NCBI GenBank assembly: GCA_902543535.1
Contig: CACBYG010000003.1
Span: forward strand, 62,001-126,000
Reading direction: 5' to 3'
Source of the DNA: an uncultured Pelagibacteraceae bacterium
GTDB lineage: Bacteria; Pseudomonadota; Alphaproteobacteria; Pelagibacterales; Pelagibacteraceae
Length of the DNA stretch: 64,000 bases
The number at the start of each line of letters is the position of its first letter. Position 1 is the first letter of the stretch. Below, piece by piece: positions 1 through 64,000 of this stretch. The translations under genes and the position numbers were made by a program. The notes beneath the pieces were generated by a model. The model had not been told where the DNA came from. It worked only from the letters and a program-made list of their open reading frames with translations, and did no database searches.

Positions 1-105
1 CAATAAAACTGGTGGAAAAGATTCAAATGCAGGCTTTGCAATAACGAAACCGAAACCTAAAAATATAGGAACCAAAGATGCAACAAAAGTGTCTTTTATA
101 TTCAT
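1..105 (-). CDS. EamA/DMT-family transporter, N-terminal fragment
   Basis: The start of a gene leaving the window at base 1; it is too short for the ORF track. From an ATG at 105-103 the minus strand reads MNIKDTFVASLVPIFLGFGF, then VIAKPAFESFPPVLL, 35 codons without a stop. The first transmembrane helix followed by a short AKPAFE-type stretch is characteristic of EamA (drug/metabolite transporter) proteins, inner-membrane exporters of amino acids and similar metabolites. It diverges from the racemase-fold gene at 166, sharing a 60-base AT-rich promoter region. The substrate cannot be inferred from this fragment, and the family call rests on one helix. Confidence 0.6.
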   Translation of the reverse strand, partial: MNIKDTFVASLVPIFLGFGFVIAKPAFESFPPVLL

Positions 106-165
106 GTCGTTATTTTTAATATTAATGATTATTAAAGAACTTCTGATATATTCACTTTTTAAAAT

Positions 166-912
166 ATGAATTCAACAAAAATAGATCCTAAATATGTCAG
201 TAAATCAAATCCGAGAGTTGGGCTAATAGCACTTGCAAGCGACTTTATGATTGAAAAGGATTTTATAAATGTATTTAAAGATAGAGATATAGATTTTTTC
301 GTAAATCGAATTGAAAGTTACAATCCTTTAACAAAGGAAAACTTAATTAAAATGTCAGAAAAAGTAACCGAGGTTACAAAAGATATTTTACCTGATCAAG
401 ATCTAGACTGTGTAGTTTATGGTTGTACTTCAGGGACTATTGCTGCAGGACATGCATCAATTGAAAAAAAAGTAAAGGCAGCAAAACCAAAAGCAGATGT
501 GACCACACCAAGCACAGCTGCAATTACAGCACTTAAAAAAATGAACATTAATAAAATATGTTTATTTACACCTTATAGTAAGAAATTAAATGATGAGGTT
601 TTGGAGTATTTTAAAAGCGAGGGTTTTGATATTACATCTAATGCATATTTTAATATCGAGTCTGATCTTGATATTGGAAAAGTTGATCAAAATTATCTGT
701 ATGAAGTATTATCTAACATTGAATTAAATAATGCAGATGCTCTGTTTGTTTCATGTACAGCTCTTCCAGTTTTACCCATCATAGATAAATTAGAAAAAAA
801 ATTAAATACTACAGTATTGTCTAGCAATCAGGCATTAATTTGGGATACCCTTGTTAAAATAAATAAAAATAATTCAGTAGAGGGATTTGGTAAATTATTC
901 CAAATAAATTAA
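166..912 (+). CDS. Asp/Glu racemase-fold enzyme, EutA/DoeX or maleate isomerase-like
   Basis: A 248-residue cytosolic protein of the maleate isomerase/arylmalonate decarboxylase branch of the Asp/Glu racemase superfamily. It shows the two catalytic cysteine motifs expected of the fold, YGCTSG near residue 86 and VSCTALP near residue 198, plus the C-terminal SSNQALIWDTL helix typical of this branch. Members isomerise or racemise C-alpha centres without cofactor. Its stop codon overlaps the ATG of the ectoine-hydrolase-like gene (TAATG), so the two are translationally coupled. In characterised ectoine loci a EutA/DoeX protein accompanies DoeA, and I infer that role here. A maleate or hydantoin-type substrate cannot be excluded. 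Confidence 0.7.
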   Translation: MNSTKIDPKYVSKSNPRVGLIALASDFMIEKDFINVFKDRDIDFFVNRIESYNPLTKENLIKMSEKVTEVTKDILPDQDLDCVVYGCTSGTIAAGHASIEKKVKAAKPKADVTTPSTAAITALKKMNINKICLFTPYSKKLNDEVLEYFKSEGFDITSNAYFNIESDLDIGKVDQNYLYEVLSNIELNNADALFVSCTALPVLPIIDKLEKKLNTTVLSSNQALIWDTLVKINKNNSVEGFGKLFQIN

Positions 913-2081
913 TGTATTTTACAAAAGAAGAATACAAACAGAGACTAAAGAAAGTTCAACACATGATGCAAGAAAAAGGCATTGAACTTTTAATCTCTCA
1001 TGACACTAATAACCTTAATTATTTAACAGGTTATGATGCTTGGTCGTTTTATTACGCACAGTGTGCTATTGTGCATGTTAATGCAGAAGAACCACTGTGC
1101 TTTGTAAGAGCTCAAGATGCGGGAGGTGCTTACTTAAAAACTTATTTAAAAAATGAGAACATACTATCTTACGATGAGTCTTATATTCATACCTGGCCAA
1201 AACATCCTTATGATTACTTAGTTAATATTATTAAGGACAGAAAATGGGATAAACTATCAATTGGAGTAGAGATGGATGCACATTATTTCACAGCGTTTTG
1301 TTATGAAAAAATTAAATCAGGACTTCCTAATGCCAAAATAAAAGACAGTGATCGTCTGGTTAATTGGGCAAGGCTGGTGAAATCAGATACTGAAATAACT
1401 TATATGAAATCTGCTGCAAAAATTTCTGAAAAAGGAATGAAAACTGCAATGGAGGTAATTAATCCTGGTGTAAGGCAGTGTGATGCGGTTGGAGAAATTC
1501 AAAAATCATTATTTTATGGTACAGAGGAATTTGGAGGAGAATATGCAAGTATTGCAACATTAGTACCAACAGGAAAAGGAACTTCAGCATCTCATTTGAC
1601 TGCTAGTCAGGATAAATTTGTTGAAGGAGAGGCTACAATTATTGAATTGTCAGGAACTTATAAAAGATATCATGCTCCAATGGCTCGAACAGTTTTATTA
1701 GGAAAACCTGATCAAAAAAAAATAGATACTATGAACAAAACCATTGAGGCTTTGAATTCTGGTATTAGTGTGATCAAACCTGGAAATACTGCCGATGATG
1801 TTGCTCAGGCATTTTGGAAAATTTTAGATAAATATGGAATAGAAAAAAAATCTAGAACAGGATATTCGATTGGAATTGGCTATCCTCCAGATTGGGGCGA
1901 ACATACTCTTAATATTTATAAAGGCGATATGACTGTTCTTGAGCCCAATGTGTGTTTTCACATGATTGCAGTAATGCAATTTGGTGATTGGGGGGTAGAA
2001 GCTTCTGAAGCAATTAGAGTAACTAAGAATGGTTCTGAATTATTCTGCAATTTTCCAAAAGAACTTCATATTAAGAGTTAA
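912..2081 (+). CDS. doeA: M24-family hydrolase, ectoine hydrolase (DoeA/EutD)-like
   Basis: A 389-residue creatinase/prolidase-like (M24, pita-bread fold) cytosolic hydrolase. The N-terminal creatinase domain (about 1-160, with NYLTGYDAWSFYYAQ) and the C-terminal domain (about 165-385, with IIELSGTYKRYHAP and the late GIGYPPDWGEH motif) match the order of ectoine hydrolases, which open the ectoine ring to N-acetyl-diaminobutyrate. The usual dinuclear-metal aspartates of prolidases are not obvious, as in other non-peptidase M24 enzymes. It overlaps the EutA-like gene by one base. No DoeB deacetylase of the AstE type is adjacent, though an M20 deacetylase lies at 12.7-13.9 kb. Creatinase-like activity on another amide is the main alternative. 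Confidence 0.72.
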   Translation: MYFTKEEYKQRLKKVQHMMQEKGIELLISHDTNNLNYLTGYDAWSFYYAQCAIVHVNAEEPLCFVRAQDAGGAYLKTYLKNENILSYDESYIHTWPKHPYDYLVNIIKDRKWDKLSIGVEMDAHYFTAFCYEKIKSGLPNAKIKDSDRLVNWARLVKSDTEITYMKSAAKISEKGMKTAMEVINPGVRQCDAVGEIQKSLFYGTEEFGGEYASIATLVPTGKGTSASHLTASQDKFVEGEATIIELSGTYKRYHAPMARTVLLGKPDQKKIDTMNKTIEALNSGISVIKPGNTADDVAQAFWKILDKYGIEKKSRTGYSIGIGYPPDWGEHTLNIYKGDMTVLEPNVCFHMIAVMQFGDWGVEASEAIRVTKNGSELFCNFPKELHIKS

Positions 2082-2126
2082 TTAGCTATTGAATTCTATT
2101 ACCACAAATGTTTTATATTCACCTTT

Positions 2127-3212
2127 ATGTCTAAAAATCCAGAATTCGTTAAATTTGATAAAGTTGATAAAAGCTATGATGGTAAAGTTTTAGTTGTTAA
2201 AGACCTTCAATTAGATATTGCTGAAGGTGAATTCATTACCATGCTTGGTCCCTCTGGATCTGGAAAAACAACTTGTCTAATGATGCTTGCAGGTTTTGAA
2301 ACTCCTACAAATGGAGAGATACTCTTAGATGGAAATATAATTTCTAACATTCCACCTCACAAAAGAGGGATTGGAATGGTCTTCCAAAATTATGCACTAT
2401 TTCCACATATGACTGTTTATGAAAATCTAGCTTTCCCTTTAAGAGTGAGAAAAATGGAAAAAGATGAAATAGATAAAAAAGTTGATAAAGCTTTATCAAT
2501 GGTCTCACTTAATGGATTTGAAACAAGAATGCCAGGACAACTATCAGGAGGACAACAACAAAGGGTAGCTGTAGCTAGAGCTTTAGTTTTTGATCCAGCA
2601 GTAGTTTTGATGGACGAACCTTTAGGTGCTTTGGATAAAAATTTAAGAGAGAGCATGCAATATGAAATTAAACATATTCATGAAAGCATTGGAGTGACTG
2701 TAGTTTATGTTACACACGATCAAAGTGAGGCATTAACAATGTCAAATAGAATTGCTGTGTTTAATGATGGTAAAGTTCAACAGCTATCAAATCCTTCAGA
2801 GCTTTATGAAAAACCAGTTAATTCATTCGTTGCAGAGTTTATTGGAGAAAATAATACATTTAATGGTGAAGTATCAGATATTTCAGGGGATGAATGTAAA
2901 GTTAAGCTATCCAATGGAGAAATAATAGCTAGTGCTATTACAGTAAAATCTAAGGGAGAAAAAACAACTGTTTCGTTAAGACCGGAGAGAGCCTTAATCG
3001 AACCAAGTGAAAAAATGGACAATATGTTTAGCGGCAAGATAGAAGAGGTAATCTATCATGGAGATCACACAAGAGTTCGAATTAATTTATTAGGAAACCC
3101 AGAATTTATTCTAAAAGTACCAAACAGTACTTCCAATCTAGAACTTAAGGTCAAACAAGATATTAAAATTGGCTGGAACAGTTCTGACGCAAGAGCTTTA
3201 GACCCAAAATAA
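2127..3212 (+). CDS. potA: Polyamine-type ABC importer ATPase (PotA-like)
   Basis: A 361-residue ATPase energising the importer encoded just downstream. Walker A is GPSGSGKTT near residue 42, the signature is LSGGQQQRVAVARAL near 140, Walker B is VVLMDEPLGALD near 160, and the switch histidine is in YVTHDQSEA. Residues from about 235 onward form the TOBE regulatory domain usual in PotA/UgpC ATPases. Length and domain order are normal. It lies 45 bases after doeA and 122 bases before the binding-protein ATG. The order potA-potD-potB-potC differs from the E. coli order. The substrate is inferred from the binding protein and the nearby agmatinase. Confidence 0.88.
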   Translation: MSKNPEFVKFDKVDKSYDGKVLVVKDLQLDIAEGEFITMLGPSGSGKTTCLMMLAGFETPTNGEILLDGNIISNIPPHKRGIGMVFQNYALFPHMTVYENLAFPLRVRKMEKDEIDKKVDKALSMVSLNGFETRMPGQLSGGQQQRVAVARALVFDPAVVLMDEPLGALDKNLRESMQYEIKHIHESIGVTVVYVTHDQSEALTMSNRIAVFNDGKVQQLSNPSELYEKPVNSFVAEFIGENNTFNGEVSDISGDECKVKLSNGEIIASAITVKSKGEKTTVSLRPERALIEPSEKMDNMFSGKIEEVIYHGDHTRVRINLLGNPEFILKVPNSTSNLELKVKQDIKIGWNSSDARALDPK

Positions 3213-3259
3213 ACAATCAATACATTAAAGTATAACACTAATAAGAACATTATAAGCTG

Positions 3260-3288
3260 TTGACTCTTAATAGTCATTTTGGTGTAAT
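3260..3288 (+). promoter_or_regulatory. Sigma70-type promoter for the potD-like gene
   Basis: TTGACT at 3260-3265, a 17-base spacer, then TGTAAT at 3283-3288. The predicted start near 3295 leaves a leader of about 40 bases. This gives the binding-protein gene its own promoter inside the pot operon. The TTG of this -35 box was taken as a start codon by the ORF track. Visual match only. Confidence 0.5.
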
Positions 3289-3311
3289 TTACTTATATAA
3301 ATTAATTTATA

Positions 3312-3323
3312 TTAAACGTTTAA
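3312..3323. promoter_or_regulatory. 12-bp perfect palindrome in the potD leader
   Basis: TTAAACGTTTAA is a perfect palindrome placed after the predicted promoter and 2 bases before the GGAGG-containing ribosome binding region. Its core AAACGTTT resembles the centre of LacI/PurR-family operators. An operator or a small leader structure is possible; which one is inference. Confidence 0.35.
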
Positions 3324-3334
3324 ACGGAGGAATA

Positions 3335-4459
3335 ATGAGAAAATTAAGTAAATTGATACTTGCTCTTTCTTTTGTTGTATCTGTAACTTCTTCAGCCTTT
3401 GCTGTTACTGTAGCATCATGGGGTGGAGCTTATACAGACTCTCAAAAACAAGGGTATGGTGATCCAACAGCAGCAGCTCTAGGAATAGATATTAACTGGG
3501 TTGACTATTCTGGTGGACTATCAGAAATTAAGGCACAAAAAGAAGCGGGTGCTATAACTTGGGATATTATCGATGTATTTGCATTTGATACTATTAATGG
3601 TTGTGACGAAGGATTGTTTGTCAAATTTGATTTTGACAAAGACTTTCCAGCAGCTCCAGATGGAACGCCTGCAAGTGAGGACTTTTTTGCTCCAATGCCA
3701 AGTGAATGTGCAGTAGGAAATATTCTGTACTCTTGGAATTATGCTTTTGATACGAGAGCATTTGGTGGAAAAGAGCCTACAACAATTAAAGACTTTTTTA
3801 ACACTAAAAAATTTCCAGGTAAAAGAGCAATATACAAAAGTGCTCTAACAAATCTAGAAATCGCTTTAGCTGCTGACGGTGTAAACATGGGTAAAGGTGG
3901 AGAACTACTTTACAGAAAACTTGAAGAAGAAGGCGGTGTTGATAGAGCTATGAATAAAATTAAAGAACTTTGTACAGATCCAAATGGTGGATGTGTATTC
4001 TGGTCTGCAGGTGCTCAACCACCAGAACTATTAGTTGCTGGTGAAGTTGTTATGGCAACTGGTTGGAACGGAAGATTCTTTAACGCTGAAGTAGGTGAAG
4101 GCGCTCCAATTAAGCAAGTATGGCACGGTCAAGGTCTTGACTATGAGTATTTTGTACAAGTTAAAGGTGGACCTAACGATGCAAATGGAAATGCTTTAAA
4201 AGCTCTATCTATGATGACTAATACTGAAATGTTAGCTGGTAGTGCGAAGTATATTGCATATGCGCCATACAGAATATCATCTTTAGATATTATCAAAGCT
4301 AACGAGCCTTGGTACAAAGATGGTAAAACTGAAATGATGCCTCAAATGCCTACATCTCCTGGTAATACTAAGAAATATTTCTTAGTTGATCCTTTCTACT
4401 GGGCTGACAATGGAACAGAGATTGGTGAAAAATGGGAAGCAATGAAAGCAGGCCTATAA
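3335..4459 (+). CDS. potD: Periplasmic polyamine-type substrate-binding protein (PotD-like)
   Basis: The ORF track starts at a TTG at 3260, but the real start is the ATG at 3335: it follows GGAGG at 3326-3330 and begins a clear Sec signal peptide, MRKLSKLILALSFVVSVTSS with cleavage after AFA. The product is then 374 residues, the usual size for this family. The mature protein opens with VTVASWGGAY, the first strand of PotD/PotF-type (cluster D) binding proteins, and carries family features such as WDIIDVFAFD and a late YIAYAPYR. It delivers substrate to the PotBC channel. A dedicated promoter and a strong terminator bracket it, which suggests expression above the membrane subunits. Spermidine/putrescine is the likely ligand class; related amino-compounds are possible. 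Confidence 0.87.
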   Translation: MRKLSKLILALSFVVSVTSSAFAVTVASWGGAYTDSQKQGYGDPTAAALGIDINWVDYSGGLSEIKAQKEAGAITWDIIDVFAFDTINGCDEGLFVKFDFDKDFPAAPDGTPASEDFFAPMPSECAVGNILYSWNYAFDTRAFGGKEPTTIKDFFNTKKFPGKRAIYKSALTNLEIALAADGVNMGKGGELLYRKLEEEGGVDRAMNKIKELCTDPNGGCVFWSAGAQPPELLVAGEVVMATGWNGRFFNAEVGEGAPIKQVWHGQGLDYEYFVQVKGGPNDANGNALKALSMMTNTEMLAGSAKYIAYAPYRISSLDIIKANEPWYKDGKTEMMPQMPTSPGNTKKYFLVDPFYWADNGTEIGEKWEAMKAGL

Positions 4460-4496
4460 TTTCAGTTTTAAACACTGAATTAATATAATATATTTA

Positions 4497-4528
4497 GGGC
4501 GGTTATTAACTAACCGCCCTTTTTTTTT
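4497..4528 (+). terminator. Strong intrinsic terminator abutting the potB start codon
   Basis: GGGCGGTTA (4497-4505), loop TTAAC, TAACCGCCC (4511-4519), then nine T residues (4520-4528). The base after the last T is the A of the potB ATG. The stem is perfect with a GC-rich base. It should end most potD transcripts and leave potBC to read-through. Confidence 0.92.
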
Positions 4529-5791
4529 ATGAGCTCAGAAACAAAACAAATTTTAACGACTGATGGAATTCCACTAGAGGTTAGTCTAAAAAAAGCTGAA
4601 AAGAAGAATAAAATTAAGGCATTTCTTCTTGTAGCCCCATTACTATTATTTCTATTTATCACTTACGTTTTTCCAATCGGAGAAATGTTTACAAGAAGCG
4701 TAGATGATAAAATGATTACAAATATGCTCCCTAAAACTTTCAAAGCTATGGAAAAATGGGATGGAAAAGAATTACCATCAGAAGAAGTTTTTGCCAGTTT
4801 TTATTCAGACTACAAAATTTTAATTGAAAATCAAACACAAGGTAAACTTGGCCAAAGATTGAACAAGGAAAAAAATGGTTTTAACTCCATTACTAAAAAA
4901 TTAATGAGACAAATTAAAAGAAATAAAATTGATGAAAGTCAAAGTATCAAAGAACAAATTATGAAGACTCATAAGAGATGGGCAAATGTTGAATATTGGC
5001 AAGCAATAAAAAGAACTGCACCTCCTTACACTATGGCGAAATATCTAAAAGGGATGGATATGTATTTTGCAGCAGATGGAAGTATTGCACAAGTCGATGA
5101 GGATAGAAGAATACACAGAATACTTTGGCTAAGAACACTAGAAATAGCGTTGTTTGTAACTATTTTCTGTTTTTTAATGGGCTATCCAATAGCTCACTTA
5201 CTTGCAACATTGCCAATGAAATACAGTAATCTTTTAATGATATGTGTTCTCTTGCCGTTTTGGACTTCTTTATTAGTAAGAACTGCTAGCTGGATGATTT
5301 TGCTACAAACACAAGGAGTAGTAAATGATTTCTTTGTAATGATTGGTCTTGTTGCAGACAATAACAGGCCAGAGATGATGTATAACAAAGTTGGAACTTA
5401 TGTGGCAATGACCCAAATATTATTGCCATTTATGGTCCTTCCACTTTACAGTGTCATGAAAACAATTTCACCAAGCTTGATGAGAGCAGGTAAATCTTTA
5501 GGTGGAACACCGTTCATTGCATTTTGGAAAGTTTATTTCCCATTAACCATACCAGGTATTGGTGCGGGATGCTTGTTAGTATTTATTTTAGCGATTGGAT
5601 ATTATATTACCCCAGCATTAGTTGGAGGGGCCTCAGGGACTCTAATAAGTAATCAAATTGCTTACCATATGAAAACCACATTAGATTGGAGTTTTGCTTC
5701 AGCTATGGGATTAATGTTGCTATCTGGAGTTCTAGTAATCTATTGGATTTATAATAAATTAGTAGGAGTTGATAATATTAAGTTAGGTTAA
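4529..5791 (+). CDS. potB: Polyamine-type ABC importer permease (PotB-like)
   Basis: A 420-residue inner-membrane permease, longer than typical PotB (about 285) because of a long segment between the first helix (AFLLVAPLLLFLFITY, about 32-50) and the core domain. The core begins around residue 200 (TLEIALFVTIFCFLMGYPIAHL) and contains the ATPase-coupling EAA-type loop with SLGGTPFIAFWKVYFPLTIP. The insert of roughly 140 residues is charged, probably periplasmic, and of unknown function. The start ATG immediately follows the terminator T-tract, so there is no room for a Shine-Dalgarno sequence. Stop is 2 bases before the potC start. Confidence 0.85.
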   Translation: MSSETKQILTTDGIPLEVSLKKAEKKNKIKAFLLVAPLLLFLFITYVFPIGEMFTRSVDDKMITNMLPKTFKAMEKWDGKELPSEEVFASFYSDYKILIENQTQGKLGQRLNKEKNGFNSITKKLMRQIKRNKIDESQSIKEQIMKTHKRWANVEYWQAIKRTAPPYTMAKYLKGMDMYFAADGSIAQVDEDRRIHRILWLRTLEIALFVTIFCFLMGYPIAHLLATLPMKYSNLLMICVLLPFWTSLLVRTASWMILLQTQGVVNDFFVMIGLVADNNRPEMMYNKVGTYVAMTQILLPFMVLPLYSVMKTISPSLMRAGKSLGGTPFIAFWKVYFPLTIPGIGAGCLLVFILAIGYYITPALVGGASGTLISNQIAYHMKTTLDWSFASAMGLMLLSGVLVIYWIYNKLVGVDNIKLG

Positions 5792-5793
5792 TT

Positions 5794-6648
5794 ATGGCAT
5801 TACCAAGTTATACAGAAACACGATATAGAATTTGGCATTATTTTTATATTGCTGTTTGTACATTTGTATTTTTCTTTTTAATTGCACCTTTATTTGTAAT
5901 TTTTCCTTTATCATTTAATGCTGAAGAGTTTTTAGTTTTTTCTGAAGGAATGAAAAAGCTTGACCCAGATGCTTTTTCTTTTAGATGGTATCACGAAATG
6001 GTTTATGGAACTAAAAACCCATGGGGTTTAGCTGCAAAAAATAGTTTTATAATTGCGATATTTGCAACTATTGGATCAATAATTTTAGGAACACTTGCAG
6101 CCCTAGGTCTTAGCAGTAGGCATATGCCATACAAGGGTTTAATTATGGCAGTTTTAATTTCACCAATGATTGTTCCATTAATTATATCTGGTGTAGCTAT
6201 TTTCTTTTTTATGGCAAAAGTAGGTTTAGCAGCAACTCATACAGGAATAGTAATGGCCCATATTATATTGGGTACTCCTTTTGTGGTGATAACTGTTACT
6301 GCAACACTTTCAGGATTTGATCATAGTGTAACTCGAGCAGCCTCAAGTTTGGGAAGTAATCCAGTTAATACATTTATGAAAATTACATTACCTTTGATAC
6401 TTCCTGGTGTAATTTCAGGAGGATTGTTTGCATTTGTTACATCATTTGATGAAGTAGTTGTTGTATTATTTTTAGCAGGATTAGAGAATACGACTATTCC
6501 AGTTCAAATGTGGACAGGTTTAAGAGAACAATTAAGTCCTACCATTCTTGCAGTTGCAACATGTTTAATTGTTTTGTCTACTTTAATTTTAGTCACAGCA
6601 GAACTTTTAAGAAGAAGATCTGAGAGATTAAGAGGAATAAATAGATAA
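5794..6648 (+). CDS. potC: Polyamine-type ABC importer permease (PotC-like)
   Basis: A 284-residue permease of normal PotC length, with about six transmembrane helices: first at about 15-37 (YIAVCTFVFFFLIAPLFVI), then the core from about residue 80. The coupling loop reads AASSLGSNPVNTFMKITLPL, followed by the conserved PGVISGGLFAFVTSFDEVVV segment typical of PotC. It pairs with PotB to form the channel. Only 2 bases separate it from potB, so the two are cotranscribed and probably translationally coupled. A 36-base gap leads to the fatty-acid-oxidation-like gene, which may continue the operon. Confidence 0.87.
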   Translation: MALPSYTETRYRIWHYFYIAVCTFVFFFLIAPLFVIFPLSFNAEEFLVFSEGMKKLDPDAFSFRWYHEMVYGTKNPWGLAAKNSFIIAIFATIGSIILGTLAALGLSSRHMPYKGLIMAVLISPMIVPLIISGVAIFFFMAKVGLAATHTGIVMAHIILGTPFVVITVTATLSGFDHSVTRAASSLGSNPVNTFMKITLPLILPGVISGGLFAFVTSFDEVVVVLFLAGLENTTIPVQMWTGLREQLSPTILAVATCLIVLSTLILVTAELLRRRSERLRGINR

Positions 6649-6684
6649 TTTACCTAAATTAATTTTTCATATATAGAGCTTAGA

Positions 6685-8907
6685 GTGGAAATCAGAAAAG
6701 TAGTTATTATTGGATCAGGTACTATGGGTAGTGGTATTGCTGCTCATTTATGTAATGCAAATGTGCCAGTAACATTGTTAGATTTAACCACTGAAATAAG
6801 CACCAATGCTAGAGATAGAATCTTTAAATCAAGACCACCATTATTAATTGATAAATCTAAAATTAATAACATTAAAGTAGGAAATATTTCAGATGACTTT
6901 GATACAGTTAAAGAAGCTGATTGGATAGTCGAAGCGGTTGTTGAGAGAATAGATATTAAACATCAAATATACGATAAAATATTTAAATCTAGAAAAAATG
7001 GAACGATAGTCTCCTCAAACACATCCTCAATTCCAATCAAAGTACTTTCACAAAATTTAACCAACGAACAAAAAAAAGATTTTTGCATTACACACTTCTT
7101 TAATCCTGTTCGATACATGGGCTTGTTAGAAATTGTTAAAAATGAAAATAATGATTTAGAAAAAATTAATGCACTTCAAAAATTTTGTGAGATTGAACTT
7201 GGTAAAGGGGCAATAGTTTGTAACGATACTCCAGGTTTTTTAGGAAATAGGGTTGGTGTATATGCTATGCAAATAGCAATGACTGAGGCTTTCAAAATGA
7301 AATTAACTGTTGAAGAAGCTGACGCAATTTTTGGAAGACCAATGGGAATTCCTAAAACAGGAGTTTTTGGACTTTATGATTTAATTGGCATTGATCTAAT
7401 GGCCGATGTACTAAAAAGTTTTATAAAAGAGTTACCTGAAACTGACAAATTTCATGAAGTTGCACAAGAAATTCCTCTAATTAAAAAACTAATTGAAACT
7501 GGTTATACTGGTCGAAAAGGTAAAGGTGGCTTTTATAGAATAAATAAAGATGGGGGTGCAAAAATTTTAGAGGCCCTAAATCTTGAAACAGGAGTTTATT
7601 CAGCTAGTAAAAAAATTGATATTAAATCTGAAAAAGTTAATCTAAAAAAATTAATTAATCGAGATGACAAACATGGTGAATATGCGTGGTCAGTAATTTC
7701 AAAAATAATCAAATATGCATCATCATTAGTAAGTGAAATTACAGATGAATTTAATGATATTGATGAAGCAATGCGACTTGGTTTTAATTGGTCTAAAGGA
7801 CCTTTTGAGATGTTAGAAGAAATTGGAGTAGAAAACTTTTTTAACAAAATAGATAATTATGATGGGAATAAATTTTTAGAAAATCTAGCAAAATCAAAAA
7901 ATGAAAATTTTTATGGAGAGAGACAAAAATATACAAAAATTGAAACTTTAGGAAAAGTTAAGAGAAAGGCTCAAAGTATCGATGGAAATAGCTCTGCCCA
8001 AATTTATAAATTTAAAGACTATAATATTGTTGAGTTTACCACAAAAGCAAACGCTCTAGATTATGACTCTATGGATGCTTTAAAAAAAGCAACTGATAAA
8101 CCTTTAATTATTATTAATGAAAGTATGCAATTCTCTGCAGGAGTAAATTTAAGTTATACGATGGATTTTGCAAATAAAGGAGATTTTAAATCTATTGAAA
8201 AATTTATTAAATATTTCCAAGAAACGTGTAAAGAACTTAAGTATTCAAAATATCCGGTGATATCTGCACCTTCAGGTTTAACTTTAGGAGGAGGCTTTGA
8301 GGTTCTTGTGCAAAGTAATTTTGTTGCATCGCACACGAATATTGTAATTGGTTTAGTTGAGACAATAGTAGGATTGATCCCAGCTGGTGGTGGTTGCAAA
8401 GAAATGTTAGCAAGATGGCAAAATACAGAAGAAAGTAAAAAAGATCCAAATTTTGCTCCATTAAAGGTTTTTGACATTATTGGTTATGGTAAGACAGCAA
8501 CTTCACCGGTGGAGGCAGAACCTTTAAAATACCTTAAGCCAGAAGACAAAAAAATAATGAATAGAAATAGTTTACTAGAAGCATCAAAAAAAATTTTAGA
8601 TGAAAACCGAGATTTTAAATCGCCATCGAAATTAGTATTCAATTTGCCAGGTGAGAGTGTTAGGGGCGAAATGCAAAAAGTTTTAGATAAACTTTACAAT
8701 GATAAAGTTATACTAGATCACGGCATGGTAGTTGCTAAAGAATTAGCTTATGTACTAAGTGGTGGAGATACATCAATAGACAAACAGCTTTCAGAAGATG
8801 ATTTGTTTAAATTAGAGTTAGATGCTTTTATGAAGCTTATTGAAACTTCTAAAACTCAGGAAAGAATAAAGCATACGCTTGCAACTGGTAAACCTTTAGT
8901 TAATTAG
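6685..8907 (+). CDS. Fused 3-hydroxyacyl-CoA dehydrogenase/enoyl-CoA hydratase
   Basis: A 740-residue bifunctional enzyme starting at GTG. Unlike FadB/FadJ, the dehydrogenase comes first: a Rossmann motif GSGTMGSG at about 9-16, the catalytic THFFNPVRYMG histidine region near 136, a C-terminal dimerisation domain with GYTGRKGKGGFY, then a crotonase-type domain from about 440 with FSAGVNLSYT and GLTLGGGFE. It should hydrate enoyl-CoA and oxidise the hydroxyacyl-CoA with NAD. Position after potC suggests coexpression with the importer, but a link to polyamine or ectoine carbon skeletons is only inference; general beta-oxidation is equally possible. It ends in a 4-base overlap with the convergent cyclophilin gene. 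Confidence 0.85.
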   Translation: MEIRKVVIIGSGTMGSGIAAHLCNANVPVTLLDLTTEISTNARDRIFKSRPPLLIDKSKINNIKVGNISDDFDTVKEADWIVEAVVERIDIKHQIYDKIFKSRKNGTIVSSNTSSIPIKVLSQNLTNEQKKDFCITHFFNPVRYMGLLEIVKNENNDLEKINALQKFCEIELGKGAIVCNDTPGFLGNRVGVYAMQIAMTEAFKMKLTVEEADAIFGRPMGIPKTGVFGLYDLIGIDLMADVLKSFIKELPETDKFHEVAQEIPLIKKLIETGYTGRKGKGGFYRINKDGGAKILEALNLETGVYSASKKIDIKSEKVNLKKLINRDDKHGEYAWSVISKIIKYASSLVSEITDEFNDIDEAMRLGFNWSKGPFEMLEEIGVENFFNKIDNYDGNKFLENLAKSKNENFYGERQKYTKIETLGKVKRKAQSIDGNSSAQIYKFKDYNIVEFTTKANALDYDSMDALKKATDKPLIIINESMQFSAGVNLSYTMDFANKGDFKSIEKFIKYFQETCKELKYSKYPVISAPSGLTLGGGFEVLVQSNFVASHTNIVIGLVETIVGLIPAGGGCKEMLARWQNTEESKKDPNFAPLKVFDIIGYGKTATSPVEAEPLKYLKPEDKKIMNRNSLLEASKKILDENRDFKSPSKLVFNLPGESVRGEMQKVLDKLYNDKVILDHGMVVAKELAYVLSGGDTSIDKQLSEDDLFKLELDAFMKLIETSKTQERIKHTLATGKPLVN

Positions 8908-9548
8908 TTTTCTAATAATTGAAATTCTTTAATATAATCAGGCCTTAATACATAATCTGTTTTATTACCAACTTTAATTTTTTTTAAAGCATCCAAGCCA
9001 AAGATTACTTTACCAACTGGTGTATATTCTCCTTGGTATAAAGGAATATCTTTTAAGATAATAAAGAATTCACTATCCTCAGTATCAAATTCCCCCCTGG
9101 CCATAGCAACAGTTCCTGCTTTAAATTCGTAATCATTACTTAATTCTGATTTTAATTTACCAAGCTTAGACGTACCGCTTCCAATTTTAAAATAATTTAT
9201 ATTATCATGATAACCAAACTCAAGATCACCTGCTTGAACCAAAGTATTTTCTATAACACGATAAAATACTGAATTATTATACAAACCTGAATTAACAAAA
9301 TATTTAAATCTTTCAACTGATTTAGGTGAAACTTGAGGATAAAGTTCAATTGCAACTTTTCCACACTCAACATCCATAATAGCTAAATTTTTTGGATCAC
9401 TAATTTTAAGTTCATCTAAATCAAGTTCTTTTACAAACAAACATTTATTTTTAATCAAATAAAAAGAACCAAAAGTAAAAACTGCTAATGAAATTAGAAA
9501 AAAAAATAATATTTTTTCTGATAATGATGATTTAATTTTTTTAATCAT
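8904..9548 (-). CDS. Membrane-anchored cyclophilin-type peptidyl-prolyl isomerase
   Basis: A 214-residue protein with an N-terminal membrane anchor (about 12-31, ILFFFLISLAVFTFGSFYLI) and a periplasmic cyclophilin domain from about 52. Visible cyclophilin landmarks are SPKSVERFKYFVNSGLY, the catalytic-arginine segment SVFYRVIENTLVQAGD (QAGD in place of the common QGGD) and TVAMARGEFDTEDSEFFI. It should catalyse proline isomerisation during envelope protein folding. Its ATG overlaps the stop of the upstream HExxH gene (TAATG on the minus strand), so the two are coupled. Confidence 0.85.
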   Translation of the reverse strand: MIKKIKSSLSEKILFFFLISLAVFTFGSFYLIKNKCLFVKELDLDELKISDPKNLAIMDVECGKVAIELYPQVSPKSVERFKYFVNSGLYNNSVFYRVIENTLVQAGDLEFGYHDNINYFKIGSGTSKLGKLKSELSNDYEFKAGTVAMARGEFDTEDSEFFIILKDIPLYQGEYTPVGKVIFGLDALKKIKVGNKTDYVLRPDYIKEFQLLEN

Positions 9549-10279
9549 TAAAATATGAAGTTATTATCAATCAATTTTAAATTTTCTTCTAAATATTTGA
9601 CTTTATTTTTTAAAATTAAATCATTCTCAATTTTTTTTTCTACTAATTCTTTATTGGTCATAAGAAAGGAAAAAATTTCAGCCATATCCTCTGAAGGAAT
9701 AGATTTTGAATATTCTGTTAAAAATCCATCTGTATTTTCATAAAGACTAAGATCTGTTCGATCTGAGCAAGTTGAACACTCTGCATATTTAAAAGACGCT
9801 TTATTAAATTTTGACCATAAAGCTTCATCAAATATCTTATTGTGCTTTGCTTGTATCATATGAAAGAATTCATGATGGATCATTCTTTCAAAGTGTTCCA
9901 GGTTAAAGTTAATATCTAAGATCAATGATCTTTTAAGAATGTTAGGTATTCCTCCAGTGTTAATTGAAGAAACAGTCAGATTTTCACATAAAATAATGAA
10001 TTTGAGATTATTTATAATTAAAAAGTCTGCTTCATATTTGTTTAAATTTTTTTCAACAATTGGATATTTTTTGTTTAATTCATTTTTTTTCGACCTATCA
10101 CAAGAAATATTTTTTTTTAATCCTATTTTAAAATTTTTCTCAGCGTATAAATATTTTAGTCCATTTAAACTTTCTGTATTATAGATTTCTAAATTAGGGA
10201 TTTTTAAGAGATTAAAAATTTCATTCGCATTTACTACTGAAATATTAAATATTAGTATTATAGAAATTATATATTTCAT
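9548..10279 (-). CDS. Putative exported zinc metallopeptidase (HEFFH motif)
   Basis: A 243-residue protein with a signal peptide (MKYIISIILIFNISVVNA). The central helix ERMIHHEFFHMIQ carries HEFFH, an HExxH zincin motif, near residue 137. A downstream glutamate in FDEALW could be a third ligand. Four cysteines occur, two in a CSTC pair, compatible with periplasmic disulfides. I do not recognise a named family; a gluzincin-like peptidase is the best description. It is coupled by a one-base overlap to the cyclophilin gene, so a joint role in envelope protein folding or turnover is plausible inference. Confidence 0.6.
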   Translation of the reverse strand: MKYIISIILIFNISVVNANEIFNLLKIPNLEIYNTESLNGLKYLYAEKNFKIGLKKNISCDRSKKNELNKKYPIVEKNLNKYEADFLIINNLKFIILCENLTVSSINTGGIPNILKRSLILDINFNLEHFERMIHHEFFHMIQAKHNKIFDEALWSKFNKASFKYAECSTCSDRTDLSLYENTDGFLTEYSKSIPSEDMAEIFSFLMTNKELVEKKIENDLILKNKVKYLEENLKLIDNNFIF

Positions 10280-10333
10280 CAGATTATTATAGACGAATAA
10301 AGCTAGATAATATTAACTTAGTTTTAAAATAAA

Positions 10334-11293
10334 ATGAAAAAAGAAAAAAATAAAAATCCAATTCAGCCTGTAAGTGGCACAAAAGTTCCAAGATATGCGG
10401 GCCCATCTACATTTGCTAGATTGCCTGAATTAAGAGATGTTGAAAGCTGTGATGTAGCAATAGTAGGTGTACCCTTTGATGCAGGAACTAGTTATAGACC
10501 TGGAGCAAGGTTTGGACCGCAAAGTATTCGTCAAGCCTCAAGACATCTAAGAACAAATTATCATCCAAGTTATGATGTTGAGCCTTTTAAAATTCAACAG
10601 GTAGCTGATGCTGGTGATATAGCATGCAATCCATTTAGTATTAATGAAGCTATCAAGCAAATTGAAGTAGGAGCTACAGATTTATTAAAAAAAGTAGGCG
10701 GTATAATTAGTCTAGGTGGAGATCACACAATTGCTGTACCTTTGTTAAGAGCAATAAATAAAAAAAATAATGGTCCAGTCTCTTTAGTACATTTTGATGC
10801 TCATCTAGACACATGGGATACTTACTTTGGTGCACCTTATACACATGGAACTCCATTTAGAAGAGCTAGAGAAGAAGGATTATTTTTAGATGATGCCTCA
10901 ATGCATGTTGGTATTCGAGGGCCACTCTATAGCAGAGATGATATAAAAAATGATGAAAGTTTTGGTTTTAAAATAATTCATTGTGATGAATTTCAAACTG
11001 ATGGAACAGATAAAATAGCTGAAAGAATTAGAAAAAGAGTTGGGGATAATCCATTATACCTTTCAATTGATATTGATGTGCTAGATCCTGCTTTTGCTCC
11101 TGGAACAGGTACACCTGAAATCGCAGGAATGACAACTAGAGAGATGGTAAATGTTTTAAGAGGCTTATCAGGTTTGAATCTTGTATCAGCTGATGTTGTA
11201 GAGGTTTCTCCAGCTTATGACCATGCAGAAGTTACTTCTCTAGCTGCAGCAACAATAGTGTATGAATTAACTAATTTGTTTGCAAAAACATAA
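10334..11293 (+). CDS. speB: Agmatinase/guanidinobutyrase-family ureohydrolase
   Basis: A 319-residue arginase-superfamily enzyme with all dimanganese ligand motifs: GGDHTIAVP near residue 133, HFDAHLDTWD near 156, HGTPFRRA near 175, and SIDIDVLDPAFAPGTGTPE near 240. It hydrolyses a guanidino compound to an amine plus urea, normally agmatine to putrescine. Marine relatives include guanidinobutyrases, which cannot be separated by eye. It is followed 20 bases later by an aldehyde dehydrogenase, and the pair lies near PotABCD, consistent with polyamine or guanidino-compound catabolism. Confidence 0.85.
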   Translation: MKKEKNKNPIQPVSGTKVPRYAGPSTFARLPELRDVESCDVAIVGVPFDAGTSYRPGARFGPQSIRQASRHLRTNYHPSYDVEPFKIQQVADAGDIACNPFSINEAIKQIEVGATDLLKKVGGIISLGGDHTIAVPLLRAINKKNNGPVSLVHFDAHLDTWDTYFGAPYTHGTPFRRAREEGLFLDDASMHVGIRGPLYSRDDIKNDESFGFKIIHCDEFQTDGTDKIAERIRKRVGDNPLYLSIDIDVLDPAFAPGTGTPEIAGMTTREMVNVLRGLSGLNLVSADVVEVSPAYDHAEVTSLAAATIVYELTNLFAKT

Positions 11294-11313
11294 AGAGAGG
11301 ATAGTTTTCTCAA

Positions 11314-12747
11314 ATGTTAGAAAAAAGAAATTTTTATATAAATGGTTCATGGGTTGCCCCAAAAAGTCCAAGCGATATTGAAGTAATTAATCCAGCGTCT
11401 GAAAAAGCTTGTGCAGTAATTTCACTTGGAAGTAAAGATGATGTTAATGATGCAGTGCTCTCTGCTAAAGAAGCATTTAAAACTTGGGGATATTCAACAA
11501 GAGAGGACAGAATTTCTCTGCTAGAAACATTTTATACTTTATATAAGAAAAGATGGAACGATATAACAGATGCCATTATTCAAGAAATGGGAGCACCAAA
11601 GGATTTTGCATCAAAACTTCAAACAGGAACTGGCGCAAGTCATACAAAATCTTTTATAAGATATCTAAAAGAGTTTGAATTTGAAAAGCCATTAGGGGAG
11701 CATGCGAAAAATCAAAGATTAATATATGAGCCAAAAGGAGTTTGTGCTTTAATTACTCCTTGGAACTGGCCAATGAACCAGGTCACACTAAAAGTAATTC
11801 CAGCTTTAGCATCTGGCTGTACTATGATTTTAAAACCATCAGAATTAGCGCCACTTTCAGCCATGATACTTGCAGAACTAATTGATGAAGCAAAATTTCC
11901 AAAAGGAGTATTTAACTTAGTAAATGGAGATGGTGCAACAACTGGTGATGCCTTAACTAGTCATCCAGATGTAAATATGATTTCATTTACAGGATCAACT
12001 AGAGCAGGTGCATTAATATCCCAAAATGCAGCAAAAGATTTTAAAAGAGTTAGTTTAGAATTAGGCGGCAAGGGAGCAAATATTATCTTTAAAGATGCAG
12101 ATCCAGATGCCATTGAAAGAGGTGCTTTAAGATGCTTTAGAAACTCAGGTCAATCTTGCAATGCTCCAACAAGGATGTTGGTTGAAAAATCGATGTATGA
12201 TGAAGCAATAGAGAGATTAAAAAAATATACAAATGAATTTAAAGTTGATGATCCAAAAAAAGAGGGTGAACACATAGGACCTGTAATTTCTGAAACACAG
12301 TTTAATAAAATTCAAAAATTAATACAAAAAGGAATAGATGAGGGTGCAAAATTAGTTGCTGGTGGACCAGGAAAACCAGAGGGTATGAATGATGGTTATT
12401 ACGTAAAACCGACTGTATTTGCGGATGTTAATAATCAAATGGAAATTGCAAGAACAGAAATATTTGGTCCAGTTTTATCTGTAATACCATTTGAAACTGA
12501 GGAGGAAGCAATAGAAATTGCTAATGATACCGACTATGGTTTAACAAATTATATTCAAAGTAAAGACCCTGAAAAAATCAGAAGACTTGCAAGAAAACTA
12601 AGATCTGGAATGGTAGATGTAAATGGCGCAGGTATTGCAGTTGATGCACCCTTTGGTGGCTTTAAGCATTCTGGTATTGGAAGAGAAGCAGGTAAAGAAG
12701 GTTTGCTTGAGTTCTTAGAGGTAAAATCAGTTGGTGGTTGGAGTTAA
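11314..12747 (+). CDS. NAD(P)-dependent aldehyde dehydrogenase
   Basis: A 477-residue ALDH-superfamily enzyme of standard length. Visible motifs are TPWNWPMNQVTLKVIPAL (cofactor site), ELGGKGANI with the general-base glutamate near 247, and NSGQSCNAPTRM with the catalytic cysteine near 281; EIFGPVLSV is also present. It oxidises an aldehyde to the acid. Its position after agmatinase suggests guanidinobutyraldehyde or aminobutyraldehyde from polyamine breakdown, which is inference. The gene shares 4 bases at its end with the convergent argE-like gene. Confidence 0.86.
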   Translation: MLEKRNFYINGSWVAPKSPSDIEVINPASEKACAVISLGSKDDVNDAVLSAKEAFKTWGYSTREDRISLLETFYTLYKKRWNDITDAIIQEMGAPKDFASKLQTGTGASHTKSFIRYLKEFEFEKPLGEHAKNQRLIYEPKGVCALITPWNWPMNQVTLKVIPALASGCTMILKPSELAPLSAMILAELIDEAKFPKGVFNLVNGDGATTGDALTSHPDVNMISFTGSTRAGALISQNAAKDFKRVSLELGGKGANIIFKDADPDAIERGALRCFRNSGQSCNAPTRMLVEKSMYDEAIERLKKYTNEFKVDDPKKEGEHIGPVISETQFNKIQKLIQKGIDEGAKLVAGGPGKPEGMNDGYYVKPTVFADVNNQMEIARTEIFGPVLSVIPFETEEEAIEIANDTDYGLTNYIQSKDPEKIRRLARKLRSGMVDVNGAGIAVDAPFGGFKHSGIGREAGKEGLLEFLEVKSVGGWS

Positions 12748-13934
12748 TTTAAAGAAGATTTTTCTTTAATTCCATCAAGTAATTTCAAACATTTTTTCAA
12801 TTCATCCAATATTATAAATTCATCAATCTTGTGTGCTTGTTCAATAGAGCCAGGTCCACAAACGACTGTACTAATTCCTATTTCTTGAAATAAACCTGCC
12901 TCAGTTCCAAAAGATACGACTTGTCTAGAGTTATCACCAGTTAAACTTGAAATTAATTCGCAAGCATCAGATTTATCTTTACGATCAAATCCGATTATTT
13001 CTCCAATAACTTTTTTTTCAATAGATGAGCTAGTAAAAACTTTTTTCATTTCTGGTAATAAAACTTCATTTGCATATTTATCTAATTCTTGGTTTAGAAA
13101 TATTGCATCTTCTTTAACTACTGGTCTTGTTTCCCAATTAACATGACATTTATCTGCAATCACGTTGTGAGCAATTCCTCCAAAAATTCCTCCTATAGAA
13201 AGAGTTGAATGAGGAGGATTAAATATAGAATCTTTTGGGGCTCTATCTTTTAATTTATTTCTTAATTCAATCAATTTATTTACATATCTTGAAGCATATT
13301 CAACAGCACTCACACCTTTATGTGGTGCTGAACTATGACCTGCCAAACCCTTAAAATAAGTTGTGTATTCATAGCATCCTTTGTGAGCATCAATAATTTT
13401 CATATTTGTTGGTTCACCAACAATGCAAATTCCATCTTTAATTTCTCTTTTTTTTAATTCTTTTATGAGAATAGGAGCTCCTTGGCATGCAGTTTCTTCA
13501 TCAAAAGTGAAAGAAAAATGAATATCTCTATCAAGGTTAGATTTTGAATAAATTGGTGCAAAAGCTAATGTGCAGGCAATAAATCCTTTCATGTCGCACG
13601 ATCCTCTTCCATAAAGTTTATCTCCTTTAATAGTTGCCTTAAATGGATCTGTAGACCATCCTTTAGAAACAGGCACAACATCTGTATGCCCAGATAAAAT
13701 TATAGGTTTTTTATTACTAGGTCTTTTAGATTTTATTGTAGCAAATAAATTAACTCTTTTTTTATCTTCATCAAAAGTTCTGAAAGAAGTGGCACCAAGT
13801 TTTTTTAATATATTATCACAGTAATCAATTAGAGAATTATTGTCTTCCCCTGAAATTGTTTTGAAGGATATTAAATCTGTCAAAATCTTTACTGAGTTAT
13901 CAAATAAAACATTTAAATTATTTTCTGTACTCAT
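12744..13934 (-). CDS. argE: M20-family deacetylase, acetylornithine deacetylase (ArgE)-like
   Basis: A 396-residue dizinc hydrolase with the M20 motifs SGHTDVVPVS (metal-binding His/Asp), GRGSCDMKGFIA (bridging Asp) and FDEETACQG (catalytic Glu). The dimerisation domain runs from about 180 to 300. ArgE removes the acetyl group from N-acetylornithine. SAR11 may make arginine via ArgJ instead, so a catabolic role on other N-acyl diamines is possible. One candidate is acetyl-diaminobutyrate from the nearby ectoine-hydrolase-like step. No operon partner is evident on its strand. Confidence 0.78.
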   Translation of the reverse strand: MSTENNLNVLFDNSVKILTDLISFKTISGEDNNSLIDYCDNILKKLGATSFRTFDEDKKRVNLFATIKSKRPSNKKPIILSGHTDVVPVSKGWSTDPFKATIKGDKLYGRGSCDMKGFIACTLAFAPIYSKSNLDRDIHFSFTFDEETACQGAPILIKELKKREIKDGICIVGEPTNMKIIDAHKGCYEYTTYFKGLAGHSSAPHKGVSAVEYASRYVNKLIELRNKLKDRAPKDSIFNPPHSTLSIGGIFGGIAHNVIADKCHVNWETRPVVKEDAIFLNQELDKYANEVLLPEMKKVFTSSSIEKKVIGEIIGFDRKDKSDACELISSLTGDNSRQVVSFGTEAGLFQEIGISTVVCGPGSIEQAHKIDEFIILDELKKCLKLLDGIKEKSSLN

Positions 13935-13961
13935 ATTTAGATTTCATTATATATTAATTAT

Positions 13962-14303
13962 ATGAAAGAACAAATAACCTATGATACTTTTAACAAAGTT
14001 GACATTAGAGTTGGAACAGTAATTTCTGTTCAAAAAAATGAAAAAGCAAGAAAACCATCATTAGTTGTTAAAGTTGATTTTGGTGACAAGATTGGGATTA
14101 AACAATCTTCAGCTCAAATAACACATTATTATAATGAGGAAAATTTAAAAGGAAAACAAGTTATTGGAGTTTGTAATTTTCCAGAAAAAAATATTGCTGG
14201 AGTAATCTCTCAGGTACTTATCCTTGGATCAATTGATAAAGAAGGAAAAGTAATTTTAGTCCACCCATCTCAAAAATCTGAGAATGGACTGCCTATAGCA
14301 TAG
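13962..14303 (+). CDS. csaA: CsaA-type tRNA-binding domain protein
   Basis: A 113-residue protein consisting of one OB-fold tRNA-binding domain, the expected length for CsaA. Family features include FNKVDIRVGTVISV at the start, KVDFGDKIGIKQSSAQI centrally and NFPEKNIAGVISQVL near the end. CsaA proteins are homodimers described as secretion-related chaperones with tRNA-binding capacity; the cellular role is not firmly established. It starts 27 bases after the divergent argE start and is followed 3 bases later by the LysE-type exporter. Confidence 0.85.
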   Translation: MKEQITYDTFNKVDIRVGTVISVQKNEKARKPSLVVKVDFGDKIGIKQSSAQITHYYNEENLKGKQVIGVCNFPEKNIAGVISQVLILGSIDKEGKVILVHPSQKSENGLPIA

Positions 14304-14306
14304 AAA

Positions 14307-14900
14307 ATGCACCCAGAAATTTTATCCATCACTCTATTTGGAATTGTAGCCGCGTTTACTCCTGGACCAAATAATTTTATAGCTTTTTACTCTGGATTTA
14401 ATTTTGGAATAAAAAAAACAATACCACTTATAATTGGTGTTACTTTAGGTTTCCCTTTTCTTTTATTATGTGTTGCGTTAGGGCTAATCAATATATTTAA
14501 GCTTTATCCATTAATTCAAGAAATATTGAAATATTTAGGAACGTTATTTTTAATTTATTTGTCTTATAAGATTTCATTTTCAAAATCTACCAATGTAGAA
14601 AGTGAAGATAAAAATCCTGTAAAATTTTTAAACACTTTTGTTTTTCAATTTTTAAATCCAAAGGGAGTAATTGCATCAGTGATAGTTGTCTCCACCTATC
14701 TAGATCCAGGTGAAAATTTTGTAAATTTTACGACTCAAATTATTATCTTGGCTTTAATTGTTTCAGTAACCAGTATCACTCTTTGGACATTTATGGGCAA
14801 ATTCATAAGGAAATTTGCGACAAATCAGAAATATATTAATTATTTTAATTATGTTATGTCACTGCTTCTTTTAATAAGCATAATAACTTTTTATTTATAA
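14307..14900 (+). CDS. LysE/RhtB-family amino-acid exporter
   Basis: A 197-residue inner-membrane protein with about six helices. The first loop contains FTPGPNNFIAFYSGFNFG, the TPGPNN signature of the LysE/RhtB family, and a conserved FQFLNPKGVIASV segment occurs in the middle. Such proteins export amino acids or derivatives; the substrate is unknown. It sits in a tight run csaA-lysE-acnA with gaps of 3 and 1 bases. Confidence 0.85.
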   Translation: MHPEILSITLFGIVAAFTPGPNNFIAFYSGFNFGIKKTIPLIIGVTLGFPFLLLCVALGLINIFKLYPLIQEILKYLGTLFLIYLSYKISFSKSTNVESEDKNPVKFLNTFVFQFLNPKGVIASVIVVSTYLDPGENFVNFTTQIIILALIVSVTSITLWTFMGKFIRKFATNQKYINYFNYVMSLLLLISIITFYL

Positions 14901-14901
14901 C

Positions 14902-17571
14902 ATGACCCCAGGAAACAAAAATTCGTATAATTCATTAAAAAAAATTTCAATAAATAATAAAGATTATAAATATTATTCTTTAATGGAAGCTGAAAAAAAT
15001 GGCCTTGAAGGAATATCAAAGCTTCCAAAATCTCTAAAAGTTCTCTTGGAGAACTTACTAAGATATGAGGACGATTTATCAGTAAACAAAAATCAAATAG
15101 ATTCAATTAAAAATTGGTTAGAGACAAAAAAATCAAATACAGAAATTGCTTATCGACCTGCAAGAGTTTTACTTCAGGATTACACTGGAATTCCAGCAGT
15201 TGCAGACTTAGCTGCAATGAGAGAAGCAGTTAAAGATAAAAATAAAGACCCAAACACAATTAATCCATTATCTTCAGTTGATCTTGTAATTGATCACTCA
15301 GTTCAAGTTGATCAATCTGCCAAAGCAGATTCTTTTGAAAAAAATGTTGATATCGAATTTGAAAGAAATGCAGAAAGGTATTCTTTTTTAAAGTGGGGAC
15401 AACAAGCTTTTAATAACTTTAGAATAGTACCTCCTGGAACTGGAATTTGTCACCAAGTAAACTTAGAATATTTATCTAAAGTAGTTTGGTCAGAGGAATT
15501 TAAAGGTGAAAATTATCTTTTTCCTGACACTTTAGTTGGTACAGATAGTCATACAACAATGGTTAATGGATTATCAGTTTTAGGTTGGGGTGTTGGTGGT
15601 ATTGAAGCAGAGGCTGGAATGCTAGGCCAACCTATATCTATGTTAATTCCAGAAGTTATCGGTTTCGAAATTAAAAATAAAATGCCTGAAGGAACTACTG
15701 CAACAGACTTAGTTTTAACAGTTGTTAAGATGTTAAGAGACAAAGGGGTTGTTGGAAAATTTGTTGAGTTTTATGGTGAGGGTTTAAAAAATTTAACTCT
15801 TGCGGATAGAGCAACTATAGCAAATATGGCTCCTGAATATGGAGCAACATGTGGTTTTTTTCCTATAGATGATGAGACTTTAAAATATTTAAAATTTTCA
15901 GGAAGAGATCAGCATACAATTGATATTGTTGAGAAGTATGCAAAAGAACAGGGACTATGGGCAAGTAATGATATTATTTTTACTGACAAACTGACATTAG
16001 ATATGTCTTCAATTGTACCCACTATCTCAGGCCCTAAAAGACCACAAGATAAAGTTTTATTAACAGATGCGCCAATGTCATTTAAAAAAATATTAGAGGA
16101 AGCAACCAATAAAAAAGAAAAGTCAGTTGCAAAAGTTTCAAATTCTGACTTTGAAATAAAAGATGGTTCTATACTTATTGCAGCAATAACTTCTTGTACA
16201 AATACCTCAAACCCAAATGTTTTAATTGGAGCAGGTTTGTTAGCTAAAAAAGCAGTTGAGTTTGGATTGAAAGTTAAGCCATGGGTTAAAACTTCCTTGG
16301 CACCAGGATCTCAGGTTGTTACAGATTACTTGGCTAAAGCTGGACTAAATACTTATTTAGATAAATTAGGCTTTAATTTAGTAGGTTATGGATGCACCAC
16401 CTGTATTGGTAATTCAGGTCCATTACCAGATAAAATTGTTGAAGCAATTCAAAAAGAAAATATTTATGCAGTCTCAGTTTTATCAGGTAACAGAAACTTT
16501 GAAGGAAGAATTTCTCCTCATATCAAGGGTAATTATTTAGCATCACCACCTTTAGTTGTTGCCTATGCATTAGCCGGTCACATGGAATTTGATTTATACA
16601 AAGACTCTTTAGGTAAAGATAAAGATGGTAATGACATTTATTTAAAAGACATATGGCCTTCAAATGATGAAATTGAAAGTACTTTAAAACAATCTTTAAA
16701 TCCAGATATGTTTATTAATAGATATTCTAATGTTTCTGAAGGACCTAGCCAATGGCAAAAAATTAAAACTGATCACAGCAGTATTTACAATTGGGACAAA
16801 GGCTCAACGTATGTAAAAAAACCACCATTTTTTGACTCTTTGCCAGATGAGCCAGAGGGATTTAAAGAAATAAAAGATGCAAGACCTTTGTTGATATTAG
16901 GTGATATGGTTACAACGGATCACATTTCCCCAGCGGGAAGTATTCAAAAAGACAGTCCAACAGGCGAGTACTTTATGGAGCATCAGATTTTGCCAAAAGA
17001 TTATAATTCGTACGGATCAAGAAGGGGAAACCATGAAGTAATGATGAGAGGCACATTTGCTAATATTAGAATAAGAAATGAAATGGCTCCAGGAACTGAA
17101 GGTGGATTTACAAAATTATATCCTGAAGGAAAAGTTTTATCAGTTTATGATGCAGTAGTAGAATATAAAAATAGAGGTACTGATTTAGTTGTAATCGGTG
17201 GTAAAGAATATGGAACTGGTTCTTCAAGAGATTGGGCCGCAAAGGGAACAAAATTATTAGGAATTAAAGCAGTAATAGCTGAAAGCTTTGAAAGAATTCA
17301 TAGATCTAATTTAATTGGAATGGGTATTTTGCCCTTACAATTTATAAATGAAGTTAATAGAAAAAATTTAAATTTAATTGGTTCAGAATTAATAAGTATT
17401 ATTGATATTGAAAAAGGAATTAATCCATCGGATGAAGTGATGGTGGAAATAAAATATGCATCTGGTGAAATAAAAAAAGTTAAAACTTTGTGTAGAATAG
17501 ATACCAAAAATGAGCTGGAGTATTATAAAAATGGTGGAATTTTACAATATGTGTTAAGGAATATGATTTAA
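14902..17571 (+). CDS. acnA: Aconitate hydratase (AcnA/IRP1 type)
   Basis: An 889-residue cytosolic TCA-cycle enzyme, full length for AcnA. The [4Fe-4S] cysteines appear in ITSCTNTSNPNVLIG and in GYGCTTCIGNSGPL; other conserved segments are GTDSHTTMVNGLSVLGWGVGG and the C-terminal swivel-domain GKEYGTGSSRDWAAKG. It interconverts citrate and isocitrate. It follows the LysE gene by a single base and is followed 2 bases later by the YfgM-like gene, so these may be cotranscribed. Confidence 0.96.
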   Translation: MTPGNKNSYNSLKKISINNKDYKYYSLMEAEKNGLEGISKLPKSLKVLLENLLRYEDDLSVNKNQIDSIKNWLETKKSNTEIAYRPARVLLQDYTGIPAVADLAAMREAVKDKNKDPNTINPLSSVDLVIDHSVQVDQSAKADSFEKNVDIEFERNAERYSFLKWGQQAFNNFRIVPPGTGICHQVNLEYLSKVVWSEEFKGENYLFPDTLVGTDSHTTMVNGLSVLGWGVGGIEAEAGMLGQPISMLIPEVIGFEIKNKMPEGTTATDLVLTVVKMLRDKGVVGKFVEFYGEGLKNLTLADRATIANMAPEYGATCGFFPIDDETLKYLKFSGRDQHTIDIVEKYAKEQGLWASNDIIFTDKLTLDMSSIVPTISGPKRPQDKVLLTDAPMSFKKILEEATNKKEKSVAKVSNSDFEIKDGSILIAAITSCTNTSNPNVLIGAGLLAKKAVEFGLKVKPWVKTSLAPGSQVVTDYLAKAGLNTYLDKLGFNLVGYGCTTCIGNSGPLPDKIVEAIQKENIYAVSVLSGNRNFEGRISPHIKGNYLASPPLVVAYALAGHMEFDLYKDSLGKDKDGNDIYLKDIWPSNDEIESTLKQSLNPDMFINRYSNVSEGPSQWQKIKTDHSSIYNWDKGSTYVKKPPFFDSLPDEPEGFKEIKDARPLLILGDMVTTDHISPAGSIQKDSPTGEYFMEHQILPKDYNSYGSRRGNHEVMMRGTFANIRIRNEMAPGTEGGFTKLYPEGKVLSVYDAVVEYKNRGTDLVVIGGKEYGTGSSRDWAAKGTKLLGIKAVIAESFERIHRSNLIGMGILPLQFINEVNRKNLNLIGSELISIIDIEKGINPSDEVMVEIKYASGEIKKVKTLCRIDTKNELEYYKNGGILQYVLRNMI

Positions 17572-17573
17572 TT

Positions 17574-18218
17574 ATGGATGAGGACTTATCAATTATAAAT
17601 TCAAACACTAGAAATGAAAAAATTAAAAATTTTTTTATAAATAATAAAAACAAGTTAATTTTTGGAATTATAATTTTATTGTTAGGAATTGTTGGTGTTT
17701 ATAGTTTTGACAAATATCAAATAAATAAAAAACAACAAATTTCAGATACTTTTAATTTGGTAACAATTGAATATTCAGAAAATAATAAAGAAAAAACTAC
17801 TACTAAGTTAATAGAAATAATAAATGAAAAGGATCCAACTTACTCTCCTTTGTCACTTTATTTCATTATTGATAATAAACTTATTTTAGATCAAAAACAG
17901 ATAAATGAATTATTTAATATTTTGATTGACCAAACATCTTTAGATGATGAAATCAAAAACCTAGTCATTTACAAAAAAGCTTTATTCAATGCTGATCAAT
18001 CGTCAGAGGGTGATTTGTTAAATTTACTAAATCCATTGATTAACTCAAAAAGTGTTTGGAAATCTCATGCTTTATACCTAATGGCCGAGTATTTTTATGC
18101 TAAGGATCAAAATCAGAAGGCAAAAGAGTTTTTCAATCAAATAATCAGTTTAGAAAACCCCAATCCAGATATAAGGTTACAAGCAGAGAAAAGATTGAAT
18201 AGAGATTTGAGTGAATAG
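17574..18218 (+). CDS. YfgM-like single-pass membrane protein with TPR-type domain
   Basis: A 214-residue protein with a cytoplasmic N-terminus of about 23 residues, one transmembrane helix (about 24-42, LIFGIIILLLGIVGVYS) and a helical periplasmic domain rich in short repeats, ending with a TPR-like SHALYLMAEYFYAKDQNQKAKEF segment. This layout matches YfgM/ancillary SecYEG translocon proteins. The following bamB gene overlaps by 8 bases, the same neighbour as in many proteobacteria, and strengthens the call. Confidence 0.72.
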   Translation: MDEDLSIINSNTRNEKIKNFFINNKNKLIFGIIILLLGIVGVYSFDKYQINKKQQISDTFNLVTIEYSENNKEKTTTKLIEIINEKDPTYSPLSLYFIIDNKLILDQKQINELFNILIDQTSLDDEIKNLVIYKKALFNADQSSEGDLLNLLNPLINSKSVWKSHALYLMAEYFYAKDQNQKAKEFFNQIISLENPNPDIRLQAEKRLNRDLSE

Positions 18219-19509
18219 ATTAGTTATTTTATTAATAGCGCTTATTTTCATAAATAATTGTTCATTAAACGAAAATTCAAGAATATGGAAAGATAAAGAT
18301 AAAGAGTTATCAACTCAATCAAAGTTAAAAAAAGTATTTAAAGAAAAAAAAATAGAAGTACAAGAATTTAATAAACTTTTAAAAATAGATCTATCAGGTA
18401 TAACAACAAATAATAAATTTATCGATGATCAAAATAATTTTGGCTCTCAAAGTTACAAAGGAGAACTAGAAAAAATTGGAAGTTATAAATTTTCTAAGCT
18501 AGAGGAATTAAATCAAATCAATTTCAAACCACTATTTCTTGGAAATGACATTGTATTTTTTGATAAAAAAGGATCAATCTTAAAGTATGATGAAAATCAA
18601 AAAGTTATATGGAAAAAAAATTATTATTCCAAAGCTGAAAAAAAACTACGTCCTAAATTAAATTTCATTTCACATGGTAAAAATATTTTGATTAGTGACA
18701 GTATAGCAAAATACTATTCGATAAACAGTAATACTGGTGAGCTGAATTGGTCTAAAAGTAACACTTATCCTTTTAATTCAGACATTAAAAAACATAAAAA
18801 TAAATTTTTTGTTATTGATTACAAAAATACCCTCAGATGTTATAAAATAAAGGATGGGTCAGAATGCTGGAAACTACAAACAGAGAACTCTTTTACAATA
18901 TCAAATTCTAAATATTCGGTAATTATAATTGGTGACATGGTGGTATTTAGTAATTCTATTGGCGATATAACTGCTGTTGATGTTGAGAGTGGTCTGATCA
19001 TTTGGCAATTACCTACTCAAAGTAGTAGCATCATCAATGAAACTTATAATTTCAAAACTTCAAAATTAGTTTCAGATGGTAATTCTATATTTATTTCAAA
19101 TAACAAAAATGAATTTTATTCAATTGATGTAAAAACTGGCACTACTAATTGGATAAATGATATTAACTCCAATATAACACCAGTGATAGCTGGTAATTTA
19201 ATATTTACAGTTTCTAATGGAGGCTATCTAAACGTGATAGATAAGAATAAAGGAAATATAATCAGAGTGACTGATCTTTTTAAAATTTACAAACTAAAAA
19301 AAAGAAAAAATATTTATCCAATAGGATTTGCGATAGGTAATAAAAATTTGTATCTTACTAATTCTGATGGCAAAATGATTGTAGTTGATTTACAAAATGG
19401 CAGCATTATTAAAACTGAAAAGGTTTCTTCTAATCTTGTTTCAAAGCCATTTATATTTAATAATAATTTATTTTTAATAAGAAATGGATCTATTATCCGG
19501 TATAATTAA
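18211..19509 (+). CDS. bamB: Outer-membrane assembly lipoprotein BamB
   Basis: A 432-residue protein starting at GTG. The short signal sequence ends at a lipobox-like INNC (Cys17). The rest is a PQQ-like beta-propeller with recurring blade motifs such as GELNWSK, GSECWKLQ, GLIIWQLP and GTTNWIND. BamB is the propeller lipoprotein of the Bam complex that inserts outer-membrane proteins. It overlaps the YfgM-like gene; the der GTPase gene often found next to bamB is absent here, with a cupin gene instead. Confidence 0.82.
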   Translation: MNRLVILLIALIFINNCSLNENSRIWKDKDKELSTQSKLKKVFKEKKIEVQEFNKLLKIDLSGITTNNKFIDDQNNFGSQSYKGELEKIGSYKFSKLEELNQINFKPLFLGNDIVFFDKKGSILKYDENQKVIWKKNYYSKAEKKLRPKLNFISHGKNILISDSIAKYYSINSNTGELNWSKSNTYPFNSDIKKHKNKFFVIDYKNTLRCYKIKDGSECWKLQTENSFTISNSKYSVIIIGDMVVFSNSIGDITAVDVESGLIIWQLPTQSSSIINETYNFKTSKLVSDGNSIFISNNKNEFYSIDVKTGTTNWINDINSNITPVIAGNLIFTVSNGGYLNVIDKNKGNIIRVTDLFKIYKLKKRKNIYPIGFAIGNKNLYLTNSDGKMIVVDLQNGSIIKTEKVSSNLVSKPFIFNNNLFLIRNGSIIRYN

Positions 19510-19511
19510 AT

Positions 19512-19940
19512 ATGATCTTAAAATTTTTAGATAAGATCGGTAGGAAAAAAGTTGTATTAGACAGAGGCCCTTCTCATCCTAAATTTGATGAAGCAAAGCC
19601 TTGGATGAACCGGTATTATGTTTTAATGAGACACCGACCAAAGTGGTTTCCATTCAATATATTAATACATGAGATGCTAGCTGACGATCACGGTGACGGT
19701 GTGCACAATCACACTTTTCCTTATATAACAATAGTTTTAAGAGGTGGTTATTGGGAGACTTTGAGTACAGGAAAATTCTGGAGACCACCGGGTTATATTG
19801 GCTTTAGATCAGCAAATAATTTGCATAGAGTGGATCTTAAGCCAGGAACAAGACCATTAACCATATTTATTTCAGGCCCATTTGGATTACGTAAAGGACC
19901 AAGATCAGAATATGGTATTGACTTTAAAACAAAAAAATGA
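19512..19940 (+). CDS. Cupin-fold protein of unknown function
   Basis: A 142-residue protein with a cupin-like metal site: HNHTFPYITIVLRGGYWET (His-x-His and the downstream Gly/Glu of cupin motif 1) and a later histidine in NNLHRVDLKPG (motif 2). The protein is basic and tryptophan/proline-rich. It could be a small dioxygenase or a sugar or ligand binder; no substrate is suggested by the sequence. It begins 2 bases after bamB and overlaps zapE by 4 bases (ATGA), so it belongs to the same transcription unit. Confidence 0.6.
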   Translation: MILKFLDKIGRKKVVLDRGPSHPKFDEAKPWMNRYYVLMRHRPKWFPFNILIHEMLADDHGDGVHNHTFPYITIVLRGGYWETLSTGKFWRPPGYIGFRSANNLHRVDLKPGTRPLTIFISGPFGLRKGPRSEYGIDFKTKK

Positions 19941-20989
19941 ATTTAGATAATCTATTTCAAAATTTTTGTAAAAAAAATAATTTAGAAATTAATTCCTATC
20001 AATTAACTGTTATTGATGAATTAAAAAGTTATTATAAATTAAATTTTAATAAATCAATTTTAAATAATTTTTTTTCAAAAAATAATTCAAAACTAGCTTT
20101 TTATTTACATGGAGGTGTTGGTGTTGGAAAAACAATGATCTTAAATTTTTTTTTTGATTTAGTAGAAGAAAAAAAATTAAGACAACACTTTACTGAGTTT
20201 ATGCTGAGCTTTCATGATTTTGCACATGAAAGAAAGAAAAATAATGAGGAAAATATAATTAATCAATTTGTAAAAGATTTAAAATCTAAAACCAAATTAA
20301 TTTATTTTGATGAGTTTCAAGTAACCAACATTGTTGATGCAATGATTTTAGGAAAATTATTCGAGCAAATATTTAAAGAAAATATTAAAATTATTTTAAC
20401 GTCTAATACAAAAATTTCCAAACTTTATAAAGATGGCCTTCAAAGAGATCAGTTTAAACCTTTTATAAAAATTATGGAGAAACATTCTGTTGAACTTGAG
20501 CTTAAAATTGAAGACGATTATAGAAAATCAAATGAAAACCAAAAACAAAGATATTATTATCCTCTCAGTCAAGAGACTTATTTTAAAATAAATAAATTTT
20601 TTAGAACTATTACAAAAAATAAAAATCATTTATCAAAAATAATTAACATAAAGGGAAGAGTTTTTAAAATAGAACATTTTTATGAAGGAGTAGCTAGATT
20701 TAATTTTGATGATCTGTGTAATCGAAACCTTGGTGCTGAAGATTATTTAGAGATAATTAAAAATTGCAAATTTATTACTCTTGATAATATTCCGCAATTT
20801 AATGATATTAATTCTAATCAACAACAACGATTTATAACTTTAATAGATGTGATATATGACAAAAATATTCCTTTAGCCGTTACTGCTGATCAAAATATAG
20901 ATCAATTTACTTCATCAAGATTATTAAAAAACCCATTTAAAAGAACTATCAGTCGATTATATGAATTAACATCGGTGGAAAAAAATTAA
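19937..20989 (+). CDS. zapE: Cell-division ATPase ZapE (AFG1-like)
   Basis: A 350-residue AAA-type ATPase. Walker A is HGGVGVGKTMI near residue 60, Walker B is LIYFDEFQVTNIVDAM near 120, and sensor 1 is IILTSNTKISKLYKDGLQRDQF. ZapE/AFG1 proteins act at the division ring or, in mitochondria, in protein quality control. Length is normal. It overlaps the cupin gene by 4 bases and the yjbQ gene by 1 base. Confidence 0.88.
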   Translation: MNLDNLFQNFCKKNNLEINSYQLTVIDELKSYYKLNFNKSILNNFFSKNNSKLAFYLHGGVGVGKTMILNFFFDLVEEKKLRQHFTEFMLSFHDFAHERKKNNEENIINQFVKDLKSKTKLIYFDEFQVTNIVDAMILGKLFEQIFKENIKIILTSNTKISKLYKDGLQRDQFKPFIKIMEKHSVELELKIEDDYRKSNENQKQRYYYPLSQETYFKINKFFRTITKNKNHLSKIINIKGRVFKIEHFYEGVARFNFDDLCNRNLGAEDYLEIIKNCKFITLDNIPQFNDINSNQQQRFITLIDVIYDKNIPLAVTADQNIDQFTSSRLLKNPFKRTISRLYELTSVEKN

Positions 20990-21408
20990 TGAAGCAAGAG
21001 TTCTTTAATCTTAAAATAAGTACTATTGGTCAAAGGTTGTATGAATTCACTGATCAGACAATTCAGTGGATTAACAAAAATAATTTTAAAAACGGAATGC
21101 TTAATCTAAGCATTCAACACACTAGTGCATCTTTAATTGTTCAAGAAAATGCTGATCCGGATGTTCAAACAGATTTAGTAAATTATTTTGATAAACTGGT
21201 ACCTATGAATAATAAATTGTACATACATACCACTGAGGGTAAAGACGATATGCCCGCTCATATAAAATCTGCCTTAACTAACAATCAAATCTCACTTAGT
21301 ATTAAAAATAATGAATTACTACTTGGAACTTGGCAGGGTTTATATTTATTTGAACATCGTTTAGAGACACAAAATCGATCAATAATTCACCATTTTATTG
21401 GCGAGTAA
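20989..21408 (+). CDS. yjbQ: YjbQ/UPF0047-family protein
   Basis: A 139-residue protein spanning the whole UPF0047 domain. Conserved features are the HTSASLIVQENADPDVQTD stretch, HTTEGKDDMPAHIKSAL with clustered histidines, and the C-terminal LGTWQGLYLFEHR. The family is trimeric, and an E. coli member has weak thiamine-phosphate synthase activity; the physiological role is unsettled. It is coupled to zapE (TAATG) and ends 5 bases before the convergent photolyase gene. Confidence 0.88.
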   Translation: MKQEFFNLKISTIGQRLYEFTDQTIQWINKNNFKNGMLNLSIQHTSASLIVQENADPDVQTDLVNYFDKLVPMNNKLYIHTTEGKDDMPAHIKSALTNNQISLSIKNNELLLGTWQGLYLFEHRLETQNRSIIHHFIGE

Positions 21409-21413
21409 AGCAT

Positions 21414-22832
21414 TTATTTCTTAAGTGATTGAAAAGCTTCTAGAGCAGCAGCTCTTGCTTTTTCGTGGATAACAATAGGTTTAGGATAATCTTTCCCTAT
21501 TATAGTCTTTATTGCTTCTTGATATTTATGCTCCATTTCCCAAGGCTTATGGATAAATTTATTAGGTACTTTATTTATTTCTGGAACCCATTTCCTCACA
21601 TACAGACCTTCTTTATCAAATTTTTCACCCTGCAAAATTGGATTAAATATTCTAAAGTAAGGTGCAGCATCAGCTCCACAACCAGCAACCCATTGCCATT
21701 GAGCTACGTTATTTGCTTTATTAAAATCTAATAGACAATTTCTGAAATGTTTTTCACCCTCAGTCCAATTAATTCTCAAATGCTTAACTAAAAAAGAACC
21801 AACTATCATTCTAATTCTGTTATGCATCCATCCAGTTTCGTATAACTCTCTCATTCCAGCATCTACAATAGGATAGCCTGTCATTCCTGATTTCCATGCT
21901 TTTAGAAAATTTTCGTTTTTTACCCAAGGAAATCGATCAAACTCTTTTCTATAATTACCTTTTAAAAATTCTGGGAAATAATTTATCAAGCTATGTGAAA
22001 ACTCGCGCCAGCCTAATTCATTGATATATTTTCTGTAGCCAATTCCTTTAGATTTGATTTCATTACACTTTTTCCAAATAGTGCTTACATGAATTTGACC
22101 ATGTTTAATATAAGGAGACAATTTTGATGTACCTTCAATCGATGGATAATCTCTAGCGGTTCCGTAATCTTTAATTCTTTTTTCAATTAAAGTATTAAGA
22201 ACTTTTTTAGAATCACTTTCTGAAACTTTCCAATATTTTTCAAATTTTTTATACCAATTCTTTTTTGGCAAAATATTTTTTGGCTCAATACAATTCTTGA
22301 AAACTGTAATTGACTTTGCCTTTTTTTTTACAATATAGTTTTTACTTGGGGGTAGGCTTAAATATTTTTGCTCTGCATTTCTCCAAAATGGACTAAATAC
22401 TTTAAAGGGTGTTCCGTCGTTTTTAGTTACTTCTTGAAATTCGTTTAAAATATTTCCTTTAAAATATTTAAACTGAACTTCATTTTTTAAAAAAGTATCT
22501 CTAATTTTTTTACCTTTAGCAATCACATCTGGTTCGTATATTTTATTCCAATAAACTGAAATGTTGTCTTTTTTTTTTATCTTTGATAACACATCTAGTT
22601 CATCTCCTTCTAATATTTGAAGATTTATTTTATATGTAGATAATTCTGATTTAAATTGTTCTAAAGATTTATAAAGCCACCATTTTTGTGCTTCTCGTTT
22701 TTTATCAAAATCAGCTTTGTTATAAATATATAATCCAATAACATTATCATGATTTTGACTAGCAAAAGAAAGTGCTGGATTGTGTTCAATTCTAAAATCT
22801 TCTCTAATCCAAAATATTGCATTTTTTGTCAT
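21414..22832 (-). CDS. phrB: Deoxyribodipyrimidine photolyase
   Basis: A 472-residue blue-light DNA-repair enzyme. The N-terminal antenna Rossmann domain begins FWIREDFRIEHNPAL. The C-terminal FAD domain has TSKLSPYIKHGQIH, WREFSHSLINYFPEF, WKSGMTGYPIVDAGMREL and GCGADAAPYFRIFNP, the standard FAD and DNA-contact motifs of class I CPD photolyases. It uses light to split pyrimidine dimers, as expected in a surface-ocean bacterium. It lies 8 bases downstream of the ammonia-lyase-like gene on the same strand. Confidence 0.93.
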   Translation of the reverse strand: MTKNAIFWIREDFRIEHNPALSFASQNHDNVIGLYIYNKADFDKKREAQKWWLYKSLEQFKSELSTYKINLQILEGDELDVLSKIKKKDNISVYWNKIYEPDVIAKGKKIRDTFLKNEVQFKYFKGNILNEFQEVTKNDGTPFKVFSPFWRNAEQKYLSLPPSKNYIVKKKAKSITVFKNCIEPKNILPKKNWYKKFEKYWKVSESDSKKVLNTLIEKRIKDYGTARDYPSIEGTSKLSPYIKHGQIHVSTIWKKCNEIKSKGIGYRKYINELGWREFSHSLINYFPEFLKGNYRKEFDRFPWVKNENFLKAWKSGMTGYPIVDAGMRELYETGWMHNRIRMIVGSFLVKHLRINWTEGEKHFRNCLLDFNKANNVAQWQWVAGCGADAAPYFRIFNPILQGEKFDKEGLYVRKWVPEINKVPNKFIHKPWEMEHKYQEAIKTIIGKDYPKPIVIHEKARAAALEAFQSLKK

Positions 22833-22840
22833 GTGAATTT

Positions 22841-23974
22841 TTATTTTCTTCCTTTAGATAGCAGTTGTTTATAGAGTTTAACATCTGCATTACCTTCGCA
22901 TCCTATTACTAGAACATTAGATTTTTCGTTAAGTTCAATGAATTTTTTAGTCTTATAATTATTACAAACACCAATTAGGCTTATAATTCCAGGTGTTGAG
23001 CATTCCCCACCAATTATTGAATTTTTGCTGAGCTTTTTGTCTTTTAGCATAGCTACGGTTTTGGCAACATTTCGATCACTTACAGATACACAAGAATTGC
23101 TTGATTTTTTTAATATTTGCCAAGGAATATATGACATTTCATTACATGACATGCCGCCCATGATACTTTCTTTTTTAATCTTAATCTTTTTAAGTCTATT
23201 ATTTTTAATACTCTGAAGTACACAATCAGCTCTATCAGGTTCAACAATTATAATTTTTGGAATTCTTTTAAAATATTTTGCAACACCAGCGACAACACCA
23301 GCAGCCATGCCACCCACACCGGCTTGTAAAAAAATATGGGTTATATATTGATTAGTTTGTTTAGATATTTCTCTTATCATTATGGAATATCCTGCCATTG
23401 TAAGTTGGGGGACTAATTTGTAGTCTCTTGTTGCAACATCTTGGACGATTTTCCAATTATTTTTTTTAGATAACTTTTTACATTCATTAAGTGAGTTTTC
23501 GTAATCTCCTTTAACTCTTATAACTTCAGCTCCAAATTTTTTAATTTCATTAACCCTTGAATCACTTACGTATTTACTAACAAAGATTTTACATTTTAAA
23601 CCTAATCTTTTAGCACCCCATGCAACAGATCTTCCATGGTTTCCAGCAGTTGCTGAGGAAATAATTATATTTTTTTTTCCTTTAGATATTCTTTCAACAG
23701 CATATGCTCCTCCTAATGCCTTAAATGATTTTAAATGAAATCTTTTGGACTCATCTTTATAAAAAACATTATTGAGTTTTAAATTTTTTTGTAATTTATC
23801 AAGTTTAATTAGAGGTGTAGCCCTATAATTTTTCCAACTAGAAATTGACTTAAAAGCTTTTGTTAATAACAAAGAAGGGACAAATCTTAAAACATAATTT
23901 CTTTTAAAACTGAAATTATAATTTTTTATAGATTTTGTAAGCGTCCAGTTTTTAATACTTTTTAAACTCTTCAC
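22841..23974 (-). CDS. PLP-dependent diaminopropionate ammonia-lyase-like enzyme
   Basis: A 377-residue fold-type II PLP enzyme beginning at GTG one base after gmaS. The Schiff-base lysine is in FHLKSFKALGGAYAVE, the phosphate-binding loop region in SSATAGNHGRSVAWGAK, and a glycine-rich loop in AGVGGMAAGVVAGVAK. The LKSFKALGGAYA wording is typical of diaminopropionate ammonia-lyase (YgeX). Relatives include threonine dehydratases, so substrate is uncertain. Close linkage to gmaS suggests it handles an amino donor or amino acid from the methylamine pathway, which is inference. Confidence 0.68.
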   Translation of the reverse strand: MKSLKSIKNWTLTKSIKNYNFSFKRNYVLRFVPSLLLTKAFKSISSWKNYRATPLIKLDKLQKNLKLNNVFYKDESKRFHLKSFKALGGAYAVERISKGKKNIIISSATAGNHGRSVAWGAKRLGLKCKIFVSKYVSDSRVNEIKKFGAEVIRVKGDYENSLNECKKLSKKNNWKIVQDVATRDYKLVPQLTMAGYSIMIREISKQTNQYITHIFLQAGVGGMAAGVVAGVAKYFKRIPKIIIVEPDRADCVLQSIKNNRLKKIKIKKESIMGGMSCNEMSYIPWQILKKSSNSCVSVSDRNVAKTVAMLKDKKLSKNSIIGGECSTPGIISLIGVCNNYKTKKFIELNEKSNVLVIGCEGNADVKLYKQLLSKGRK

Positions 23975-23975
23975 T

Positions 23976-25301
23976 TTAACAGTCTAAAGTATTTTGTCTT
24001 TCCCATTGTGTTACAGGTTTGGACTTATCGAAGTTTTCTTTATTATCAAATTCATTAATTTCAGATTTTCTTAGTTTTATATAGCTATTAATTGTTTCTT
24101 TTCCAAAAGCTTCATTCATTTCCTTATTATTTTTTAAAAGTTCTAGCGAGTCTTGAAGTTCATTAGGTAATTTAGGTAAATTAGGATATTTTTTGTAATC
24201 TGTGTACATATTACATGTAAGAGGCTCTCCTGGATCAATTTTGTTTTTTAATCCACATAGCCCTGCAGCTAATACACTTGCTTGTAATAAGTATGGATTT
24301 GAAGATCCATCCATCAATCTTAATTCAAATCTACCAGGATCCGGAATTCTTATCATATGTGTTCTGTTATTGCCCGTATAAGATATGCTGCTTGGTGACC
24401 ATGATGCCCCAGATTTTGTTGGAGGTGCATTAATTCTTCTATAGCTATTAATTGTTGGATTAAAGAAAGCAGATAGGGAAGAGGCATTTTTAATAACTCC
24501 ACCTAAAAAATTATAAGCCATTTTACTAAGTCCAAGCTTGTCTGACTTATCTAAAAATTTATTTTTCTTTCCATCCCAAACTGATACGTGGGCGTGACAG
24601 CCATTACCTGTGAGGTTTTCAAACGGTTTAGGCATAAAAGTTGCTCTTAAACTATGTTTTTCGGATATAGTTTTTACCATATATTTAAAAAAGGTATGTC
24701 TATCTGCCGTTTTTAGACAATCATCATAATCCCAATTCATCTCAAATTGACCATTAGCATCTTCATGATCGTTTTGATAAGGACCCCATCCCATCTCAAT
24801 CATGCAATCACAAATCTCTTTAATTAAATCATATCTCCTCATTAAAGCTGATTGGTCATAACAAGGTTTAGACTGAGTATCTCTTGGATCAGCAATTGAA
24901 CTTCCATCTGGTGAGATTAAAAAGTATTCACATTCTACACCTGATTTCATTGTTAGATTTTGTTTTTTTAATCTCTTAATTTGATTTTTTAGTATTACTC
25001 TTGGAGAAGCTTCTACAGGTTTACCGTTCATCCATAAATCAGATGCAAGCCATCCTACTTCTTTATTCCAAGGCAATTGAATTAAACTATCTGGATCAGG
25101 AATACCAAACATATCGCTATCCGCAGGTGACATATCCAGCCAAGCTGCAAAACCAGCAAATCCTGCTCCAGCAGTTTGCATTTCTTTAATAGCATGCGCT
25201 GGAACTAGTTTTGATCTAAGTACACCAAAAAGATCAACAAAGCTTATTAAAAAATATTTTATTTTTTTTTGCTTTGCTATTTTGAATAAGTTTTTAGCCA
25301 T
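23976..25301 (-). CDS. gmaS: Gamma-glutamylmethylamide synthetase (GmaS)
   Basis: A 441-residue glutamine-synthetase-fold enzyme. The N-terminus (IKYFLISFVDLFGVLRSKLV) and blocks such as GFAAWLDMSPADSDMFGIP, QNDHEDANGQFEMNWDYDD and NGCHAHVSVW match GmaS proteins as I remember them rather than classical GlnA. GmaS ligates monomethylamine to glutamate using ATP, the entry step of the N-methylglutamate/gamma-glutamylmethylamide pathways. Metal-binding glutamates are in VECEYF and DANGQFE. It follows the 50-aa membrane protein by 17 bases; the lyase gene follows by 1 base. Confidence 0.85.
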   Translation of the reverse strand: MAKNLFKIAKQKKIKYFLISFVDLFGVLRSKLVPAHAIKEMQTAGAGFAGFAAWLDMSPADSDMFGIPDPDSLIQLPWNKEVGWLASDLWMNGKPVEASPRVILKNQIKRLKKQNLTMKSGVECEYFLISPDGSSIADPRDTQSKPCYDQSALMRRYDLIKEICDCMIEMGWGPYQNDHEDANGQFEMNWDYDDCLKTADRHTFFKYMVKTISEKHSLRATFMPKPFENLTGNGCHAHVSVWDGKKNKFLDKSDKLGLSKMAYNFLGGVIKNASSLSAFFNPTINSYRRINAPPTKSGASWSPSSISYTGNNRTHMIRIPDPGRFELRLMDGSSNPYLLQASVLAAGLCGLKNKIDPGEPLTCNMYTDYKKYPNLPKLPNELQDSLELLKNNKEMNEAFGKETINSYIKLRKSEINEFDNKENFDKSKPVTQWERQNTLDC

Positions 25302-25318
25302 TACCTAGGCTATCACAA

Positions 25319-25471
25319 TTATTTAAAAAATGAAAAGATAGTTTCTTTATATAAAATAAAATTTACTACTACTATTAAGATAATTGCAAGAATTACTCCA
25401 TACTTTGCTTTTGGAAAAGCTACACCTCTCATTTTAGTAGGTCTTAGCTCTTCGTTTTTATTTTCTCTCAT
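25319..25471 (-). CDS. 50-aa single-pass membrane microprotein upstream of gmaS
   Basis: The ORF track begins at a TTG (25537), inside the preceding gene and ahead of a terminator, so I take the ATG at 25471. The protein has a basic, soluble N-terminus and one helix (about 24-41, YGVILAIILIVVVNFILY). Just upstream is the T-tract of the amt-unit terminator, and TATAAT lies 9 bases before the ATG, which could support a near-leaderless transcript. gmaS starts 17 bases after its stop. No family recognised; a small accessory subunit for transport or membrane tethering is speculative. Confidence 0.6.
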   Translation of the reverse strand: MRENKNEELRPTKMRGVAFPKAKYGVILAIILIVVVNFILYKETIFSFFK

Positions 25472-25485
25472 TATAATAAGATTAT

Positions 25486-25516
25486 AAAAAAAGGGCGCTA
25501 CATTCAAGTAGCGCCC
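25486..25516 (-). terminator. Intrinsic terminator of the amt unit
   Basis: Read on the minus strand: GGGCGCTAC, loop TTGAAT, GTAGCGCCC, then seven T residues. The stem occupies 25493-25516 and the T-tract 25486-25492. It lies 14 bases after the 76-aa gene stop and only 14 bases before the ATG of the 50-aa gene. Confidence 0.92.
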
Positions 25517-25530
25517 AAATTTTCTTTTAA

Positions 25531-25761
25531 TTACCAATCGGTAATATTGCTTTTATGATCGTTTGCACCGTGTCTTTTTCTAGATAATCTATCAAGTTCT
25601 TCCCTCTCAGATTTATCTGTGATGACACTCCATCCAATCCATACAGCAATTAACAATAGGACTAGTATAAATTCACTAGATCCTGCTCCAGGATAAACCG
25701 ATCCAGCAACCTCTTCTGCAGGTTTATTTAGATGATCTATCCAGTTTGATACTGTAGCCAT
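25531..25761 (-). CDS. 76-aa membrane microprotein downstream of amt
   Basis: A small protein with a good ribosome binding site (AGGAG) and ATG 11 bases after the amt stop, ending just before a strong terminator; it is therefore part of the amt transcription unit. The N-terminal third is soluble (WIDHLNKPAEEVAGSVYPG), followed by one helix (about 30-46, FILVLLLIAVWIGWSVI) and a charged tail (EREELDRLSRKRHG). No family recognised. Tight linkage suggests a subunit or regulator of the transporter, filling the place a PII gene often holds next to amt; this is inference. Confidence 0.7.
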   Translation of the reverse strand: MATVSNWIDHLNKPAEEVAGSVYPGAGSSEFILVLLLIAVWIGWSVITDKSEREELDRLSRKRHGANDHKSNITDW

Positions 25762-25772
25762 ATTTTTCTCCT

Positions 25773-27173
25773 TTACCTGGTTGCTGATGAAACTGCTTTT
25801 TCGTCATCTTTTGCAGTCTCCATCATTTCGTAGTCTAGTCCTGCTATCTCAACTTCACGTGGGATTCTTAATTTACCCATTCCGTTAAGAACTCTAGCAA
25901 TTATATATCCTGGTATAAGTCCTAGAACTAAGAACATTATTATTGCTCCTATAAATTGACCCAATGGATTAATTGTTGCATATGTTGTTCCATCAAACAT
26001 AGCTCCAACGCTATATCCAGATGAAGGATAACCATTCAAAACAAATCCACAGATTACAAGTCCAATAAAGCCAGCATAACCATGCACAGCTACTGCTCCA
26101 ACTGCATCATCAATTTTGAACTTTCGCTCAACCCAATAATGAAGTTTGTAGGAAATCACAACACCAATCATACCAATAATTAAAGCTTGAATTGGATGAT
26201 ACAAGTCATTTCCAGCTGATGCACATATTATACCTGCTAGTCCACTTGAGTAAGTCCAGAAAGGATCACCTTTTGCAATAACATACCCAGCTAACAATCC
26301 ACCTGATAACGACATCAAGAAATTCATAGTAATTCCACTCAATGTTGTAGGTGTTAAATAAATGTTAGTTGCTGTCCAGAATGTTACTCCTTCCATTCCA
26401 TATTCAGGTCCAAGGTCATATATCGGAACATTACATGCCGCATAAAATCCCCAGAAACCAGTATAAATTAGAAACAATCCAATAGTAACTAGCCAAGGAT
26501 TTCTTGGTCCTATGTTTCTTGGTTCACCACTTGATGAGAACTTTCCAATTCTTGGTCCTAGAACCATAAGAACACCAAGTGCAAATCCACCAGCTATTGC
26601 GTGAATAACACCTGAAGCATAAGCATCATGATATCCTAAAATTTTAAGCATCCATCCATCAAAGTGCCATCCCCATGAAGCATCTATCGACCAGAAAACA
26701 GATCCAATCGCAATTGCTAAAACTCCAAATGCGAAAGTTGTTATTCTTTCAATAATAGCCCCTGAAACTATAGAAGCAGCCGTCCATGAAAATAATAAGA
26801 ACGCCGCCCAGAAAACACCCATTATATGGTCGTTAAGATTAACTGCCATAAGAGCGTTAGTTGGATTAGCGAGATCATTCCCTCCAAATCCTCCACCTAA
26901 AACTAGTCCGGTACTTTCTGTCATAATTGATGGAGCTAGTCCAGGTCCTGTAGGAAAAGCCCAATATATCCACCAACCAAATAAAAACCAAGTCACTGTT
27001 ACCAAAGGTATAAGCATTGTATTTTTCATTAAGGTATGTTGGTGGTGTTTGTATCTTGACGCTCCAACTTCATACATACAGAAACCGACGTGAATTAAAA
27101 ACATCAGTACCACTGTTACCCAGTAGTAAAACTCTGTAAATATAGTAGTAAGAGCACCTAACTGATCAGTCAT
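25773..27173 (-). CDS. amt: Divergent Amt/Mep/Rh-family ammonium (or methylammonium) transporter
   Basis: A 466-residue membrane protein with about eleven helices and no obvious cleavable signal peptide. The twin-histidine pore residues are H191 (ASGVIHAIAGG) and H364 (VAVHGYAGF). The common DFAGGxVVH motif is replaced by DAYASGVIH, and a conserved FWTATNIYLTPTTLSG segment replaces typical AmtB text, so it belongs to a divergent branch. A GGGGGT-like ribosome binding region precedes the ATG. Closeness to gmaS makes methylammonium uptake an attractive inference; ammonium is the default. The 125 bases upstream hold no feature I can name. Confidence 0.87.
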   Translation of the reverse strand: MTDQLGALTTIFTEFYYWVTVVLMFLIHVGFCMYEVGASRYKHHQHTLMKNTMLIPLVTVTWFLFGWWIYWAFPTGPGLAPSIMTESTGLVLGGGFGGNDLANPTNALMAVNLNDHIMGVFWAAFLLFSWTAASIVSGAIIERITTFAFGVLAIAIGSVFWSIDASWGWHFDGWMLKILGYHDAYASGVIHAIAGGFALGVLMVLGPRIGKFSSSGEPRNIGPRNPWLVTIGLFLIYTGFWGFYAACNVPIYDLGPEYGMEGVTFWTATNIYLTPTTLSGITMNFLMSLSGGLLAGYVIAKGDPFWTYSSGLAGIICASAGNDLYHPIQALIIGMIGVVISYKLHYWVERKFKIDDAVGAVAVHGYAGFIGLVICGFVLNGYPSSGYSVGAMFDGTTYATINPLGQFIGAIIMFLVLGLIPGYIIARVLNGMGKLRIPREVEIAGLDYEMMETAKDDEKAVSSATR

Positions 27174-27298
27174 TTTTTTACCCCCATATTTGTTTAAGAA
27201 ATCTTATGAAATTTTTAAGGGTGTGACAAACAAAACAAATTTAAAAAACCTACTGTGGACAATAGATTTAAAAATAAAATCAACTCTTGATTGTGATA

Positions 27299-27709
27299 TT
27301 AAAACTTTAAATAGGCTTTTTTCAAATCAACAAGTGGATGTTTAGGAGACATTTGAAATTTAACTAACAGTTCTCTAGCTATCATATCTCTGTCTTGTTG
27401 ATTGTTAGGTAGCTTAATTGATTTTGGAATAGTAACCCACCCGTTAGCATTTCTACAAAATACTGCTGGTCTATCTTCTTCATAACCCATATGAACATCT
27501 TCTAGCCAATTAAGATCATCCCATCCCATAGCTTCAATATACTTCTTTAAAAATGGAGTTATCTTTTTGTAATCAGGAAGTAAGTTAACATCATATCTAT
27601 AACCAATATGTTGACCAATTAATTTTTCTCTTGCAGTTTCCTTAAAAGTACTAAGCTTGTCTTTTTTTGGTTTACCTTTAGATTTTATTTTTGTTTTTTT
27701 CTTTGGCAT
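27299..27709 (-). CDS. 136-aa conserved-looking protein after glxD, lysine-rich N-terminus
   Basis: The track start (TTG at 27745) lies inside glxD; the ATG at 27709 is 7 bases after the glxD stop and is preferred. The N-terminus is strongly basic (MPKKKTKIKSKGKPKKDK), like that of the upstream GlxD homologue. The rest is a compact globular domain with YRYDVNLLPDYKKI, a tryptophan-rich MGWDDLNWLEDVHMGYEED patch and FCRNANGWVTIPK. No family recognised. As the last gene of the FAD oxidase/GS/GlxBCD operon it may be an extra subunit or regulator of that complex. Confidence 0.6.
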   Translation of the reverse strand: MPKKKTKIKSKGKPKKDKLSTFKETAREKLIGQHIGYRYDVNLLPDYKKITPFLKKYIEAMGWDDLNWLEDVHMGYEEDRPAVFCRNANGWVTIPKSIKLPNNQQDRDMIARELLVKFQMSPKHPLVDLKKAYLKF

Positions 27710-27716
27710 ATTTAAT

Positions 27717-29138
27717 TTATATTTTGTGATAATTATCAACTCCAACAGTATAATTAGTTCCAGCTAAAGGAACTTTTGCTAAAGCAGATGCCTCAGATGT
27801 TAATGCAGCTAAATCTTCGGGCTCTAGTGAGTGGATATTAGTTTTACCACAAGCTCTAGCTAATAATTGAGCTTCTAAAGTCATTGAATGCAAATAATTA
27901 TAAACTCTTAAAGCAGCATCATCAGGATTTAATCTTGCTCTTAATTTTGGATCTTGCGTAGCAACTCCTACTGGGCAACGACCTGTGTGACAGTGGTAGC
28001 ATTCTCCAGCTTTTACACCCATTTCTTTTTCAAAATCAGCTTCAGGAATATCCTTGTTACAGTTTAGTGCAATCATTGATCCTGTACCAATTGCAATTGC
28101 ATCAGCTCCTAATGCTAGAGCTTTTGCCATATCAGCACCATCTCTTATACCACCTGCATAAATTAGAGTTACTTTCCCAGTCTTACCAACATCATCAATC
28201 GCTCTTCTGGCCTCTCTAATAGCAGCAATTCCAGGTATTCCAGTATTTGCAGCAGCAATGTGTGGTCCCGCTCCAGTTGATCCTTCCATTCCGTCTAGAT
28301 AAATTGAGTCAGGATCACATTTTGCAGCCATACGCACATCATCATAAACTTTTGATGCTCCTAATTTTAATTGAATTGGAACTTTATTTTTAGTTAATTG
28401 TCTTAACTCTTCAACCTTCAAAGCTAAATCATCAGGACCTAACCAGTCGGGGTGTCTAGCAGGTGATCTTTGGTCAATACCTGAAGGAAGTGATCTCATT
28501 TCAGCAACTTGGTCAGTTACTTTTTGTCCCATAAGGTGGCCGCCCATTCCAACTTTTTGACCTTGTCCAATAAAAACTTCTATTCCATCAGCTAACTGAG
28601 CATGATGAGGATTAAAACCATATCTTGATTGAATACATTGATAGTACCATTTTTCAGAATATCTTCTTTCATCCGGTATCATTCCACCTTCACCTGAACA
28701 AGTAGCGCTGCCAGCCATAGTTGCTCCTCTTGCTAAAGCAGTTTTAGCTTCATAAGATAATGCACCAAAACTCATCCCAGTAATATAAACTGGAATATCT
28801 AATTCAATTGGGTTTTCACATCTTGGACCAATTACTGTTTTGGTCTCACATTTTTCTCTATAACCTTCAATTACAAATCTTGTTAATGTTCCTGGTAAGA
28901 AAACTAAATCATCAAATGTTGGAATTTTTTTCATTAATGCCATTCCACGCATTCTGTATCTTCCTAACTGTGCTTTAATATGTATGTCGTCGATTACTTC
29001 AGGAGTGAAGATAGCGTTATGCCCTAATAAACTTTTATTTCTTTTTCCATCTTCGTGTGCATGAACGTCAGCTTTTCCACCAACTCCTTTTCCATTTGAT
29101 TTAACTTTTCCATTTTTTTTACTTTTTTTCTTAGGCAT
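27717..29138 (-). CDS. FMN-dependent glutamate-synthase-type protein (GlxD/MgsC-like)
   Basis: A 473-residue protein corresponding to the FMN and Fe-S core of glutamate synthase. It has a 35-residue lysine-rich N-terminal tail, then the TIM-barrel region with MSFGALSYEAKTALARG, LKLGASKVYDDVR, DGMEGSTGAGP and IYAGGIRDGADMAKALALGADA. The iron-sulfur cysteines are in CYHCHTGRCPVGV. In GlxBCD/MgsABC systems this subunit reductively transfers ammonia or methylamine onto 2-oxoglutarate or glutamate, giving N-methylglutamate in the Mgs case. Overlaps glxC by one base. Whether the true product is glutamate or N-methylglutamate cannot be settled here. Confidence 0.82.
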   Translation of the reverse strand: MPKKKSKKNGKVKSNGKGVGGKADVHAHEDGKRNKSLLGHNAIFTPEVIDDIHIKAQLGRYRMRGMALMKKIPTFDDLVFLPGTLTRFVIEGYREKCETKTVIGPRCENPIELDIPVYITGMSFGALSYEAKTALARGATMAGSATCSGEGGMIPDERRYSEKWYYQCIQSRYGFNPHHAQLADGIEVFIGQGQKVGMGGHLMGQKVTDQVAEMRSLPSGIDQRSPARHPDWLGPDDLALKVEELRQLTKNKVPIQLKLGASKVYDDVRMAAKCDPDSIYLDGMEGSTGAGPHIAAANTGIPGIAAIREARRAIDDVGKTGKVTLIYAGGIRDGADMAKALALGADAIAIGTGSMIALNCNKDIPEADFEKEMGVKAGECYHCHTGRCPVGVATQDPKLRARLNPDDAALRVYNYLHSMTLEAQLLARACGKTNIHSLEPEDLAALTSEASALAKVPLAGTNYTVGVDNYHKI

Positions 29139-29992
29139 TAAATTGCTCCCTTCTTCTCTGTAGGTTCTAAATTATCATAATTCCAAAGTTTTTTACCAGC
29201 TACAATTTTTTTCATTTTGCTAACGTCAAAATCTTCACCTATTTCTGCAACCTTTAGTTTTCGTCTTAACCAATCTTGGTCACTAGATGTTAATTCTGCA
29301 TCTACAGCATCACTACCATATGACCCAATTTCTCCACCTACGAAAATTGTCCCATCATACATAGAATCACCTAGATTTATTCCAACATCTCCAAGGATAA
29401 TTATTCTTCCTCTTTGCATCATAAAACCAGTAAATGCTCCAGCATCTCCACCAATAATAATCGTTCCACCTTTCATATCGATACCAGTTCTTGCACCAAC
29501 ACTACCTTTGCAGATTAAATCTCCACCTCTTATAGCAGCTCCAAAACAAGAACCTGCATTTTTTTCAATAACAACTTTTCCAGCCATTAAATTTTCTGCA
29601 CATGACCAACCAACTCTTCCGTTAATTCTAACAATTGGACCATCACAAGATCCCATTCCAAAATAACCTAAACTTCCTTCAAAAATTAAATTTAGTTTAT
29701 TTAAAATACCAACACCCAAACTGTGTTTTCCTTGTGGATTTTTAATTACTATTGTCCCATATCCTTGGCTCATTAAATTATCTATTTCCTTATTAGCTTC
29801 AGGTGCTGACATATTCATTACATCCAAGTCTGTTCTTTTATTGAAGTCAACATCGTAAGTTCCAAAATAATAAAAGTTTTCAGCTTCATCTGGATTAAAA
29901 AACTTTTGCTGAGTTCTTCCCGTTAATACTTCTGTGTGCATTCCCATTGATTGGGCTTTGGACTTTTTCTCGCTAGTTTTTATATTTGCCAT
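29138..29992 (-). CDS. GXGXG-domain glutamate-synthase-type protein (GlxC/MgsB-like)
   Basis: A 284-residue protein homologous to the C-terminal GXGXG beta-helix of glutamate synthase. Repeating glycine-rich turns are visible (IVRINGRVGWSCAENLMAG, GSCFGAAIRGGDLICKGSVG, GGTIIIGGDAGAFTGF, GGEIGSYG). In GOGAT this beta-helix organises the large protein and couples domains; as a separate subunit it should bridge the GlxB and GlxD homologues. It is longer than the roughly 230-residue GlxC I remember, with about 50 extra N-terminal residues. Overlaps the GlxB gene by 13 bases. Confidence 0.82.
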   Translation of the reverse strand: MANIKTSEKKSKAQSMGMHTEVLTGRTQQKFFNPDEAENFYYFGTYDVDFNKRTDLDVMNMSAPEANKEIDNLMSQGYGTIVIKNPQGKHSLGVGILNKLNLIFEGSLGYFGMGSCDGPIVRINGRVGWSCAENLMAGKVVIEKNAGSCFGAAIRGGDLICKGSVGARTGIDMKGGTIIIGGDAGAFTGFMMQRGRIIILGDVGINLGDSMYDGTIFVGGEIGSYGSDAVDAELTSSDQDWLRRKLKVAEIGEDFDVSKMKKIVAGKKLWNYDNLEPTEKKGAI

Positions 29993-30924
29993 ACTTTTAC
30001 CTCTCCATCAAAAGGATCATAAGTATCAATTTCATGTGGTAACACAGATCTGATTGCAATCTCTTCTGATCCCATTGCAACTAAATCATCCGATTCATAA
30101 AGTACTAAAGGTTTTGCTGCCATAGTATCTTTTGCCATACCTAAAGAGTCTTTAGTTGCTACAAAATAAGTAAATACACCGTCTAGGCCAGTTAAAGAGT
30201 CTTTCATTCCTTCTTCAAGACTTGCTCCTTCTCTCATTTTTTGTGCTATATAAACCGCTATCAATTCCGAGTCACATTCTGACATAAATCTCATACCTTT
30301 ATTTTCTAAAACTCTTCTGTTGTTCCAATAATTTGTAAGCTGTCCATTATGAACAACTGATACATCACTAAAAGGATAACCCCAGAAAGGGTGAGCTGAT
30401 TTAATATCCACACCAGACTCAGTCGCCATTCTTGCATGACCTATGGCGTGTGTTCCAACAAGTTTATCTAAACTATATCTGTCGCATACCATTTTTGCGT
30501 TCCCTAGATCTTTGATTACCTCTAAAGATTTTCCCATAGATAATATTTCTACTCCAGGAATACTTTCAATTCTTTGTGAAAAATCTAATAAATCTTTAGT
30601 TTCATAATCAACTTCATATCTCAATGAGTATGGAAGAGTTCTTTCCTCTTTGATAATTTTTGCACCCATCTCAGATAGAGTTTGATCAACAATTTTTTTT
30701 CTTTCATCGTAGACTGAAACATCTTCCATAACTGAAGAACTACCTTCTCCAACATTTTCTCCAACTTTAAAACGCATGATAAAATTTTTACCATCCGTAT
30801 CTCCGTATAAAGCATAACCTGTTGAGTCTTCACCTCTATGTTTTAATGCTTGAAGCATGCCTTGAAGTTCACTTCCAACATTTGAAGACTTACCTCTATG
30901 AATTAAACCTGCGATACCACACAT
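29980..30924 (-). CDS. Class II glutamine amidotransferase (GlxB/MgsA-like)
   Basis: A 314-residue Ntn-type glutaminase domain. The nucleophile is Cys2 in MCGIAGLIHRG after Met removal; other glutaminase features are GHARMATESGVD, HPFWGYPFSDVSVVHNGQLTN and the late ESDDLVAMGSEE. It should hydrolyse glutamine, or gamma-glutamylmethylamide in the Mgs case, and pass the amine to the GlxD-type subunit. It lies 28 bases after the type III synthetase gene and overlaps the GlxC gene, so the three Glx genes form one translational run. Confidence 0.84.
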   Translation of the reverse strand: MCGIAGLIHRGKSSNVGSELQGMLQALKHRGEDSTGYALYGDTDGKNFIMRFKVGENVGEGSSSVMEDVSVYDERKKIVDQTLSEMGAKIIKEERTLPYSLRYEVDYETKDLLDFSQRIESIPGVEILSMGKSLEVIKDLGNAKMVCDRYSLDKLVGTHAIGHARMATESGVDIKSAHPFWGYPFSDVSVVHNGQLTNYWNNRRVLENKGMRFMSECDSELIAVYIAQKMREGASLEEGMKDSLTGLDGVFTYFVATKDSLGMAKDTMAAKPLVLYESDDLVAMGSEEIAIRSVLPHEIDTYDPFDGEVKVWQI

Positions 30925-30952
30925 ATTTTATACCCTTCTTTTGTTTTATGAT

Positions 30953-32422
30953 CTATGGAAGGCAATCAAGATAAGTATCCAGATCCCACTGAGTTGTTGC
31001 ACCTAAAAATCTCTCCCATTCATCATTTTTGTACCAATGGAAAATTTTATACATTTCATCAGGCATAGCAGATTGTATTACTTTATCTTCTGCTAATCTG
31101 TCCAAAGCTTCCCCCAAACTTAAAGGTAATTTTTTGACATTCTTTCCTGCTTTCTGAGCCTCATAAATATTTCTAGATTCAGGTTTACCTGGGTCAATGT
31201 TGTTTGTTAATCCATCATCAAACGCTTTTAATAATGATGCTCCCATTAAATAAGGATTGTGCATTGAGTCCACCGAACGGTATTCGAATCTACCAGGAGC
31301 AGACACTCTTAAACCACAAGTTCTGTTTTGATAACCCCAGTCAGCATAAACAGGAGCCCAGAAACCTTGATCCCATAATCTTCTATAAGAATTAACTGTA
31401 GATGATCCTATAGCAGTTAAAGCAGGAAGGTGTTTCATAACACCACCAATAGATTTTAATCCAATCTTACCTGGTAACTGAACATCTTTAGTGTCTGGCA
31501 TGAATGTATTTGTTCCACCTTCAACATAACTAAACACTTCATCCATTCCAGGAAGAGATTTATGACCCAATTTATTTACTTTATCTTTTCCACCTGTCCA
31601 TAAAGACATGTTTGTATGACATCCACTCGCAGAAACACCCATAAATGGTTTTGTCATAAAGCAAGCAATTAAATTAAACTCTCTAGCAACTTGTGCACAA
31701 ATTTGTCTGTAAGTTGATAATCTGTCTGCATTTCTTAAAACATCATCAAACATCCAGTTTAATTCTAACTGACCTGGAGCATCTTCATGGTCTCCTTGAA
31801 TCATATCAAAACCCATAGCTCTTGCGTATTCCATTACCCTCATAAACACTGGTCTTAATGACTCGAATTGGTCAATATGATAACAATATGGTTTAGAGAA
31901 ACCCTTACCTGTTGGAGTTCCATCCTCATTTCTTGTTAACCACATCATCTCAGGCTCTGTTCCAACTCTTAACTGATAACCATGCTTTTTCTTAAATTCC
32001 TTAGCTATAATTCTTAAGTTGCCCCGACAATCAGATGTAAGATGACCTCCTGGATTTTCTCTTTCTTCTCTGTTTCTAAAACATGTTACAAAAACTCTCG
32101 CAACTTTTTTATCCCAAGGCAACTGACAAAAAGTTTCAGGATCTGGTATTCCAACAAGTTCTTTAGCTTCAGGTCCATAACCTATGTAGTTATTGTGACG
32201 ATCTAAGAAAAGGTTTGCTGTTGCACCATAAACTAATTGAAAACCTTTTTCACATGTTCTTTCCCAATGGTCTGCAGGTATTCCTTTACCTACAACTCTT
32301 CCAGTAACAGATATGAACTGAAAAAAAATATAATCAATTTTAAGTTCATTAATTTTAGCTCTAACCTGTTTTACTAGTTTATCTCTTCCAGGTTGGTTAA
32401 CATGTTTTTCTAAATCAGTCAT
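30953..32422 (-). CDS. glnT: Second glutamine-synthetase-like ligase (GlnT/type III branch)
   Basis: A 489-residue GS-fold ligase distinct from gmaS and about 50 residues longer. The N-terminal beta-grasp part is KIDYIFFQFISVTGRVVGKG. Catalytic-domain blocks include VGTEPEMMW, MIQGDHEDAPGQLELNWMFDD, VSASGCHTNMSLW and APGRFEYRSVDSMHNPYLM. It should make a gamma-glutamyl amide from glutamate, ATP and an amine, but the amine is unknown. An AAGGGG-like ribosome binding site precedes the ATG. It lies between the FAD oxidase and GlxBCD-like genes, implying that its amide product feeds GlxB. Confidence 0.78.
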   Translation of the reverse strand: MTDLEKHVNQPGRDKLVKQVRAKINELKIDYIFFQFISVTGRVVGKGIPADHWERTCEKGFQLVYGATANLFLDRHNNYIGYGPEAKELVGIPDPETFCQLPWDKKVARVFVTCFRNREERENPGGHLTSDCRGNLRIIAKEFKKKHGYQLRVGTEPEMMWLTRNEDGTPTGKGFSKPYCYHIDQFESLRPVFMRVMEYARAMGFDMIQGDHEDAPGQLELNWMFDDVLRNADRLSTYRQICAQVAREFNLIACFMTKPFMGVSASGCHTNMSLWTGGKDKVNKLGHKSLPGMDEVFSYVEGGTNTFMPDTKDVQLPGKIGLKSIGGVMKHLPALTAIGSSTVNSYRRLWDQGFWAPVYADWGYQNRTCGLRVSAPGRFEYRSVDSMHNPYLMGASLLKAFDDGLTNNIDPGKPESRNIYEAQKAGKNVKKLPLSLGEALDRLAEDKVIQSAMPDEMYKIFHWYKNDEWERFLGATTQWDLDTYLDCLP

Positions 32423-32492
32423 TTTTCCCCTTAATGAATTATAAATTTTATAAAGCGTAGCTGAAAAATTTATTTGTGTCTAGGCTTGAAGT

Positions 32493-33818
32493 TTAACTCC
32501 AAGGGAACGGACTGTTCGAAGTAGGGTGAAGTTCACCTTTCTCGTAACGGTTGAATCTAAACGGTTTTAATAAATTACTCTCAGTACCCAGAATTTCTTT
32601 TGCAACAAGTTCACCAACACCAATCATTTTGTATCCATGATTTGCATCAGCAATCATATAAACATTTTCTAAAAATCTATCAAAGATCGGAAACGAGTCT
32701 GGTGTCATGCATCCAAGACCACCTGATGGTCCTTTTCTATATAAACCAGATTTTCCCTCAAATCTTTTTTGACAATGTGCCAAAGCTGAACACCACATAT
32801 CATTAAATGCTTCGGTTGTTTGGTATTCAGGTGACTCCACACCGTACGGGTCAACATTGACTTGATCAAAATGTTTATCAACTATGTAAGGAGATGTTCC
32901 ACCTTGAACACCTAGTCCTTCAATATCTGGCTTGTAATATATTCCCCAAATTTTATCAGTAATTAATTTTTTTGTTGAATCAGAATATAATGGAGCGGTG
33001 GAATCAACATGAATAACAGGTGGTTGTTTACCATTATTCATTTTTAAAAAATCCGGCTCAACACCTAGAACACCTTCTTGCAGCATCCAGTATTTCCACA
33101 TATCAGTTGTATGTAATTTACCATCTTTACCTTTAATATTTGCAGTTTTTGGAAGTTCTAACATGTTCCAGAAATCTCTTACCCAAGGACCTGCACCAAC
33201 TACTACTTGTTCGCATTCAATAGTACCTTTATCAGTTTCTACACCGGTTACAGCTTTACTGTTACTTCCTCTTTTAAATCCAGTTACTTTAACTTCTTTA
33301 AATACGTTCACACCATTTGATGTTGATTTTTTTTCAAGCGCTTTTATCGAGTCCACATTGAATGCGTAACCACCTTTTTTTTCATGCAAAATAGACGTTA
33401 TACCTTTAGCTTGCCAATCATCGAACATACCTTTCATATAATTCGTACAGTCTTTTTCACCTTCTATAAATTTTGATTCATAACCAATTGCTTTTTGTTG
33501 CTCATAAATTGAAGCTACATCTTCATGCATAACTTCAGGCGAAATTTGTAAATATCCAACTGCATTATATTTGAAAGCATCGGGATCGCTTTCCCATACA
33601 GAAACTGAATGTGCCATTAATTCTCTCATTGCTGGTTGAAAATAATTATTTCTTACAACACCACATGCAATTCCACTTGCACCTGCAGCAGTATCTTTTT
33701 TTTCTAGAACAACTATGTCTCCAGGATTTTTATACGTTTCTGATAGTTTCCATGCGGTACTTAAACCGTGTATTCCACCACCTATAATGACTACTTTTGC
33801 TTTTGTGGGTAATGACAT
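32493..33818 (-). CDS. FAD-dependent DAO-family amine oxidase (SoxB-like, single subunit)
   Basis: A 441-residue flavoprotein of the D-amino-acid oxidase/sarcosine oxidase beta family. The FAD Rossmann motif is VVIIGGGIHGLSTAWKL at about 10-26; AAGASGIACGVVRNNYF and a C-terminal GPSGGLGCMTPDSFPIFDRF complete the flavin and substrate site. It should oxidise an N-methylated or secondary amino acid to an imine or aldehyde. It is first in the operon with the GS-III and GlxBCD homologues. I infer a methylated-glutamate or similar substrate, but sarcosine or another glycine derivative is possible. Palindromes upstream suggest control by the adjacent MarR-like protein. Confidence 0.75.
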   Translation of the reverse strand: MSLPTKAKVVIIGGGIHGLSTAWKLSETYKNPGDIVVLEKKDTAAGASGIACGVVRNNYFQPAMRELMAHSVSVWESDPDAFKYNAVGYLQISPEVMHEDVASIYEQQKAIGYESKFIEGEKDCTNYMKGMFDDWQAKGITSILHEKKGGYAFNVDSIKALEKKSTSNGVNVFKEVKVTGFKRGSNSKAVTGVETDKGTIECEQVVVGAGPWVRDFWNMLELPKTANIKGKDGKLHTTDMWKYWMLQEGVLGVEPDFLKMNNGKQPPVIHVDSTAPLYSDSTKKLITDKIWGIYYKPDIEGLGVQGGTSPYIVDKHFDQVNVDPYGVESPEYQTTEAFNDMWCSALAHCQKRFEGKSGLYRKGPSGGLGCMTPDSFPIFDRFLENVYMIADANHGYKMIGVGELVAKEILGTESNLLKPFRFNRYEKGELHPTSNSPFPWS

Positions 33819-33859
33819 TCTAAAACCTTATTTTTTACAAAGTACAATTAATATAATTA

Positions 33860-33894
33860 TTTTTAGAACTAAAAAGTATATATATAAAATATAC
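33860..33894. promoter_or_regulatory. Two inverted repeats upstream of the FAD oxidase operon
   Basis: TTTTTAG-AA-CTAAAAA (33860-33875, perfect 7-base arms) is followed directly by GTATAT-7 bases-ATATAC (33876-33894). They fall in the 102-base gap between the FAD oxidase start and the MarR-like gene stop. Symmetric sites of this size suit a dimeric winged-helix regulator. AT-rich DNA makes chance palindromes more likely, so confidence is moderate. Confidence 0.4.
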
Positions 33895-33920
33895 ACTTTA
33901 AACTTAACTGAAATAAGTGC

Positions 33921-34271
33921 TTAATAGCTTATATTTTTAAGAGTGGTTAAATATTCATTGAACTCTTTAATAAAAGATTCACTTGGCTTAATATTTTTAA
34001 TTCTTTGATCTGTTGAAGTTTTTTCTAATAGGAAGAATCCTTTTTCGCAAGCTTCATTAATGATTAAAGCCGATTTTGGCCTCGATGTTTTGAATAGTTT
34101 AGTTTTTAGTTGTTCAACAGATAATTTTTTATTTTCTTTATATGCTGACATTACTAATAACATCATATGATAATGAGAAGGTGATTTTCTAAAAAAATAG
34201 TTACTTGAGGTATGAGACTGTCTCATTTGATCTTCCCAGAAATTTAATAGAGTTTTTTTGTCTTTTGGCAT
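33921..34271 (-). CDS. Small MarR-like winged-helix regulator
   Basis: A 116-residue protein with a MarR-like pattern: an N-terminal helix, then LSVEQLKTKLFKTSRPKSALIINEACEKGFF (helix-turn-helix) and a basic wing containing TSTDQRIKNIKPSE. The STDQRIKNIKPS wording parallels the DxRxxxxxLT wing of MarR proteins. It is shorter than the usual 140-150 residues. It begins 5 bases after tdm and precedes the FAD oxidase operon, so it probably senses an intermediate of TMAO or methylamine degradation; that link is inference. Confidence 0.68.
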   Translation of the reverse strand: MPKDKKTLLNFWEDQMRQSHTSSNYFFRKSPSHYHMMLLVMSAYKENKKLSVEQLKTKLFKTSRPKSALIINEACEKGFFLLEKTSTDQRIKNIKPSESFIKEFNEYLTTLKNISY

Positions 34272-34276
34272 TTAAT

Positions 34277-36616
34277 TTATGATCTTACTCTAGACTTAGT
34301 TGGGTCATAAAAAGGAAACGCAACTACTTTGGCAGCTATTCTTTTTTGATGACCATCAATTTTACCAACTTCAACCTCAGTCCCAATCTCTGAATACTGC
34401 ATATCAATTCTACACAATGCTATATTTTTATTTAAAGTTGAGGATAAACATCCACTTGTAACCACACCTATCTGAGATCTTCCAATATGAACACAGTCAC
34501 CATGACCAGCAATTTCTTTACCTGTTAATTCTAGTCCAACAAGTTTTTTTTGAGGGTTATTTTTTCTTTTTATTAATTCTTCTTTACCAATAAAATCCTC
34601 TTCTTTTGTTTTTAATGGAACAGCAAAACCAATACCTGCCTCAAAAGGATCTTGTTGACCATCAAACTCATTACCAAATAAAATTAATCCTGCTTCAATT
34701 CTAAGTTTGTCTAAAGCTCCAAATCCTGCAGGAATCAAACCATCTTCTTTTCCTGCTTCCATTAATTTATCCCAGACTTCAGGAGCATGTTTAGGGTGAC
34801 ACCAAATTTCATAACCTAACTCACCAGTATAACCAGTTCTAGAAACAATCAATGGTATTCCTTGCAACTCCTCTATTCTGCAAATGCTAAATCTAAACCA
34901 ACCAAGCTCATCTATAGAAGGTTGAGTAGGAGGTGTAAAAATTATCTTCTTTAAAATTTCTCTACTTTTTGGACCTTGTAATGAAACATTATTTATTTGG
35001 TCTGTTGAATTTTTTATATTTGCATTGAAATTTTTCTTTTTTGCAATTTCTTTTAACCATTCACCTCCATATTCATCTCCACAAATCCATCTAAAACCAG
35101 TTTCACTTAATCTTAAAAGAGTACCGTCGTCAAACATCATTCCATTTTCGTAGCACATTGCAGAATATACAACTTGACCTACCGATAATTTTTTAATGTT
35201 TCTTGTAAGTGTATAATTTAATAATTCTTCAGCATCAGGACCAATAATTTCGAATTTTCTTAATGAAGATAAATCAATTAAAACTGCATCATTTCTACAA
35301 GCGTTGTACTCATTAACAAGCCCATGTTTTGTATAATCATTTGGAAGCCAAAAACCTCTGGCATCAATAAAGTTTCTAGTTAGCTTTGATGTTCTTTCAT
35401 AAAAGCCAGAGTTTCTTGTGAGTTTTTTTTCAGAGTCTGTTTTCATTCTAAATGCAAATGATTTAGTAAATTCTTTTTTTTTGTCATATGTTCTAACAAA
35501 AATATTAGTTGGATTCCACGAATTACAAGGATCTATATCACTAGGACATGCTGTTGTTCCAATGGTTAAATCTTTTAAGGCTTTAAACATGACATAATCA
35601 CCAGGACGCGAATATGATTCATCTGAAACAACTGAGTTTAATCCACCTTCAGAGGTATTAAAAAATAAATTGATTGCGTGCCACCCTTTTTGTTTTTGCA
35701 GACCATACTTTGACATACTTTCTGTAAGATTATCAGAGCAATTTGCATGGCCAAAATAACCAGCATCTTCATAGTACTTTGAAGTACAGGCAAGATTAAA
35801 AGTATCATGTTTACCAACGGTATCTCTAATTACTTCTACCAAAGGTTCATGGTCAGTATCATAAAATTTAGAAAATAATCCTGGACCTGGAAATGTATTT
35901 CCCATGAAAGTTCTAGTTGTTTGCCAATCTAAACCTTTCTCAATTCCTTTTTCTAATTTCCTTGTGTCAAATGCCACAAAGTCTGAACATTGTCTTCCAG
36001 TTGGACTTATCACTTGTATGTAGTCACCTTCTTTAACTTCATAAGATATACTACTTGCTTTATTTATATTCTCCTCGTGCGATGGTTCAAAGACAGGGTT
36101 TGGAATAACATTCAATTCTTTGTCATCAATAATATTTGCTCTTTTAATATAAACAATTAAATCTGTAGGAGGATTTTGCTTTGTAACATCCATGTCTTGT
36201 CCGGGCGCTGCAAATATTGCAAAACATTTATCTTTAGACTTTAAATTAATTTTTTCATTAATTTGGGTATCAATATCAAATACTATTGAGGATTTTGATT
36301 CTGAAATATTTAAGTTTAGTTTTTTAAGTTGATAATTGGTTGCTAGAATACTTTCATCTTTTTTACTTAAGATATCTCTAATAAAATTTTTATTGTTGTT
36401 ACTTTTAAGATTTAAAATACCTACATCTGATTTTCCGTCTTTATTAAAACATATAATTTCACAAATTTGATTTCCTTCGTTATTGATAATCTCTATTTCA
36501 TCATCAGGGAAAATATGAAAAGCAGTAAGGCCACCACCATTTACAACATGTCTTTCAACTCCTGGTGGTAAAATATTTAGTCCTGGATATTTTATGTCTT
36601 TACTAATTCCCAACAT
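34277..36616 (-). CDS. tdm: Trimethylamine N-oxide demethylase (DUF1989 + GcvT fusion)
   Basis: A large cytosolic enzyme with an N-terminal DUF1989 pair of cupin-like regions (about 1-375) and a C-terminal aminomethyltransferase (GcvT) domain that binds THF (about 400-778). It cleaves TMAO to dimethylamine and formaldehyde, which the C-terminal domain captures on THF. Three cysteines (CTSKYYEDAG, CSDNLTES, CPSDIDP) have spacing C-x15-C-x63-C, the spacing I recall for the zinc ligands of Methylocella Tdm. The track start is TTG at 36622; the ATG two codons later gives 779 residues and is preferred. The regulator gene follows by 5 bases. Confidence 0.87.
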   Translation of the reverse strand: MLGISKDIKYPGLNILPPGVERHVVNGGGLTAFHIFPDDEIEIINNEGNQICEIICFNKDGKSDVGILNLKSNNNKNFIRDILSKKDESILATNYQLKKLNLNISESKSSIVFDIDTQINEKINLKSKDKCFAIFAAPGQDMDVTKQNPPTDLIVYIKRANIIDDKELNVIPNPVFEPSHEENINKASSISYEVKEGDYIQVISPTGRQCSDFVAFDTRKLEKGIEKGLDWQTTRTFMGNTFPGPGLFSKFYDTDHEPLVEVIRDTVGKHDTFNLACTSKYYEDAGYFGHANCSDNLTESMSKYGLQKQKGWHAINLFFNTSEGGLNSVVSDESYSRPGDYVMFKALKDLTIGTTACPSDIDPCNSWNPTNIFVRTYDKKKEFTKSFAFRMKTDSEKKLTRNSGFYERTSKLTRNFIDARGFWLPNDYTKHGLVNEYNACRNDAVLIDLSSLRKFEIIGPDAEELLNYTLTRNIKKLSVGQVVYSAMCYENGMMFDDGTLLRLSETGFRWICGDEYGGEWLKEIAKKKNFNANIKNSTDQINNVSLQGPKSREILKKIIFTPPTQPSIDELGWFRFSICRIEELQGIPLIVSRTGYTGELGYEIWCHPKHAPEVWDKLMEAGKEDGLIPAGFGALDKLRIEAGLILFGNEFDGQQDPFEAGIGFAVPLKTKEEDFIGKEELIKRKNNPQKKLVGLELTGKEIAGHGDCVHIGRSQIGVVTSGCLSSTLNKNIALCRIDMQYSEIGTEVEVGKIDGHQKRIAAKVVAFPFYDPTKSRVRS

Positions 36617-36650
36617 GTTCAATGTTTTATTATAATTTTATAGTGAACAT
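36615..36650. promoter_or_regulatory. Widely spaced inverted repeat over the tdm start
   Basis: ATGTTCA at 36615-36621 and TGAACAT at 36644-36650 are perfect 7-base arms separated by 22 bases. The interval includes the minus-strand TATAAT-like element (TTATAATA) that probably belongs to the tdm promoter. An operator pair or an mRNA stem hiding the start codon is possible. Confidence 0.35.
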
Positions 36651-36667
36651 ATTATACTGAAAACGAG

Positions 36668-36696
36668 TTGACTATACTTATAAATGAGAACATAAT
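36668..36696 (+). promoter_or_regulatory. Sigma70-type promoter for tmoX
   Basis: TTGACT at 36668-36673, a 17-base spacer and CATAAT at 36691-36696. A start near 36703 leaves a leader of about 27 bases with GCGGAG at 36718-36723 as ribosome binding site for the ATG at 36730. The same -35 box and spacer occur before potD. Confidence 0.55.
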
Positions 36697-36729
36697 TAAT
36701 CATGAATATTAATAACTGCGGAGTACATA

Positions 36730-37707
36730 ATGAAAAATAAAAGTTTGCCGTTAATTATCGGCGCAATAGTAGTAATAGCTGCAGCTGTTTTCTTCATGCA
36801 AGGAGGAGACAAAACTGCAAAAAAATCTGGTGATAGTAGCCAGCCAATAGTAATTCCGACACACAACTGGTCAAGCCAAATTGTAATGGCTTATGTTATT
36901 GGAGGAATTTTTGAAAGTATGGGTAATAACGTTTCATATGCTGAAGGTGTTGACTCACAAAAAGTCTACGAGTCAATAAGACAGGGTGATGTAACTATAT
37001 CGCACGAAGTATGGGAATCAGCTTTCGGAAAATCTTTTGATAACGCAAGAGATGCTGGTGGTTTACTAGATTGGGGAGATCATGAAGCAAGAACACTTGA
37101 AGATATGGGATATCCTAACTGGGTTGTTGAAAAAGGATTATGCCCAGGCTTACCAGACTGGACAGCTTTAAAAAATCCTGATTGTGCTAAAAACTTTACA
37201 ACTCCTGATTCACCAGATGGAAAAGGAAGAATGTTGGAAGGTCCACAAACTTGGCATGGTGATTTAATTCCTCAGAGAGTTGATGCTTTAGGTTTAGGAG
37301 ACCTTTGGTGGGTTAAATTTGCTGGAAGTGCAGATGCACTTTGGGCAGAGTTAAAAGCAGCTGAAAAAGAAGGAAGAGGAACAATTATATTCAATTGGAC
37401 TCCAAACTTTACAGATGGTGCTGGTTTTACATTTATTGACTTCCCTCCATATACAGCAGGTTGCAGACCAGCTGATGGTGGAGATGGTAAATGCGGTTCT
37501 CCTGATGGATATTTGAAAAAAGCAGTTCATGAGGATTTTCCAAAAACTCATCCAAATGCAGCAGCAGTTTTCAAAAAAATGTCATTTTCAACAAGTCAAA
37601 TCGGAGCAATGGCAGCTTTAGTTGACATTGATGGCATGACTCACCAAGATGCAGCTAAAAAATGGTTAGCTGATAATGAGTCAACTTGGAAAGCTTTTAC
37701 TAAATAA
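36730..37707 (+). CDS. tmoX: TMAO/betaine-type periplasmic binding protein (TmoX-like)
   Basis: A 325-residue binding protein of the quaternary-amine OpuAC/ProX class. It begins with a signal-anchor-like helix (about 4-23, LPLIIGAIVVIAAAVFFMQ). Mature sequence has IPTHNWSSQIVMAYVIG, ISHEVWESAF and IIFNWTPNF, tryptophans of the aromatic cage that holds methylated ammonium groups. Adjacent tdm (divergent) and tmm favour TMAO as ligand; glycine betaine or choline could also bind. Its own promoter and a strong terminator bracket the gene. Confidence 0.83.
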   Translation: MKNKSLPLIIGAIVVIAAAVFFMQGGDKTAKKSGDSSQPIVIPTHNWSSQIVMAYVIGGIFESMGNNVSYAEGVDSQKVYESIRQGDVTISHEVWESAFGKSFDNARDAGGLLDWGDHEARTLEDMGYPNWVVEKGLCPGLPDWTALKNPDCAKNFTTPDSPDGKGRMLEGPQTWHGDLIPQRVDALGLGDLWWVKFAGSADALWAELKAAEKEGRGTIIFNWTPNFTDGAGFTFIDFPPYTAGCRPADGGDGKCGSPDGYLKKAVHEDFPKTHPNAAAVFKKMSFSTSQIGAMAALVDIDGMTHQDAAKKWLADNESTWKAFTK

Positions 37708-37727
37708 GTTTAAAGTTTAAATTTAAA

Positions 37728-37761
37728 ATCTCTCCCGACTTTGTCGGGAGGGATTTTTTTT
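37728..37761 (+). terminator. Intrinsic terminator after tmoX
   Basis: CTCCCGAC (37732-37739), loop TTT, GTCGGGAG (37743-37750), extended at the base by ATCT/GGAT-type pairing, then a run of seven or more T residues from 37754. It is 27 bases before the start of the MORN gene and separates tmoX from the remaining transporter genes. Confidence 0.92.
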
Positions 37762-37787
37762 TATTTTATTTTGTGTAAAATATAATC

Positions 37788-38162
37788 ATGAAAAAATTTA
37801 TTTACTTTTTAATTTTAACATTTTTTATTTGTACATCAGTCTTTGCCAGAAGCACTGGATGTAAAGAGGGAAATTGCGAAAATGGATATGGCAAATGGGT
37901 TTATACAGATAAAACTACATATGAAGGTGAGTGGGTAGATACAAAAAAACAAGGCCGGGGAGTAGAAACTTGGCCTAATGGATATATTTATAAAGGTGAG
38001 TTTGAAAATAGTGTTTGGAGTGGACAAGGAATTTTAATATTTCCGGATGGTTCATCGTACGACGGGGAATGGGCCAATGGTTTTATGAATGGTCAAGGAA
38101 CATTTACTTGGGCAAATGGAAAACAAAAATCAGGAATTTGGAAAAATGGAAAACTAGAATAA
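37788..38162 (+). CDS. Exported MORN-repeat protein
   Basis: A 124-residue protein with a Sec signal peptide (MKKFIYFLILTFFICTSVFA) and three to four MORN repeats, for example YEGEWVDTKKQGRGVETWPNG, YKGEFENSVWSGQGILIFPDG and YDGEWANGFMNGQGTFTWANG with regular spacing of about 23 residues. MORN repeats form an extended beta-hairpin array used in protein or lipid contact. Two N-terminal cysteines (GCKEGNCENG) may form a disulfide. It sits between tmoX and the ATPase gene, 2 bases before the next membrane protein gene. Role unknown. Confidence 0.8.
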   Translation: MKKFIYFLILTFFICTSVFARSTGCKEGNCENGYGKWVYTDKTTYEGEWVDTKKQGRGVETWPNGYIYKGEFENSVWSGQGILIFPDGSSYDGEWANGFMNGQGTFTWANGKQKSGIWKNGKLE

Positions 38163-38164
38163 TA

Positions 38165-38716
38165 ATGATTCAAGAATATTATTTAAATAAATTAAAAGCA
38201 TTACCGGAGTGGCTCAGACAATTTGGGGGGCTAGTAATTGTTACATTAATTATAATTTTATCTTTTGTAGTCCTCAATAATATTTTTGGTGAAGGAGATG
38301 ATTTAGTTAAAAGAATGAAAATTGAAGAAGATAGAATTGCAGAAGAAAGAAAATTAAATGAATTAATTTCAAGTCTTCCATCTGGAATTTTAGTTACTTT
38401 CGATGGGACCGATCATCATAGGTTATCAGACGATGTTTATGAGAAAGTCTGCAAAGCTACAAAACTTATTCCACAAAGAGCCATAATGGGTGCTAATTTT
38501 CTTAATTTTAGAGCGCATGAAATTTATACAATAAATGGTAATAAAATTGATGATACATTTGTTAAGTGGGATAAAGAAAAAAATAAATGTTTAGCAGGTT
38601 TTACAGTAAGTGGAAAAAATGTTGGAGTAGATGAAAAAATAGCTGTAACTGGAGAGGCATTAAGTTTTTTAAGTACAGGAATTGATACTAGAGTTTATTA
38701 CATCAAAAATTTTTAA
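38165..38716 (+). CDS. Single-pass membrane protein with periplasmic domain, unknown function
   Basis: The track ORF begins at 38015 inside the MORN gene; the ATG at 38165, 2 bases after the MORN stop, is preferred and gives 183 residues. There is a short cytoplasmic part, a helix at about 20-41 (FGGLVIVTLIIILSFVVLNN), a charged coiled-coil-like stretch (VKRMKIEEDRIAEERKLNELI) and a globular domain with two cysteines (KVCKATK, NKCLAGF). No family recognised. It may pair with the MORN protein; an effect on the Tmo transporter is only a positional guess. Confidence 0.65.
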   Translation: MIQEYYLNKLKALPEWLRQFGGLVIVTLIIILSFVVLNNIFGEGDDLVKRMKIEEDRIAEERKLNELISSLPSGILVTFDGTDHHRLSDDVYEKVCKATKLIPQRAIMGANFLNFRAHEIYTINGNKIDDTFVKWDKEKNKCLAGFTVSGKNVGVDEKIAVTGEALSFLSTGIDTRVYYIKNF

Positions 38717-38782
38717 CTAAGGAGAAACAAATATTATATACATTTTAATTTAATTAAATTTCGTATAACTTAATAATAATTT

Positions 38783-39814
38783 ATGTCTGACGCAGTTATT
38801 AAATGTGAGTCTGTTTACAAAATTTTTGGAGAAAATGCAGAAAAAATGCTTCAAGAAGCAAACGGAAACGTTAATGCAAAAACTTTTCAAGAAAATGGAT
38901 GTATAGTTGGAGTTAATGATGCTTCTTTTGAAGTAGCAAAAGGAGAAATGTTGGTTGTGATGGGTTTATCTGGATCTGGTAAATCAACTTTGCTTAGATG
39001 TATCTCTAGATTGACCGAAGCAACAGGTGGAAAAATTTTTATAGAGGGCCAAGATTTGTTGAAGTTGAACAACAAAGACCTAATTGACCTTAGAAGAAAT
39101 AAAATGGGAATGGTTTTTCAAAGTTTTGCTCTATTACCACACAAAACTGTCTTAGAAAATATAGCATTCCCCCTTCAGATTAAAGGTATTAACACTGATG
39201 ATAGCATTACTAAGGCAATGGATATGGTTAAGTTAGTTGGATTAGATGGAAGAGAAAACTATTTTCCAAGAGAACTTTCAGGTGGACAGCAACAGAGAGT
39301 AGGTATTGCAAGATCCTTGGCAGTAGAACCAGATATTTGGTTTTTAGATGAGCCTTTTTCTGCATTAGATCCCTTGATCAGAAAAGAAATGCAGGATGAA
39401 TTTTTAAGACTTCAAGATAAATTACAAAAAACTATTATGTTCATTACTCATGATTTTGATGAGGCTTTAAAGCTAGCAGATAGAATAGCAATTATGAAAG
39501 ATGGTATAATTGAACAATTAGATACACCAGCCAAGATAGTTTTAAATCCTGCAACAGAATATGTCAGAAAATTTACAGAAGAAGTCCCTAGGGAAAAAGT
39601 TTTGTTAATTGAAGATGTAATGGATAAATCTACAAATAATAATTTAGGAGATTTAAGAGTTTTAAAAGATGAAATCATAGAAAATGTTGCTGAAAAAATT
39701 CTAACGCAAGAAAAAACTGTAGGAGTTATAGATAGTGATAATAACATTGTAGGCTCTATAAATCCAACAAAGATTATAAATACAGTATTTGGTGGAAGAA
39801 AAAATGGAAATTAA
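38783..39814 (+). CDS. tmoW: TMAO/betaine-type ABC importer ATPase (TmoW-like)
   Basis: A 343-residue ATPase of the ProV/OpuAA class. Walker A is GLSGSGKSTLLRC near residue 60, signature LSGGQQQRVGIARSLAV near 165, Walker B DIWFLDEPFSALDP near 188. The C-terminal region (about 270-340) retains a CBS-like tail (GVIDSDNNIVGSIN), shorter than two full CBS domains. It powers the fused permease that begins 3 bases after its stop. A 66-base gap separates it from the membrane protein gene. Confidence 0.86.
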   Translation: MSDAVIKCESVYKIFGENAEKMLQEANGNVNAKTFQENGCIVGVNDASFEVAKGEMLVVMGLSGSGKSTLLRCISRLTEATGGKIFIEGQDLLKLNNKDLIDLRRNKMGMVFQSFALLPHKTVLENIAFPLQIKGINTDDSITKAMDMVKLVGLDGRENYFPRELSGGQQQRVGIARSLAVEPDIWFLDEPFSALDPLIRKEMQDEFLRLQDKLQKTIMFITHDFDEALKLADRIAIMKDGIIEQLDTPAKIVLNPATEYVRKFTEEVPREKVLLIEDVMDKSTNNNLGDLRVLKDEIIENVAEKILTQEKTVGVIDSDNNIVGSINPTKIINTVFGGRKNGN

Positions 39815-39817
39815 GCA

Positions 39818-41971
39818 ATGGAATTTTTAAAAAAAAACCCAAAAATATTTCAATGGTTATTTTTATTAATTGTTTTTTTTGCATTATGTTTTGCAATTGA
39901 AGTCCCTGAAACATATAAATTTATAAGAGGTCAGGCAGAGTTTGTTAAAGATCCTAACCAAAGTACCTTTGTGTTTGCAGGTAAGGAGGTAAGGTATTAC
40001 GCTTTTGATGTCTTTTGGAGATTACCCCCATTACTTGGATGGTTACCTATTTGGATAAACGACTCACTAGTTTTCTTAATGAACGACTGGATGCCAATAG
40101 AGTTTTGGAATGAAGATACTCAAGAATTTAAAACTCGACCATTACTAGTAGAAATCACTAGAAAAATATCGTTTTTTATGACGTTTTTAATAGAGTTGAT
40201 TAGAGAAATTTTAATAGGTGGATTAAATACAGTTGTAACATTTACGAGTTGGGACTGGATTAGTGAAAATCCTTGGGCAGAGCTACCTGGCTTACCTTGG
40301 ACTATAGTTACTGCCGGTGCAGTATTGCTCAGTTATCATCTAAGCGGTAAGGGCTTAGCTTTATTTGCAGGCTTAGTTTTAATTTACATATCTACATTTG
40401 GTCAATGGAAACCTTCAATGCAAACTCTCTCCTTTATATTAGTTGCAGCACCGTTGTCATTTATTTTTGGTTTAGGCTTGGGTATAGCGGCGTTTAAAAG
40501 TAAACGTTTAGAGAAAGCTTTATACCCAATACTCTTGGTTATGCAAACTATGCCACAATATGCAGTTTTAGTTCCAGCAATGGTTCTGTTTGGAGTTGGT
40601 GACCACGCTGCAGTAATTATAACTATGGTTGTGGCAATTCCACCTATGATATTATTAACTTTATTAGGTTTAAGAGCAATACCTCCTGAAATAATTGAAT
40701 CAGGTAAAATGAGTGGATGTGATAATTGGCAACTGATGTTTCAAGTATTAATTCCCACAGCTAGAAGAGATATATTAATTGGAGTTAACCAGGTTATAAT
40801 GGTTTGTTTTTCAATGGCAGTGATATCAGCTTTTATAGCTGCAAAAGGTTTAGGATATAATTTACTCTTAGCATTAAATAGATTGGATATTGGTATGGCT
40901 TTGGAAGCTGGTTTGTGCATTAGTTTGATTGCAATATTGTTAGATAAAATGTCTTTAGCTTGGGCAAATAAACAAACAGACTATTTCGGCAATCTTACAT
41001 ACTTCGAGAGAAATAAAAACACTATATTTTTTATTGGTTCATTTGTTATTGGAATTATACTTGCTTATGTAGGAACTTTTTTGTTCAAAGGTACATTCAA
41101 TTATTTATTTGAAATTCCACATAATAAAGGAATATCAACTGCAGATTTTTGGAACAAGGGAGTTGATTGGATCTTTGATACATTCTTTGTTTATATAAAA
41201 GCATTTAACACTTGGTTAATTCAAGAAGTATTACAGCCAATGCGAGCGCTTTATTTAAGAATGCCCGCTGTTGCTACAATAGTTTTAGTAGTTGGGGCTG
41301 GTTACTTAATTGGTGGAATTAGATCAGCATTAGTAGTATGTGGGTTAACTTTATTTATAGCTCTTAGTCCATGGTGGGATAGAGCATTAGTTACAACATA
41401 CATGGCAACTTTTGGAGTTATAGTTTCATGTTTAATTGGCTTTACAGTTGGAACCTTGTGTTTTCAAAGTAAAAGTGCAGCGAAATTTATGCTTGGGGTT
41501 TGTGATATATTTCAAACCTTTCCATCCTTTGTCTATTTAATTCCAGTAATGATGTTATTTGGGATAACAGATACCTCAGTTTTAATTGCTGTAATCGTTT
41601 ACGCAACAATACCTGCAACCAGATATACAATTGAAGGCCTTAGAAGTGTTCCAATAGGTTTACACGAAGCTGCTACGATGTCTGGTGTAAACAAGTTTCA
41701 AAGATTAACAAAAATTGAATTCCCATTAGCCTTTCCTCACATGATGCTTGGTTTAAATCAAACAATAGTTTTTGCACTATTTATGGTAATTATTGGAGCT
41801 TTCATTGGGACAGAAGATTTAGGTCAATATATTTTAAAAGCTTTATCTGATAAAAATGGTGCAGGTATAGGTCTGACATTAGGTATTTGTGTAGCATTTA
41901 TAGGGTTAATTTTTGATAATTTGATAAGAACTTGGGTCGGTAAGAGAAAGAAACATTTAGGAATAGCCTAA
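39818..41971 (+). CDS. tmoV: Fused double-domain ABC permease (TmoV-like)
   Basis: A 717-residue permease containing two ProW-type permease domains in one chain: the first at about 200-390 with coupling loop EIIESGKMSGCDNWQLMFQV, the second at about 525-705 with GLHEAATMSGVNKFQRLTKI. Both carry the MSG-containing EAA motif, so one protein can replace the usual permease homodimer. An N-terminal section of about 190 residues has extra helices. This is consistent with TmoV of TMAO importers; the substrate class is inferred from tmoX, tdm and tmm. Confidence 0.83.
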   Translation: MEFLKKNPKIFQWLFLLIVFFALCFAIEVPETYKFIRGQAEFVKDPNQSTFVFAGKEVRYYAFDVFWRLPPLLGWLPIWINDSLVFLMNDWMPIEFWNEDTQEFKTRPLLVEITRKISFFMTFLIELIREILIGGLNTVVTFTSWDWISENPWAELPGLPWTIVTAGAVLLSYHLSGKGLALFAGLVLIYISTFGQWKPSMQTLSFILVAAPLSFIFGLGLGIAAFKSKRLEKALYPILLVMQTMPQYAVLVPAMVLFGVGDHAAVIITMVVAIPPMILLTLLGLRAIPPEIIESGKMSGCDNWQLMFQVLIPTARRDILIGVNQVIMVCFSMAVISAFIAAKGLGYNLLLALNRLDIGMALEAGLCISLIAILLDKMSLAWANKQTDYFGNLTYFERNKNTIFFIGSFVIGIILAYVGTFLFKGTFNYLFEIPHNKGISTADFWNKGVDWIFDTFFVYIKAFNTWLIQEVLQPMRALYLRMPAVATIVLVVGAGYLIGGIRSALVVCGLTLFIALSPWWDRALVTTYMATFGVIVSCLIGFTVGTLCFQSKSAAKFMLGVCDIFQTFPSFVYLIPVMMLFGITDTSVLIAVIVYATIPATRYTIEGLRSVPIGLHEAATMSGVNKFQRLTKIEFPLAFPHMMLGLNQTIVFALFMVIIGAFIGTEDLGQYILKALSDKNGAGIGLTLGICVAFIGLIFDNLIRTWVGKRKKHLGIA

Positions 41972-41979
41972 TTTTTAAT

Positions 41980-42939
41980 ATGAAAAAAATTTTGATTATA
42001 GGTGCAGGGGCTATGGGAGCTGCTTTTTCTATTCCTTTAATTGAAAATGGACACCATGTAACACTTTCTGAACCACATAATATTAAATTAATTAGTAAAT
42101 TAAATCTCAAAAAAAAGTTTCATCCGTCTTTAAAAATTAATTTACCAAAAAAAATAAAAACAAAAAAATTTGTTCCTGAAATGTTAAATTTACAATGGGA
42201 TCTTATAGTTGTAGCTGTAAGTTCCGTAGGAATAGAAATAATTAGTAAATATTTAGCACACCTTAAAAGTAAAACACCTATTTTGGTTCTTACTAAAGGA
42301 CTAAAGTTAGATAAAACAAAAAGAATTATTACTATGTCTGAACAGCTTAATAAAAATAACAACAAACTAAATATTTCTGTCTTAAAAGGCCCCTGCTTAG
42401 CAAAAGAGCTTGCTCGAAAAATAAAGAGTTACACTGTTATTGGGAATAAAAATATTAAGGTAGCAAAAGATATTGGGAAGATAATATCCACTAAGTATTA
42501 TAAGACAGAACATACAACTGATGTTAGAGGTGTAGAGTTTTCTTCAGCTATTAAAAATATATATTCTATGATAATTGGATCAGGACAAGGTGAGAACACA
42601 TCTTCAGCTTTATTTAGGAAATCCATTGATGAAATGGATTATTTAGTTAAACATTTTAAGGGAAAAAAAGAAACTGTTTATGGGCTTGCTGGTGTAGGTG
42701 ATCTGTACGTAAGTGCAGTTGGTGGCAGAAATAGTAAAATGGGTGATTATCTTGGTAAAGGTTTTACCTTTAAATCTGCCAAGAAAAAATTTATGAAAGA
42801 TGATACCGTTGAAGGTGCTGATCTTGCTTTCGAAATTGCTCCATACATTTTAAAGAAAATTAATCGTAAAAAAATCCCTCTAATGATTGCATTATTAAAT
42901 GCAATTACAAAAAATAAAAAATTGAAAATAAAATATTAA
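41980..42939 (+). CDS. GpsA-like NAD(P)-dependent glycerol-3-phosphate dehydrogenase paralogue
   Basis: A 319-residue 6-phosphogluconate-dehydrogenase-fold oxidoreductase. The N-terminal dinucleotide motif is ILIIGAGAMGAAFSIPL at about 4-20; GpsA-like landmarks are LTKGLKLD, VLKGPCLAKELA (normally SGPSFAxE), the catalytic-lysine region GVEFSSAIKNIYSM and GLAGVGDLYVS. The altered GPCLA loop suggests a paralogue rather than the housekeeping GpsA. It starts 8 bases after tmoV, so it is probably in the same transcript. Its substrate in a TMAO context is unclear. Confidence 0.7.
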   Translation: MKKILIIGAGAMGAAFSIPLIENGHHVTLSEPHNIKLISKLNLKKKFHPSLKINLPKKIKTKKFVPEMLNLQWDLIVVAVSSVGIEIISKYLAHLKSKTPILVLTKGLKLDKTKRIITMSEQLNKNNNKLNISVLKGPCLAKELARKIKSYTVIGNKNIKVAKDIGKIISTKYYKTEHTTDVRGVEFSSAIKNIYSMIIGSGQGENTSSALFRKSIDEMDYLVKHFKGKKETVYGLAGVGDLYVSAVGGRNSKMGDYLGKGFTFKSAKKKFMKDDTVEGADLAFEIAPYILKKINRKKIPLMIALLNAITKNKKLKIKY

Positions 42940-42942
42940 ATT

Positions 42943-44274
42943 TTATTTATTTAGAAAAGTTTTCATAGAGTCGTCCATTGCTTTTTCCCAAGGCGTATGG
43001 TGGATTGGAGCAATAGAACCAGTCACAGGTGAAGAAAAGGATTTATTTCTATAAGTTAAAATATCTTCAACTTTATGATGCTCCCACTCTTTGAAATGTT
43101 TTCTAATTAATTCAAAATCTATATTAGGATAATCTGACATTCCATGAAGTTCTTTGGTATACTCTGTTTGGAAATCTATCATCTGATCTGGATTTTCTAA
43201 TTTTTCTTCCATTCCAACCCACTTGTTTATGTCCTTTTCAATTTCATCATTACCAGGCATTTTGATTTTACCCATAATAATGTCTCTTGCATACCAAGCT
43301 TGGCAATCAAACATATTAAAAGTATGAAATTGATCCTGCATTCCTAAATATAAAATTTTATGATTATCTTGCCATACTACCCCCTTGTATAATTTTGGTG
43401 GGTATAATCTATTATGAGTTTTTAATTTTAAACTTTCATCTAAAAATGGAAAATGATGTAGATAACCAGTGCATAAAATTATGACATCTGCCTCTTGTTT
43501 TGTTCCATCTTTAAATATTGCATTTTTGCCATCAAGTTTATCTAAGTAATGAACTTCTTTCATACCTTTGGGCCATTTAAATCCCATTGGATTGTGCCTA
43601 TAGCCAATAGTAACACTTTTAGCTCCATATTTATTACACTGTAGGGCAACATCTTCTGCAGAATAGCTACTGCCAAGAACAATTACATTTTTATCTCTGA
43701 ATTCTTCTGCATCTCTAAAGTCGTGAGAATGCATAATTCTTCCAGGAAAGGAATTCATTCCCTTATATTCTGGGATAAAAGGAACAGAAAAATGACCAGT
43801 CGAAATAACCAAATAATCAAAATTTTCAGTTAAAATTTTATTATTAGCTTTATCTAGATAGCTAATTTCAAACTTGTCATTTTTAAATGATGTATTTGTA
43901 ACTCGAGTATTAAATTTAATTTTATGTTTTAAATTACCTTTGCTTACTCTTCCAATTATATAGTCATATAGAACTTCTCTAGGAGGAAAAGATGGTATTG
44001 GTTTACCAAAGTGTTCATCAAAAGAATAATCAGCAAACTCCAAACATTCTTTAGGACCGTTTGACCATAAATATCTGTACATGCTGTTTGGTACAGGATC
44101 TCCATATTGGTCAGAACCTGTTCTCCAGCTATAATTCCAAAGGCCACCCCAGTTATCTTGTTTTTCGAAACAAACTATTTCTGGTATTTTTTTACCTTTA
44201 TGTTCCAAATGTTCAAATGCTCTTAACATCGAAAGACCACATGGACCCGCACCTATAATTGCTACTCTAGACAT
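42943..44274 (-). CDS. tmm: Trimethylamine monooxygenase (Tmm)
   Basis: A 443-residue flavin-containing monooxygenase that oxidises trimethylamine to TMAO with FAD, NADPH and oxygen. FAD motif GAGPCG at 8-13; FMO signature FPGRIMHSHDF (FxGxxxHxxxF); NADPH motif GSSYSAED; also ILCTGYLHHFPFL typical of FMOs. WNYSWRTGSDQYGDPVPNSMY matches bacterial Tmm as I recall it. A ribosome binding site (AGGAAAA) precedes the ATG. It converges with the GpsA-like gene and diverges from the alcohol dehydrogenase gene. With tdm and tmoXWV nearby, the assignment is strong. Confidence 0.92.
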   Translation of the reverse strand: MSRVAIIGAGPCGLSMLRAFEHLEHKGKKIPEIVCFEKQDNWGGLWNYSWRTGSDQYGDPVPNSMYRYLWSNGPKECLEFADYSFDEHFGKPIPSFPPREVLYDYIIGRVSKGNLKHKIKFNTRVTNTSFKNDKFEISYLDKANNKILTENFDYLVISTGHFSVPFIPEYKGMNSFPGRIMHSHDFRDAEEFRDKNVIVLGSSYSAEDVALQCNKYGAKSVTIGYRHNPMGFKWPKGMKEVHYLDKLDGKNAIFKDGTKQEADVIILCTGYLHHFPFLDESLKLKTHNRLYPPKLYKGVVWQDNHKILYLGMQDQFHTFNMFDCQAWYARDIIMGKIKMPGNDEIEKDINKWVGMEEKLENPDQMIDFQTEYTKELHGMSDYPNIDFELIRKHFKEWEHHKVEDILTYRNKSFSSPVTGSIAPIHHTPWEKAMDDSMKTFLNK

Positions 44275-44351
44275 CTAAATTTTCCTATCATTAATAATTC
44301 TATAAATATATCTTACTAACAAAAAAAAGAAAAATAAAATTATTATTTAAT

Positions 44352-45509
44352 ATGAATCATAATTGGAATTACCCAACTTTGATGTGGGTAGGCGAAAATA
44401 GGATTAATGATCTAGTTGATGCCTGCCAAGAACTAAAAATATCAAATCCATTATTTGTTACTGATAAAGATTTAATTAATCTTGATATGATTAAACATAT
44501 ATTACAGAATTTAAAAAAAAAATTTAATAATTTAGAAATTTTTTCAAACTTTTCAGGAAATCCAATAGGTCAAAATGTAGATGAAGGTGTAAAAGTTTAT
44601 AACAAATCTAATTGCGACGGTGTAATAGCAATTGGTGGTGGAAGCGCACTTGATGTTGGTAAGGCAATAGCATTTATGTGCGGTCAAGAAAGGCCAATTT
44701 GGGATTTTGAGGATATTGGAGACTATTGGAAAAGAGCCGAAAGCTCTAAAATTCCAAGCATTATTGCAATACCTACAACAGCTGGAACAGGCTCTGAAAC
44801 TGGACGGGCTTCAGCAATTATAAATGAAGATACAGCTGTTAAAAAAATTATTTTTCATCCAAAGATGTTGCCATCAATTGTTATTTTAGATCCCATTTTA
44901 ACTTTAGATCTTTCGCCTAGATTAACAGCAGCGACTGGCATGGATGCATTAGCACATAATCTAGAGGCATTTTGTGCAAAAGGTTTTCATCCAATGGCAA
45001 ATGGTATTGCAATAGAAGGTATTAAATTAATTAAAAAATATTTAATTACTGCCTATAAAGATGGAAAAAATATTGAAGCAAGAATGAATTTACTTTCCGC
45101 TTCTTCGATGGGCTCAACTGCATTCCAAAAAGGTCTTGGTGCTATTCATTCTTTAAGTCATCCAGTTAACTCAAAGTTTAACATTCATCATGGTTTATCA
45201 AATGCAATATTTATGCCATATGTATTATCATTTAATAAAAGTGAAATAGAACACAAGATATTAGAAATTTGTGATTATTTAAATTTAAATAAAGGTTTTG
45301 ATAGTTTTTTAGAATGGATTTTAGATTTAAGAAAAGATTTAAATATACCTCATAAATTATCAGATGTGATGGACTGTAATAATATTAATCTTGATGAACT
45401 TTCTTTAATGGCTTTTGAAGATCCATCTACTGGAGGAAACCCAAAAAAAATTAATCAAAAGGATTTAAAAGAAATGTATAAAAAAAGCATTTCTGGAAAT
45501 TTGTTTTAA
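44352..45509 (+). CDS. Iron-containing (group III) alcohol dehydrogenase
   Basis: A 385-residue Fe-ADH. The NAD site GGGSALDVGKAIA is near residue 98, IPTTAGTGSETG near 140, and metal ligands lie in GMDALAHNLEAF and HSLSHPVNSKFNIHHGLSNA. It interconverts an alcohol and an aldehyde; substrate unknown. Placement divergent from tmm, and coupled by TAATG to a class I amidotransferase gene, suggests a role with formaldehyde or an amino aldehyde, which is inference. Confidence 0.86.
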   Translation: MNHNWNYPTLMWVGENRINDLVDACQELKISNPLFVTDKDLINLDMIKHILQNLKKKFNNLEIFSNFSGNPIGQNVDEGVKVYNKSNCDGVIAIGGGSALDVGKAIAFMCGQERPIWDFEDIGDYWKRAESSKIPSIIAIPTTAGTGSETGRASAIINEDTAVKKIIFHPKMLPSIVILDPILTLDLSPRLTAATGMDALAHNLEAFCAKGFHPMANGIAIEGIKLIKKYLITAYKDGKNIEARMNLLSASSMGSTAFQKGLGAIHSLSHPVNSKFNIHHGLSNAIFMPYVLSFNKSEIEHKILEICDYLNLNKGFDSFLEWILDLRKDLNIPHKLSDVMDCNNINLDELSLMAFEDPSTGGNPKKINQKDLKEMYKKSISGNLF

Positions 45510-46297
45510 TGAAAAAAATATTGATTGTTGAAGGAAATTTGAGAGAAGAAAATCAAAATTTTTCATCTGCAGGTATTCAAACGCATACTGAAAGTTTGAA
45601 GGATAGTCTTAGTTTTTTCACAAAAGATTTAACTACAGATGTTGTTAATCCTTCATCAGATGAAAATATATTTAAAAATATAGACGATCTGAACAGTTAT
45701 GATGGACTTATTTGGGGCGGTAGTAGCTTAAATATTTATAACGACACTCCTGAAATTAGAAGACAGATTCAGTTTATGAAAGAATGTCAAAAAAAAATTA
45801 AAAAAATCTTAGCAATATGTTGGGGTATGCAAGTAGCTGTCACAGCTGCAGGAGGTGAGGTCAAAAAAGGTACTAAAGGTTCACACAAAGGAATTGCAGT
45901 TGATATTGAAATAAATGAAAGGGGATTAAACCATCCACTTTACAAAAATAAAAAAAAAAAATTTAATACACCTGCTTTTAATTTTGATGAAGTAGTTACC
46001 ATGCCACAAAATTCTGTATTATTAGCTTCAAATCCAATTAATAAAGTTCAAGGTCTAAACTTTAAAGTAAATGATTGTGATATCTGGGGGCTTCAATATC
46101 ATCCAGAAATTACATTTAACAAAATGATTAACATTATTGTTTTTAGAAAAGAGAAGCTATTAAAAAAAGAAGCTTTTAGTGACGAGAAGGAAATTAACAA
46201 TCACATACAACATATTGAAATTGAAAATAAGAAGCTTGATAAAATTTCTAGGATGAGGGAATTAGAAAATTGGTTAAATTACCTTAATTTAGAATAA
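45509..46297 (+). CDS. Class I glutamine amidotransferase/gamma-glutamyl hydrolase-like
   Basis: A 262-residue free-standing class I GATase. Catalytic Cys is in [12 protein letters not shown] near residue 107; the His-x-Glu pair is in [10 protein letters not shown] near 195. The C-terminal 60 residues are highly charged and helical ([20 protein letters not shown]). It resembles the glutaminase domain of GMP synthase without a synthetase partner, as in PuuD-like hydrolases. It could hydrolyse gamma-glutamyl amides such as those made by GmaS or GlnT; that is inference. It overlaps the convergent fhs gene by 9 bases. Confidence 0.72.
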
Positions 46298-47974
46298 TCC
46301 TTCGATATCACCTTTATCATTTAGTTTAATAGAGTCAGCCGCTGGAACACGTGGAAGTCCTGGCATAGTCATAATTGCTCCACAAACAACAACAATAAAT
46401 TCAGCACCTGAAGAAAGTCTTATTTCTCTTACAGGCAAAACATGGCCTGTTGGTGCACCTTTAAGATTTGGATCAGTTGAAAAACTGTATTGTGTTTTCG
46501 CTACACAAATTGGCAATTCTCCATAACCTGCCTCCTCAAAACCTTTTAATTGATCTCTTATTTTTGTATCAGCAATCACTTCATCAGCTCTATAAATTTC
46601 TTTTGCAATTGTCTCTATCTTTTTAAACAGAGGTGTTTTACTTTCATAAAGAAAATTAAACTTAGCATCTTTTTTTTCGCACAAATCAGCAACGTGTGCC
46701 GCTAATTCTTTTGTTCCTTCACCACCATTTGCCCAGTGTGTGCATAAACTTGCTTTAACCCCTAAGTTTTCACAAAAATCAATTAAAGCTTTAACTTCAC
46801 TATCTGTATCTTTAATAAAATGATTAACCGCAATCGCAACAGGTAATCCAAATTTTTTTACATTTTCTATATGTCTTTCAAGATTCACTAGACCTTTTTT
46901 TAAAGCCTCAACATTTTCATTTTTTAAATCATCCTTTGCAATACCACCATGCATTTTTAAAGCTCTGATTGTTGCTACGATGACAACACAACTCGGTTTC
47001 AAATTAGATTTTCTGCACTTAATATCTAAAAACTTTTCTGCTCCAAGGTCTGCACCAAAACCTGCTTCTGTTACAACATAGTCTGCAAGTTTTAATCCAG
47101 TTTTAGTTGCTATAACAGAGTTACATCCGTGTGCAATATTTGCAAAAGGACCACCATGAATAATCGCAGGATTATTTTCTAATGTTTGAGTTACATTTGG
47201 TCTGATCGCATCTTTTAATAATACAGTCATTGGACCATGTGCTTTTAAGTCTTTCGCGTAAACTGGTTTCTTGTCTCTTGTATAAGCAATTGTAATATTG
47301 CCAATTCTTTTTTCTAAATCTTCCAAATCATTTGATAAGCAGAAAATTGCCATAATTTCTGAAGCAACAGTAATATCAAATCCGTCTTCCCTAGGAAAAC
47401 CATTTGCTACTCCTCCTAAATTTATGTTTATTGATCTTAATGAACGGTCGTTCATATCCATAACTCTTTTCCAAACAATCCGTCTTACATCTATATCTAA
47501 TTTGTTGCCCCAATAGATATGATTATCGATTAATGCAGATAATAGATTATGAGCTGAAGTAATTGCATGAAAATCTCCAGTAAAATGTAAATTAATTTGT
47601 TCCATTGGAACAACTTGAGCATAACCTCCTCCAGCAGCACCACCTTTCATCCCAAATGAAGGCCCAAGACTTGGTTCTCTTAAACAAACTATAGATTTTT
47701 TCCCGATTTTATTTAATCCATCATTTAAACCAACTGAAGTAGTGGTTTTTCCTTCACCAGCAGGTGTAGGTGTAATTGCAGTGACTAAAATTAGTTTCCC
47801 TTCTGGTTTATCTTTTAATGTGTTTAAATACTCCAGATTAATTTTTGCAATGTGTCGTCCCATTGGACTGAAAGCAGTACTTTCATCTGGAACATTTATC
47901 TTTGCTAATACCTCATTTATAGGCTGCATTTTTGCCTCTCGAGCTATTTGGATATCTGATTTAACATCACTCAT
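46289..47974 (-). CDS. fhs: Formate-tetrahydrofolate ligase
   Basis: A 561-residue enzyme of normal Fhs length. The P-loop is [16 protein letters not shown] near residue 70; other conserved blocks are [34 protein letters not shown] and [15 protein letters not shown]. Fhs interconverts formate plus ATP with 10-formyl-THF. Next to soxBDAG and the demethylases, it likely completes oxidation of THF-bound methyl carbon to formate with ATP gain, or recaptures formate. It diverges from soxB across 128 bases. Confidence 0.96.
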
Positions 47975-48102
47975 TATTAATTCTATAAATTATATGTTAT
48001 CGTTGCAGACTTCTTATCCTTTTTTGTCATATTTGGAAACTTCTAAAAAATATATATAAAAAAAATAAGAACTATTTATATTCTTTGTTATAAAATTAAT
48101 GA

Positions 48103-49359
48103 ATGCAAAAATACTCCATATTCAATTTAGTTAAAAACGCATTCTCTAATCATGAAAACTGGGATTTAGCTTGGAAGGATCCAACTCCAAAAGAGGAATA
48201 TGATGTAGTTATTATTGGTGGTGGAGGCCATGGACTTGCCACTGCATATTATCTTGCAAAAGAACATAATATTACAAAAGTTGCAATTATCGAAAAAGGT
48301 TGGATAGGTGGTGGAAACGTTGGAAGAAATACAACGATAATTAGATCAAACTATATGCATGATGAGAACGCTCTCTTCAGTGAGTTTGGAATGGATCTTT
48401 GGAGAAAAATGAGCCAAGATTTAAATTATAATGTGATGTTCTCACCAAGAGGAATTATTAATCTTGCACACTCTGATGCACAAATGAATGCCTACGCAAG
48501 ACGAGGAAATTCGATGAGATTAAATGGAATTGATGCTGTTTTATTAAACCGTGAACAAGTAAAAGAAATAATTCCAATGGCTGACTTTTCAGAAAATGTA
48601 AGGTTTCCAATTTTTGGAGGATTAATGCAGCCAAGTGCAGGAACAGCAAGACATGATGCAGTTGCTTGGGGATATGCACGTCAAGCAGACTCTATGGGTG
48701 TTGATATAATTCAAAATTGTGAAGTAACTGGCTTTGACGTTACAGCAGGTAAGATTAACGGCATAAGAACATCTCGAGGAAACATAAAAACTAAAAAAGT
48801 TGGATTATGTGTTGCAGGAAGCACAAATATTTTAGCTGAAAAATTAAATATGACTTTACCAATAGAAACTCATCTTCTTCAAGCATGCGTATCAGAGCCT
48901 GTTAAACCAATTTTAGATAGAGTTGTAACTTTTGGTGCAGGTCACTTTTACATAAGCCAATCTGATAAAGGAGAAATGGTAATGGGAGGAGACCTTGATG
49001 GATATAATAGTTATGCTCAAAGAGGAAATTTACCAACTCTTCAGCATGTTTTAACGGAGGGAATTGCAATGATGCCTTTTTTAAGCAAATTAAAAATGCT
49101 CAGAACCTGGGGTGGTATAATGGATATGTCAATGGATGGTTCACCTATTATAGATAAAACACATATTGATGGTTTGTATTTAAACTGTGGTTGGTGTTAT
49201 GGTGGTTTTAAAGCAACGCCAGCTTCAGGTTGGACATTCGCACATACAATCGCTCAAAACAGAGTTCACGAACTAAATGCTGGATTTAGTCTAAATCGAT
49301 TTAGTACAGGCCATTTAATTGATGAAAAAGGACTTGGTACGAAGACTTGGATATCTTAA
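48103..49359 (+). CDS. soxB: Sarcosine oxidase beta subunit
   Basis: A 418-residue flavoprotein, first of four sox genes. FAD motif VVIIGGGGHGLATAYYLAKE near residue 35; GNVGRNTTIIRSNYM is the conserved flavin contact; GTARHDAVAWGYARQAD carries the histidine equivalent to the covalent FMN attachment residue of TSOX. It oxidises sarcosine to glycine, with the methyl group going to THF bound on the alpha subunit. One base, then zero-length gaps and overlaps, connect it to soxD, soxA and soxG. The close match to SoxB argues against calling this operon mgdABCD. Confidence 0.93.
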   Translation: MQKYSIFNLVKNAFSNHENWDLAWKDPTPKEEYDVVIIGGGGHGLATAYYLAKEHNITKVAIIEKGWIGGGNVGRNTTIIRSNYMHDENALFSEFGMDLWRKMSQDLNYNVMFSPRGIINLAHSDAQMNAYARRGNSMRLNGIDAVLLNREQVKEIIPMADFSENVRFPIFGGLMQPSAGTARHDAVAWGYARQADSMGVDIIQNCEVTGFDVTAGKINGIRTSRGNIKTKKVGLCVAGSTNILAEKLNMTLPIETHLLQACVSEPVKPILDRVVTFGAGHFYISQSDKGEMVMGGDLDGYNSYAQRGNLPTLQHVLTEGIAMMPFLSKLKMLRTWGGIMDMSMDGSPIIDKTHIDGLYLNCGWCYGGFKATPASGWTFAHTIAQNRVHELNAGFSLNRFSTGHLIDEKGLGTKTWIS

Positions 49360-49629
49360 ATGCTTCATATTAAATGTCCGTATTGTGGGATGAGATCACA
49401 AAATGAATTTTCTTATGGTGGGGATGCTAGCGTAAAAAGACCTGAGCTTAATAAAGAAATCTCTGATGAAGAATGGGATAACTTTGTTTATAATCGAAAA
49501 AGTCCAAGAGGTAAGCACTTAGAGTTGTGGCAGCATCTATCTGGATGTAGACAATGGATTAAAGTGGAAAGAGACACTGCTACTCACGAAATATTTAATA
49601 CTTATAAAGCTGATGAGGAAATTTCATAA
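49360..49629 (+). CDS. soxD: Sarcosine oxidase delta subunit
   Basis: An 89-residue zinc-binding subunit starting directly after the soxB stop. Cys6 and Cys9 (KCPYCGMRS) with His59 and Cys63 (QHLSGCRQW) reproduce exactly the zinc ligand positions known for TSOX delta. It stabilises the complex. Its stop overlaps the soxA start (TAATG). Confidence 0.93.
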   Translation: MLHIKCPYCGMRSQNEFSYGGDASVKRPELNKEISDEEWDNFVYNRKSPRGKHLELWQHLSGCRQWIKVERDTATHEIFNTYKADEEIS

Positions 49630-52625
49630 TGACCCAAATATTTAGATTAGAAAATGGCGGTCTAATTAATAGAGATAAAAAATTATCATTTAAATTTAAT
49701 GGAAAAACATACTATGGTTACGAAGGAGATACTTTAGCATCTGCTTTAATTGCTAATGGAGTACATTTAGTCGGTAGAAGCTTTAAATATCATAGACCAA
49801 GAGGGTTTTTTGGAGCTGGGGTAGATGAGCCTTATGCAATCGTCCAGCTTTATAGAAATAATGAGACAGAGCCAAATATTAAAGCTACTGAGCAAGAGCT
49901 TTTTGAAGGACTAGAGGCAAAAAGTGTAAATTGTTGGCCAAGTGTAAATTTTGATATTGGTGCAATTAATAACTTTTTAAAAATTTTTCTACCTGCAGGA
50001 TTTTATTATAAGACTTTCATGTGGCCTAAAAGTTTTTGGTATCGAATTTATGAACCTTTTATTAGAAAAGCTGCAGGCTTAGGTGTTGCTTCTACAAAAC
50101 ATGATAAAGAGAGATATGAACATAAATATGAGTATTGTGACCTATTAATTGCTGGTTCTGGTCCATCAGGTTTAGCAAGTGCTTATGCAGCCGCAAAAAA
50201 TGGTGCAAGAGTAATTCTAGCTGAAGATAAACCAAGATTCGGAGGATCCCTTCTAACTAGCGATGTAAATATTGGAAATCAATCAGGTAAGGATTGGGCA
50301 AATGGTATTATTGCTGAATTAAAAGAAATGCCAAATGTTGTTGTTAAAAATAGATCTCAAGTTTTTGGTTACTATGACCACAATATGTTAGTGATGTCAG
50401 AAAAAGTTAGCGATCATCTTCCAAAAACAAAAAAACATCATCCAAAACAAAGACTTTGGTATATTAGGGCAAAAGAGGTTTTAATTTCTTCAGGATCAAT
50501 TGAAAGACCAATAGTTTTTGGGAATAATGATACTCCTGGCGTAATGTTGTCTTCAGCAGCAAAAGAATATTTAAAAGTATACGGTGTTTTAGTTGGTAAA
50601 AATCCATTAGTTTTTACAAATAATGACAGCGGATATGAGACAGCTATTGAATTTAAGAAAAATGGAATCAATCCAATTATTTTAGACTCTAGAGTTAATC
50701 CACAATCAGAAATAATTGATGAAGCGATAAATCTTGGTATTAAAATAAAATTTTCATATGTTGTTGTTGCTGCACAAGGATACAAAAAAGTACGCTCAGC
50801 AGATATCGCAAAAATTTCAGATAATAAAAAGCAACTTGGTACAATTGAAAATATTAAGTGTGATTGTATTTGTGTTTCAGGTTTCTGGACACCAACTATT
50901 CATTTAGCTTCACAATCAGGCAATAAAACTAAATTTAAGGAAGAAATTGATGCTTTTGTGCCTGGGACATCTAAACAAAATGAAACAACTTTAGGTGCTG
51001 CTAATGGGATTTTTACACTTGAAGAAACTTTAAAAAGTTCATTCACAGCTGGACAAGATTTGTCGAAAAAGATTACAAACAAAGATAATAAAATCTCGTT
51101 TCCTAATGTTGTTGAGAAAATATCTTCTCAACATGACAAGTTTTGGTGTGTGCCTTTGCCTAAAGGAAAAAATTATAAGAGATTTTTAGATTTTCAAAAT
51201 GATGTTGCTGTTTCAGACATCGAAATAGCTTTAAAAGAGGGATATCGATCTATAGAGCATGTTAAAAGATACACAACTCTTGGAATGGCGACTGACCAAG
51301 GCAAAACAAGTAATTTGAATGGACTACAATTAGTTTCTGATATTGAAAATAAAGTAGTACCTGCAGTAGGTCATACTACTTTCAGACCTCCATATACCCC
51401 AATATCTATCGGGGCAATTGTAGGTAGAGAAGTTGGAAAGCATTCCAAACCTACTCGTAAGTCTCCTATGCATTCATGGCATGAAAAAAATAATGCTGTA
51501 TTTGTTGATGCTGGAGTTTGGTTAAGACCAAGATATTACAAACAAGGAAACGAAAATCTTTTTGAAGCATCAAAACGAGAAGCTAAAAATGTTAGAACGA
51601 ATGTTGGTGTTTGTGATGTTACCACTTTAGGAAAAATTGATATCAAAGGTCCTGATGCAGCAGAACTGCTTAATAGAGTTTATACAAATGCTTGGTTAAA
51701 GTTACCAGTTGGTAAAGCAAGATATGGAGTGATGCTTAGAGAAGATGGTATAGTTATGGATGATGGAACAACAACTAGGATATCTGAAAATCACTATCAT
51801 ATGACAACTACTACAGCACAAGCAGCAAATGTGCTTTCTCATCTAGAATATTATCTGCAAGTTGTTTGGCCTGAATTGAATGTGAATGTAGTTTCCACAA
51901 CAGAACAATGGGCTGGCGCAGCAATAGCTGGACCAAAATCTAGAAAATTATTAAAAAAATTATTTCCTAATAATGATGTTTCAAACGAAGGACTGCCTTT
52001 TATGGGGTACAAGGAGTCTGAATTGTTTGGAGTTAAAGCTAGAATTTTTAGAATCTCATTTTCAGGTGAATTAGCTTACGAGGTAAATGTAGAGTCTGAC
52101 AATGGACAATTTATGTGGGAAAAAATCATTGAACTAGGTCAAGAGTTTCAAGTTCAGCCTTATGGAACAGAAGCATTATCAACTTTAAGAATTGAAATGG
52201 GACATGTAGCAGGATCAGAACTTGATGGAAGAACAATTTCTTATGACACTTCATTAGAGGGATTAATTAGTAAAAAGAAAGACTTTATTGGCAAAAGGTC
52301 GTTAAATAGAGAGGCTTTTACCTCAGGTGACAGACAAAAGATTGTTGGAGTTGTGCCTTTAGATAAAAAAACAAGTATACCAGAGGGTTCTCATTTAGTG
52401 AGAGACGCCAAGGCTCCTTTACCAAACAAAAAATTGGGACATATATCTGCTTCGTGCTGGAGTGTAGAATATGACAATCCTTTTTCTCTCGCGATTTTAA
52501 AGGATGGAAAAAATATGATTGGAGAAAAATTGTTTGTTATGTCTCCATTGAAAAACAAAGTAATTCCAGTTGAAATTGTTTCATCACATTATGTAGATCC
52601 AAAAGGAGAAAGAGTTAGATCATGA
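49629..52625 (+). CDS. soxA: Sarcosine oxidase alpha subunit
   Basis: A 998-residue subunit with three parts: an N-terminal 2Fe-2S-ferredoxin-like region ([15 protein letters not shown]), an NAD-binding domain with the Rossmann motif [18 protein letters not shown] near residue 177, and a C-terminal GcvT domain (about 600-998) that binds THF. The last carries [18 protein letters not shown] and [16 protein letters not shown]. Electrons from sarcosine reduce FMN and oxygen while the methylene group passes to THF. It overlaps soxG by 4 bases (ATGA). Confidence 0.93.
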
Positions 52626-53209
52626 GTTCAATATCAGCCTTAGAAAATATCCACCAAAAAGGACAATTTGGCGATTTTGAGGGAAAAAATGAAAAAAATT
52701 TAATTAAAATTTCAGAAATCAAAAACTTATTTATTGCTCAGATTGTTCAACATAAAAATTCTAATTTTGCATGTGAAGAAATTAAAATAGATAATTTAAA
52801 CCTAATTTCAAAACCATTATCAGTAGAAAAAAATGAAAACACTAGAATTCTTTGGAATGGGCCGAGAAATTGGTTGGTTACTACAAATCAAAAAGAGGTT
52901 TTTTCTGAAATTGATAAAAAATTTGAAGAGAAAGATTTTGCGGTTACAGATATTTCTCATTCAAAATCAATTATAGAGCTGGAAGGTGATGATGCAAAAG
53001 AAGTTTTAAAAAAAGGATGTCCTTTTAATTTTAATGAATTTAATAAAAATAATTGCTTGAATTCTACATTTAATGGAATGTCCATAATTGTTGATATGAC
53101 AAATGATAATCCTGATACATTTAGAATTTTTGCTCTAAGAAGTTTTGGAGAGTCTCTTTATCATTCAATTACAGATTCGACTTTAGAATTTGGTTATATA
53201 GGTAAATAA
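52622..53209 (+). CDS. soxG: Sarcosine oxidase gamma subunit
   Basis: A 195-residue subunit with the GcvT-like fold of SoxG. Landmarks are [43 protein letters not shown] and a late [17 protein letters not shown]. It has no catalytic residues and supports the alpha/beta interface. It is the last gene of the sox operon; the convergent EamA gene ends 1 base away, with no clear terminator between them. Confidence 0.9.
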
Positions 53210-53210
53210 T

Positions 53211-54059
53211 TCAATCTCTCGTAGCTATATAAACACCAATTGTTGCAATTAAAAAACCTAAAAGATCTAAATTACTTAGGTTCTCGTTTAAAAAAAGCCA
53301 AGCCATCAACGCAGAGGTAGGGGGAATTAAAAAAAAAATAGAAACTGTTTTGCTTGCAGAATTTCTTTTAATTAAAAACATTAAAATTGTAAATGCTCCA
53401 AACGAAACCAAAAAAATTTGATGGCTCATTGCAATTAAAAAAGTAGTTGAAAAATCTATGTAAGGTTCTGCAAAAAGAATAATTATTACAATATGAAAAA
53501 CAAATCCCCCCAAAGCCTGATTCATATTACTGACTGATAAAGGTAAATTATTACTTAATTTTTTTTGCCAAATAGTTGATGTTGTTATAGCTATTAACGC
53601 AACTATTGTTGCAACTAATCCAATAGTTGGAATTTTATCACCTATATCAAAACCTAAGACCATTACTGCACCAGAAAAACCTAACAGAACCCCTATCCAT
53701 TGTTTTAGAGAAACTTTTTCATTTAAAATTGGTCCACTCAATGCATTGGTGAGTATGGGTTGTAGCGTTACTATAAGTGCTGCAATTCCAGTAGGCATTC
53801 CTTTTGAAATTGAAAAAAAAACACCTCCCAAGTAAACTCCATGAAAAAGAACACCACTAAAAAAAGATTCAAAAAAGTTTTTTCTATCAACTATAATTTT
53901 CTTTTTTGAATAAATAGAAAATAAAAAAAAACCTAATGCAACTAAAGCAAATCTAAAAGCAAGAGCAGAAAAAGGGTCACTATTATCTATAATTGGTTTA
54001 GTTGTTATGAATGCAGACGACCAAAGTAGAATAAAGATAAATGGAAAAACTTTAATCAT
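53211..54059 (-). CDS. EamA/DMT-family transporter
   Basis: A 282-residue membrane protein with ten predicted helices formed by two EamA repeats (about 1-130 and 150-280). Family features are LLWSSAFITTKPIIDNSDPF at the start of repeat one and the paired LQPILTNALSGPILNEKVS and IPPTSALMAWLFLNENLS motifs. It exports metabolites or amino acids; substrate unknown. It stands alone, convergent with soxG. Confidence 0.87.
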   Translation of the reverse strand: MIKVFPFIFILLWSSAFITTKPIIDNSDPFSALAFRFALVALGFFLFSIYSKKKIIVDRKNFFESFFSGVLFHGVYLGGVFFSISKGMPTGIAALIVTLQPILTNALSGPILNEKVSLKQWIGVLLGFSGAVMVLGFDIGDKIPTIGLVATIVALIAITTSTIWQKKLSNNLPLSVSNMNQALGGFVFHIVIIILFAEPYIDFSTTFLIAMSHQIFLVSFGAFTILMFLIKRNSASKTVSIFFLIPPTSALMAWLFLNENLSNLDLLGFLIATIGVYIATRD

Positions 54060-54167
54060 TTTTGTTTTATAGTTAATTATTCAACATAGTCTCAGTAATA
54101 ATACTCAGTTTGAACTAATTCTATCTTGAGTTGAATTTTTAAATAAGTATTAATTAAATTATTGTTT

Positions 54168-54464
54168 ATGAAAATATTAAATATATTTTTTGTTATCTTT
54201 GTTTTAATATTTTTGTCTGGATGTATTCAAACAACATCTCTTTTAGGTCCAGGCGTTACTATAGCTACTACAGGAAATGTAATTCAAGCTGGATTTCAAT
54301 ATGGAGCCAATACTGCAATAAAGAATGAGACTGGCAAAGATGTCTTGACCCATATTAAAGATAAAGTTGATGAACAAAATAAAGAAAAAAAATTTTACGT
54401 CCAATTCAAACAGTTAATTGAAAATAGAATAGAGACTACAAGGCAAAAATTATTATCTAATTAA
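54168..54464 (+). CDS. Small lipoprotein of unknown function
   Basis: The track starts at TTG (54162), but the ATG two codons later is preferred, giving 98 residues. The signal peptide ends in the lipobox LSGC (Cys19). The mature part has a glycine-rich stretch (LLGPGVTIATTGNVIQAG) and a charged helical tail. No family recognised; small envelope lipoproteins of this kind are common in SAR11. It overlaps the convergent 146-aa gene by 4 bases. Confidence 0.65.
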   Translation: MKILNIFFVIFVLIFLSGCIQTTSLLGPGVTIATTGNVIQAGFQYGANTAIKNETGKDVLTHIKDKVDEQNKEKKFYVQFKQLIENRIETTRQKLLSN

Positions 54465-54901
54465 TTCAAGATATCCAATTTTATTAATTTGTCTTGCTTC
54501 GTCTCTTTACACCACATCTCGTAACTTTCACAAACCCGCCAAAGATGGTCAAATGCTCTTTGAGATATTTCTAATGGGAAATGGCTTTTAGTGTAATAAA
54601 GTTTAGGTATCTTCATTAAAAGTTTAATCATAGAATCTTTTTGTATTTCTAATAATTTTACAGTTTCGCTAGTTATTTTTTTTCCTGTTATTTCATCAAC
54701 AAAGTTATTTTTTTTTAATTTCTCAAACCACTTATTATGAAATTCACCTGAGCTTATTAATTCATACTCTTTAGACGTCATGAATATTTCAAATGCTTGA
54801 ATATTATTAGTTTCTGGATTTTTATGCTTAATTTCGATTATTTTAAAATATATAAACTCAGCGACTCTAAGCACATAAGGCTTTTCAATCTTTGACTTCA
54901 T
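54461..54901 (-). CDS. 146-aa protein of unknown function
   Basis: A basic, mainly helical soluble protein beginning at ATG 54901, 3 bases after the racemase-like gene stop. Visible segments include FEIFMTSKEYELISSGEFHNKWFEKLKK and a tryptophan-rich FDHLWRVCESYEMWCKE. No signal peptide, membrane segment or known motif. Probably cotranscribed with the racemase-like gene upstream. Confidence 0.55.
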   Translation of the reverse strand: MKSKIEKPYVLRVAEFIYFKIIEIKHKNPETNNIQAFEIFMTSKEYELISSGEFHNKWFEKLKKNNFVDEITGKKITSETVKLLEIQKDSMIKLLMKIPKLYYTKSHFPLEISQRAFDHLWRVCESYEMWCKETKQDKLIKLDILN

Positions 54902-54904
54902 AAC

Positions 54905-55651
54905 TTAATTCTTATGTTTTGCCATGGCAGACTCTGCCAAAATAAGATTAGGATCTAAAAATATTTTTGAAGATTTTATATTTTTGAATGATTTAAATGC
55001 AAATATTGCTATAGGAAGTTCTGTGCATCCCAAAATTATTTTTTTACATTTCATACCCATCAAATACTTTATTGCAGGTTTTATGGCCTTTTCTGCAGCT
55101 CGCACATTTCCCATCTTTACAAATTTAATTGCTCTATTTACAGAGTTTTTCTGAATACTTTCCGAAGGTATTACAAGGTTGTAATTTTTATCAAAAAAAT
55201 TATTATAAACACCAGTTTTTAAAGTACCTTCAGTTGCTAAGAGACCCACTTTTGAATTTTTCTTACAATTTTTTTTTGTGAATTCAAATACCTCTTTAGG
55301 CATATTTATTATTGGAATATTTATTTGCTTTCGCAAATCATCATACCAATAGTGAGCTGTATTACAGGGTATAACAATAAAGTTGCATCTATTTTTCTCA
55401 AGTAGTTTACAACCTTTAAGTAAACTTTTTAAAACTTTTTCGTATTTTAATCTGCTTTTCTTGTTTGTAGATTTATTAGAAAGATTTTTGGTTTGAGACC
55501 CAATTGACTCAGGTCTACCAGGAATATTAGATTTGTTGTAAAGTAAAAATAAAGGATACTCTTGATCAATCTTACCTCTATTCAGGACTGCAAGTTTATT
55601 GCAAAAATCAAGTCCAGCTTGAGTTCCCATTCCACCTAAAATTCCAATCAT
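54905..55651 (-). CDS. Aspartate/glutamate racemase-family protein
   Basis: A 248-residue member of the Asp/Glu racemase family. The start MIGILGGMGTQAGLDF, the first catalytic cysteine in VIPCNTAHYWYDD near residue 97 and the second in ILGCTELPIA near 205 are all present, so both acid-base cysteines are intact. It racemises a small amino acid, most likely aspartate. Its upstream 146 bases hold the end of the cold-shock gene and an inverted repeat; no promoter was clear. Confidence 0.82.
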   Translation of the reverse strand: MIGILGGMGTQAGLDFCNKLAVLNRGKIDQEYPLFLLYNKSNIPGRPESIGSQTKNLSNKSTNKKSRLKYEKVLKSLLKGCKLLEKNRCNFIVIPCNTAHYWYDDLRKQINIPIINMPKEVFEFTKKNCKKNSKVGLLATEGTLKTGVYNNFFDKNYNLVIPSESIQKNSVNRAIKFVKMGNVRAAEKAIKPAIKYLMGMKCKKIILGCTELPIAIFAFKSFKNIKSSKIFLDPNLILAESAMAKHKN

Positions 55652-55732
55652 AATCTTTAATTAATTTATAAATTTTGATTTCGATTTTTTATAATTAATA
55701 ATTGTGTTTAAACATTGGTTTTCATTGTTCGG

Positions 55733-55785
55733 TATTGGCTGAGAAATAAAAATTAGGTAAATTAAATTAGTTTTTCCAGCCAATA
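55733..55785. repeat. 9-base inverted repeat downstream of the cold-shock gene
   Basis: TATTGGCTG at 55733-55741 and CAGCCAATA at 55777-55785 are perfect reverse complements 35 bases apart. The second arm is 12 bases past the csp stop. In this AT-rich gap a 9-base match with four G/C pairs is notable. It could be a long-loop terminator or 3' stabilising structure for csp mRNA, or a leader element of the racemase gene. Confidence 0.4.
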
Positions 55786-55797
55786 GGAAGTGTGAAA

Positions 55798-56004
55798 TTA
55801 TGCAGTTTTTAAGTTAACTGCTGAAGGACCTTTAGGACCATCTTCAACATCGAAAGTCAAAGCTTGACCCTCATCTAAACCGTTCATACCAGCATCTCTT
55901 ACAGCTGAAACATGTACAAACACATCTTTTTCTTTATCTTCTCTTTCAATAAAACCAAAACCTTTGGTTGGATTGAACCATTTTACTTTACCTTGTAGAC
56001 TCAT
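55798..56004 (-). CDS. cspA: Cold-shock domain protein (CspA family)
   Basis: A 68-residue OB-fold RNA/DNA-binding protein. RNP1 is KGFGFIER and RNP2 is [25 protein letters not shown] is the usual start. It melts RNA structure as an RNA chaperone, and in SAR11 may act constitutively rather than only at cold shock. A leader of about 115 bases contains a TTGACA box and a hairpin, suggesting post-transcriptional control as with other csp genes. Confidence 0.95.
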
Positions 56005-56036
56005 ATTTATCTTCTTATTTTTTGTTGTATTAATTT

Positions 56037-56056
56037 ATTACTTATAATTAAGTAAT
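56037..56056. promoter_or_regulatory. Inverted repeat in the csp leader, with upstream TTGACA
   Basis: ATTACTTA-TAAT-TAAGTAAT is a perfect 8-base-arm hairpin 33 bases upstream of the csp start codon. A consensus -35 hexamer TTGACA lies further upstream on the minus strand (56091-56086), but a convincing -10 at 16-18 bases is missing. A leader hairpin or operator is possible. Confidence 0.35.
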
Positions 56057-56120
56057 TCTGGCTTTGTTTAGATTTTGAAGGGTTTTGTCAACAAAATATA
56101 CTGTAAATTAAAAATATTTT

Positions 56121-56588
56121 TTAATTTGTGTCTATAATTTTGGTGAAATATACAGAATTTACATCCTCTTTATAATGCGCAAAAGGTTGGCATTCTTTAA
56201 ATTCGCATTTTTTAAAAAGTTTCCTTGCTGGTAAAAAAAAATCTCCAGCACCGGTTTCAATGCTTAATCTTTTAATCTTTAGTTTTTTAGCTTCATTAAT
56301 TAAATGTCTAACTACATTAATCCCATAACCTTTATTTCTAAAATTATCCTTAATTCTTATAGATTTGAATTCTCCATGACCTTCATCTAGAAATTTTAAA
56401 GCACCACAACCTATTAAATTTTCATCTTGCCACAAGCTCCAAAATTTAATCGATGGTACTTTGAGACCAGGAATATCTAAAACATGAGCACTACCCTCTG
56501 GGGACGCTGCTCTAAGTTCAACAAAGTGTTCAATAAGTAATTCATGAACCTTAGGATTATCAAAATTACCTTCTAATGATTTAAACAT
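56121..56588 (-). CDS. GNAT-family N-acetyltransferase
   Basis: A 155-residue GNAT protein. The acetyl-CoA loop is IRIKDNFRNKGYGINVVRHL (R-x-x-G-x-G type) near residue 90, preceded by GCGALKFLDEGHGEFKSI and followed by LSIETGAGDFFLPARKLFKKCEF. It acetylates an unidentified amine. Its start directly abuts the purK stop, so it is the last gene of a purE-purK-gnat operon. Confidence 0.85.
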   Translation of the reverse strand: MFKSLEGNFDNPKVHELLIEHFVELRAASPEGSAHVLDIPGLKVPSIKFWSLWQDENLIGCGALKFLDEGHGEFKSIRIKDNFRNKGYGINVVRHLINEAKKLKIKRLSIETGAGDFFLPARKLFKKCEFKECQPFAHYKEDVNSVYFTKIIDTN

Positions 56589-57635
56589 CTAAATTAATAT
56601 TGTGATATGACCCATTTTTCTTTTTTCTTTAATCTCTTTTTTTAAATAATCAAAGAAAAATTCATTTTCTTTTAATTTAGGAGAATTTCTATACGGAGAT
56701 ATCTGATCACCTAGTAAATTAATCATTTTTGCATTAGAAATTTTTTTTAATGGTATTTGCTCTAATCCACAAACTGCTCTAACATGATTTTCAAATTGAC
56801 TTACATTGTATGAATTAATTGTAAGATGGCCAGAGTTATGCACCCTAGGTGCAACTTCGTTTACATATAAATTATCATTTTTATCAATAAAAAATTCTAC
56901 ACACAAAGTTCCCACATATTTTAGTTCTTCTGTGATCAGCATAGCCCAGTCTTTAGATTGATTAAAAATTTTTTCATTTATTTCTGCAGGTATTTTAGAA
57001 TATTTTAATATTTGATCCTCATGAGTATTCTCAATGGGCTCATAAATTTCGTACTTATTATTACTAAATCTAGTTATAATTATTGAGATTTCTTTTTTTA
57101 GTTTAACAAGTTTCTCAAGAATATACCCACTGGAAAAATCTATATTAATAGAATTTAACTCTTTAATCGAATTTATTGGATGTTGTCCTTTTCCATCATA
57201 ACCAAGTGTTGTGGTCTTCAATATACCAGGTAAAAAATCTTCCAAAGCTTCTATATCTGACTTTTTTTCAATTGATACATATCTCGTAGTTCTGATATTT
57301 AGCTTATTAATAAAATCTTTTTCTGCCAATCGATGTTGAATAAGTCGATTTACAGAAGGTTTAGGTAAAACAGGTTTTAACTTGTTTATTTCGTTAAGGG
57401 TTTCAAAAGGTATATTTTCAAATTCGTAGGTTACAAAATCAACTTGATTAACAAAATCAACAACTTTTTGTTTATCATCATAATTTCCTGAAATAAATTG
57501 ATTACAAAAGTTCTGAGCTGGTGCATCTTCATCGTCAGAAAAAATTACAGTTTTAACATTTAATTTTTTTGCAGCAATTGCCAACATGCTACCTAGCTGT
57601 CCACCTCCTATAATACCAAGACTAATATCAGACAT
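56589..57635 (-). CDS. purK: N5-carboxyaminoimidazole ribonucleotide synthase
   Basis: A 348-residue ATP-grasp enzyme of purine synthesis. The N-terminal GIIGGGQLGSMLAIAAKKL motif, central FVTYEFENIPFETLNEI, ATP-grasp LKTTTLGYDGKGQHPI and metal-binding VNEVAPRVHNSGHLTINS are diagnostic. It carboxylates AIR with bicarbonate and ATP to N5-CAIR. It begins 1 base after purE. Confidence 0.95.
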   Translation of the reverse strand: MSDISLGIIGGGQLGSMLAIAAKKLNVKTVIFSDDEDAPAQNFCNQFISGNYDDKQKVVDFVNQVDFVTYEFENIPFETLNEINKLKPVLPKPSVNRLIQHRLAEKDFINKLNIRTTRYVSIEKKSDIEALEDFLPGILKTTTLGYDGKGQHPINSIKELNSINIDFSSGYILEKLVKLKKEISIIITRFSNNKYEIYEPIENTHEDQILKYSKIPAEINEKIFNQSKDWAMLITEELKYVGTLCVEFFIDKNDNLYVNEVAPRVHNSGHLTINSYNVSQFENHVRAVCGLEQIPLKKISNAKMINLLGDQISPYRNSPKLKENEFFFDYLKKEIKEKRKMGHITILI

Positions 57636-57636
57636 T

Positions 57637-58128
57637 TTATTTAGGATTTTTTTTGACTGATTTAGTTTGACTAGATCTCCAGTTAGTCAGTTTCCGTTTA
57701 ATAGATGGATTTTGGTTGGCAATTATTGAGGCTGCTAGTAATGCAGCATTAATTGCACCGTCTTCACCAATAGCAAGTGTTCCAACAGGTATTCCTTTTG
57801 GCATTTGAGCTATTGATAAAAGACTATCTAAACCTCTTAATTTTTTGCTTTCAATAGGTACACCAAGAACTGGCAATGATGTAAGTGCTGAGATCATACC
57901 AGGTAAATGTGCTGATCCCCCAGCGCCTGCTATAATTACACCTATGTTGTTTTGTTCTGCTTTTATAGCATAATCGTACATTCTTTTTGGAGTTCTGTGA
58001 GCTGATACAATTTTTGTTTCAAAAGAAACACCAATTTTTTTAAGGGTTTTTTCTGCCAACTGCATAGTCTTATAATCAGACTGACTACCCATAACGATTG
58101 AAACTTTTAGATTTTTATTTTTTTTCAT
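57637..58128 (-). CDS. purE: N5-CAIR mutase
   Basis: A 163-residue class I PurE with [18 protein letters not shown], the catalytic-histidine loop [14 protein letters not shown] and [16 protein letters not shown]. It converts the PurK product N5-CAIR to CAIR. First gene of the minus-strand purE-purK-gnat operon, divergent from the dipeptidase gene. Confidence 0.96.
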
Positions 58129-58220
58129 GAGAGTTAGTAATCAGTTTATTTCAAAATTAACTTAAAATTTCAATAAAATTAATAGTATTTAAAAAACATA
58201 TTGATTACAGTTAAACTAAT

Positions 58221-59186
58221 ATGAATTTTAAAATTGATAACCTTCAATATTGTAATTGGTCAAGAGAAACCTTTGAGTTTAATAGATCCGCAGGTCTTGA
58301 CGCCGTTCACGTTACGATAGTCTATCATGAGGATTACAATGAGTTATTAACCGAGACTAAAAAATGGGAAAAACTTTTTAAGGATAACACAGATATAATA
58401 TTTCAAGGCTGGGACTACAAAGATATAGAAAAAGCAAATAAAGAGAAAAAAACAGCAATTTTTTTTGGTTTTCAAAATTGTTCTCCCATAGAGGATGATA
58501 TAAAATTAGTTGAAAAAATTCATAAATTAGGGTGTCGATTTATGCAGCTTACCTATAACAACCAATCGTTATTAGCTACTGGTTGTTATGAAAATACAGA
58601 CAGTGGAGTTACTAATTTTGGACGCGAAGTCATAAAGGAAATGAATAGGGTAGGTGTAGTAATTGACATGTCACATTCAGCTGAAAAAAGTACAATCGAT
58701 GCAATTGAGTTAAGTCAAAAACCAATAGCAATAACACATGCAAATCCATATTTTTGGCATCCTGCAAAAAGAAACAAATCGTCTGATCTATTGAAAATTT
58801 TAAGTGATAGTGGAGGTATTCTTGGATTATCTTTATATCCTCATCATTTGAAAGATAACACAAATTGTACCCTTGAAAGCTTCTGTGAGATGGTTGCTAA
58901 GACTGCTGAAATAATGAACATTAAACAAATAGGTATCGGATCTGATCTTTGCCTTCAGCAACCTGATAGTGTCGTTGAATGGATGAGAAATGGAACATGG
59001 TCTAAAAGTACAAATTTTGGTGAAGGTAATAAAAATAAACCTGGCTTTCCCAAACAACCTAAATGGTTTGAGGACGCGAGGGGTTTTTCAAATATCGAAA
59101 AAGGACTTAAAAAAGTTGGATTTTCTGATGAAGAGACAAATGGAATACTTGGAAACAACTGGTACAATTTCTATAAATTAATTTAG
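58221..59186 (+). CDS. M19 (renal dipeptidase-like) metallohydrolase
   Basis: A 321-residue TIM-barrel hydrolase of the M19 family. Visible features are GLDAVHVTIVYHEDYNE (the usual HxD metal pair appears altered), FFGFQNCSPIEDD, LTYNNQSLLATGC, VIDMSHSAEKSTIDAI, AITHANPYFWHPAKRNKSSD and IGIGSDLCL. No signal peptide, so it is cytosolic. Pseudomonas dimethylglycine loci carry an M19-type gene, as I recall, which hints at a role near methylated glycine metabolism. It opens a four-gene unit with gaps of 2 and 3 bases. Confidence 0.8.
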   Translation: MNFKIDNLQYCNWSRETFEFNRSAGLDAVHVTIVYHEDYNELLTETKKWEKLFKDNTDIIFQGWDYKDIEKANKEKKTAIFFGFQNCSPIEDDIKLVEKIHKLGCRFMQLTYNNQSLLATGCYENTDSGVTNFGREVIKEMNRVGVVIDMSHSAEKSTIDAIELSQKPIAITHANPYFWHPAKRNKSSDLLKILSDSGGILGLSLYPHHLKDNTNCTLESFCEMVAKTAEIMNIKQIGIGSDLCLQQPDSVVEWMRNGTWSKSTNFGEGNKNKPGFPKQPKWFEDARGFSNIEKGLKKVGFSDEETNGILGNNWYNFYKLI

Positions 59187-59188
59187 TC

Positions 59189-60850
59189 ATGAAAGTTCAA
59201 CTTAGAGACCCTAATAAGATAATGAGACTATCAAGATTGGGGTCATTTCATCAGTCTAAACTGTCTTTTTTAAGAAGCTTTCTTAATGAATTTAAAGACT
59301 GGGAATATAAGAGAGATTTATTTAATTTAGATAGATTTGGTTATGGAGAAGCAGTCTACTCTTTTAAGAAAGATAAAAGAACTTATTCACTAGTCTGTTT
59401 TGCAAATAAAATTGATGACGACGAAAGATCAGATAGAGTAATTGCAACAAAATGGGATGCAGCATTTACATTACATGATGGTATTCCTACTCAAAAAGAT
59501 ATTGATAGACTTAAAAATGAAGTACCAAGGCAGGAAGTTGGTAGACTTTCGTTTAAAGAGTTAACATTATCTAGAGCAAATAAATCTGTCCGAGTATTCA
59601 ATCATGTAGTTGAAAGTTTAAGTGAAGGTAAACAACCAGATTTAGAATTACTATCAAATGTTGGATATTTGTACAGAACCACTGCAGTTTATGGATCTGG
59701 AAAATTTGGCTTAGCAGATCGTTTTAGAATTAAGAACAGAGAAGAAATTAATGGACCTTTTAGATTGGAAATGATGCTAGTTTATTTAGTTAGACAATTT
59801 ACATTTGATCAAGTAAATCATGTCGCTTATCATAAAAATCCCAGTAAAGCTGTTGTATTGGACAAAAAGATTTGTAAAAATTTAGGTATTGGGAATTCTA
59901 CAGGATTGGGTATGGCTCCATTTATTGTAAATCATCCAACCTTACTAAATAATTGGGTAATGAGCAGAGAGATTGCCTTAAAAAAAATAAGAGAAATAAA
60001 AATAGTTAATAAAAAAGACAGTGATTTGTTTATTGAGTGCCTTAAAAAATCTTTAACAAATATTATCAGTTGGAATACTGATAGTAAGTATCAGCAAATT
60101 AAAATTAACAAGCTATTAAAAGACATAAAAAAATTTATCCACTTAATTGACAATGATTTTGATTTTGAAGACAAATATCCTTTTGATAAAATATATCTTT
60201 GGTTAGAAGAGAAAGCATGTGAGGAGTGTATTGAGTATGTAGTCTCTATTATGATGGAACCCTATAATGAAATAACTAATCCATTAGTAAGTCAGATGAG
60301 TTCTGATGAGGATAAATATTTCACTATTCCAACTAGCAGAACAGTTAAAGATGTAATAAATATTATTGAAAAAAAATATTCAAATATCTTAAAAATAAAC
60401 TTTACCAAAAAACAAAATACACAAAATTTTTGGTTTATTTCCAAGAATAAAGAGGAGCCCAGATTAGCTGATAGATTTGAAGAAGGTGGATCTGAATTAG
60501 AGCAACCACTTGCAATAGCTAGAGATGTTAAAAAACTTTATAAAAAATTGTTAGATACAAAAAAAAATTCTACTGTTGCAGAATTTTTGTCTAAATATTC
60601 TGAGCTTAGACACATTGTTAGAAGAGTATTTATTGTTGAAAAATTTCCATACTCTGAGATACAAGATAACACCATTGGTAAAAATATAATGCCAATAGAT
60701 ATGCTGAGGTTAAAGTTATCTTTTTTTGGAGCTTTAAAATTTGATCCAAGATCAGATAAATGGTTAAGAATTTGCATGTTTCAAGGAGCACCGCTACCTG
60801 ATGAATTAAAAAACTATGACGAACAGTGGGTCTATAGGACTGGTAATTAA
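59189..60850 (+). CDS. 553-aa protein of unknown function
   Basis: A large soluble protein without signal peptide or membrane segment, 2 bases after the dipeptidase gene. It is arginine- and lysine-rich with conserved-looking blocks: IMRLSRLGSFHQSKLSFLR, FGYGEAVYSFKKDKRTYSL, ATKWDAAFTLHDGIPTQKDI, YRTTAVYGSGKFGLADRF, FTFDQVNHVAYHKNPSKA and IGNSTGLGMAPFIVNHP. EEKACEECIEYV holds a short cysteine pair. I do not recognise a family. Tight coupling to an M19 hydrolase and a DUF3726-like protein suggests they act on one substrate. Confidence 0.7.
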   Translation: MKVQLRDPNKIMRLSRLGSFHQSKLSFLRSFLNEFKDWEYKRDLFNLDRFGYGEAVYSFKKDKRTYSLVCFANKIDDDERSDRVIATKWDAAFTLHDGIPTQKDIDRLKNEVPRQEVGRLSFKELTLSRANKSVRVFNHVVESLSEGKQPDLELLSNVGYLYRTTAVYGSGKFGLADRFRIKNREEINGPFRLEMMLVYLVRQFTFDQVNHVAYHKNPSKAVVLDKKICKNLGIGNSTGLGMAPFIVNHPTLLNNWVMSREIALKKIREIKIVNKKDSDLFIECLKKSLTNIISWNTDSKYQQIKINKLLKDIKKFIHLIDNDFDFEDKYPFDKIYLWLEEKACEECIEYVVSIMMEPYNEITNPLVSQMSSDEDKYFTIPTSRTVKDVINIIEKKYSNILKINFTKKQNTQNFWFISKNKEEPRLADRFEEGGSELEQPLAIARDVKKLYKKLLDTKKNSTVAEFLSKYSELRHIVRRVFIVEKFPYSEIQDNTIGKNIMPIDMLRLKLSFFGALKFDPRSDKWLRICMFQGAPLPDELKNYDEQWVYRTGN

Positions 60851-60853
60851 AGA

Positions 60854-61465
60854 ATGAAATCTTTAAGCGAGATTGAAACTACATCTAAAAGAGCATCAAA
60901 AGCTGCTGGATTTTCTTGGGGTGAAGCTGAGGAAATTGGAAAATGTATAAGACAATTGGAGATGTTTGGTTTACCTGGTATCAAACATTTAAACTCTTAT
61001 TTTCGTGATAAAGAAAAAAATACTTATGAGAACTTAAGTTTAATAAATCAGTCAAATTCTTCTTCTTCAAATCCTTATTGCCCAATTATTTTAGGAATTG
61101 GTTTTTTAGATCAAATAAAAATATTAGAAAATTATGAAAAAATTTATTTTTCAAACATTGCCTATCCAATTATTTTTTTATCATTTTTGAGTAGATCTTC
61201 AGAAATTATTGGAAAGAAAATTAATGTTAAATTTGATGAGAACGAAATTTTCTTAAATTTAAATGTAAATATTTATTCTAACTTTTTAAATTTTGAATTT
61301 CCTAAAAATTCAAAAAACTTAGAGATAAACTTTATTGAAAATAAAGATAACTTTAATGAAGATGAATGGAAAAGTTTATACAAATTATCTGAGAATACTT
61401 TTGTGGAAGAAACTGATAGTCTAAAAAAAGGTGCTGCCGGAGCAGGTTTAACAGATAATGACTAA
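60854..61465 (+). CDS. DUF3726-like protein of unknown function
   Basis: A 203-residue soluble protein 3 bases after the 553-aa gene. The N-terminal ETTSKRASKAAGFSWGEAEEIGKCIRQLEMFGLPGI and the C-terminal GAAGAGLTDND resemble DUF3726 proteins as I remember them. The middle is asparagine-rich and divergent. No catalytic motif seen. It overlaps the following CxxC microprotein by 8 bases, so translation is coupled. Confidence 0.65.
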   Translation: MKSLSEIETTSKRASKAAGFSWGEAEEIGKCIRQLEMFGLPGIKHLNSYFRDKEKNTYENLSLINQSNSSSSNPYCPIILGIGFLDQIKILENYEKIYFSNIAYPIIFLSFLSRSSEIIGKKINVKFDENEIFLNLNVNIYSNFLNFEFPKNSKNLEINFIENKDNFNEDEWKSLYKLSENTFVEETDSLKKGAAGAGLTDND

Positions 61466-61625
61466 AGATTTAGATAAAAATTCTAAAGATATTAATAGCA
61501 ATGATTTAAATAATATCTGTGACGAATGTAGAAAAGAGGATGAAAGTGTATTTCAAAATCTGATAATGACAGGATTTAAACTTTGTAAATCTTGCAGGGT
61601 TTCTAAAACTATTTTCCCGCTTTAA
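61458..61625 (+). CDS. 55-aa double-CxxC microprotein
   Basis: This gene is missing from the ORF track because of its length. It starts at ATG 61458 inside the end of the DUF3726-like gene and ends at TAA 61625. The product begins MTKDLDKNSKDINSNDL and carries CDEC and CKSC 20 residues apart, the pattern of a zinc ribbon or zinc knuckle, then a basic RVSKTIFPL tail. It closes the four-gene unit and overlaps the convergent YIP1-like gene by 4 bases. Function unknown. Confidence 0.62.
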   Translation: MTKDLDKNSKDINSNDLNNICDECRKEDESVFQNLIMTGFKLCKSCRVSKTIFPL

Positions 61626-62167
61626 CTTATCTGATTAACTGGCATCATATTCATTCTGCTCATTACAAATGAAATAGACAAAAATGCTATTATTAGGAAA
61701 GATAAAAGAATAATTCCAAAAGATTTGAAATTAGATTTTAAATTTAGAATTTGTTTTGTTGAAATAATTAAACCAGCAAATATCCAAAATTGTGTAAGAA
61801 AAATTATTGGTATCATTAAGTCTGGTGTTACTGCAAAAAATCTTAGTAGTCCTGGAGCATGTGCATAACCAACTGCGGTTAAAACTTTTTTAAATGAAAC
61901 TTTAGTTTGTTTATCTGGAAAAAGTTTTACTCCAATAACATAAATAAAAATTGCCCAAATCAACCAAGTAATAATTGCAGTAAGGCCAGACATTGCAATT
62001 GCAGTTTTTATAATTGTATTTGCAGCAACTGCTCCAGCTATACCATCTAAAATCATTATAATACCTGCAAAATAAATTGAGGCTTCGGCAAAATTTTTAT
62101 TATCTGAATAAAGTGTCTTATCTAATTTTATCGATTTAAAAATTATATTTAAAAATTCACCAAACAT
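61622..62167 (-). CDS. YIP1-family-like membrane protein
   Basis: A 181-residue integral membrane protein with four to five helices (for example IYFAGIIMILDGIAGAVAA, TWLIWAIFIYVIGVKLF, IPIIFLTQFWIFAGLII and a C-terminal GIILLSFLIIAFLSISF). The layout and the LTAVGYAHAPGLLRFF motif match bacterial YIP1-domain proteins, whose function is unclear. Its ATG overlaps the stop of the 36-aa gene (TAATG). Confidence 0.7.
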   Translation of the reverse strand: MFGEFLNIIFKSIKLDKTLYSDNKNFAEASIYFAGIIMILDGIAGAVAANTIIKTAIAMSGLTAIITWLIWAIFIYVIGVKLFPDKQTKVSFKKVLTAVGYAHAPGLLRFFAVTPDLMIPIIFLTQFWIFAGLIISTKQILNLKSNFKSFGIILLSFLIIAFLSISFVMSRMNMMPVNQIS

Positions 62168-62277
62168 TAATTTTTTTTCTTTTTATTTTGTTGTGCTTTA
62201 TAAGAGACTATCAAAGGAAATACTATTAAAGCAATCGCGATCGTAATGCAAATTACAATTAAAAACCCTTTTGTCAT
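62167..62277 (-). CDS. 36-aa membrane microprotein coupled to the YIP1-like gene
   Basis: Too short for the ORF track. ATG at 62277-62275, stop at 62169-62167, giving one hydrophobic helix (FLIVICITIAIALIVFPLIV) after MTKG and a lysine-rich tail (KAQQNKKKKN). The stop overlaps the YIP1-like start by one base, a strong sign of translation. It could be a small partner subunit. The gene begins 10 bases from the hairpin at 62287-62310. Confidence 0.5.
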   Translation of the reverse strand: MTKGFLIVICITIAIALIVFPLIVSYKAQQNKKKKN

Positions 62278-62286
62278 TAATTTCGT

Positions 62287-62310
62287 GGGGAAGTTAAACT
62301 TAACTTCCCC
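62287..62310. terminator. Perfect 11-bp hairpin between the gcvT-like and 36-aa genes
   Basis: GGGGAAGTTAA, loop AC, TTAACTTCCCC. The stem is perfect and ends with four G-C pairs. It lies 10 bases after the gcvT-like stop on the minus strand. The T-tract is weak on the minus strand and better on the plus strand (ATAATATTTTT), so it may attenuate or stabilise rather than fully terminate. Confidence 0.7.
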
Positions 62311-62319
62311 ATAATATTT

Positions 62320-63678
62320 TTAGCCTTTTACAACTTCTCTTGTGTTGGCGTTAAAAGACTCTTTAAATGGAATATCAACCACAACGGCGTTAACTGGAAC
62401 TCCAGCTTTTTCAGAGTATTGTTCAGGTAAGTGAACTTTAAATTTTGTACCAATCTTGCCTTTTGGAAAACCATTAGAATTAAGTGTTCCATCGAAAGGT
62501 ACATATCCCATTGCAATGTTTTGTTTTTTTTCAGGATGATACCAGGGAGAAGTAATAAACCCTACAGGATCACCACCACTCTCAGGAGAAACTAACCAAA
62601 AATCAGGTGCATAATCTTCAATTGGTTTCCCACCAAATTCCAAACCAACTAATTGAAGTTTATATGGTTTTTTTCCATCAACAAGATCAGCTTTCATTTT
62701 TTCTAGAGCAGCTTTACCAACATAATCTCCTTTTTTATTCCATTCTCCTTTTCCAGATAAAGAAACTTGATATCCTAAGTTACACTGAAAAGGATTATGT
62801 TGTTGGTCCATGTCTTGTCCCCAAGAAAGAATACCTGCCTGAATTCTTCGATGATGCGCAGGAGCAATAACCATAAGGTTATGTTTTTTTCCCGCCTCAA
62901 GAACAGAGTTCCACATGTCTTCAGCATACAAGGTTGCATTTCTTAAATATATTTCATACCCAGCTTCTCCAGAAAAACCGGACTGAGAAATAACACAACT
63001 TCTTCCACCTATTTTTGCCTCTGCTAATCCGTAAAAAGGCATATTATCAAAGTCTACTTGATCCCCACAAAGATCTTTCATTAATGCTTTTGATTTAGGT
63101 CCTTGGATTTGAACTGGACATGCATCTATCTCTTCTACTGTGCAATTGAATCTTCCATCTGCATTTACACCTTGCAAATACATTCCAATATCAGAGTCTG
63201 ACAAAGAAAACCAAAATTCATCCTCAGAAATTCTTAATAGAATTGGATCATTTAAAACACCACCATAAGCATTACATAAAATCACATATCTTGCTCTCAT
63301 TGGAGAAATTTTAGTTGCATCTCTTGTGATTACATAGTCAGTAAATTTTTCCGCGTCTGGACCCTTTACTCTTATTTGTCTCTCAACAGCAACATTCCAC
63401 ATAGTTACATGATTAACAATTGCATCATATTCAACCATTGCACCACCATCTTCAGGCTTTACATAACCTCTTGGATGATAAATACGATTATAGACAGTTG
63501 CTCTCCAACATCCTGCCTGCATTGATAAATGCCAATATGGTGATTTTCTCACTCTTGTTGAAATTAACATTTCAACTTTTGTTGGCCCACTTTGTCTTAA
63601 ATTGTATGGTACTTCCCTGTCTGATTGATCAACAGAAGTAACATGTTTTAATTTAGTATAGTCAAATTCTTTAGACAT
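62320..63678 (-). CDS. GcvT-family THF-dependent demethylase, DmdA-related paralogue
   Basis: A 452-residue aminomethyltransferase-fold protein. Recognisable parts are RVRKSPYWHLSMQAGCWRA, YNRIYHPRGYVKPEDGG, the THF-site region ISEDEFWFSLSDSDIGMY, SQSGFSGEAGYEIYL and MDQQHNPFQCNLGYQV. The DSDIGMY and FSGEAGYE motifs link it to DmdA and GcvT. It is longer than the roughly 370-residue SAR11 DmdA I recall, so I do not name it dmdA. The substrate is probably a methylated amine or sulfonium. It overlaps the MetF-like gene by 8 bases, pairing methyl transfer to THF with methylene/methyl-THF redox. Confidence 0.75.
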   Translation of the reverse strand: MSKEFDYTKLKHVTSVDQSDREVPYNLRQSGPTKVEMLISTRVRKSPYWHLSMQAGCWRATVYNRIYHPRGYVKPEDGGAMVEYDAIVNHVTMWNVAVERQIRVKGPDAEKFTDYVITRDATKISPMRARYVILCNAYGGVLNDPILLRISEDEFWFSLSDSDIGMYLQGVNADGRFNCTVEEIDACPVQIQGPKSKALMKDLCGDQVDFDNMPFYGLAEAKIGGRSCVISQSGFSGEAGYEIYLRNATLYAEDMWNSVLEAGKKHNLMVIAPAHHRRIQAGILSWGQDMDQQHNPFQCNLGYQVSLSGKGEWNKKGDYVGKAALEKMKADLVDGKKPYKLQLVGLEFGGKPIEDYAPDFWLVSPESGGDPVGFITSPWYHPEKKQNIAMGYVPFDGTLNSNGFPKGKIGTKFKVHLPEQYSEKAGVPVNAVVVDIPFKESFNANTREVVKG

Positions 63679-64000
63679 AACTATTCTCCTTCAACCACTT
63701 GTTAGTTTCCTTCAAGCCGCCGAATGTATAAATGTGGAAGTTATCAGTATGCGATTTAACTTTCCCAATTAAATCATTAGGGTCTTTAGGTTTCAATAAA
63801 TCTAACGCCTTAGTAAAATTAGATTTAAGAAAGTTAATAGAATTTTTTGCCCCAACAATATTAGCAAACTTGATTAAGCTAGATATTTTTAATGGCCCAG
63901 TAATTCCAACATGCACTGGTACGCTTTGTTTAGAAATAAAATCTATAATAGGCTGAGGATCAAGTAACCATTGAGTTACGATATAATCAGCATAAGGCTT
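63671..64000 (-). CDS. metF: Methylenetetrahydrofolate reductase-like protein, C-terminal part
   Basis: The reading frame is open to the window edge, beyond the GTG at 63916 used by the track. Upstream codons give ADYIVTQWLLDPQPIIDF, continuing into PVHVGITGPLKISSLIKFA, which are the late barrel strands of MetF-type TIM-barrel reductases (compare the FxxTQxxFD segment). The family interconverts methylene-THF and methyl-THF with FAD. The N-terminal portion lies outside the window. It overlaps the gcvT-like start by 8 bases and should be cotranscribed. Confidence 0.75.
   Translation of the reverse strand, partial: KPYADYIVTQWLLDPQPIIDFISKQSVPVHVGITGPLKISSLIKFANIVGAKNSINFLKSNFTKALDLLKPKDPNDLIGKVKSHTDNFHIYTFGGLKETNKWLKENSYV

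Follow-up and report, generated by a model that had tools for sequence, protein, structure and literature searches.

The window examined here, which is the whole 64,000-nucleotide stretch of DNA that was analyzed, belongs to a 1.1-Mb draft genome whose nearest named relatives are Pelagibacteraceae (SAR11). The junction of interest lies between a gene for a PotD-like substrate-binding protein (SBP) and the gene for a PotB-like permease, in the following arrangement:

2127..3212, forward strand: potA-like gene for an ABC transporter ATPase (NCBIfam TIGR01187 potA above the cut-off; Pfam ABC_tran and TOBE_2)
3326..3330, forward strand: Shine-Dalgarno (SD) sequence of potD, GGAGG, as read from the sequence
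3335..4459, forward strand: potD-like gene for the SBP (Pfam SBP_bac_8)
4460..4495, forward strand: AT-rich spacer of 36 nt (sequence)
4496..4520, forward strand: terminator hairpin of 10 bp, 6 of them G-C (sequence, folding, conservation)
4520..4528, forward strand: nine-T tract (U-tract) directly abutting the potB ATG (sequence, conservation)
4529..5791, forward strand: potB-like permease gene, ATG at 4529-4531, with no SD sequence (Pfam/NCBIfam, codon analysis)
5794..6648, forward strand: potC-like permease gene (Pfam/NCBIfam)

Before potA, at 166-2081 of the window, lie two genes that resemble ectoine-degradation enzymes (EutA-like and DoeA/EutD-like; NCBIfam matches below the cut-off), and because of these neighbors the substrates of the transporter may include more than polyamines.

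The potD gene ends with a TAA stop codon (4457-4459), and the stem of the hairpin beyond the spacer is formed by AGGGCGGTTA (4496-4505) and TAACCGCCCT (4511-4520) around the loop TTAAC, with the first T of the T9 run (4520) being able to pair with A4496. These details agree with the earlier note on this DNA, which had described a GC-rich hairpin whose nine-T tract ends at 4528, immediately before a potB ATG at 4529, and had recognized the shape of an intrinsic terminator between the two genes. Folding of positions 4456-4560 yields a z-score of -3.9, and none of 200 dinucleotide shuffles folds as well. A lax scan for terminators is by itself not significant (3 found versus 5.1 expected), and the evidence for a terminator therefore comes from the strength of this particular hairpin and from its conservation rather than from that scan.

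The ATG at 4529-4531 is the real start of potB, which encodes a permease of 420 amino acids. The third codon of potB specifies Ser but is spelled TCA, TCT, AGC or AGT depending on the clade, and the distances between stem and ATG among relatives fall in all three phases; the synonymous variation and the mixture of phases together indicate that coding begins at this ATG. The earlier note had allowed for an internal start farther downstream. We rejected such alternatives because the next in-frame ATG comes only at codon 53 and codon usage has the character of coding sequence from codon 2 onward, which leaves the 4529 ATG as the one usable start before codon 53. In the predicted fold of a read-through RNA the potB AUG is partly paired, with an unpaired probability of 0.22 (mean for relatives, 0.34), and this pairing might be taken as a weak hint of reduced initiation.

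Relatives of PotB are present in 131 of 297 genomes of the family, and a hairpin occurs at all 90 of the orthologous junctions that were read. In a second set, consisting of 80 named Pelagibacteraceae loci that partly overlap the 90, a T-rich tail of 7-9 nt separates the stem core from the potB ATG at every locus, and potB is never preceded by an SD-like sequence; since an SD-less start abutting the T-tract is kept in all 80, it is a working start. The tail is nearly always limited to a few T-rich bases in the genus of the window and the nearest genera, and three relatives have stem-to-ATG distances of 22-24 nt (L047, L065 and L070). In more distant genera, with PotB identities of ~55%, the hairpin has a different sequence, the ATG lies ~11-20 nt away from it and an SD-like sequence sometimes precedes the ATG. 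Consensus folding produces one helix of 7 pairs, of which 4 are invariant and 3 exhibit two-sided changes in a few sequences, a pattern of covariation that gives the hairpin real but modest support. The layout of this junction is not a product of chance, and its conservation is far above chance. At one locus (G196:C8:43106-44369, L091) stop codons interrupt potB, yet the terminator junction is intact. A search of viral contigs for the exact sequence gave no match.

The potD-potB junction exemplifies a pattern found across the genome. We analyzed 875 kb of stretches from a near-complete relative, G063, in which SBPs were confirmed by Pfam and the potD orthologue by homology to the potD of the window. 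The 196 same-strand gaps of 20-250 nt in these stretches contain 30 strong hairpins, 20 of them after SBP genes. A perfect GC-rich hairpin occupies 20 of the 23 gaps between an SBP gene and the next gene; for the remaining same-strand gaps the count is 10 of 173 (Fisher p ~4e-17). This comparison carries a mild ascertainment bias from three SBPs that were listed because they had been noticed beside hairpins. The fold energy is at or below -16 kcal/mol in 22 of the 23 SBP gaps, against a median of -5.5 for the other gaps. To offset the ascertainment bias, regions of a distant relative, G035, were picked from permease matches alone, and a strict hairpin was found at 19 of 21 junctions (the exceptions being L330 and L334) downstream of genes whose SBP status was judged from sequence and context.

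The pattern (L092-L131 and L204-L207 in G063; L323-L345 in G035) spans ABC, TRAP, TAXI and phosphate systems, and its details vary. A MalF-like permease gene that follows an SBP gene is preceded by a hairpin distinct from that of potB; at each of the 25 loci that were readable (of 30), the T-rich tail of this hairpin extends right up to the ATG. A HisM-like permease gene has a strong hairpin 4-5 nt before its start codon in G063, G000, G003 and G035 (position 17337 of G063, which is L092, and L140, L142 and L331), and this hairpin has no T-tract. At three DctQ genes of G035 (L338, L339 and L344) the stem is followed by a T-rich tail of 3-6 nt, and several other SBP hairpins in G063 and G035 have no T-tract.

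The same genes differ in their ribosome-binding signals. SD-like sequences precede 119 of 737 genes in G063 (16%) and 11 of 53 genes in the window (21%), against a background of ~6%. With gene starts called by a simple rule, an SD sequence is found at 18 of the 23 SBP starts in G063 as called, some of the others looking like wrongly called starts, and at none of the 23 genes that follow SBP genes, most of which offer 16-109 nt of room for one. The earlier note was right that potB has no SD sequence (there is none in positions -20 to -4), but it had ascribed the absence to the abutting T-tract and expected weakened initiation as a result. Since post-SBP genes with ample room are SD-less too, the T-tract is not the cause, and this argument for weakened initiation falls with it; SD-less starts are the norm here. 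We likewise rejected the absence of an SD sequence as a peculiarity of the potB junction, as post-SBP genes are SD-less wherever tested. The three G035 genes flagged as having an SD sequence, at the DctQ junctions L338, L339 and L343, have their SD-like bases (GGGG or GAGG) solely within the hairpin's 3' arm, where these might be sequestered. From the sequences compared, the combination of an SD sequence at the SBP gene, a hairpin after it and an SD-less next gene looks like a genome-wide rule of gene expression in SAR11.

The sequences establish the anatomy of the junction, its conservation, the genome-wide link between hairpins and SBP genes and the difference in SD use; partial termination, protection of mRNA and a resulting protein ratio are what we infer. 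The explanation that we consider quite probable is that a leaky internal terminator follows potD, also shields the 3' end of the potD mRNA, and leads to an excess of PotD over PotBC. RNA polymerase would transcribe potD, and a fraction of the polymerases would stop at the hairpin and U-tract, giving transcripts that end after potD and are probably also protected from exonucleases by the hairpin at their 3' end. The remaining polymerases would read through into potBC, and potB, which likely depends on such read-through transcripts, would be initiated at the AUG next to the U-tract with no SD sequence, which is the usual situation of post-SBP genes in these genomes. The potD stop codon lies 36 nt before the hairpin, presumably too far for a ribosome that terminates there to touch it, so transcription termination should be independent of the translation of potD. 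Nor should potB initiation affect the decision to terminate, because the polymerase would have to be past the U-tract before the AUG is synthesized. The efficiency of termination could lie anywhere from near 0 to near 100%.

Internal terminators after SBP genes have been shown to set the ratios of SBP to translocator transcripts in Ruminiclostridium cellulolyticum, and similar ones have been predicted for E. coli (PMC9045158). The likeness is close: in R. cellulolyticum a single GC-rich stem-loop, with no antiterminator, lies after the SBP gene and before the translocator genes, and the potD-potB junction has the same position, a GC-rich stem with a U-tract and no competing antiterminator, so that it too would be expected to set a transcript ratio. 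Termination was measured in R. cellulolyticum (PMC9045158), and SAR11 differs in that the U-tract can reach the start codon of the permease gene, the next genes are SD-less and TRAP-type systems are included. PotD has been reported among the most abundant proteins of SAR11, and according to the same report the cells have a large periplasm filled with binding proteins (PMC8437039). The expectation in the earlier note of less permease than PotD is plausible in its direction, and fits both this abundance and the clostridial elements (PMC9045158), even though its argument from the SD sequence does not hold.

The abutment of the T-tract and the potB start codon may be a neutral result of streamlining, may serve to weaken initiation or may offer ribosomes a U-rich site on which to land. 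The chances are about even that it serves no purpose and that, in a genome undergoing streamlining, deletion bias removed everything between the terminator and the start codon. The median same-strand gap in G063 is 5 nt, distances of 22-24 nt are tolerated in the three relatives noted above, and hairpin-to-start distances at other SBP genes vary continuously from 5 nt up, all of which favor such a neutral origin; the constancy of a T-rich tail of 7-9 nt in the 80 named loci speaks against it. Deletion bias accounts for the spacing only and is compatible with a leaky terminator as the explanation for the hairpin.

A different role for the hairpin itself, which we regard as possible but rather doubtful, would be mainly post-transcriptional. 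After processing, the potD mRNA would end in the hairpin, which would block 3'-to-5' exonucleases, as between malE and malF, with termination being minor and the T-tract secondary. Protective hairpins without U-tracts are known for malE in E. coli, where other SBP mRNAs, including that of potD, are also stabilized (PMC5927463). The hairpins of the malE-malF type (PMC5927463) resemble those of SAR11 in lying on the 3' side of the SBP gene, and some SAR11 SBP hairpins likewise have no U-tract, so that the function shared by the SAR11 hairpins may be the protection of mRNA and not termination. The malE-type hairpins have no U-tract for termination, however, and the potD hairpin has T9; a T-tract kept in all 80 named loci would not be needed for protection alone.

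Returning to the leaky terminator, we think it rather unlikely, though worth stating, that its U-tract doubles as the site at which ribosomes land on the SD-less permease gene (for example, via ribosomal protein S1). One element of ~35 nt would then govern the transcript ratio and, at the same time, how the next gene is translated. It would have arisen repeatedly (PotB, MalF-like, DctQ) as part of a code that holds across the genome, in which binding-protein genes have an SD sequence and a hairpin and permease genes have no SD sequence. The U8 of E. coli rnd is a U-rich element recognized by S1, and such elements, at rnd as at thrS, share with the SAR11 junction a U-rich single strand near the start codon and beside a hairpin. 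The U-rich ribosome-binding element of thrS is also recognized by S1, but thrS has an SD sequence (PMC3858243) and potB has none, and a role of the SAR11 U-tract in translation is hypothetical.

Still less probable is a promoter of potBC in the AT-rich spacer (TATAAT at 4484-4489 or TATATT at 4489-4494). Transcripts made from it would begin within the 5' arm of the hairpin with a leader of ~30 nt, and would be missing some of the stem and avoid being terminated. Nearly all genus-level relatives do carry a TATAAT-like hexamer ahead of the stem core, at a distance of 0-9 nt, and the 36-nt spacer is longer than the 9-22 nt usual between other SBP genes and their hairpins; but the mean promoter score of 8.9 of 12, versus 8.0 for shuffles, is weak in such AT-rich DNA, and the element is missing from distant genera and from the MalF-like junction. 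The same weak promoter-like signal is what would bear on a leaderless potB mRNA, whose 5' end would lie at the AUG or just ahead of it. Control by a polyamine-sensing riboswitch or attenuator, as might be imagined from the small inverted repeat before the hairpin (TTCAGT at 4461-4466 and ACTGAA at 4474-4479) and the predicted transport of polyamines by the operon, is very improbable and was rejected, since neither a conserved aptamer nor alternative structures lie upstream of the terminator (consensus folding yields the single helix, and an Rfam search of the whole window found no family at threshold, weak matches such as L20_leader reaching half the gathering score) and the same type of hairpin follows SBPs for unrelated substrates.

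An earlier report of the SD and hairpin rule for SBP genes of SAR11 was not found in the open-access literature searched, which leaves most subscription journals outside, and a term search of a published survey of P. ubique structured RNAs brought up no passage on the potD-potB junction (PMC2704228). As far as this literature shows, internal terminators downstream of SBP genes are already known, and the genome-wide rule in SAR11 and the fusion of terminator and start codon are new. The rule suggests how a simple arrangement of sequences (SD at the SBP gene, hairpin after it, SD-less next gene) would produce an excess of binding protein, and it makes the SBP-to-permease ratio testable from existing RNA-seq data in a dominant ocean bacterium. 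The junctions also represent natural fusions of terminator and start codon for the study of SD-less initiation. Elsewhere in the window, at 37728-37753, a strong terminator follows the gene for a second SBP (OpuAC/ProX-like by sequence), and the gene beyond it is an unrelated, MORN-repeat-like one.

Follow-up and report, generated by a model that had tools for sequence, protein, structure and literature searches.

A gene module proposed to replace DMA monooxygenase beside the TMAO demethylase gene of a SAR11 bacterium

A proposed DMA pathway in SAR11

Six consecutive genes of a SAR11 genome are proposed to encode an alternative DMA pathway that replaces DMA monooxygenase (HODM). The stretch analysed, referred to here as the window, is 64,000 nucleotides long (contig CACBYG010000003.1 of assembly GCA_902543535.1, from an uncultured Pelagibacteraceae bacterium). 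The module, comprising FADox, LIG, GlxB, GlxC, GlxD and p136, occupies positions 27299-33818 in a TMA/TMAO locus, with 6/6 genes on the minus strand. As read from the sequence, it would convert DMA to gamma-glutamyl-dimethylamide, then to N,N-dimethylglutamate and finally to N-methylglutamate, a reading to which we assign a probability of about 0.6. The support computed for it consists of gene content, conservation, the presence of two Glx clades, the exclusion of HODM and active-site residues.

SAR11 are the most abundant bacteria of the ocean and produce DMA from TMAO. To our knowledge, DMA monooxygenase is the only known marine DMA-degrading enzyme, and the DMA step of SAR11 is an acknowledged gap; the module is probably the missing SAR11 pathway of DMA degradation. 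A broader claim is evenly balanced in our judgement: that this is an undescribed, glutamate-borne DMA pathway with stepwise demethylation and no free monomethylamine (MMA), equipped with a type-2 synthase and a new small subunit, and the main DMA sink in SAR11 and many TMAO-using alphaproteobacteria.

Gene order and conservation

The genes of the locus form the series Tmm, betaine-type transporter, Tdm, FADox, LIG, GlxBCD, 136-aa protein, Amt and GmaS. The first-pass annotation placed the module genes correctly and described them as consecutive and on one strand, which they are, but also as mostly overlapping, which they are not: GlxB/GlxC overlap by 13 bp and GlxC/GlxD by 1 bp, and the remaining junctions are gaps of 7, 28 and 70 bp. 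The module order is repeated in 80 SAR11 loci, and the order LIG-GlxBCD-p136 is also present in distant alphaproteobacteria, so the arrangement is not due to chance. Roseobacters had been expected to carry it too, but the checks that were possible gave no sign of this: R. pomeroyi has dmmDABC (PMC5520151), and on Rhodobacterales plasmids the only hits were divergent LIG relatives (about 53%) in differing gene contexts. The loci recovered by a scan of genome contigs were almost all from SAR11.

The GS-like ligase

LIG (30953-32422, minus strand; 489 aa; PF00120, 266 bits) is the proposed gamma-glutamyl-dimethylamide synthetase. That it is distinct from GmaS, as had been claimed from the sequence alone, agrees with its score against the GmaS family TIGR03105 (295 bits, under the cut-off of 470, versus 620 bits for the GmaS of the window) and with the tree, in which LIG and GmaS are separate supported groups. 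The window GmaS, a gamma-glutamylmethylamide synthetase, is encoded at 23976-25301 on the minus strand and has GmaS 7cql as its top PDB match (E 3e-170).

The GmaS amine-pocket residues K30', Y147, Q175, D177, E179, E186 and N188 (for the roles of the amine-site residues, see PMC7948447) are retained in 25/25 LIG sequences, and Y174 and H237 of GmaS are replaced by I and N in all 25. Because the pocket is kept, LIG is best interpreted as making the gamma-glutamyl amide of an alkylamine, not of ammonia. An ammonia GS was considered and rejected, as the retained alkylamine-pocket residues are absent from the ammonia GS with which it was aligned. GmaS itself is reported to be very poor on DMA (Km 16 mM, versus 27 uM for MMA). 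The structure model of LIG is of low confidence (pLDDT 68). The earlier suggestion that the ligase builds a gamma-glutamyl amide therefore stands as the best inference, and the amine, which that suggestion did not name, is probably DMA, given the linkage of LIG to Tdm and its mutual exclusion with HODM (see below).

The type-2 synthase and p136

The three Glx genes, all on the minus strand, encode a class II glutaminase subunit, GlxB2 (29980-30924; 314 aa; PF13522), whose Cys2 is invariant in 28 sequences; a GXGXG subunit, GlxC2 (29138-29992; 284 aa; PF01493), about 36% identical to type-1 MgsB; and an FMN/Fe-S subunit with a glutamate-synthase domain, GlxD2 (27717-29138; 473 aa; PF01645, 299 bits), about 52% identical to MgsC. 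This split series of subunits is the same as that of MgsABC. In both the GlxD and GlxB trees, the type-2 clade is split from the MgsABC of dmm-type clusters with 100% support; an assignment of GlxBCD2 as ordinary MgsABC was rejected on this ground. The GlxBCD2 clade always accompanies LIG, in many genomes alongside GmaS-MgsABC, and both synthases are present in 15/80 SAR11 loci. Being a separate clade, tied to LIG and found beside GmaS-MgsABC, GlxBCD2 appears to be more than an MMA enzyme, and the earlier proposal that it makes an N-alkylated glutamate is retained as the most likely reading.

Both ligase and synthase could instead belong to a second MMA route, with LIG an isozyme of GmaS and GlxBCD2 an isozyme of MgsABC; either FADox, with free DMA as its substrate, or an unrelated enzyme would then demethylate DMA to MMA. 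We consider this unlikely. The identity of the amine-pocket residues in LIG and GmaS is in its favour, as is the finding that several lineages, including that of the window, have GmaS but GlxBCD2 as their only synthase, suggesting that GlxBCD2 probably accepts gamma-glutamylmethylamide. However, a second MMA route leaves two things unexplained: that LIG excludes HODM, which acts at the DMA step, and that streamlined SAR11 genomes keep LIG-GlxBCD2 beside GmaS-MgsABC.

Following GlxD2 is p136 (27299-27709, minus strand), a conserved 136-aa protein without a Pfam or NCBIfam match. It lies directly after GlxD2 wherever the contig extends, with an identity of 68-91%, and is probably an accessory part of the type-2 synthase. 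No structural relatives of p136 were found in the PDB (best E 0.018).

FADox and N-methylglutamate dehydrogenase

FADox (32493-33818, minus strand; 441 aa; PF01266, 115 bits) is a FAD enzyme of the sarcosine-oxidase type and the proposed N,N-dimethylglutamate demethylase. The best fold matches of its predicted model (pLDDT 89) are TSOX beta and MSOX. R56 and K397 are invariant in 20 orthologs and align with the pair that binds the substrate carboxylate in MSOX and TSOX. Such a pair would be superfluous for free DMA, which again argues against a second MMA route, as does the absence of FADox from two near-complete ligase-positive genomes (G077 and G366). That absence also counts against the favoured DMA pathway, and so does the occurrence of FADox without LIG in G159 and G297. 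Its scores fall under the cut-offs of the named sarcosine oxidase families (soxB, 76 bits against 529; soxA_mon, 36 against 480; MTOX, 48 against 257). It is best read as an oxidase of the N-methyl-amino-acid type, in line with the earlier view that it oxidises an N-alkylated amino acid.

The first-pass annotation went further and raised the possibility that FADox replaces the four-subunit N-methylglutamate dehydrogenase. The sarcosine-oxidase fold and the carboxylate-binding pair are compatible with this, and FADox is indeed one 441-aa subunit rather than four of the SoxB/D/A/G type. Nevertheless, a search for mgdABCD located a soxBDAG operon, the probable MgdABCD, in the window itself (48103-53209, plus strand; soxB 672, soxA 1318 and soxD 115 bits), as well as a second soxBDAG in the same genome. 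The window SoxB clusters with Mgd of dmm-type clusters (support 100/99), and SoxG, which has no Pfam match, was assigned from position and size. At least one SoxD is present in 47/50 genomes examined. FADox clusters with Mgd genes in several genomes and directly precedes soxBDAG in G176, as expected of partners rather than substitutes. Replacement of MgdABCD by FADox is thus very improbable.

Exchange with DMA monooxygenase

LIG and HODM, the latter scored by its alpha domain PF11927 (DmmC type, although PF11927 is wider than DmmC), exclude each other among 55 Tdm-positive genomes: 27 have LIG without HODM, 26 have HODM without LIG, 2 have neither and none has both. The same exclusion is seen when families are counted (13 LIG, 10 HODM, 1 neither, 0 both; Fisher 5.6e-6, ignoring kinship within families). 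PF11927 was not found in 197 Pelagibacteraceae genomes, nor in the window's own genome (80% complete). Tdm and LIG lie less than 20 kb apart on one contig in 15 of the 27 Tdm-positive, ligase-positive genomes, and the two genes are linked in almost every SAR11 locus on a contig long enough to include Tdm.

Two genomes have Tdm but neither system. In G259, the contig with Tdm is 7 kb long and Tdm runs up to its end; three further genes that genus-mates have (GmaS, GlxD and FADox) are also missing; for these reasons the gap is likely one of assembly. G335, in which the Tdm score is under the cut-off, counts against the exchange.

The exclusion might be a phylogenetic accident, the two systems marking separate lineages and having unrelated roles. 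Genomes inside families are kin, and the second genome sample is mostly from one family (f174), both in favour of such an accident; yet none of the 13 ligase and 10 HODM families is shared, and each system is physically linked to Tdm in several families, making an accident a remote prospect. It is also quite unlikely, if less so, that the module acts on another secondary or alkyl amine, released when choline, carnitine or polyamines are degraded, and is linked to Tdm because the two have C1 and nitrogen metabolism in common. Thirteen ligase-positive genomes lack Tdm, so the amine source need not always be TMAO; divergent LIG relatives lie near P450, aldehyde dehydrogenase or gamma-glutamyl hydrolase genes; and SAR11 TmoX also binds choline (PMC8918994). 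A different amine would not, however, predict the one-for-one exchange with HODM in Tdm-positive genomes.

Proposed reactions

In the DMA pathway that we favour, all substrates and products of which we infer, Tdm would form DMA from TMAO, and LIG would make gamma-glutamyl-dimethylamide by coupling DMA, at the expense of ATP, to the gamma-carboxyl group of glutamate. GlxBCD2, probably with p136, would then act like N-methylglutamate synthase: the glutaminase subunit GlxB2 would free DMA internally, and the FMN subunit GlxD2 would join it to the 2-oxoglutarate skeleton to yield N,N-dimethylglutamate. FADox would remove one methyl as formaldehyde, leaving N-methylglutamate, which MgdABCD could convert to glutamate and a C1 unit on tetrahydrofolate. 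The nitrogen and methyl groups of TMAO would be recovered and free monomethylamine avoided, with GmaS processing monomethylamine in parallel. If the module does handle DMA, SAR11 would be able to gain both nitrogen and C1 energy by stripping TMA and TMAO completely, and surveys of dmm genes would undercount oceanic DMA use.

Relation to known systems

GmaS-MgsABC-MgdABCD likewise combines a GS-like ligase, a three-part glutamate-synthase-like enzyme and FAD-dependent demethylation of N-methylated glutamate, and resembles the module in domain content and glxBCD order. In contrast, the module ligase and synthase form clades separate from GmaS-MgsABC; FADox and p136 are additional; and the module coexists with GmaS-MgsABC, is linked to Tdm, excludes HODM, and has DMA as its proposed amine. 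In bacteria that degrade TMA/TMAO, DmmDABC takes the same position following Tdm as the module, but is unrelated in sequence and uses an oxygenase to release free MMA, as opposed to the proposed ATP-driven conjugation to glutamate. FADox shares its fold, the R56/K397 alignment and presumed N-demethylation with TSOX beta, MSOX and DMGO/DMGDH, but is only 14-20% identical to them in structural alignment, has no folate-binding domain and is tied to the ligase module. In the titles and opening lines of abstracts that were searched, neither gamma-glutamyl-dimethylamide nor N,N-dimethylglutamate is tied to amine catabolism; an answer may be published elsewhere. Judging from order and annotation, FADox and LIG very probably correspond to SAR11_1304 (monomeric sarcosine oxidase) and SAR11_1305 (glnT) of HTCC1062; the published descriptions of these genes (PMC3160333, PMC5069961) go no further than the names sarcosine oxidase and glutamine synthetase and propose no DMA role.

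Other genes of the locus

The first-pass annotation missed the identity of the upstream 781-aa gene as TMAO demethylase, as well as Tmm and the MgdABCD-type operon. This TMAO demethylase, Tdm (34277-36622, minus strand), the source of DMA, matches NF053776 over 763/763 positions with 1080 bits, slightly below the cut-off of 1100. Tmm, a trimethylamine monooxygenase (42943-44274, minus strand), scores 740 bits against NF058570 (cut-off 675). Between them is a betaine-type ABC transporter (36730-41971, plus strand; PF04069 and a proV-type ATPase), a TmoXWV candidate whose position matches tmoXWV of HTCC1062 (PMC8918994). On the other side of the module, Amt (25773-27173, minus strand) belongs to the ammonium/amine transporter family (TIGR00836, 182 bits, under the cut-off). 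A 116-aa protein without a family match, encoded between Tdm and FADox (33921-34271, minus strand), is retained in 68/80 SAR11 loci and is possibly a regulator.

Organization of the TMA/TMAO locus

The module is part of a TMA/TMAO locus; the SAR11 (Pelagibacteraceae) genome that carries it is incomplete, at 1.1 Mb and 80%. The locus carries the trimethylamine monooxygenase Tmm (42943-44274; NF058570, 740 bits), a betaine-type ABC transporter (36730-41971) positioned as TmoXWV is in HTCC1062 (PMC8918994), and the TMAO demethylase Tdm (34277-36622; 1080 bits). Following Tdm on the same strand are, in order, a 116-aa protein, the FAD oxidase (FADox), the 489-aa glutamine synthetase (GS)-like ligase (LIG), GlxB, GlxC, GlxD, a 136-aa protein (p136), Amt and the gamma-glutamylmethylamide synthetase GmaS (top PDB match 7cql), confirming the gene cluster described in the first-pass annotation. 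A soxBDAG operon (48103-53209) rounds off the pathway gene set. The transporter binding-protein and ATPase genes are separated by a pair of short ORFs (37788-38716), one of which shows MORN-like repeats on visual inspection. GmaS is followed by a diaminopropionate ammonia-lyase-like PLP enzyme (22841-23974), as it is in about half of the SAR11 loci (39/80).

The DMA step in SAR11

Tdm releases dimethylamine (DMA). In Ruegeria pomeroyi, this product is demethylated by DmmDABC, which is absent from all examined SAR11 representatives, a gap interpreted as a metabolic bottleneck (PMC5520151). HTCC1062 uses TMAO even so, with upregulation of tdm and gmaS, and its authors presumed an unknown isoenzyme (PMC8918994). 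A 2011 survey of SAR11 one-carbon genes listed SAR11_1304 as a monomeric sarcosine oxidase, possibly with unknown substrates, and treated glxBCD as SAR11_1313-1315 (PMC3160333); SAR11_1305 is annotated as glnT, glutamine synthetase (PMC5069961), and SAR11_1309 is a hypothetical gene adjoining amt, SAR11_1310 (PMC2704228). Judging by gene order, SAR11_1304, SAR11_1305 and SAR11_1309 would match FADox, LIG and p136, ahead of a second glxBCD (SAR11_1313-1315).

We infer, with a probability of roughly 60%, that the module encodes a glutamate-carried DMA pathway in place of the DMA monooxygenase. DMA would be carried on glutamate, standing in for the monooxygenase step; FADox and the soxBDAG-type N-methylglutamate dehydrogenase (Mgd) would then strip the methyls one after the other from the methylated glutamate, with free formaldehyde as the product of the FADox step.

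Distribution of the ligase

A scan of the genome collection with the ligase as query matched almost exclusively Pelagibacteraceae, several ligases being identical to that of the window. A 92% SAR11 ligase locus on a contig binned as an Actinomycetota MAG (JAAZZH010000022) is probably contamination. Among 385 alphaproteobacterial genomes, Tdm is found in 34 and the ligase in 40, with strong co-occurrence: 27/34 Tdm-positive versus 13/351 Tdm-negative genomes carry the ligase. The 27 have no gene of PF11927, the family of the DmmC-type DMA monooxygenase, which is broader than DmmC itself; five Tdm-positive genomes have PF11927 without the ligase, and two have neither. A second, phylum-wide sample added 21 Tdm-positive genomes, every one of them with PF11927 and without the module ligase (a 53% relative occurs in G733; other matches are below 40%). 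Pooled Tdm-positive genomes thus comprise 27 with the ligase only, 26 with PF11927 only, two with neither and none with both; a genome-level p-value for this exclusion ignores kinship within families, and by family the counts are 13, 10, 1 and 0 (Fisher 5.6e-6). PF11927 was not found in 197 Pelagibacteraceae genomes. In several PF11927-positive genomes, no more than about 20 kb separates the gene from Tdm, as dmm would predict.

Two ligase-synthase pairs

LIG and GmaS form separate groups. The LIG-adjacent (type 2) GlxBCD is likewise a clade apart from the GmaS-adjacent MgsABC (type 1). The split has 100% support in both GlxD and GlxB, and identities between types are about 52% (GlxD), 36% (GlxC) and 35% (GlxB). 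Both pairs stand in one row (FADox-LIG-GlxBCD2-p136-Amt-MgsABC-GmaS) in 15/80 SAR11 loci, and both synthase types also occur in G030, G337 and G176. Of the five genomes with Tdm and PF11927 that were checked, four carry only type 1 and the fifth carries neither type. Because type 1 was not found in the window lineage (the window genome, 80% complete, and G207, 99% complete), GlxBCD2 probably processes gamma-glutamylmethylamide too. G086, a complete genome, combines LIG, GlxBCD2 and FADox but lacks GmaS and type 1; the module is therefore independent of GmaS. p136 follows GlxD2 wherever the contig extends that far (68-91% identity), and it probably serves as a structural component of the type-2 synthase.

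More distant relatives of the ligase (L212, L213, L125 and L126; about 52-66%) neighbour another GS-like protein and, where they lie on Rhodobacterales plasmids, genes for P450, aldehyde dehydrogenase, gamma-glutamyl hydrolase or an ABC transporter; all of these relatives probably serve other amines. In G279 (L101, 10662-12287), Tdm and LIG are separated by genes for a GntR-like regulator and for a protein of 287 aa that by eye is nitrilase/omega-amidase-like and might repair gamma-glutamyl amides.

Active-site residues

All GmaS amine-pocket residues, with roles from PMC7948447, are kept by LIG in 25/25 sequences; an aligned archaeal ammonia GS differs at several of these positions. Next to the pocket, GmaS L31 and N176 are replaced by glycine in 23/25 ligases, the two exceptions being divergent ligases outside the module, and the plasmid relatives retain one of the two glycines. 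These glycines may give space for a second methyl.

FADox has a predicted sarcosine oxidase-like fold (model pLDDT 89). It retains R56 and K397, which align with TSOX beta and, by analogy with MSOX and TSOX, presumably bind the substrate carboxylate; an N-methyl amino acid is therefore a likelier substrate than free DMA. FADox lacks a folate domain, and free formaldehyde is therefore its likely C1 product.

FADox and Mgd

FADox immediately precedes soxBDAG in G176 and lies near it in G075, G286 and G364. The SAR11 genome G297 retains FADox (81%) and the 116-aa upstream protein (L117, 15351-17122), some 11 kb from soxBDAG, despite lacking Tdm, LIG, GlxD of both types and GmaS. This proximity suits two enzymes taking successive methyls off methylated glutamate. 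The window SoxB clusters with Mgd of dmm-type clusters, and the second SoxB of the genome falls outside. Given both observations, the earlier suggestion that FADox is a one-subunit substitute for Mgd is unsupported; the remaining outline of ligase, synthase and oxidase chemistry is retained as a proposal in which the amine is probably DMA. The second soxBDAG operon (L118, G000:C2:36001-52000), whose SoxB is 58% identical to the window copy, has sarcosine as one likely substrate.
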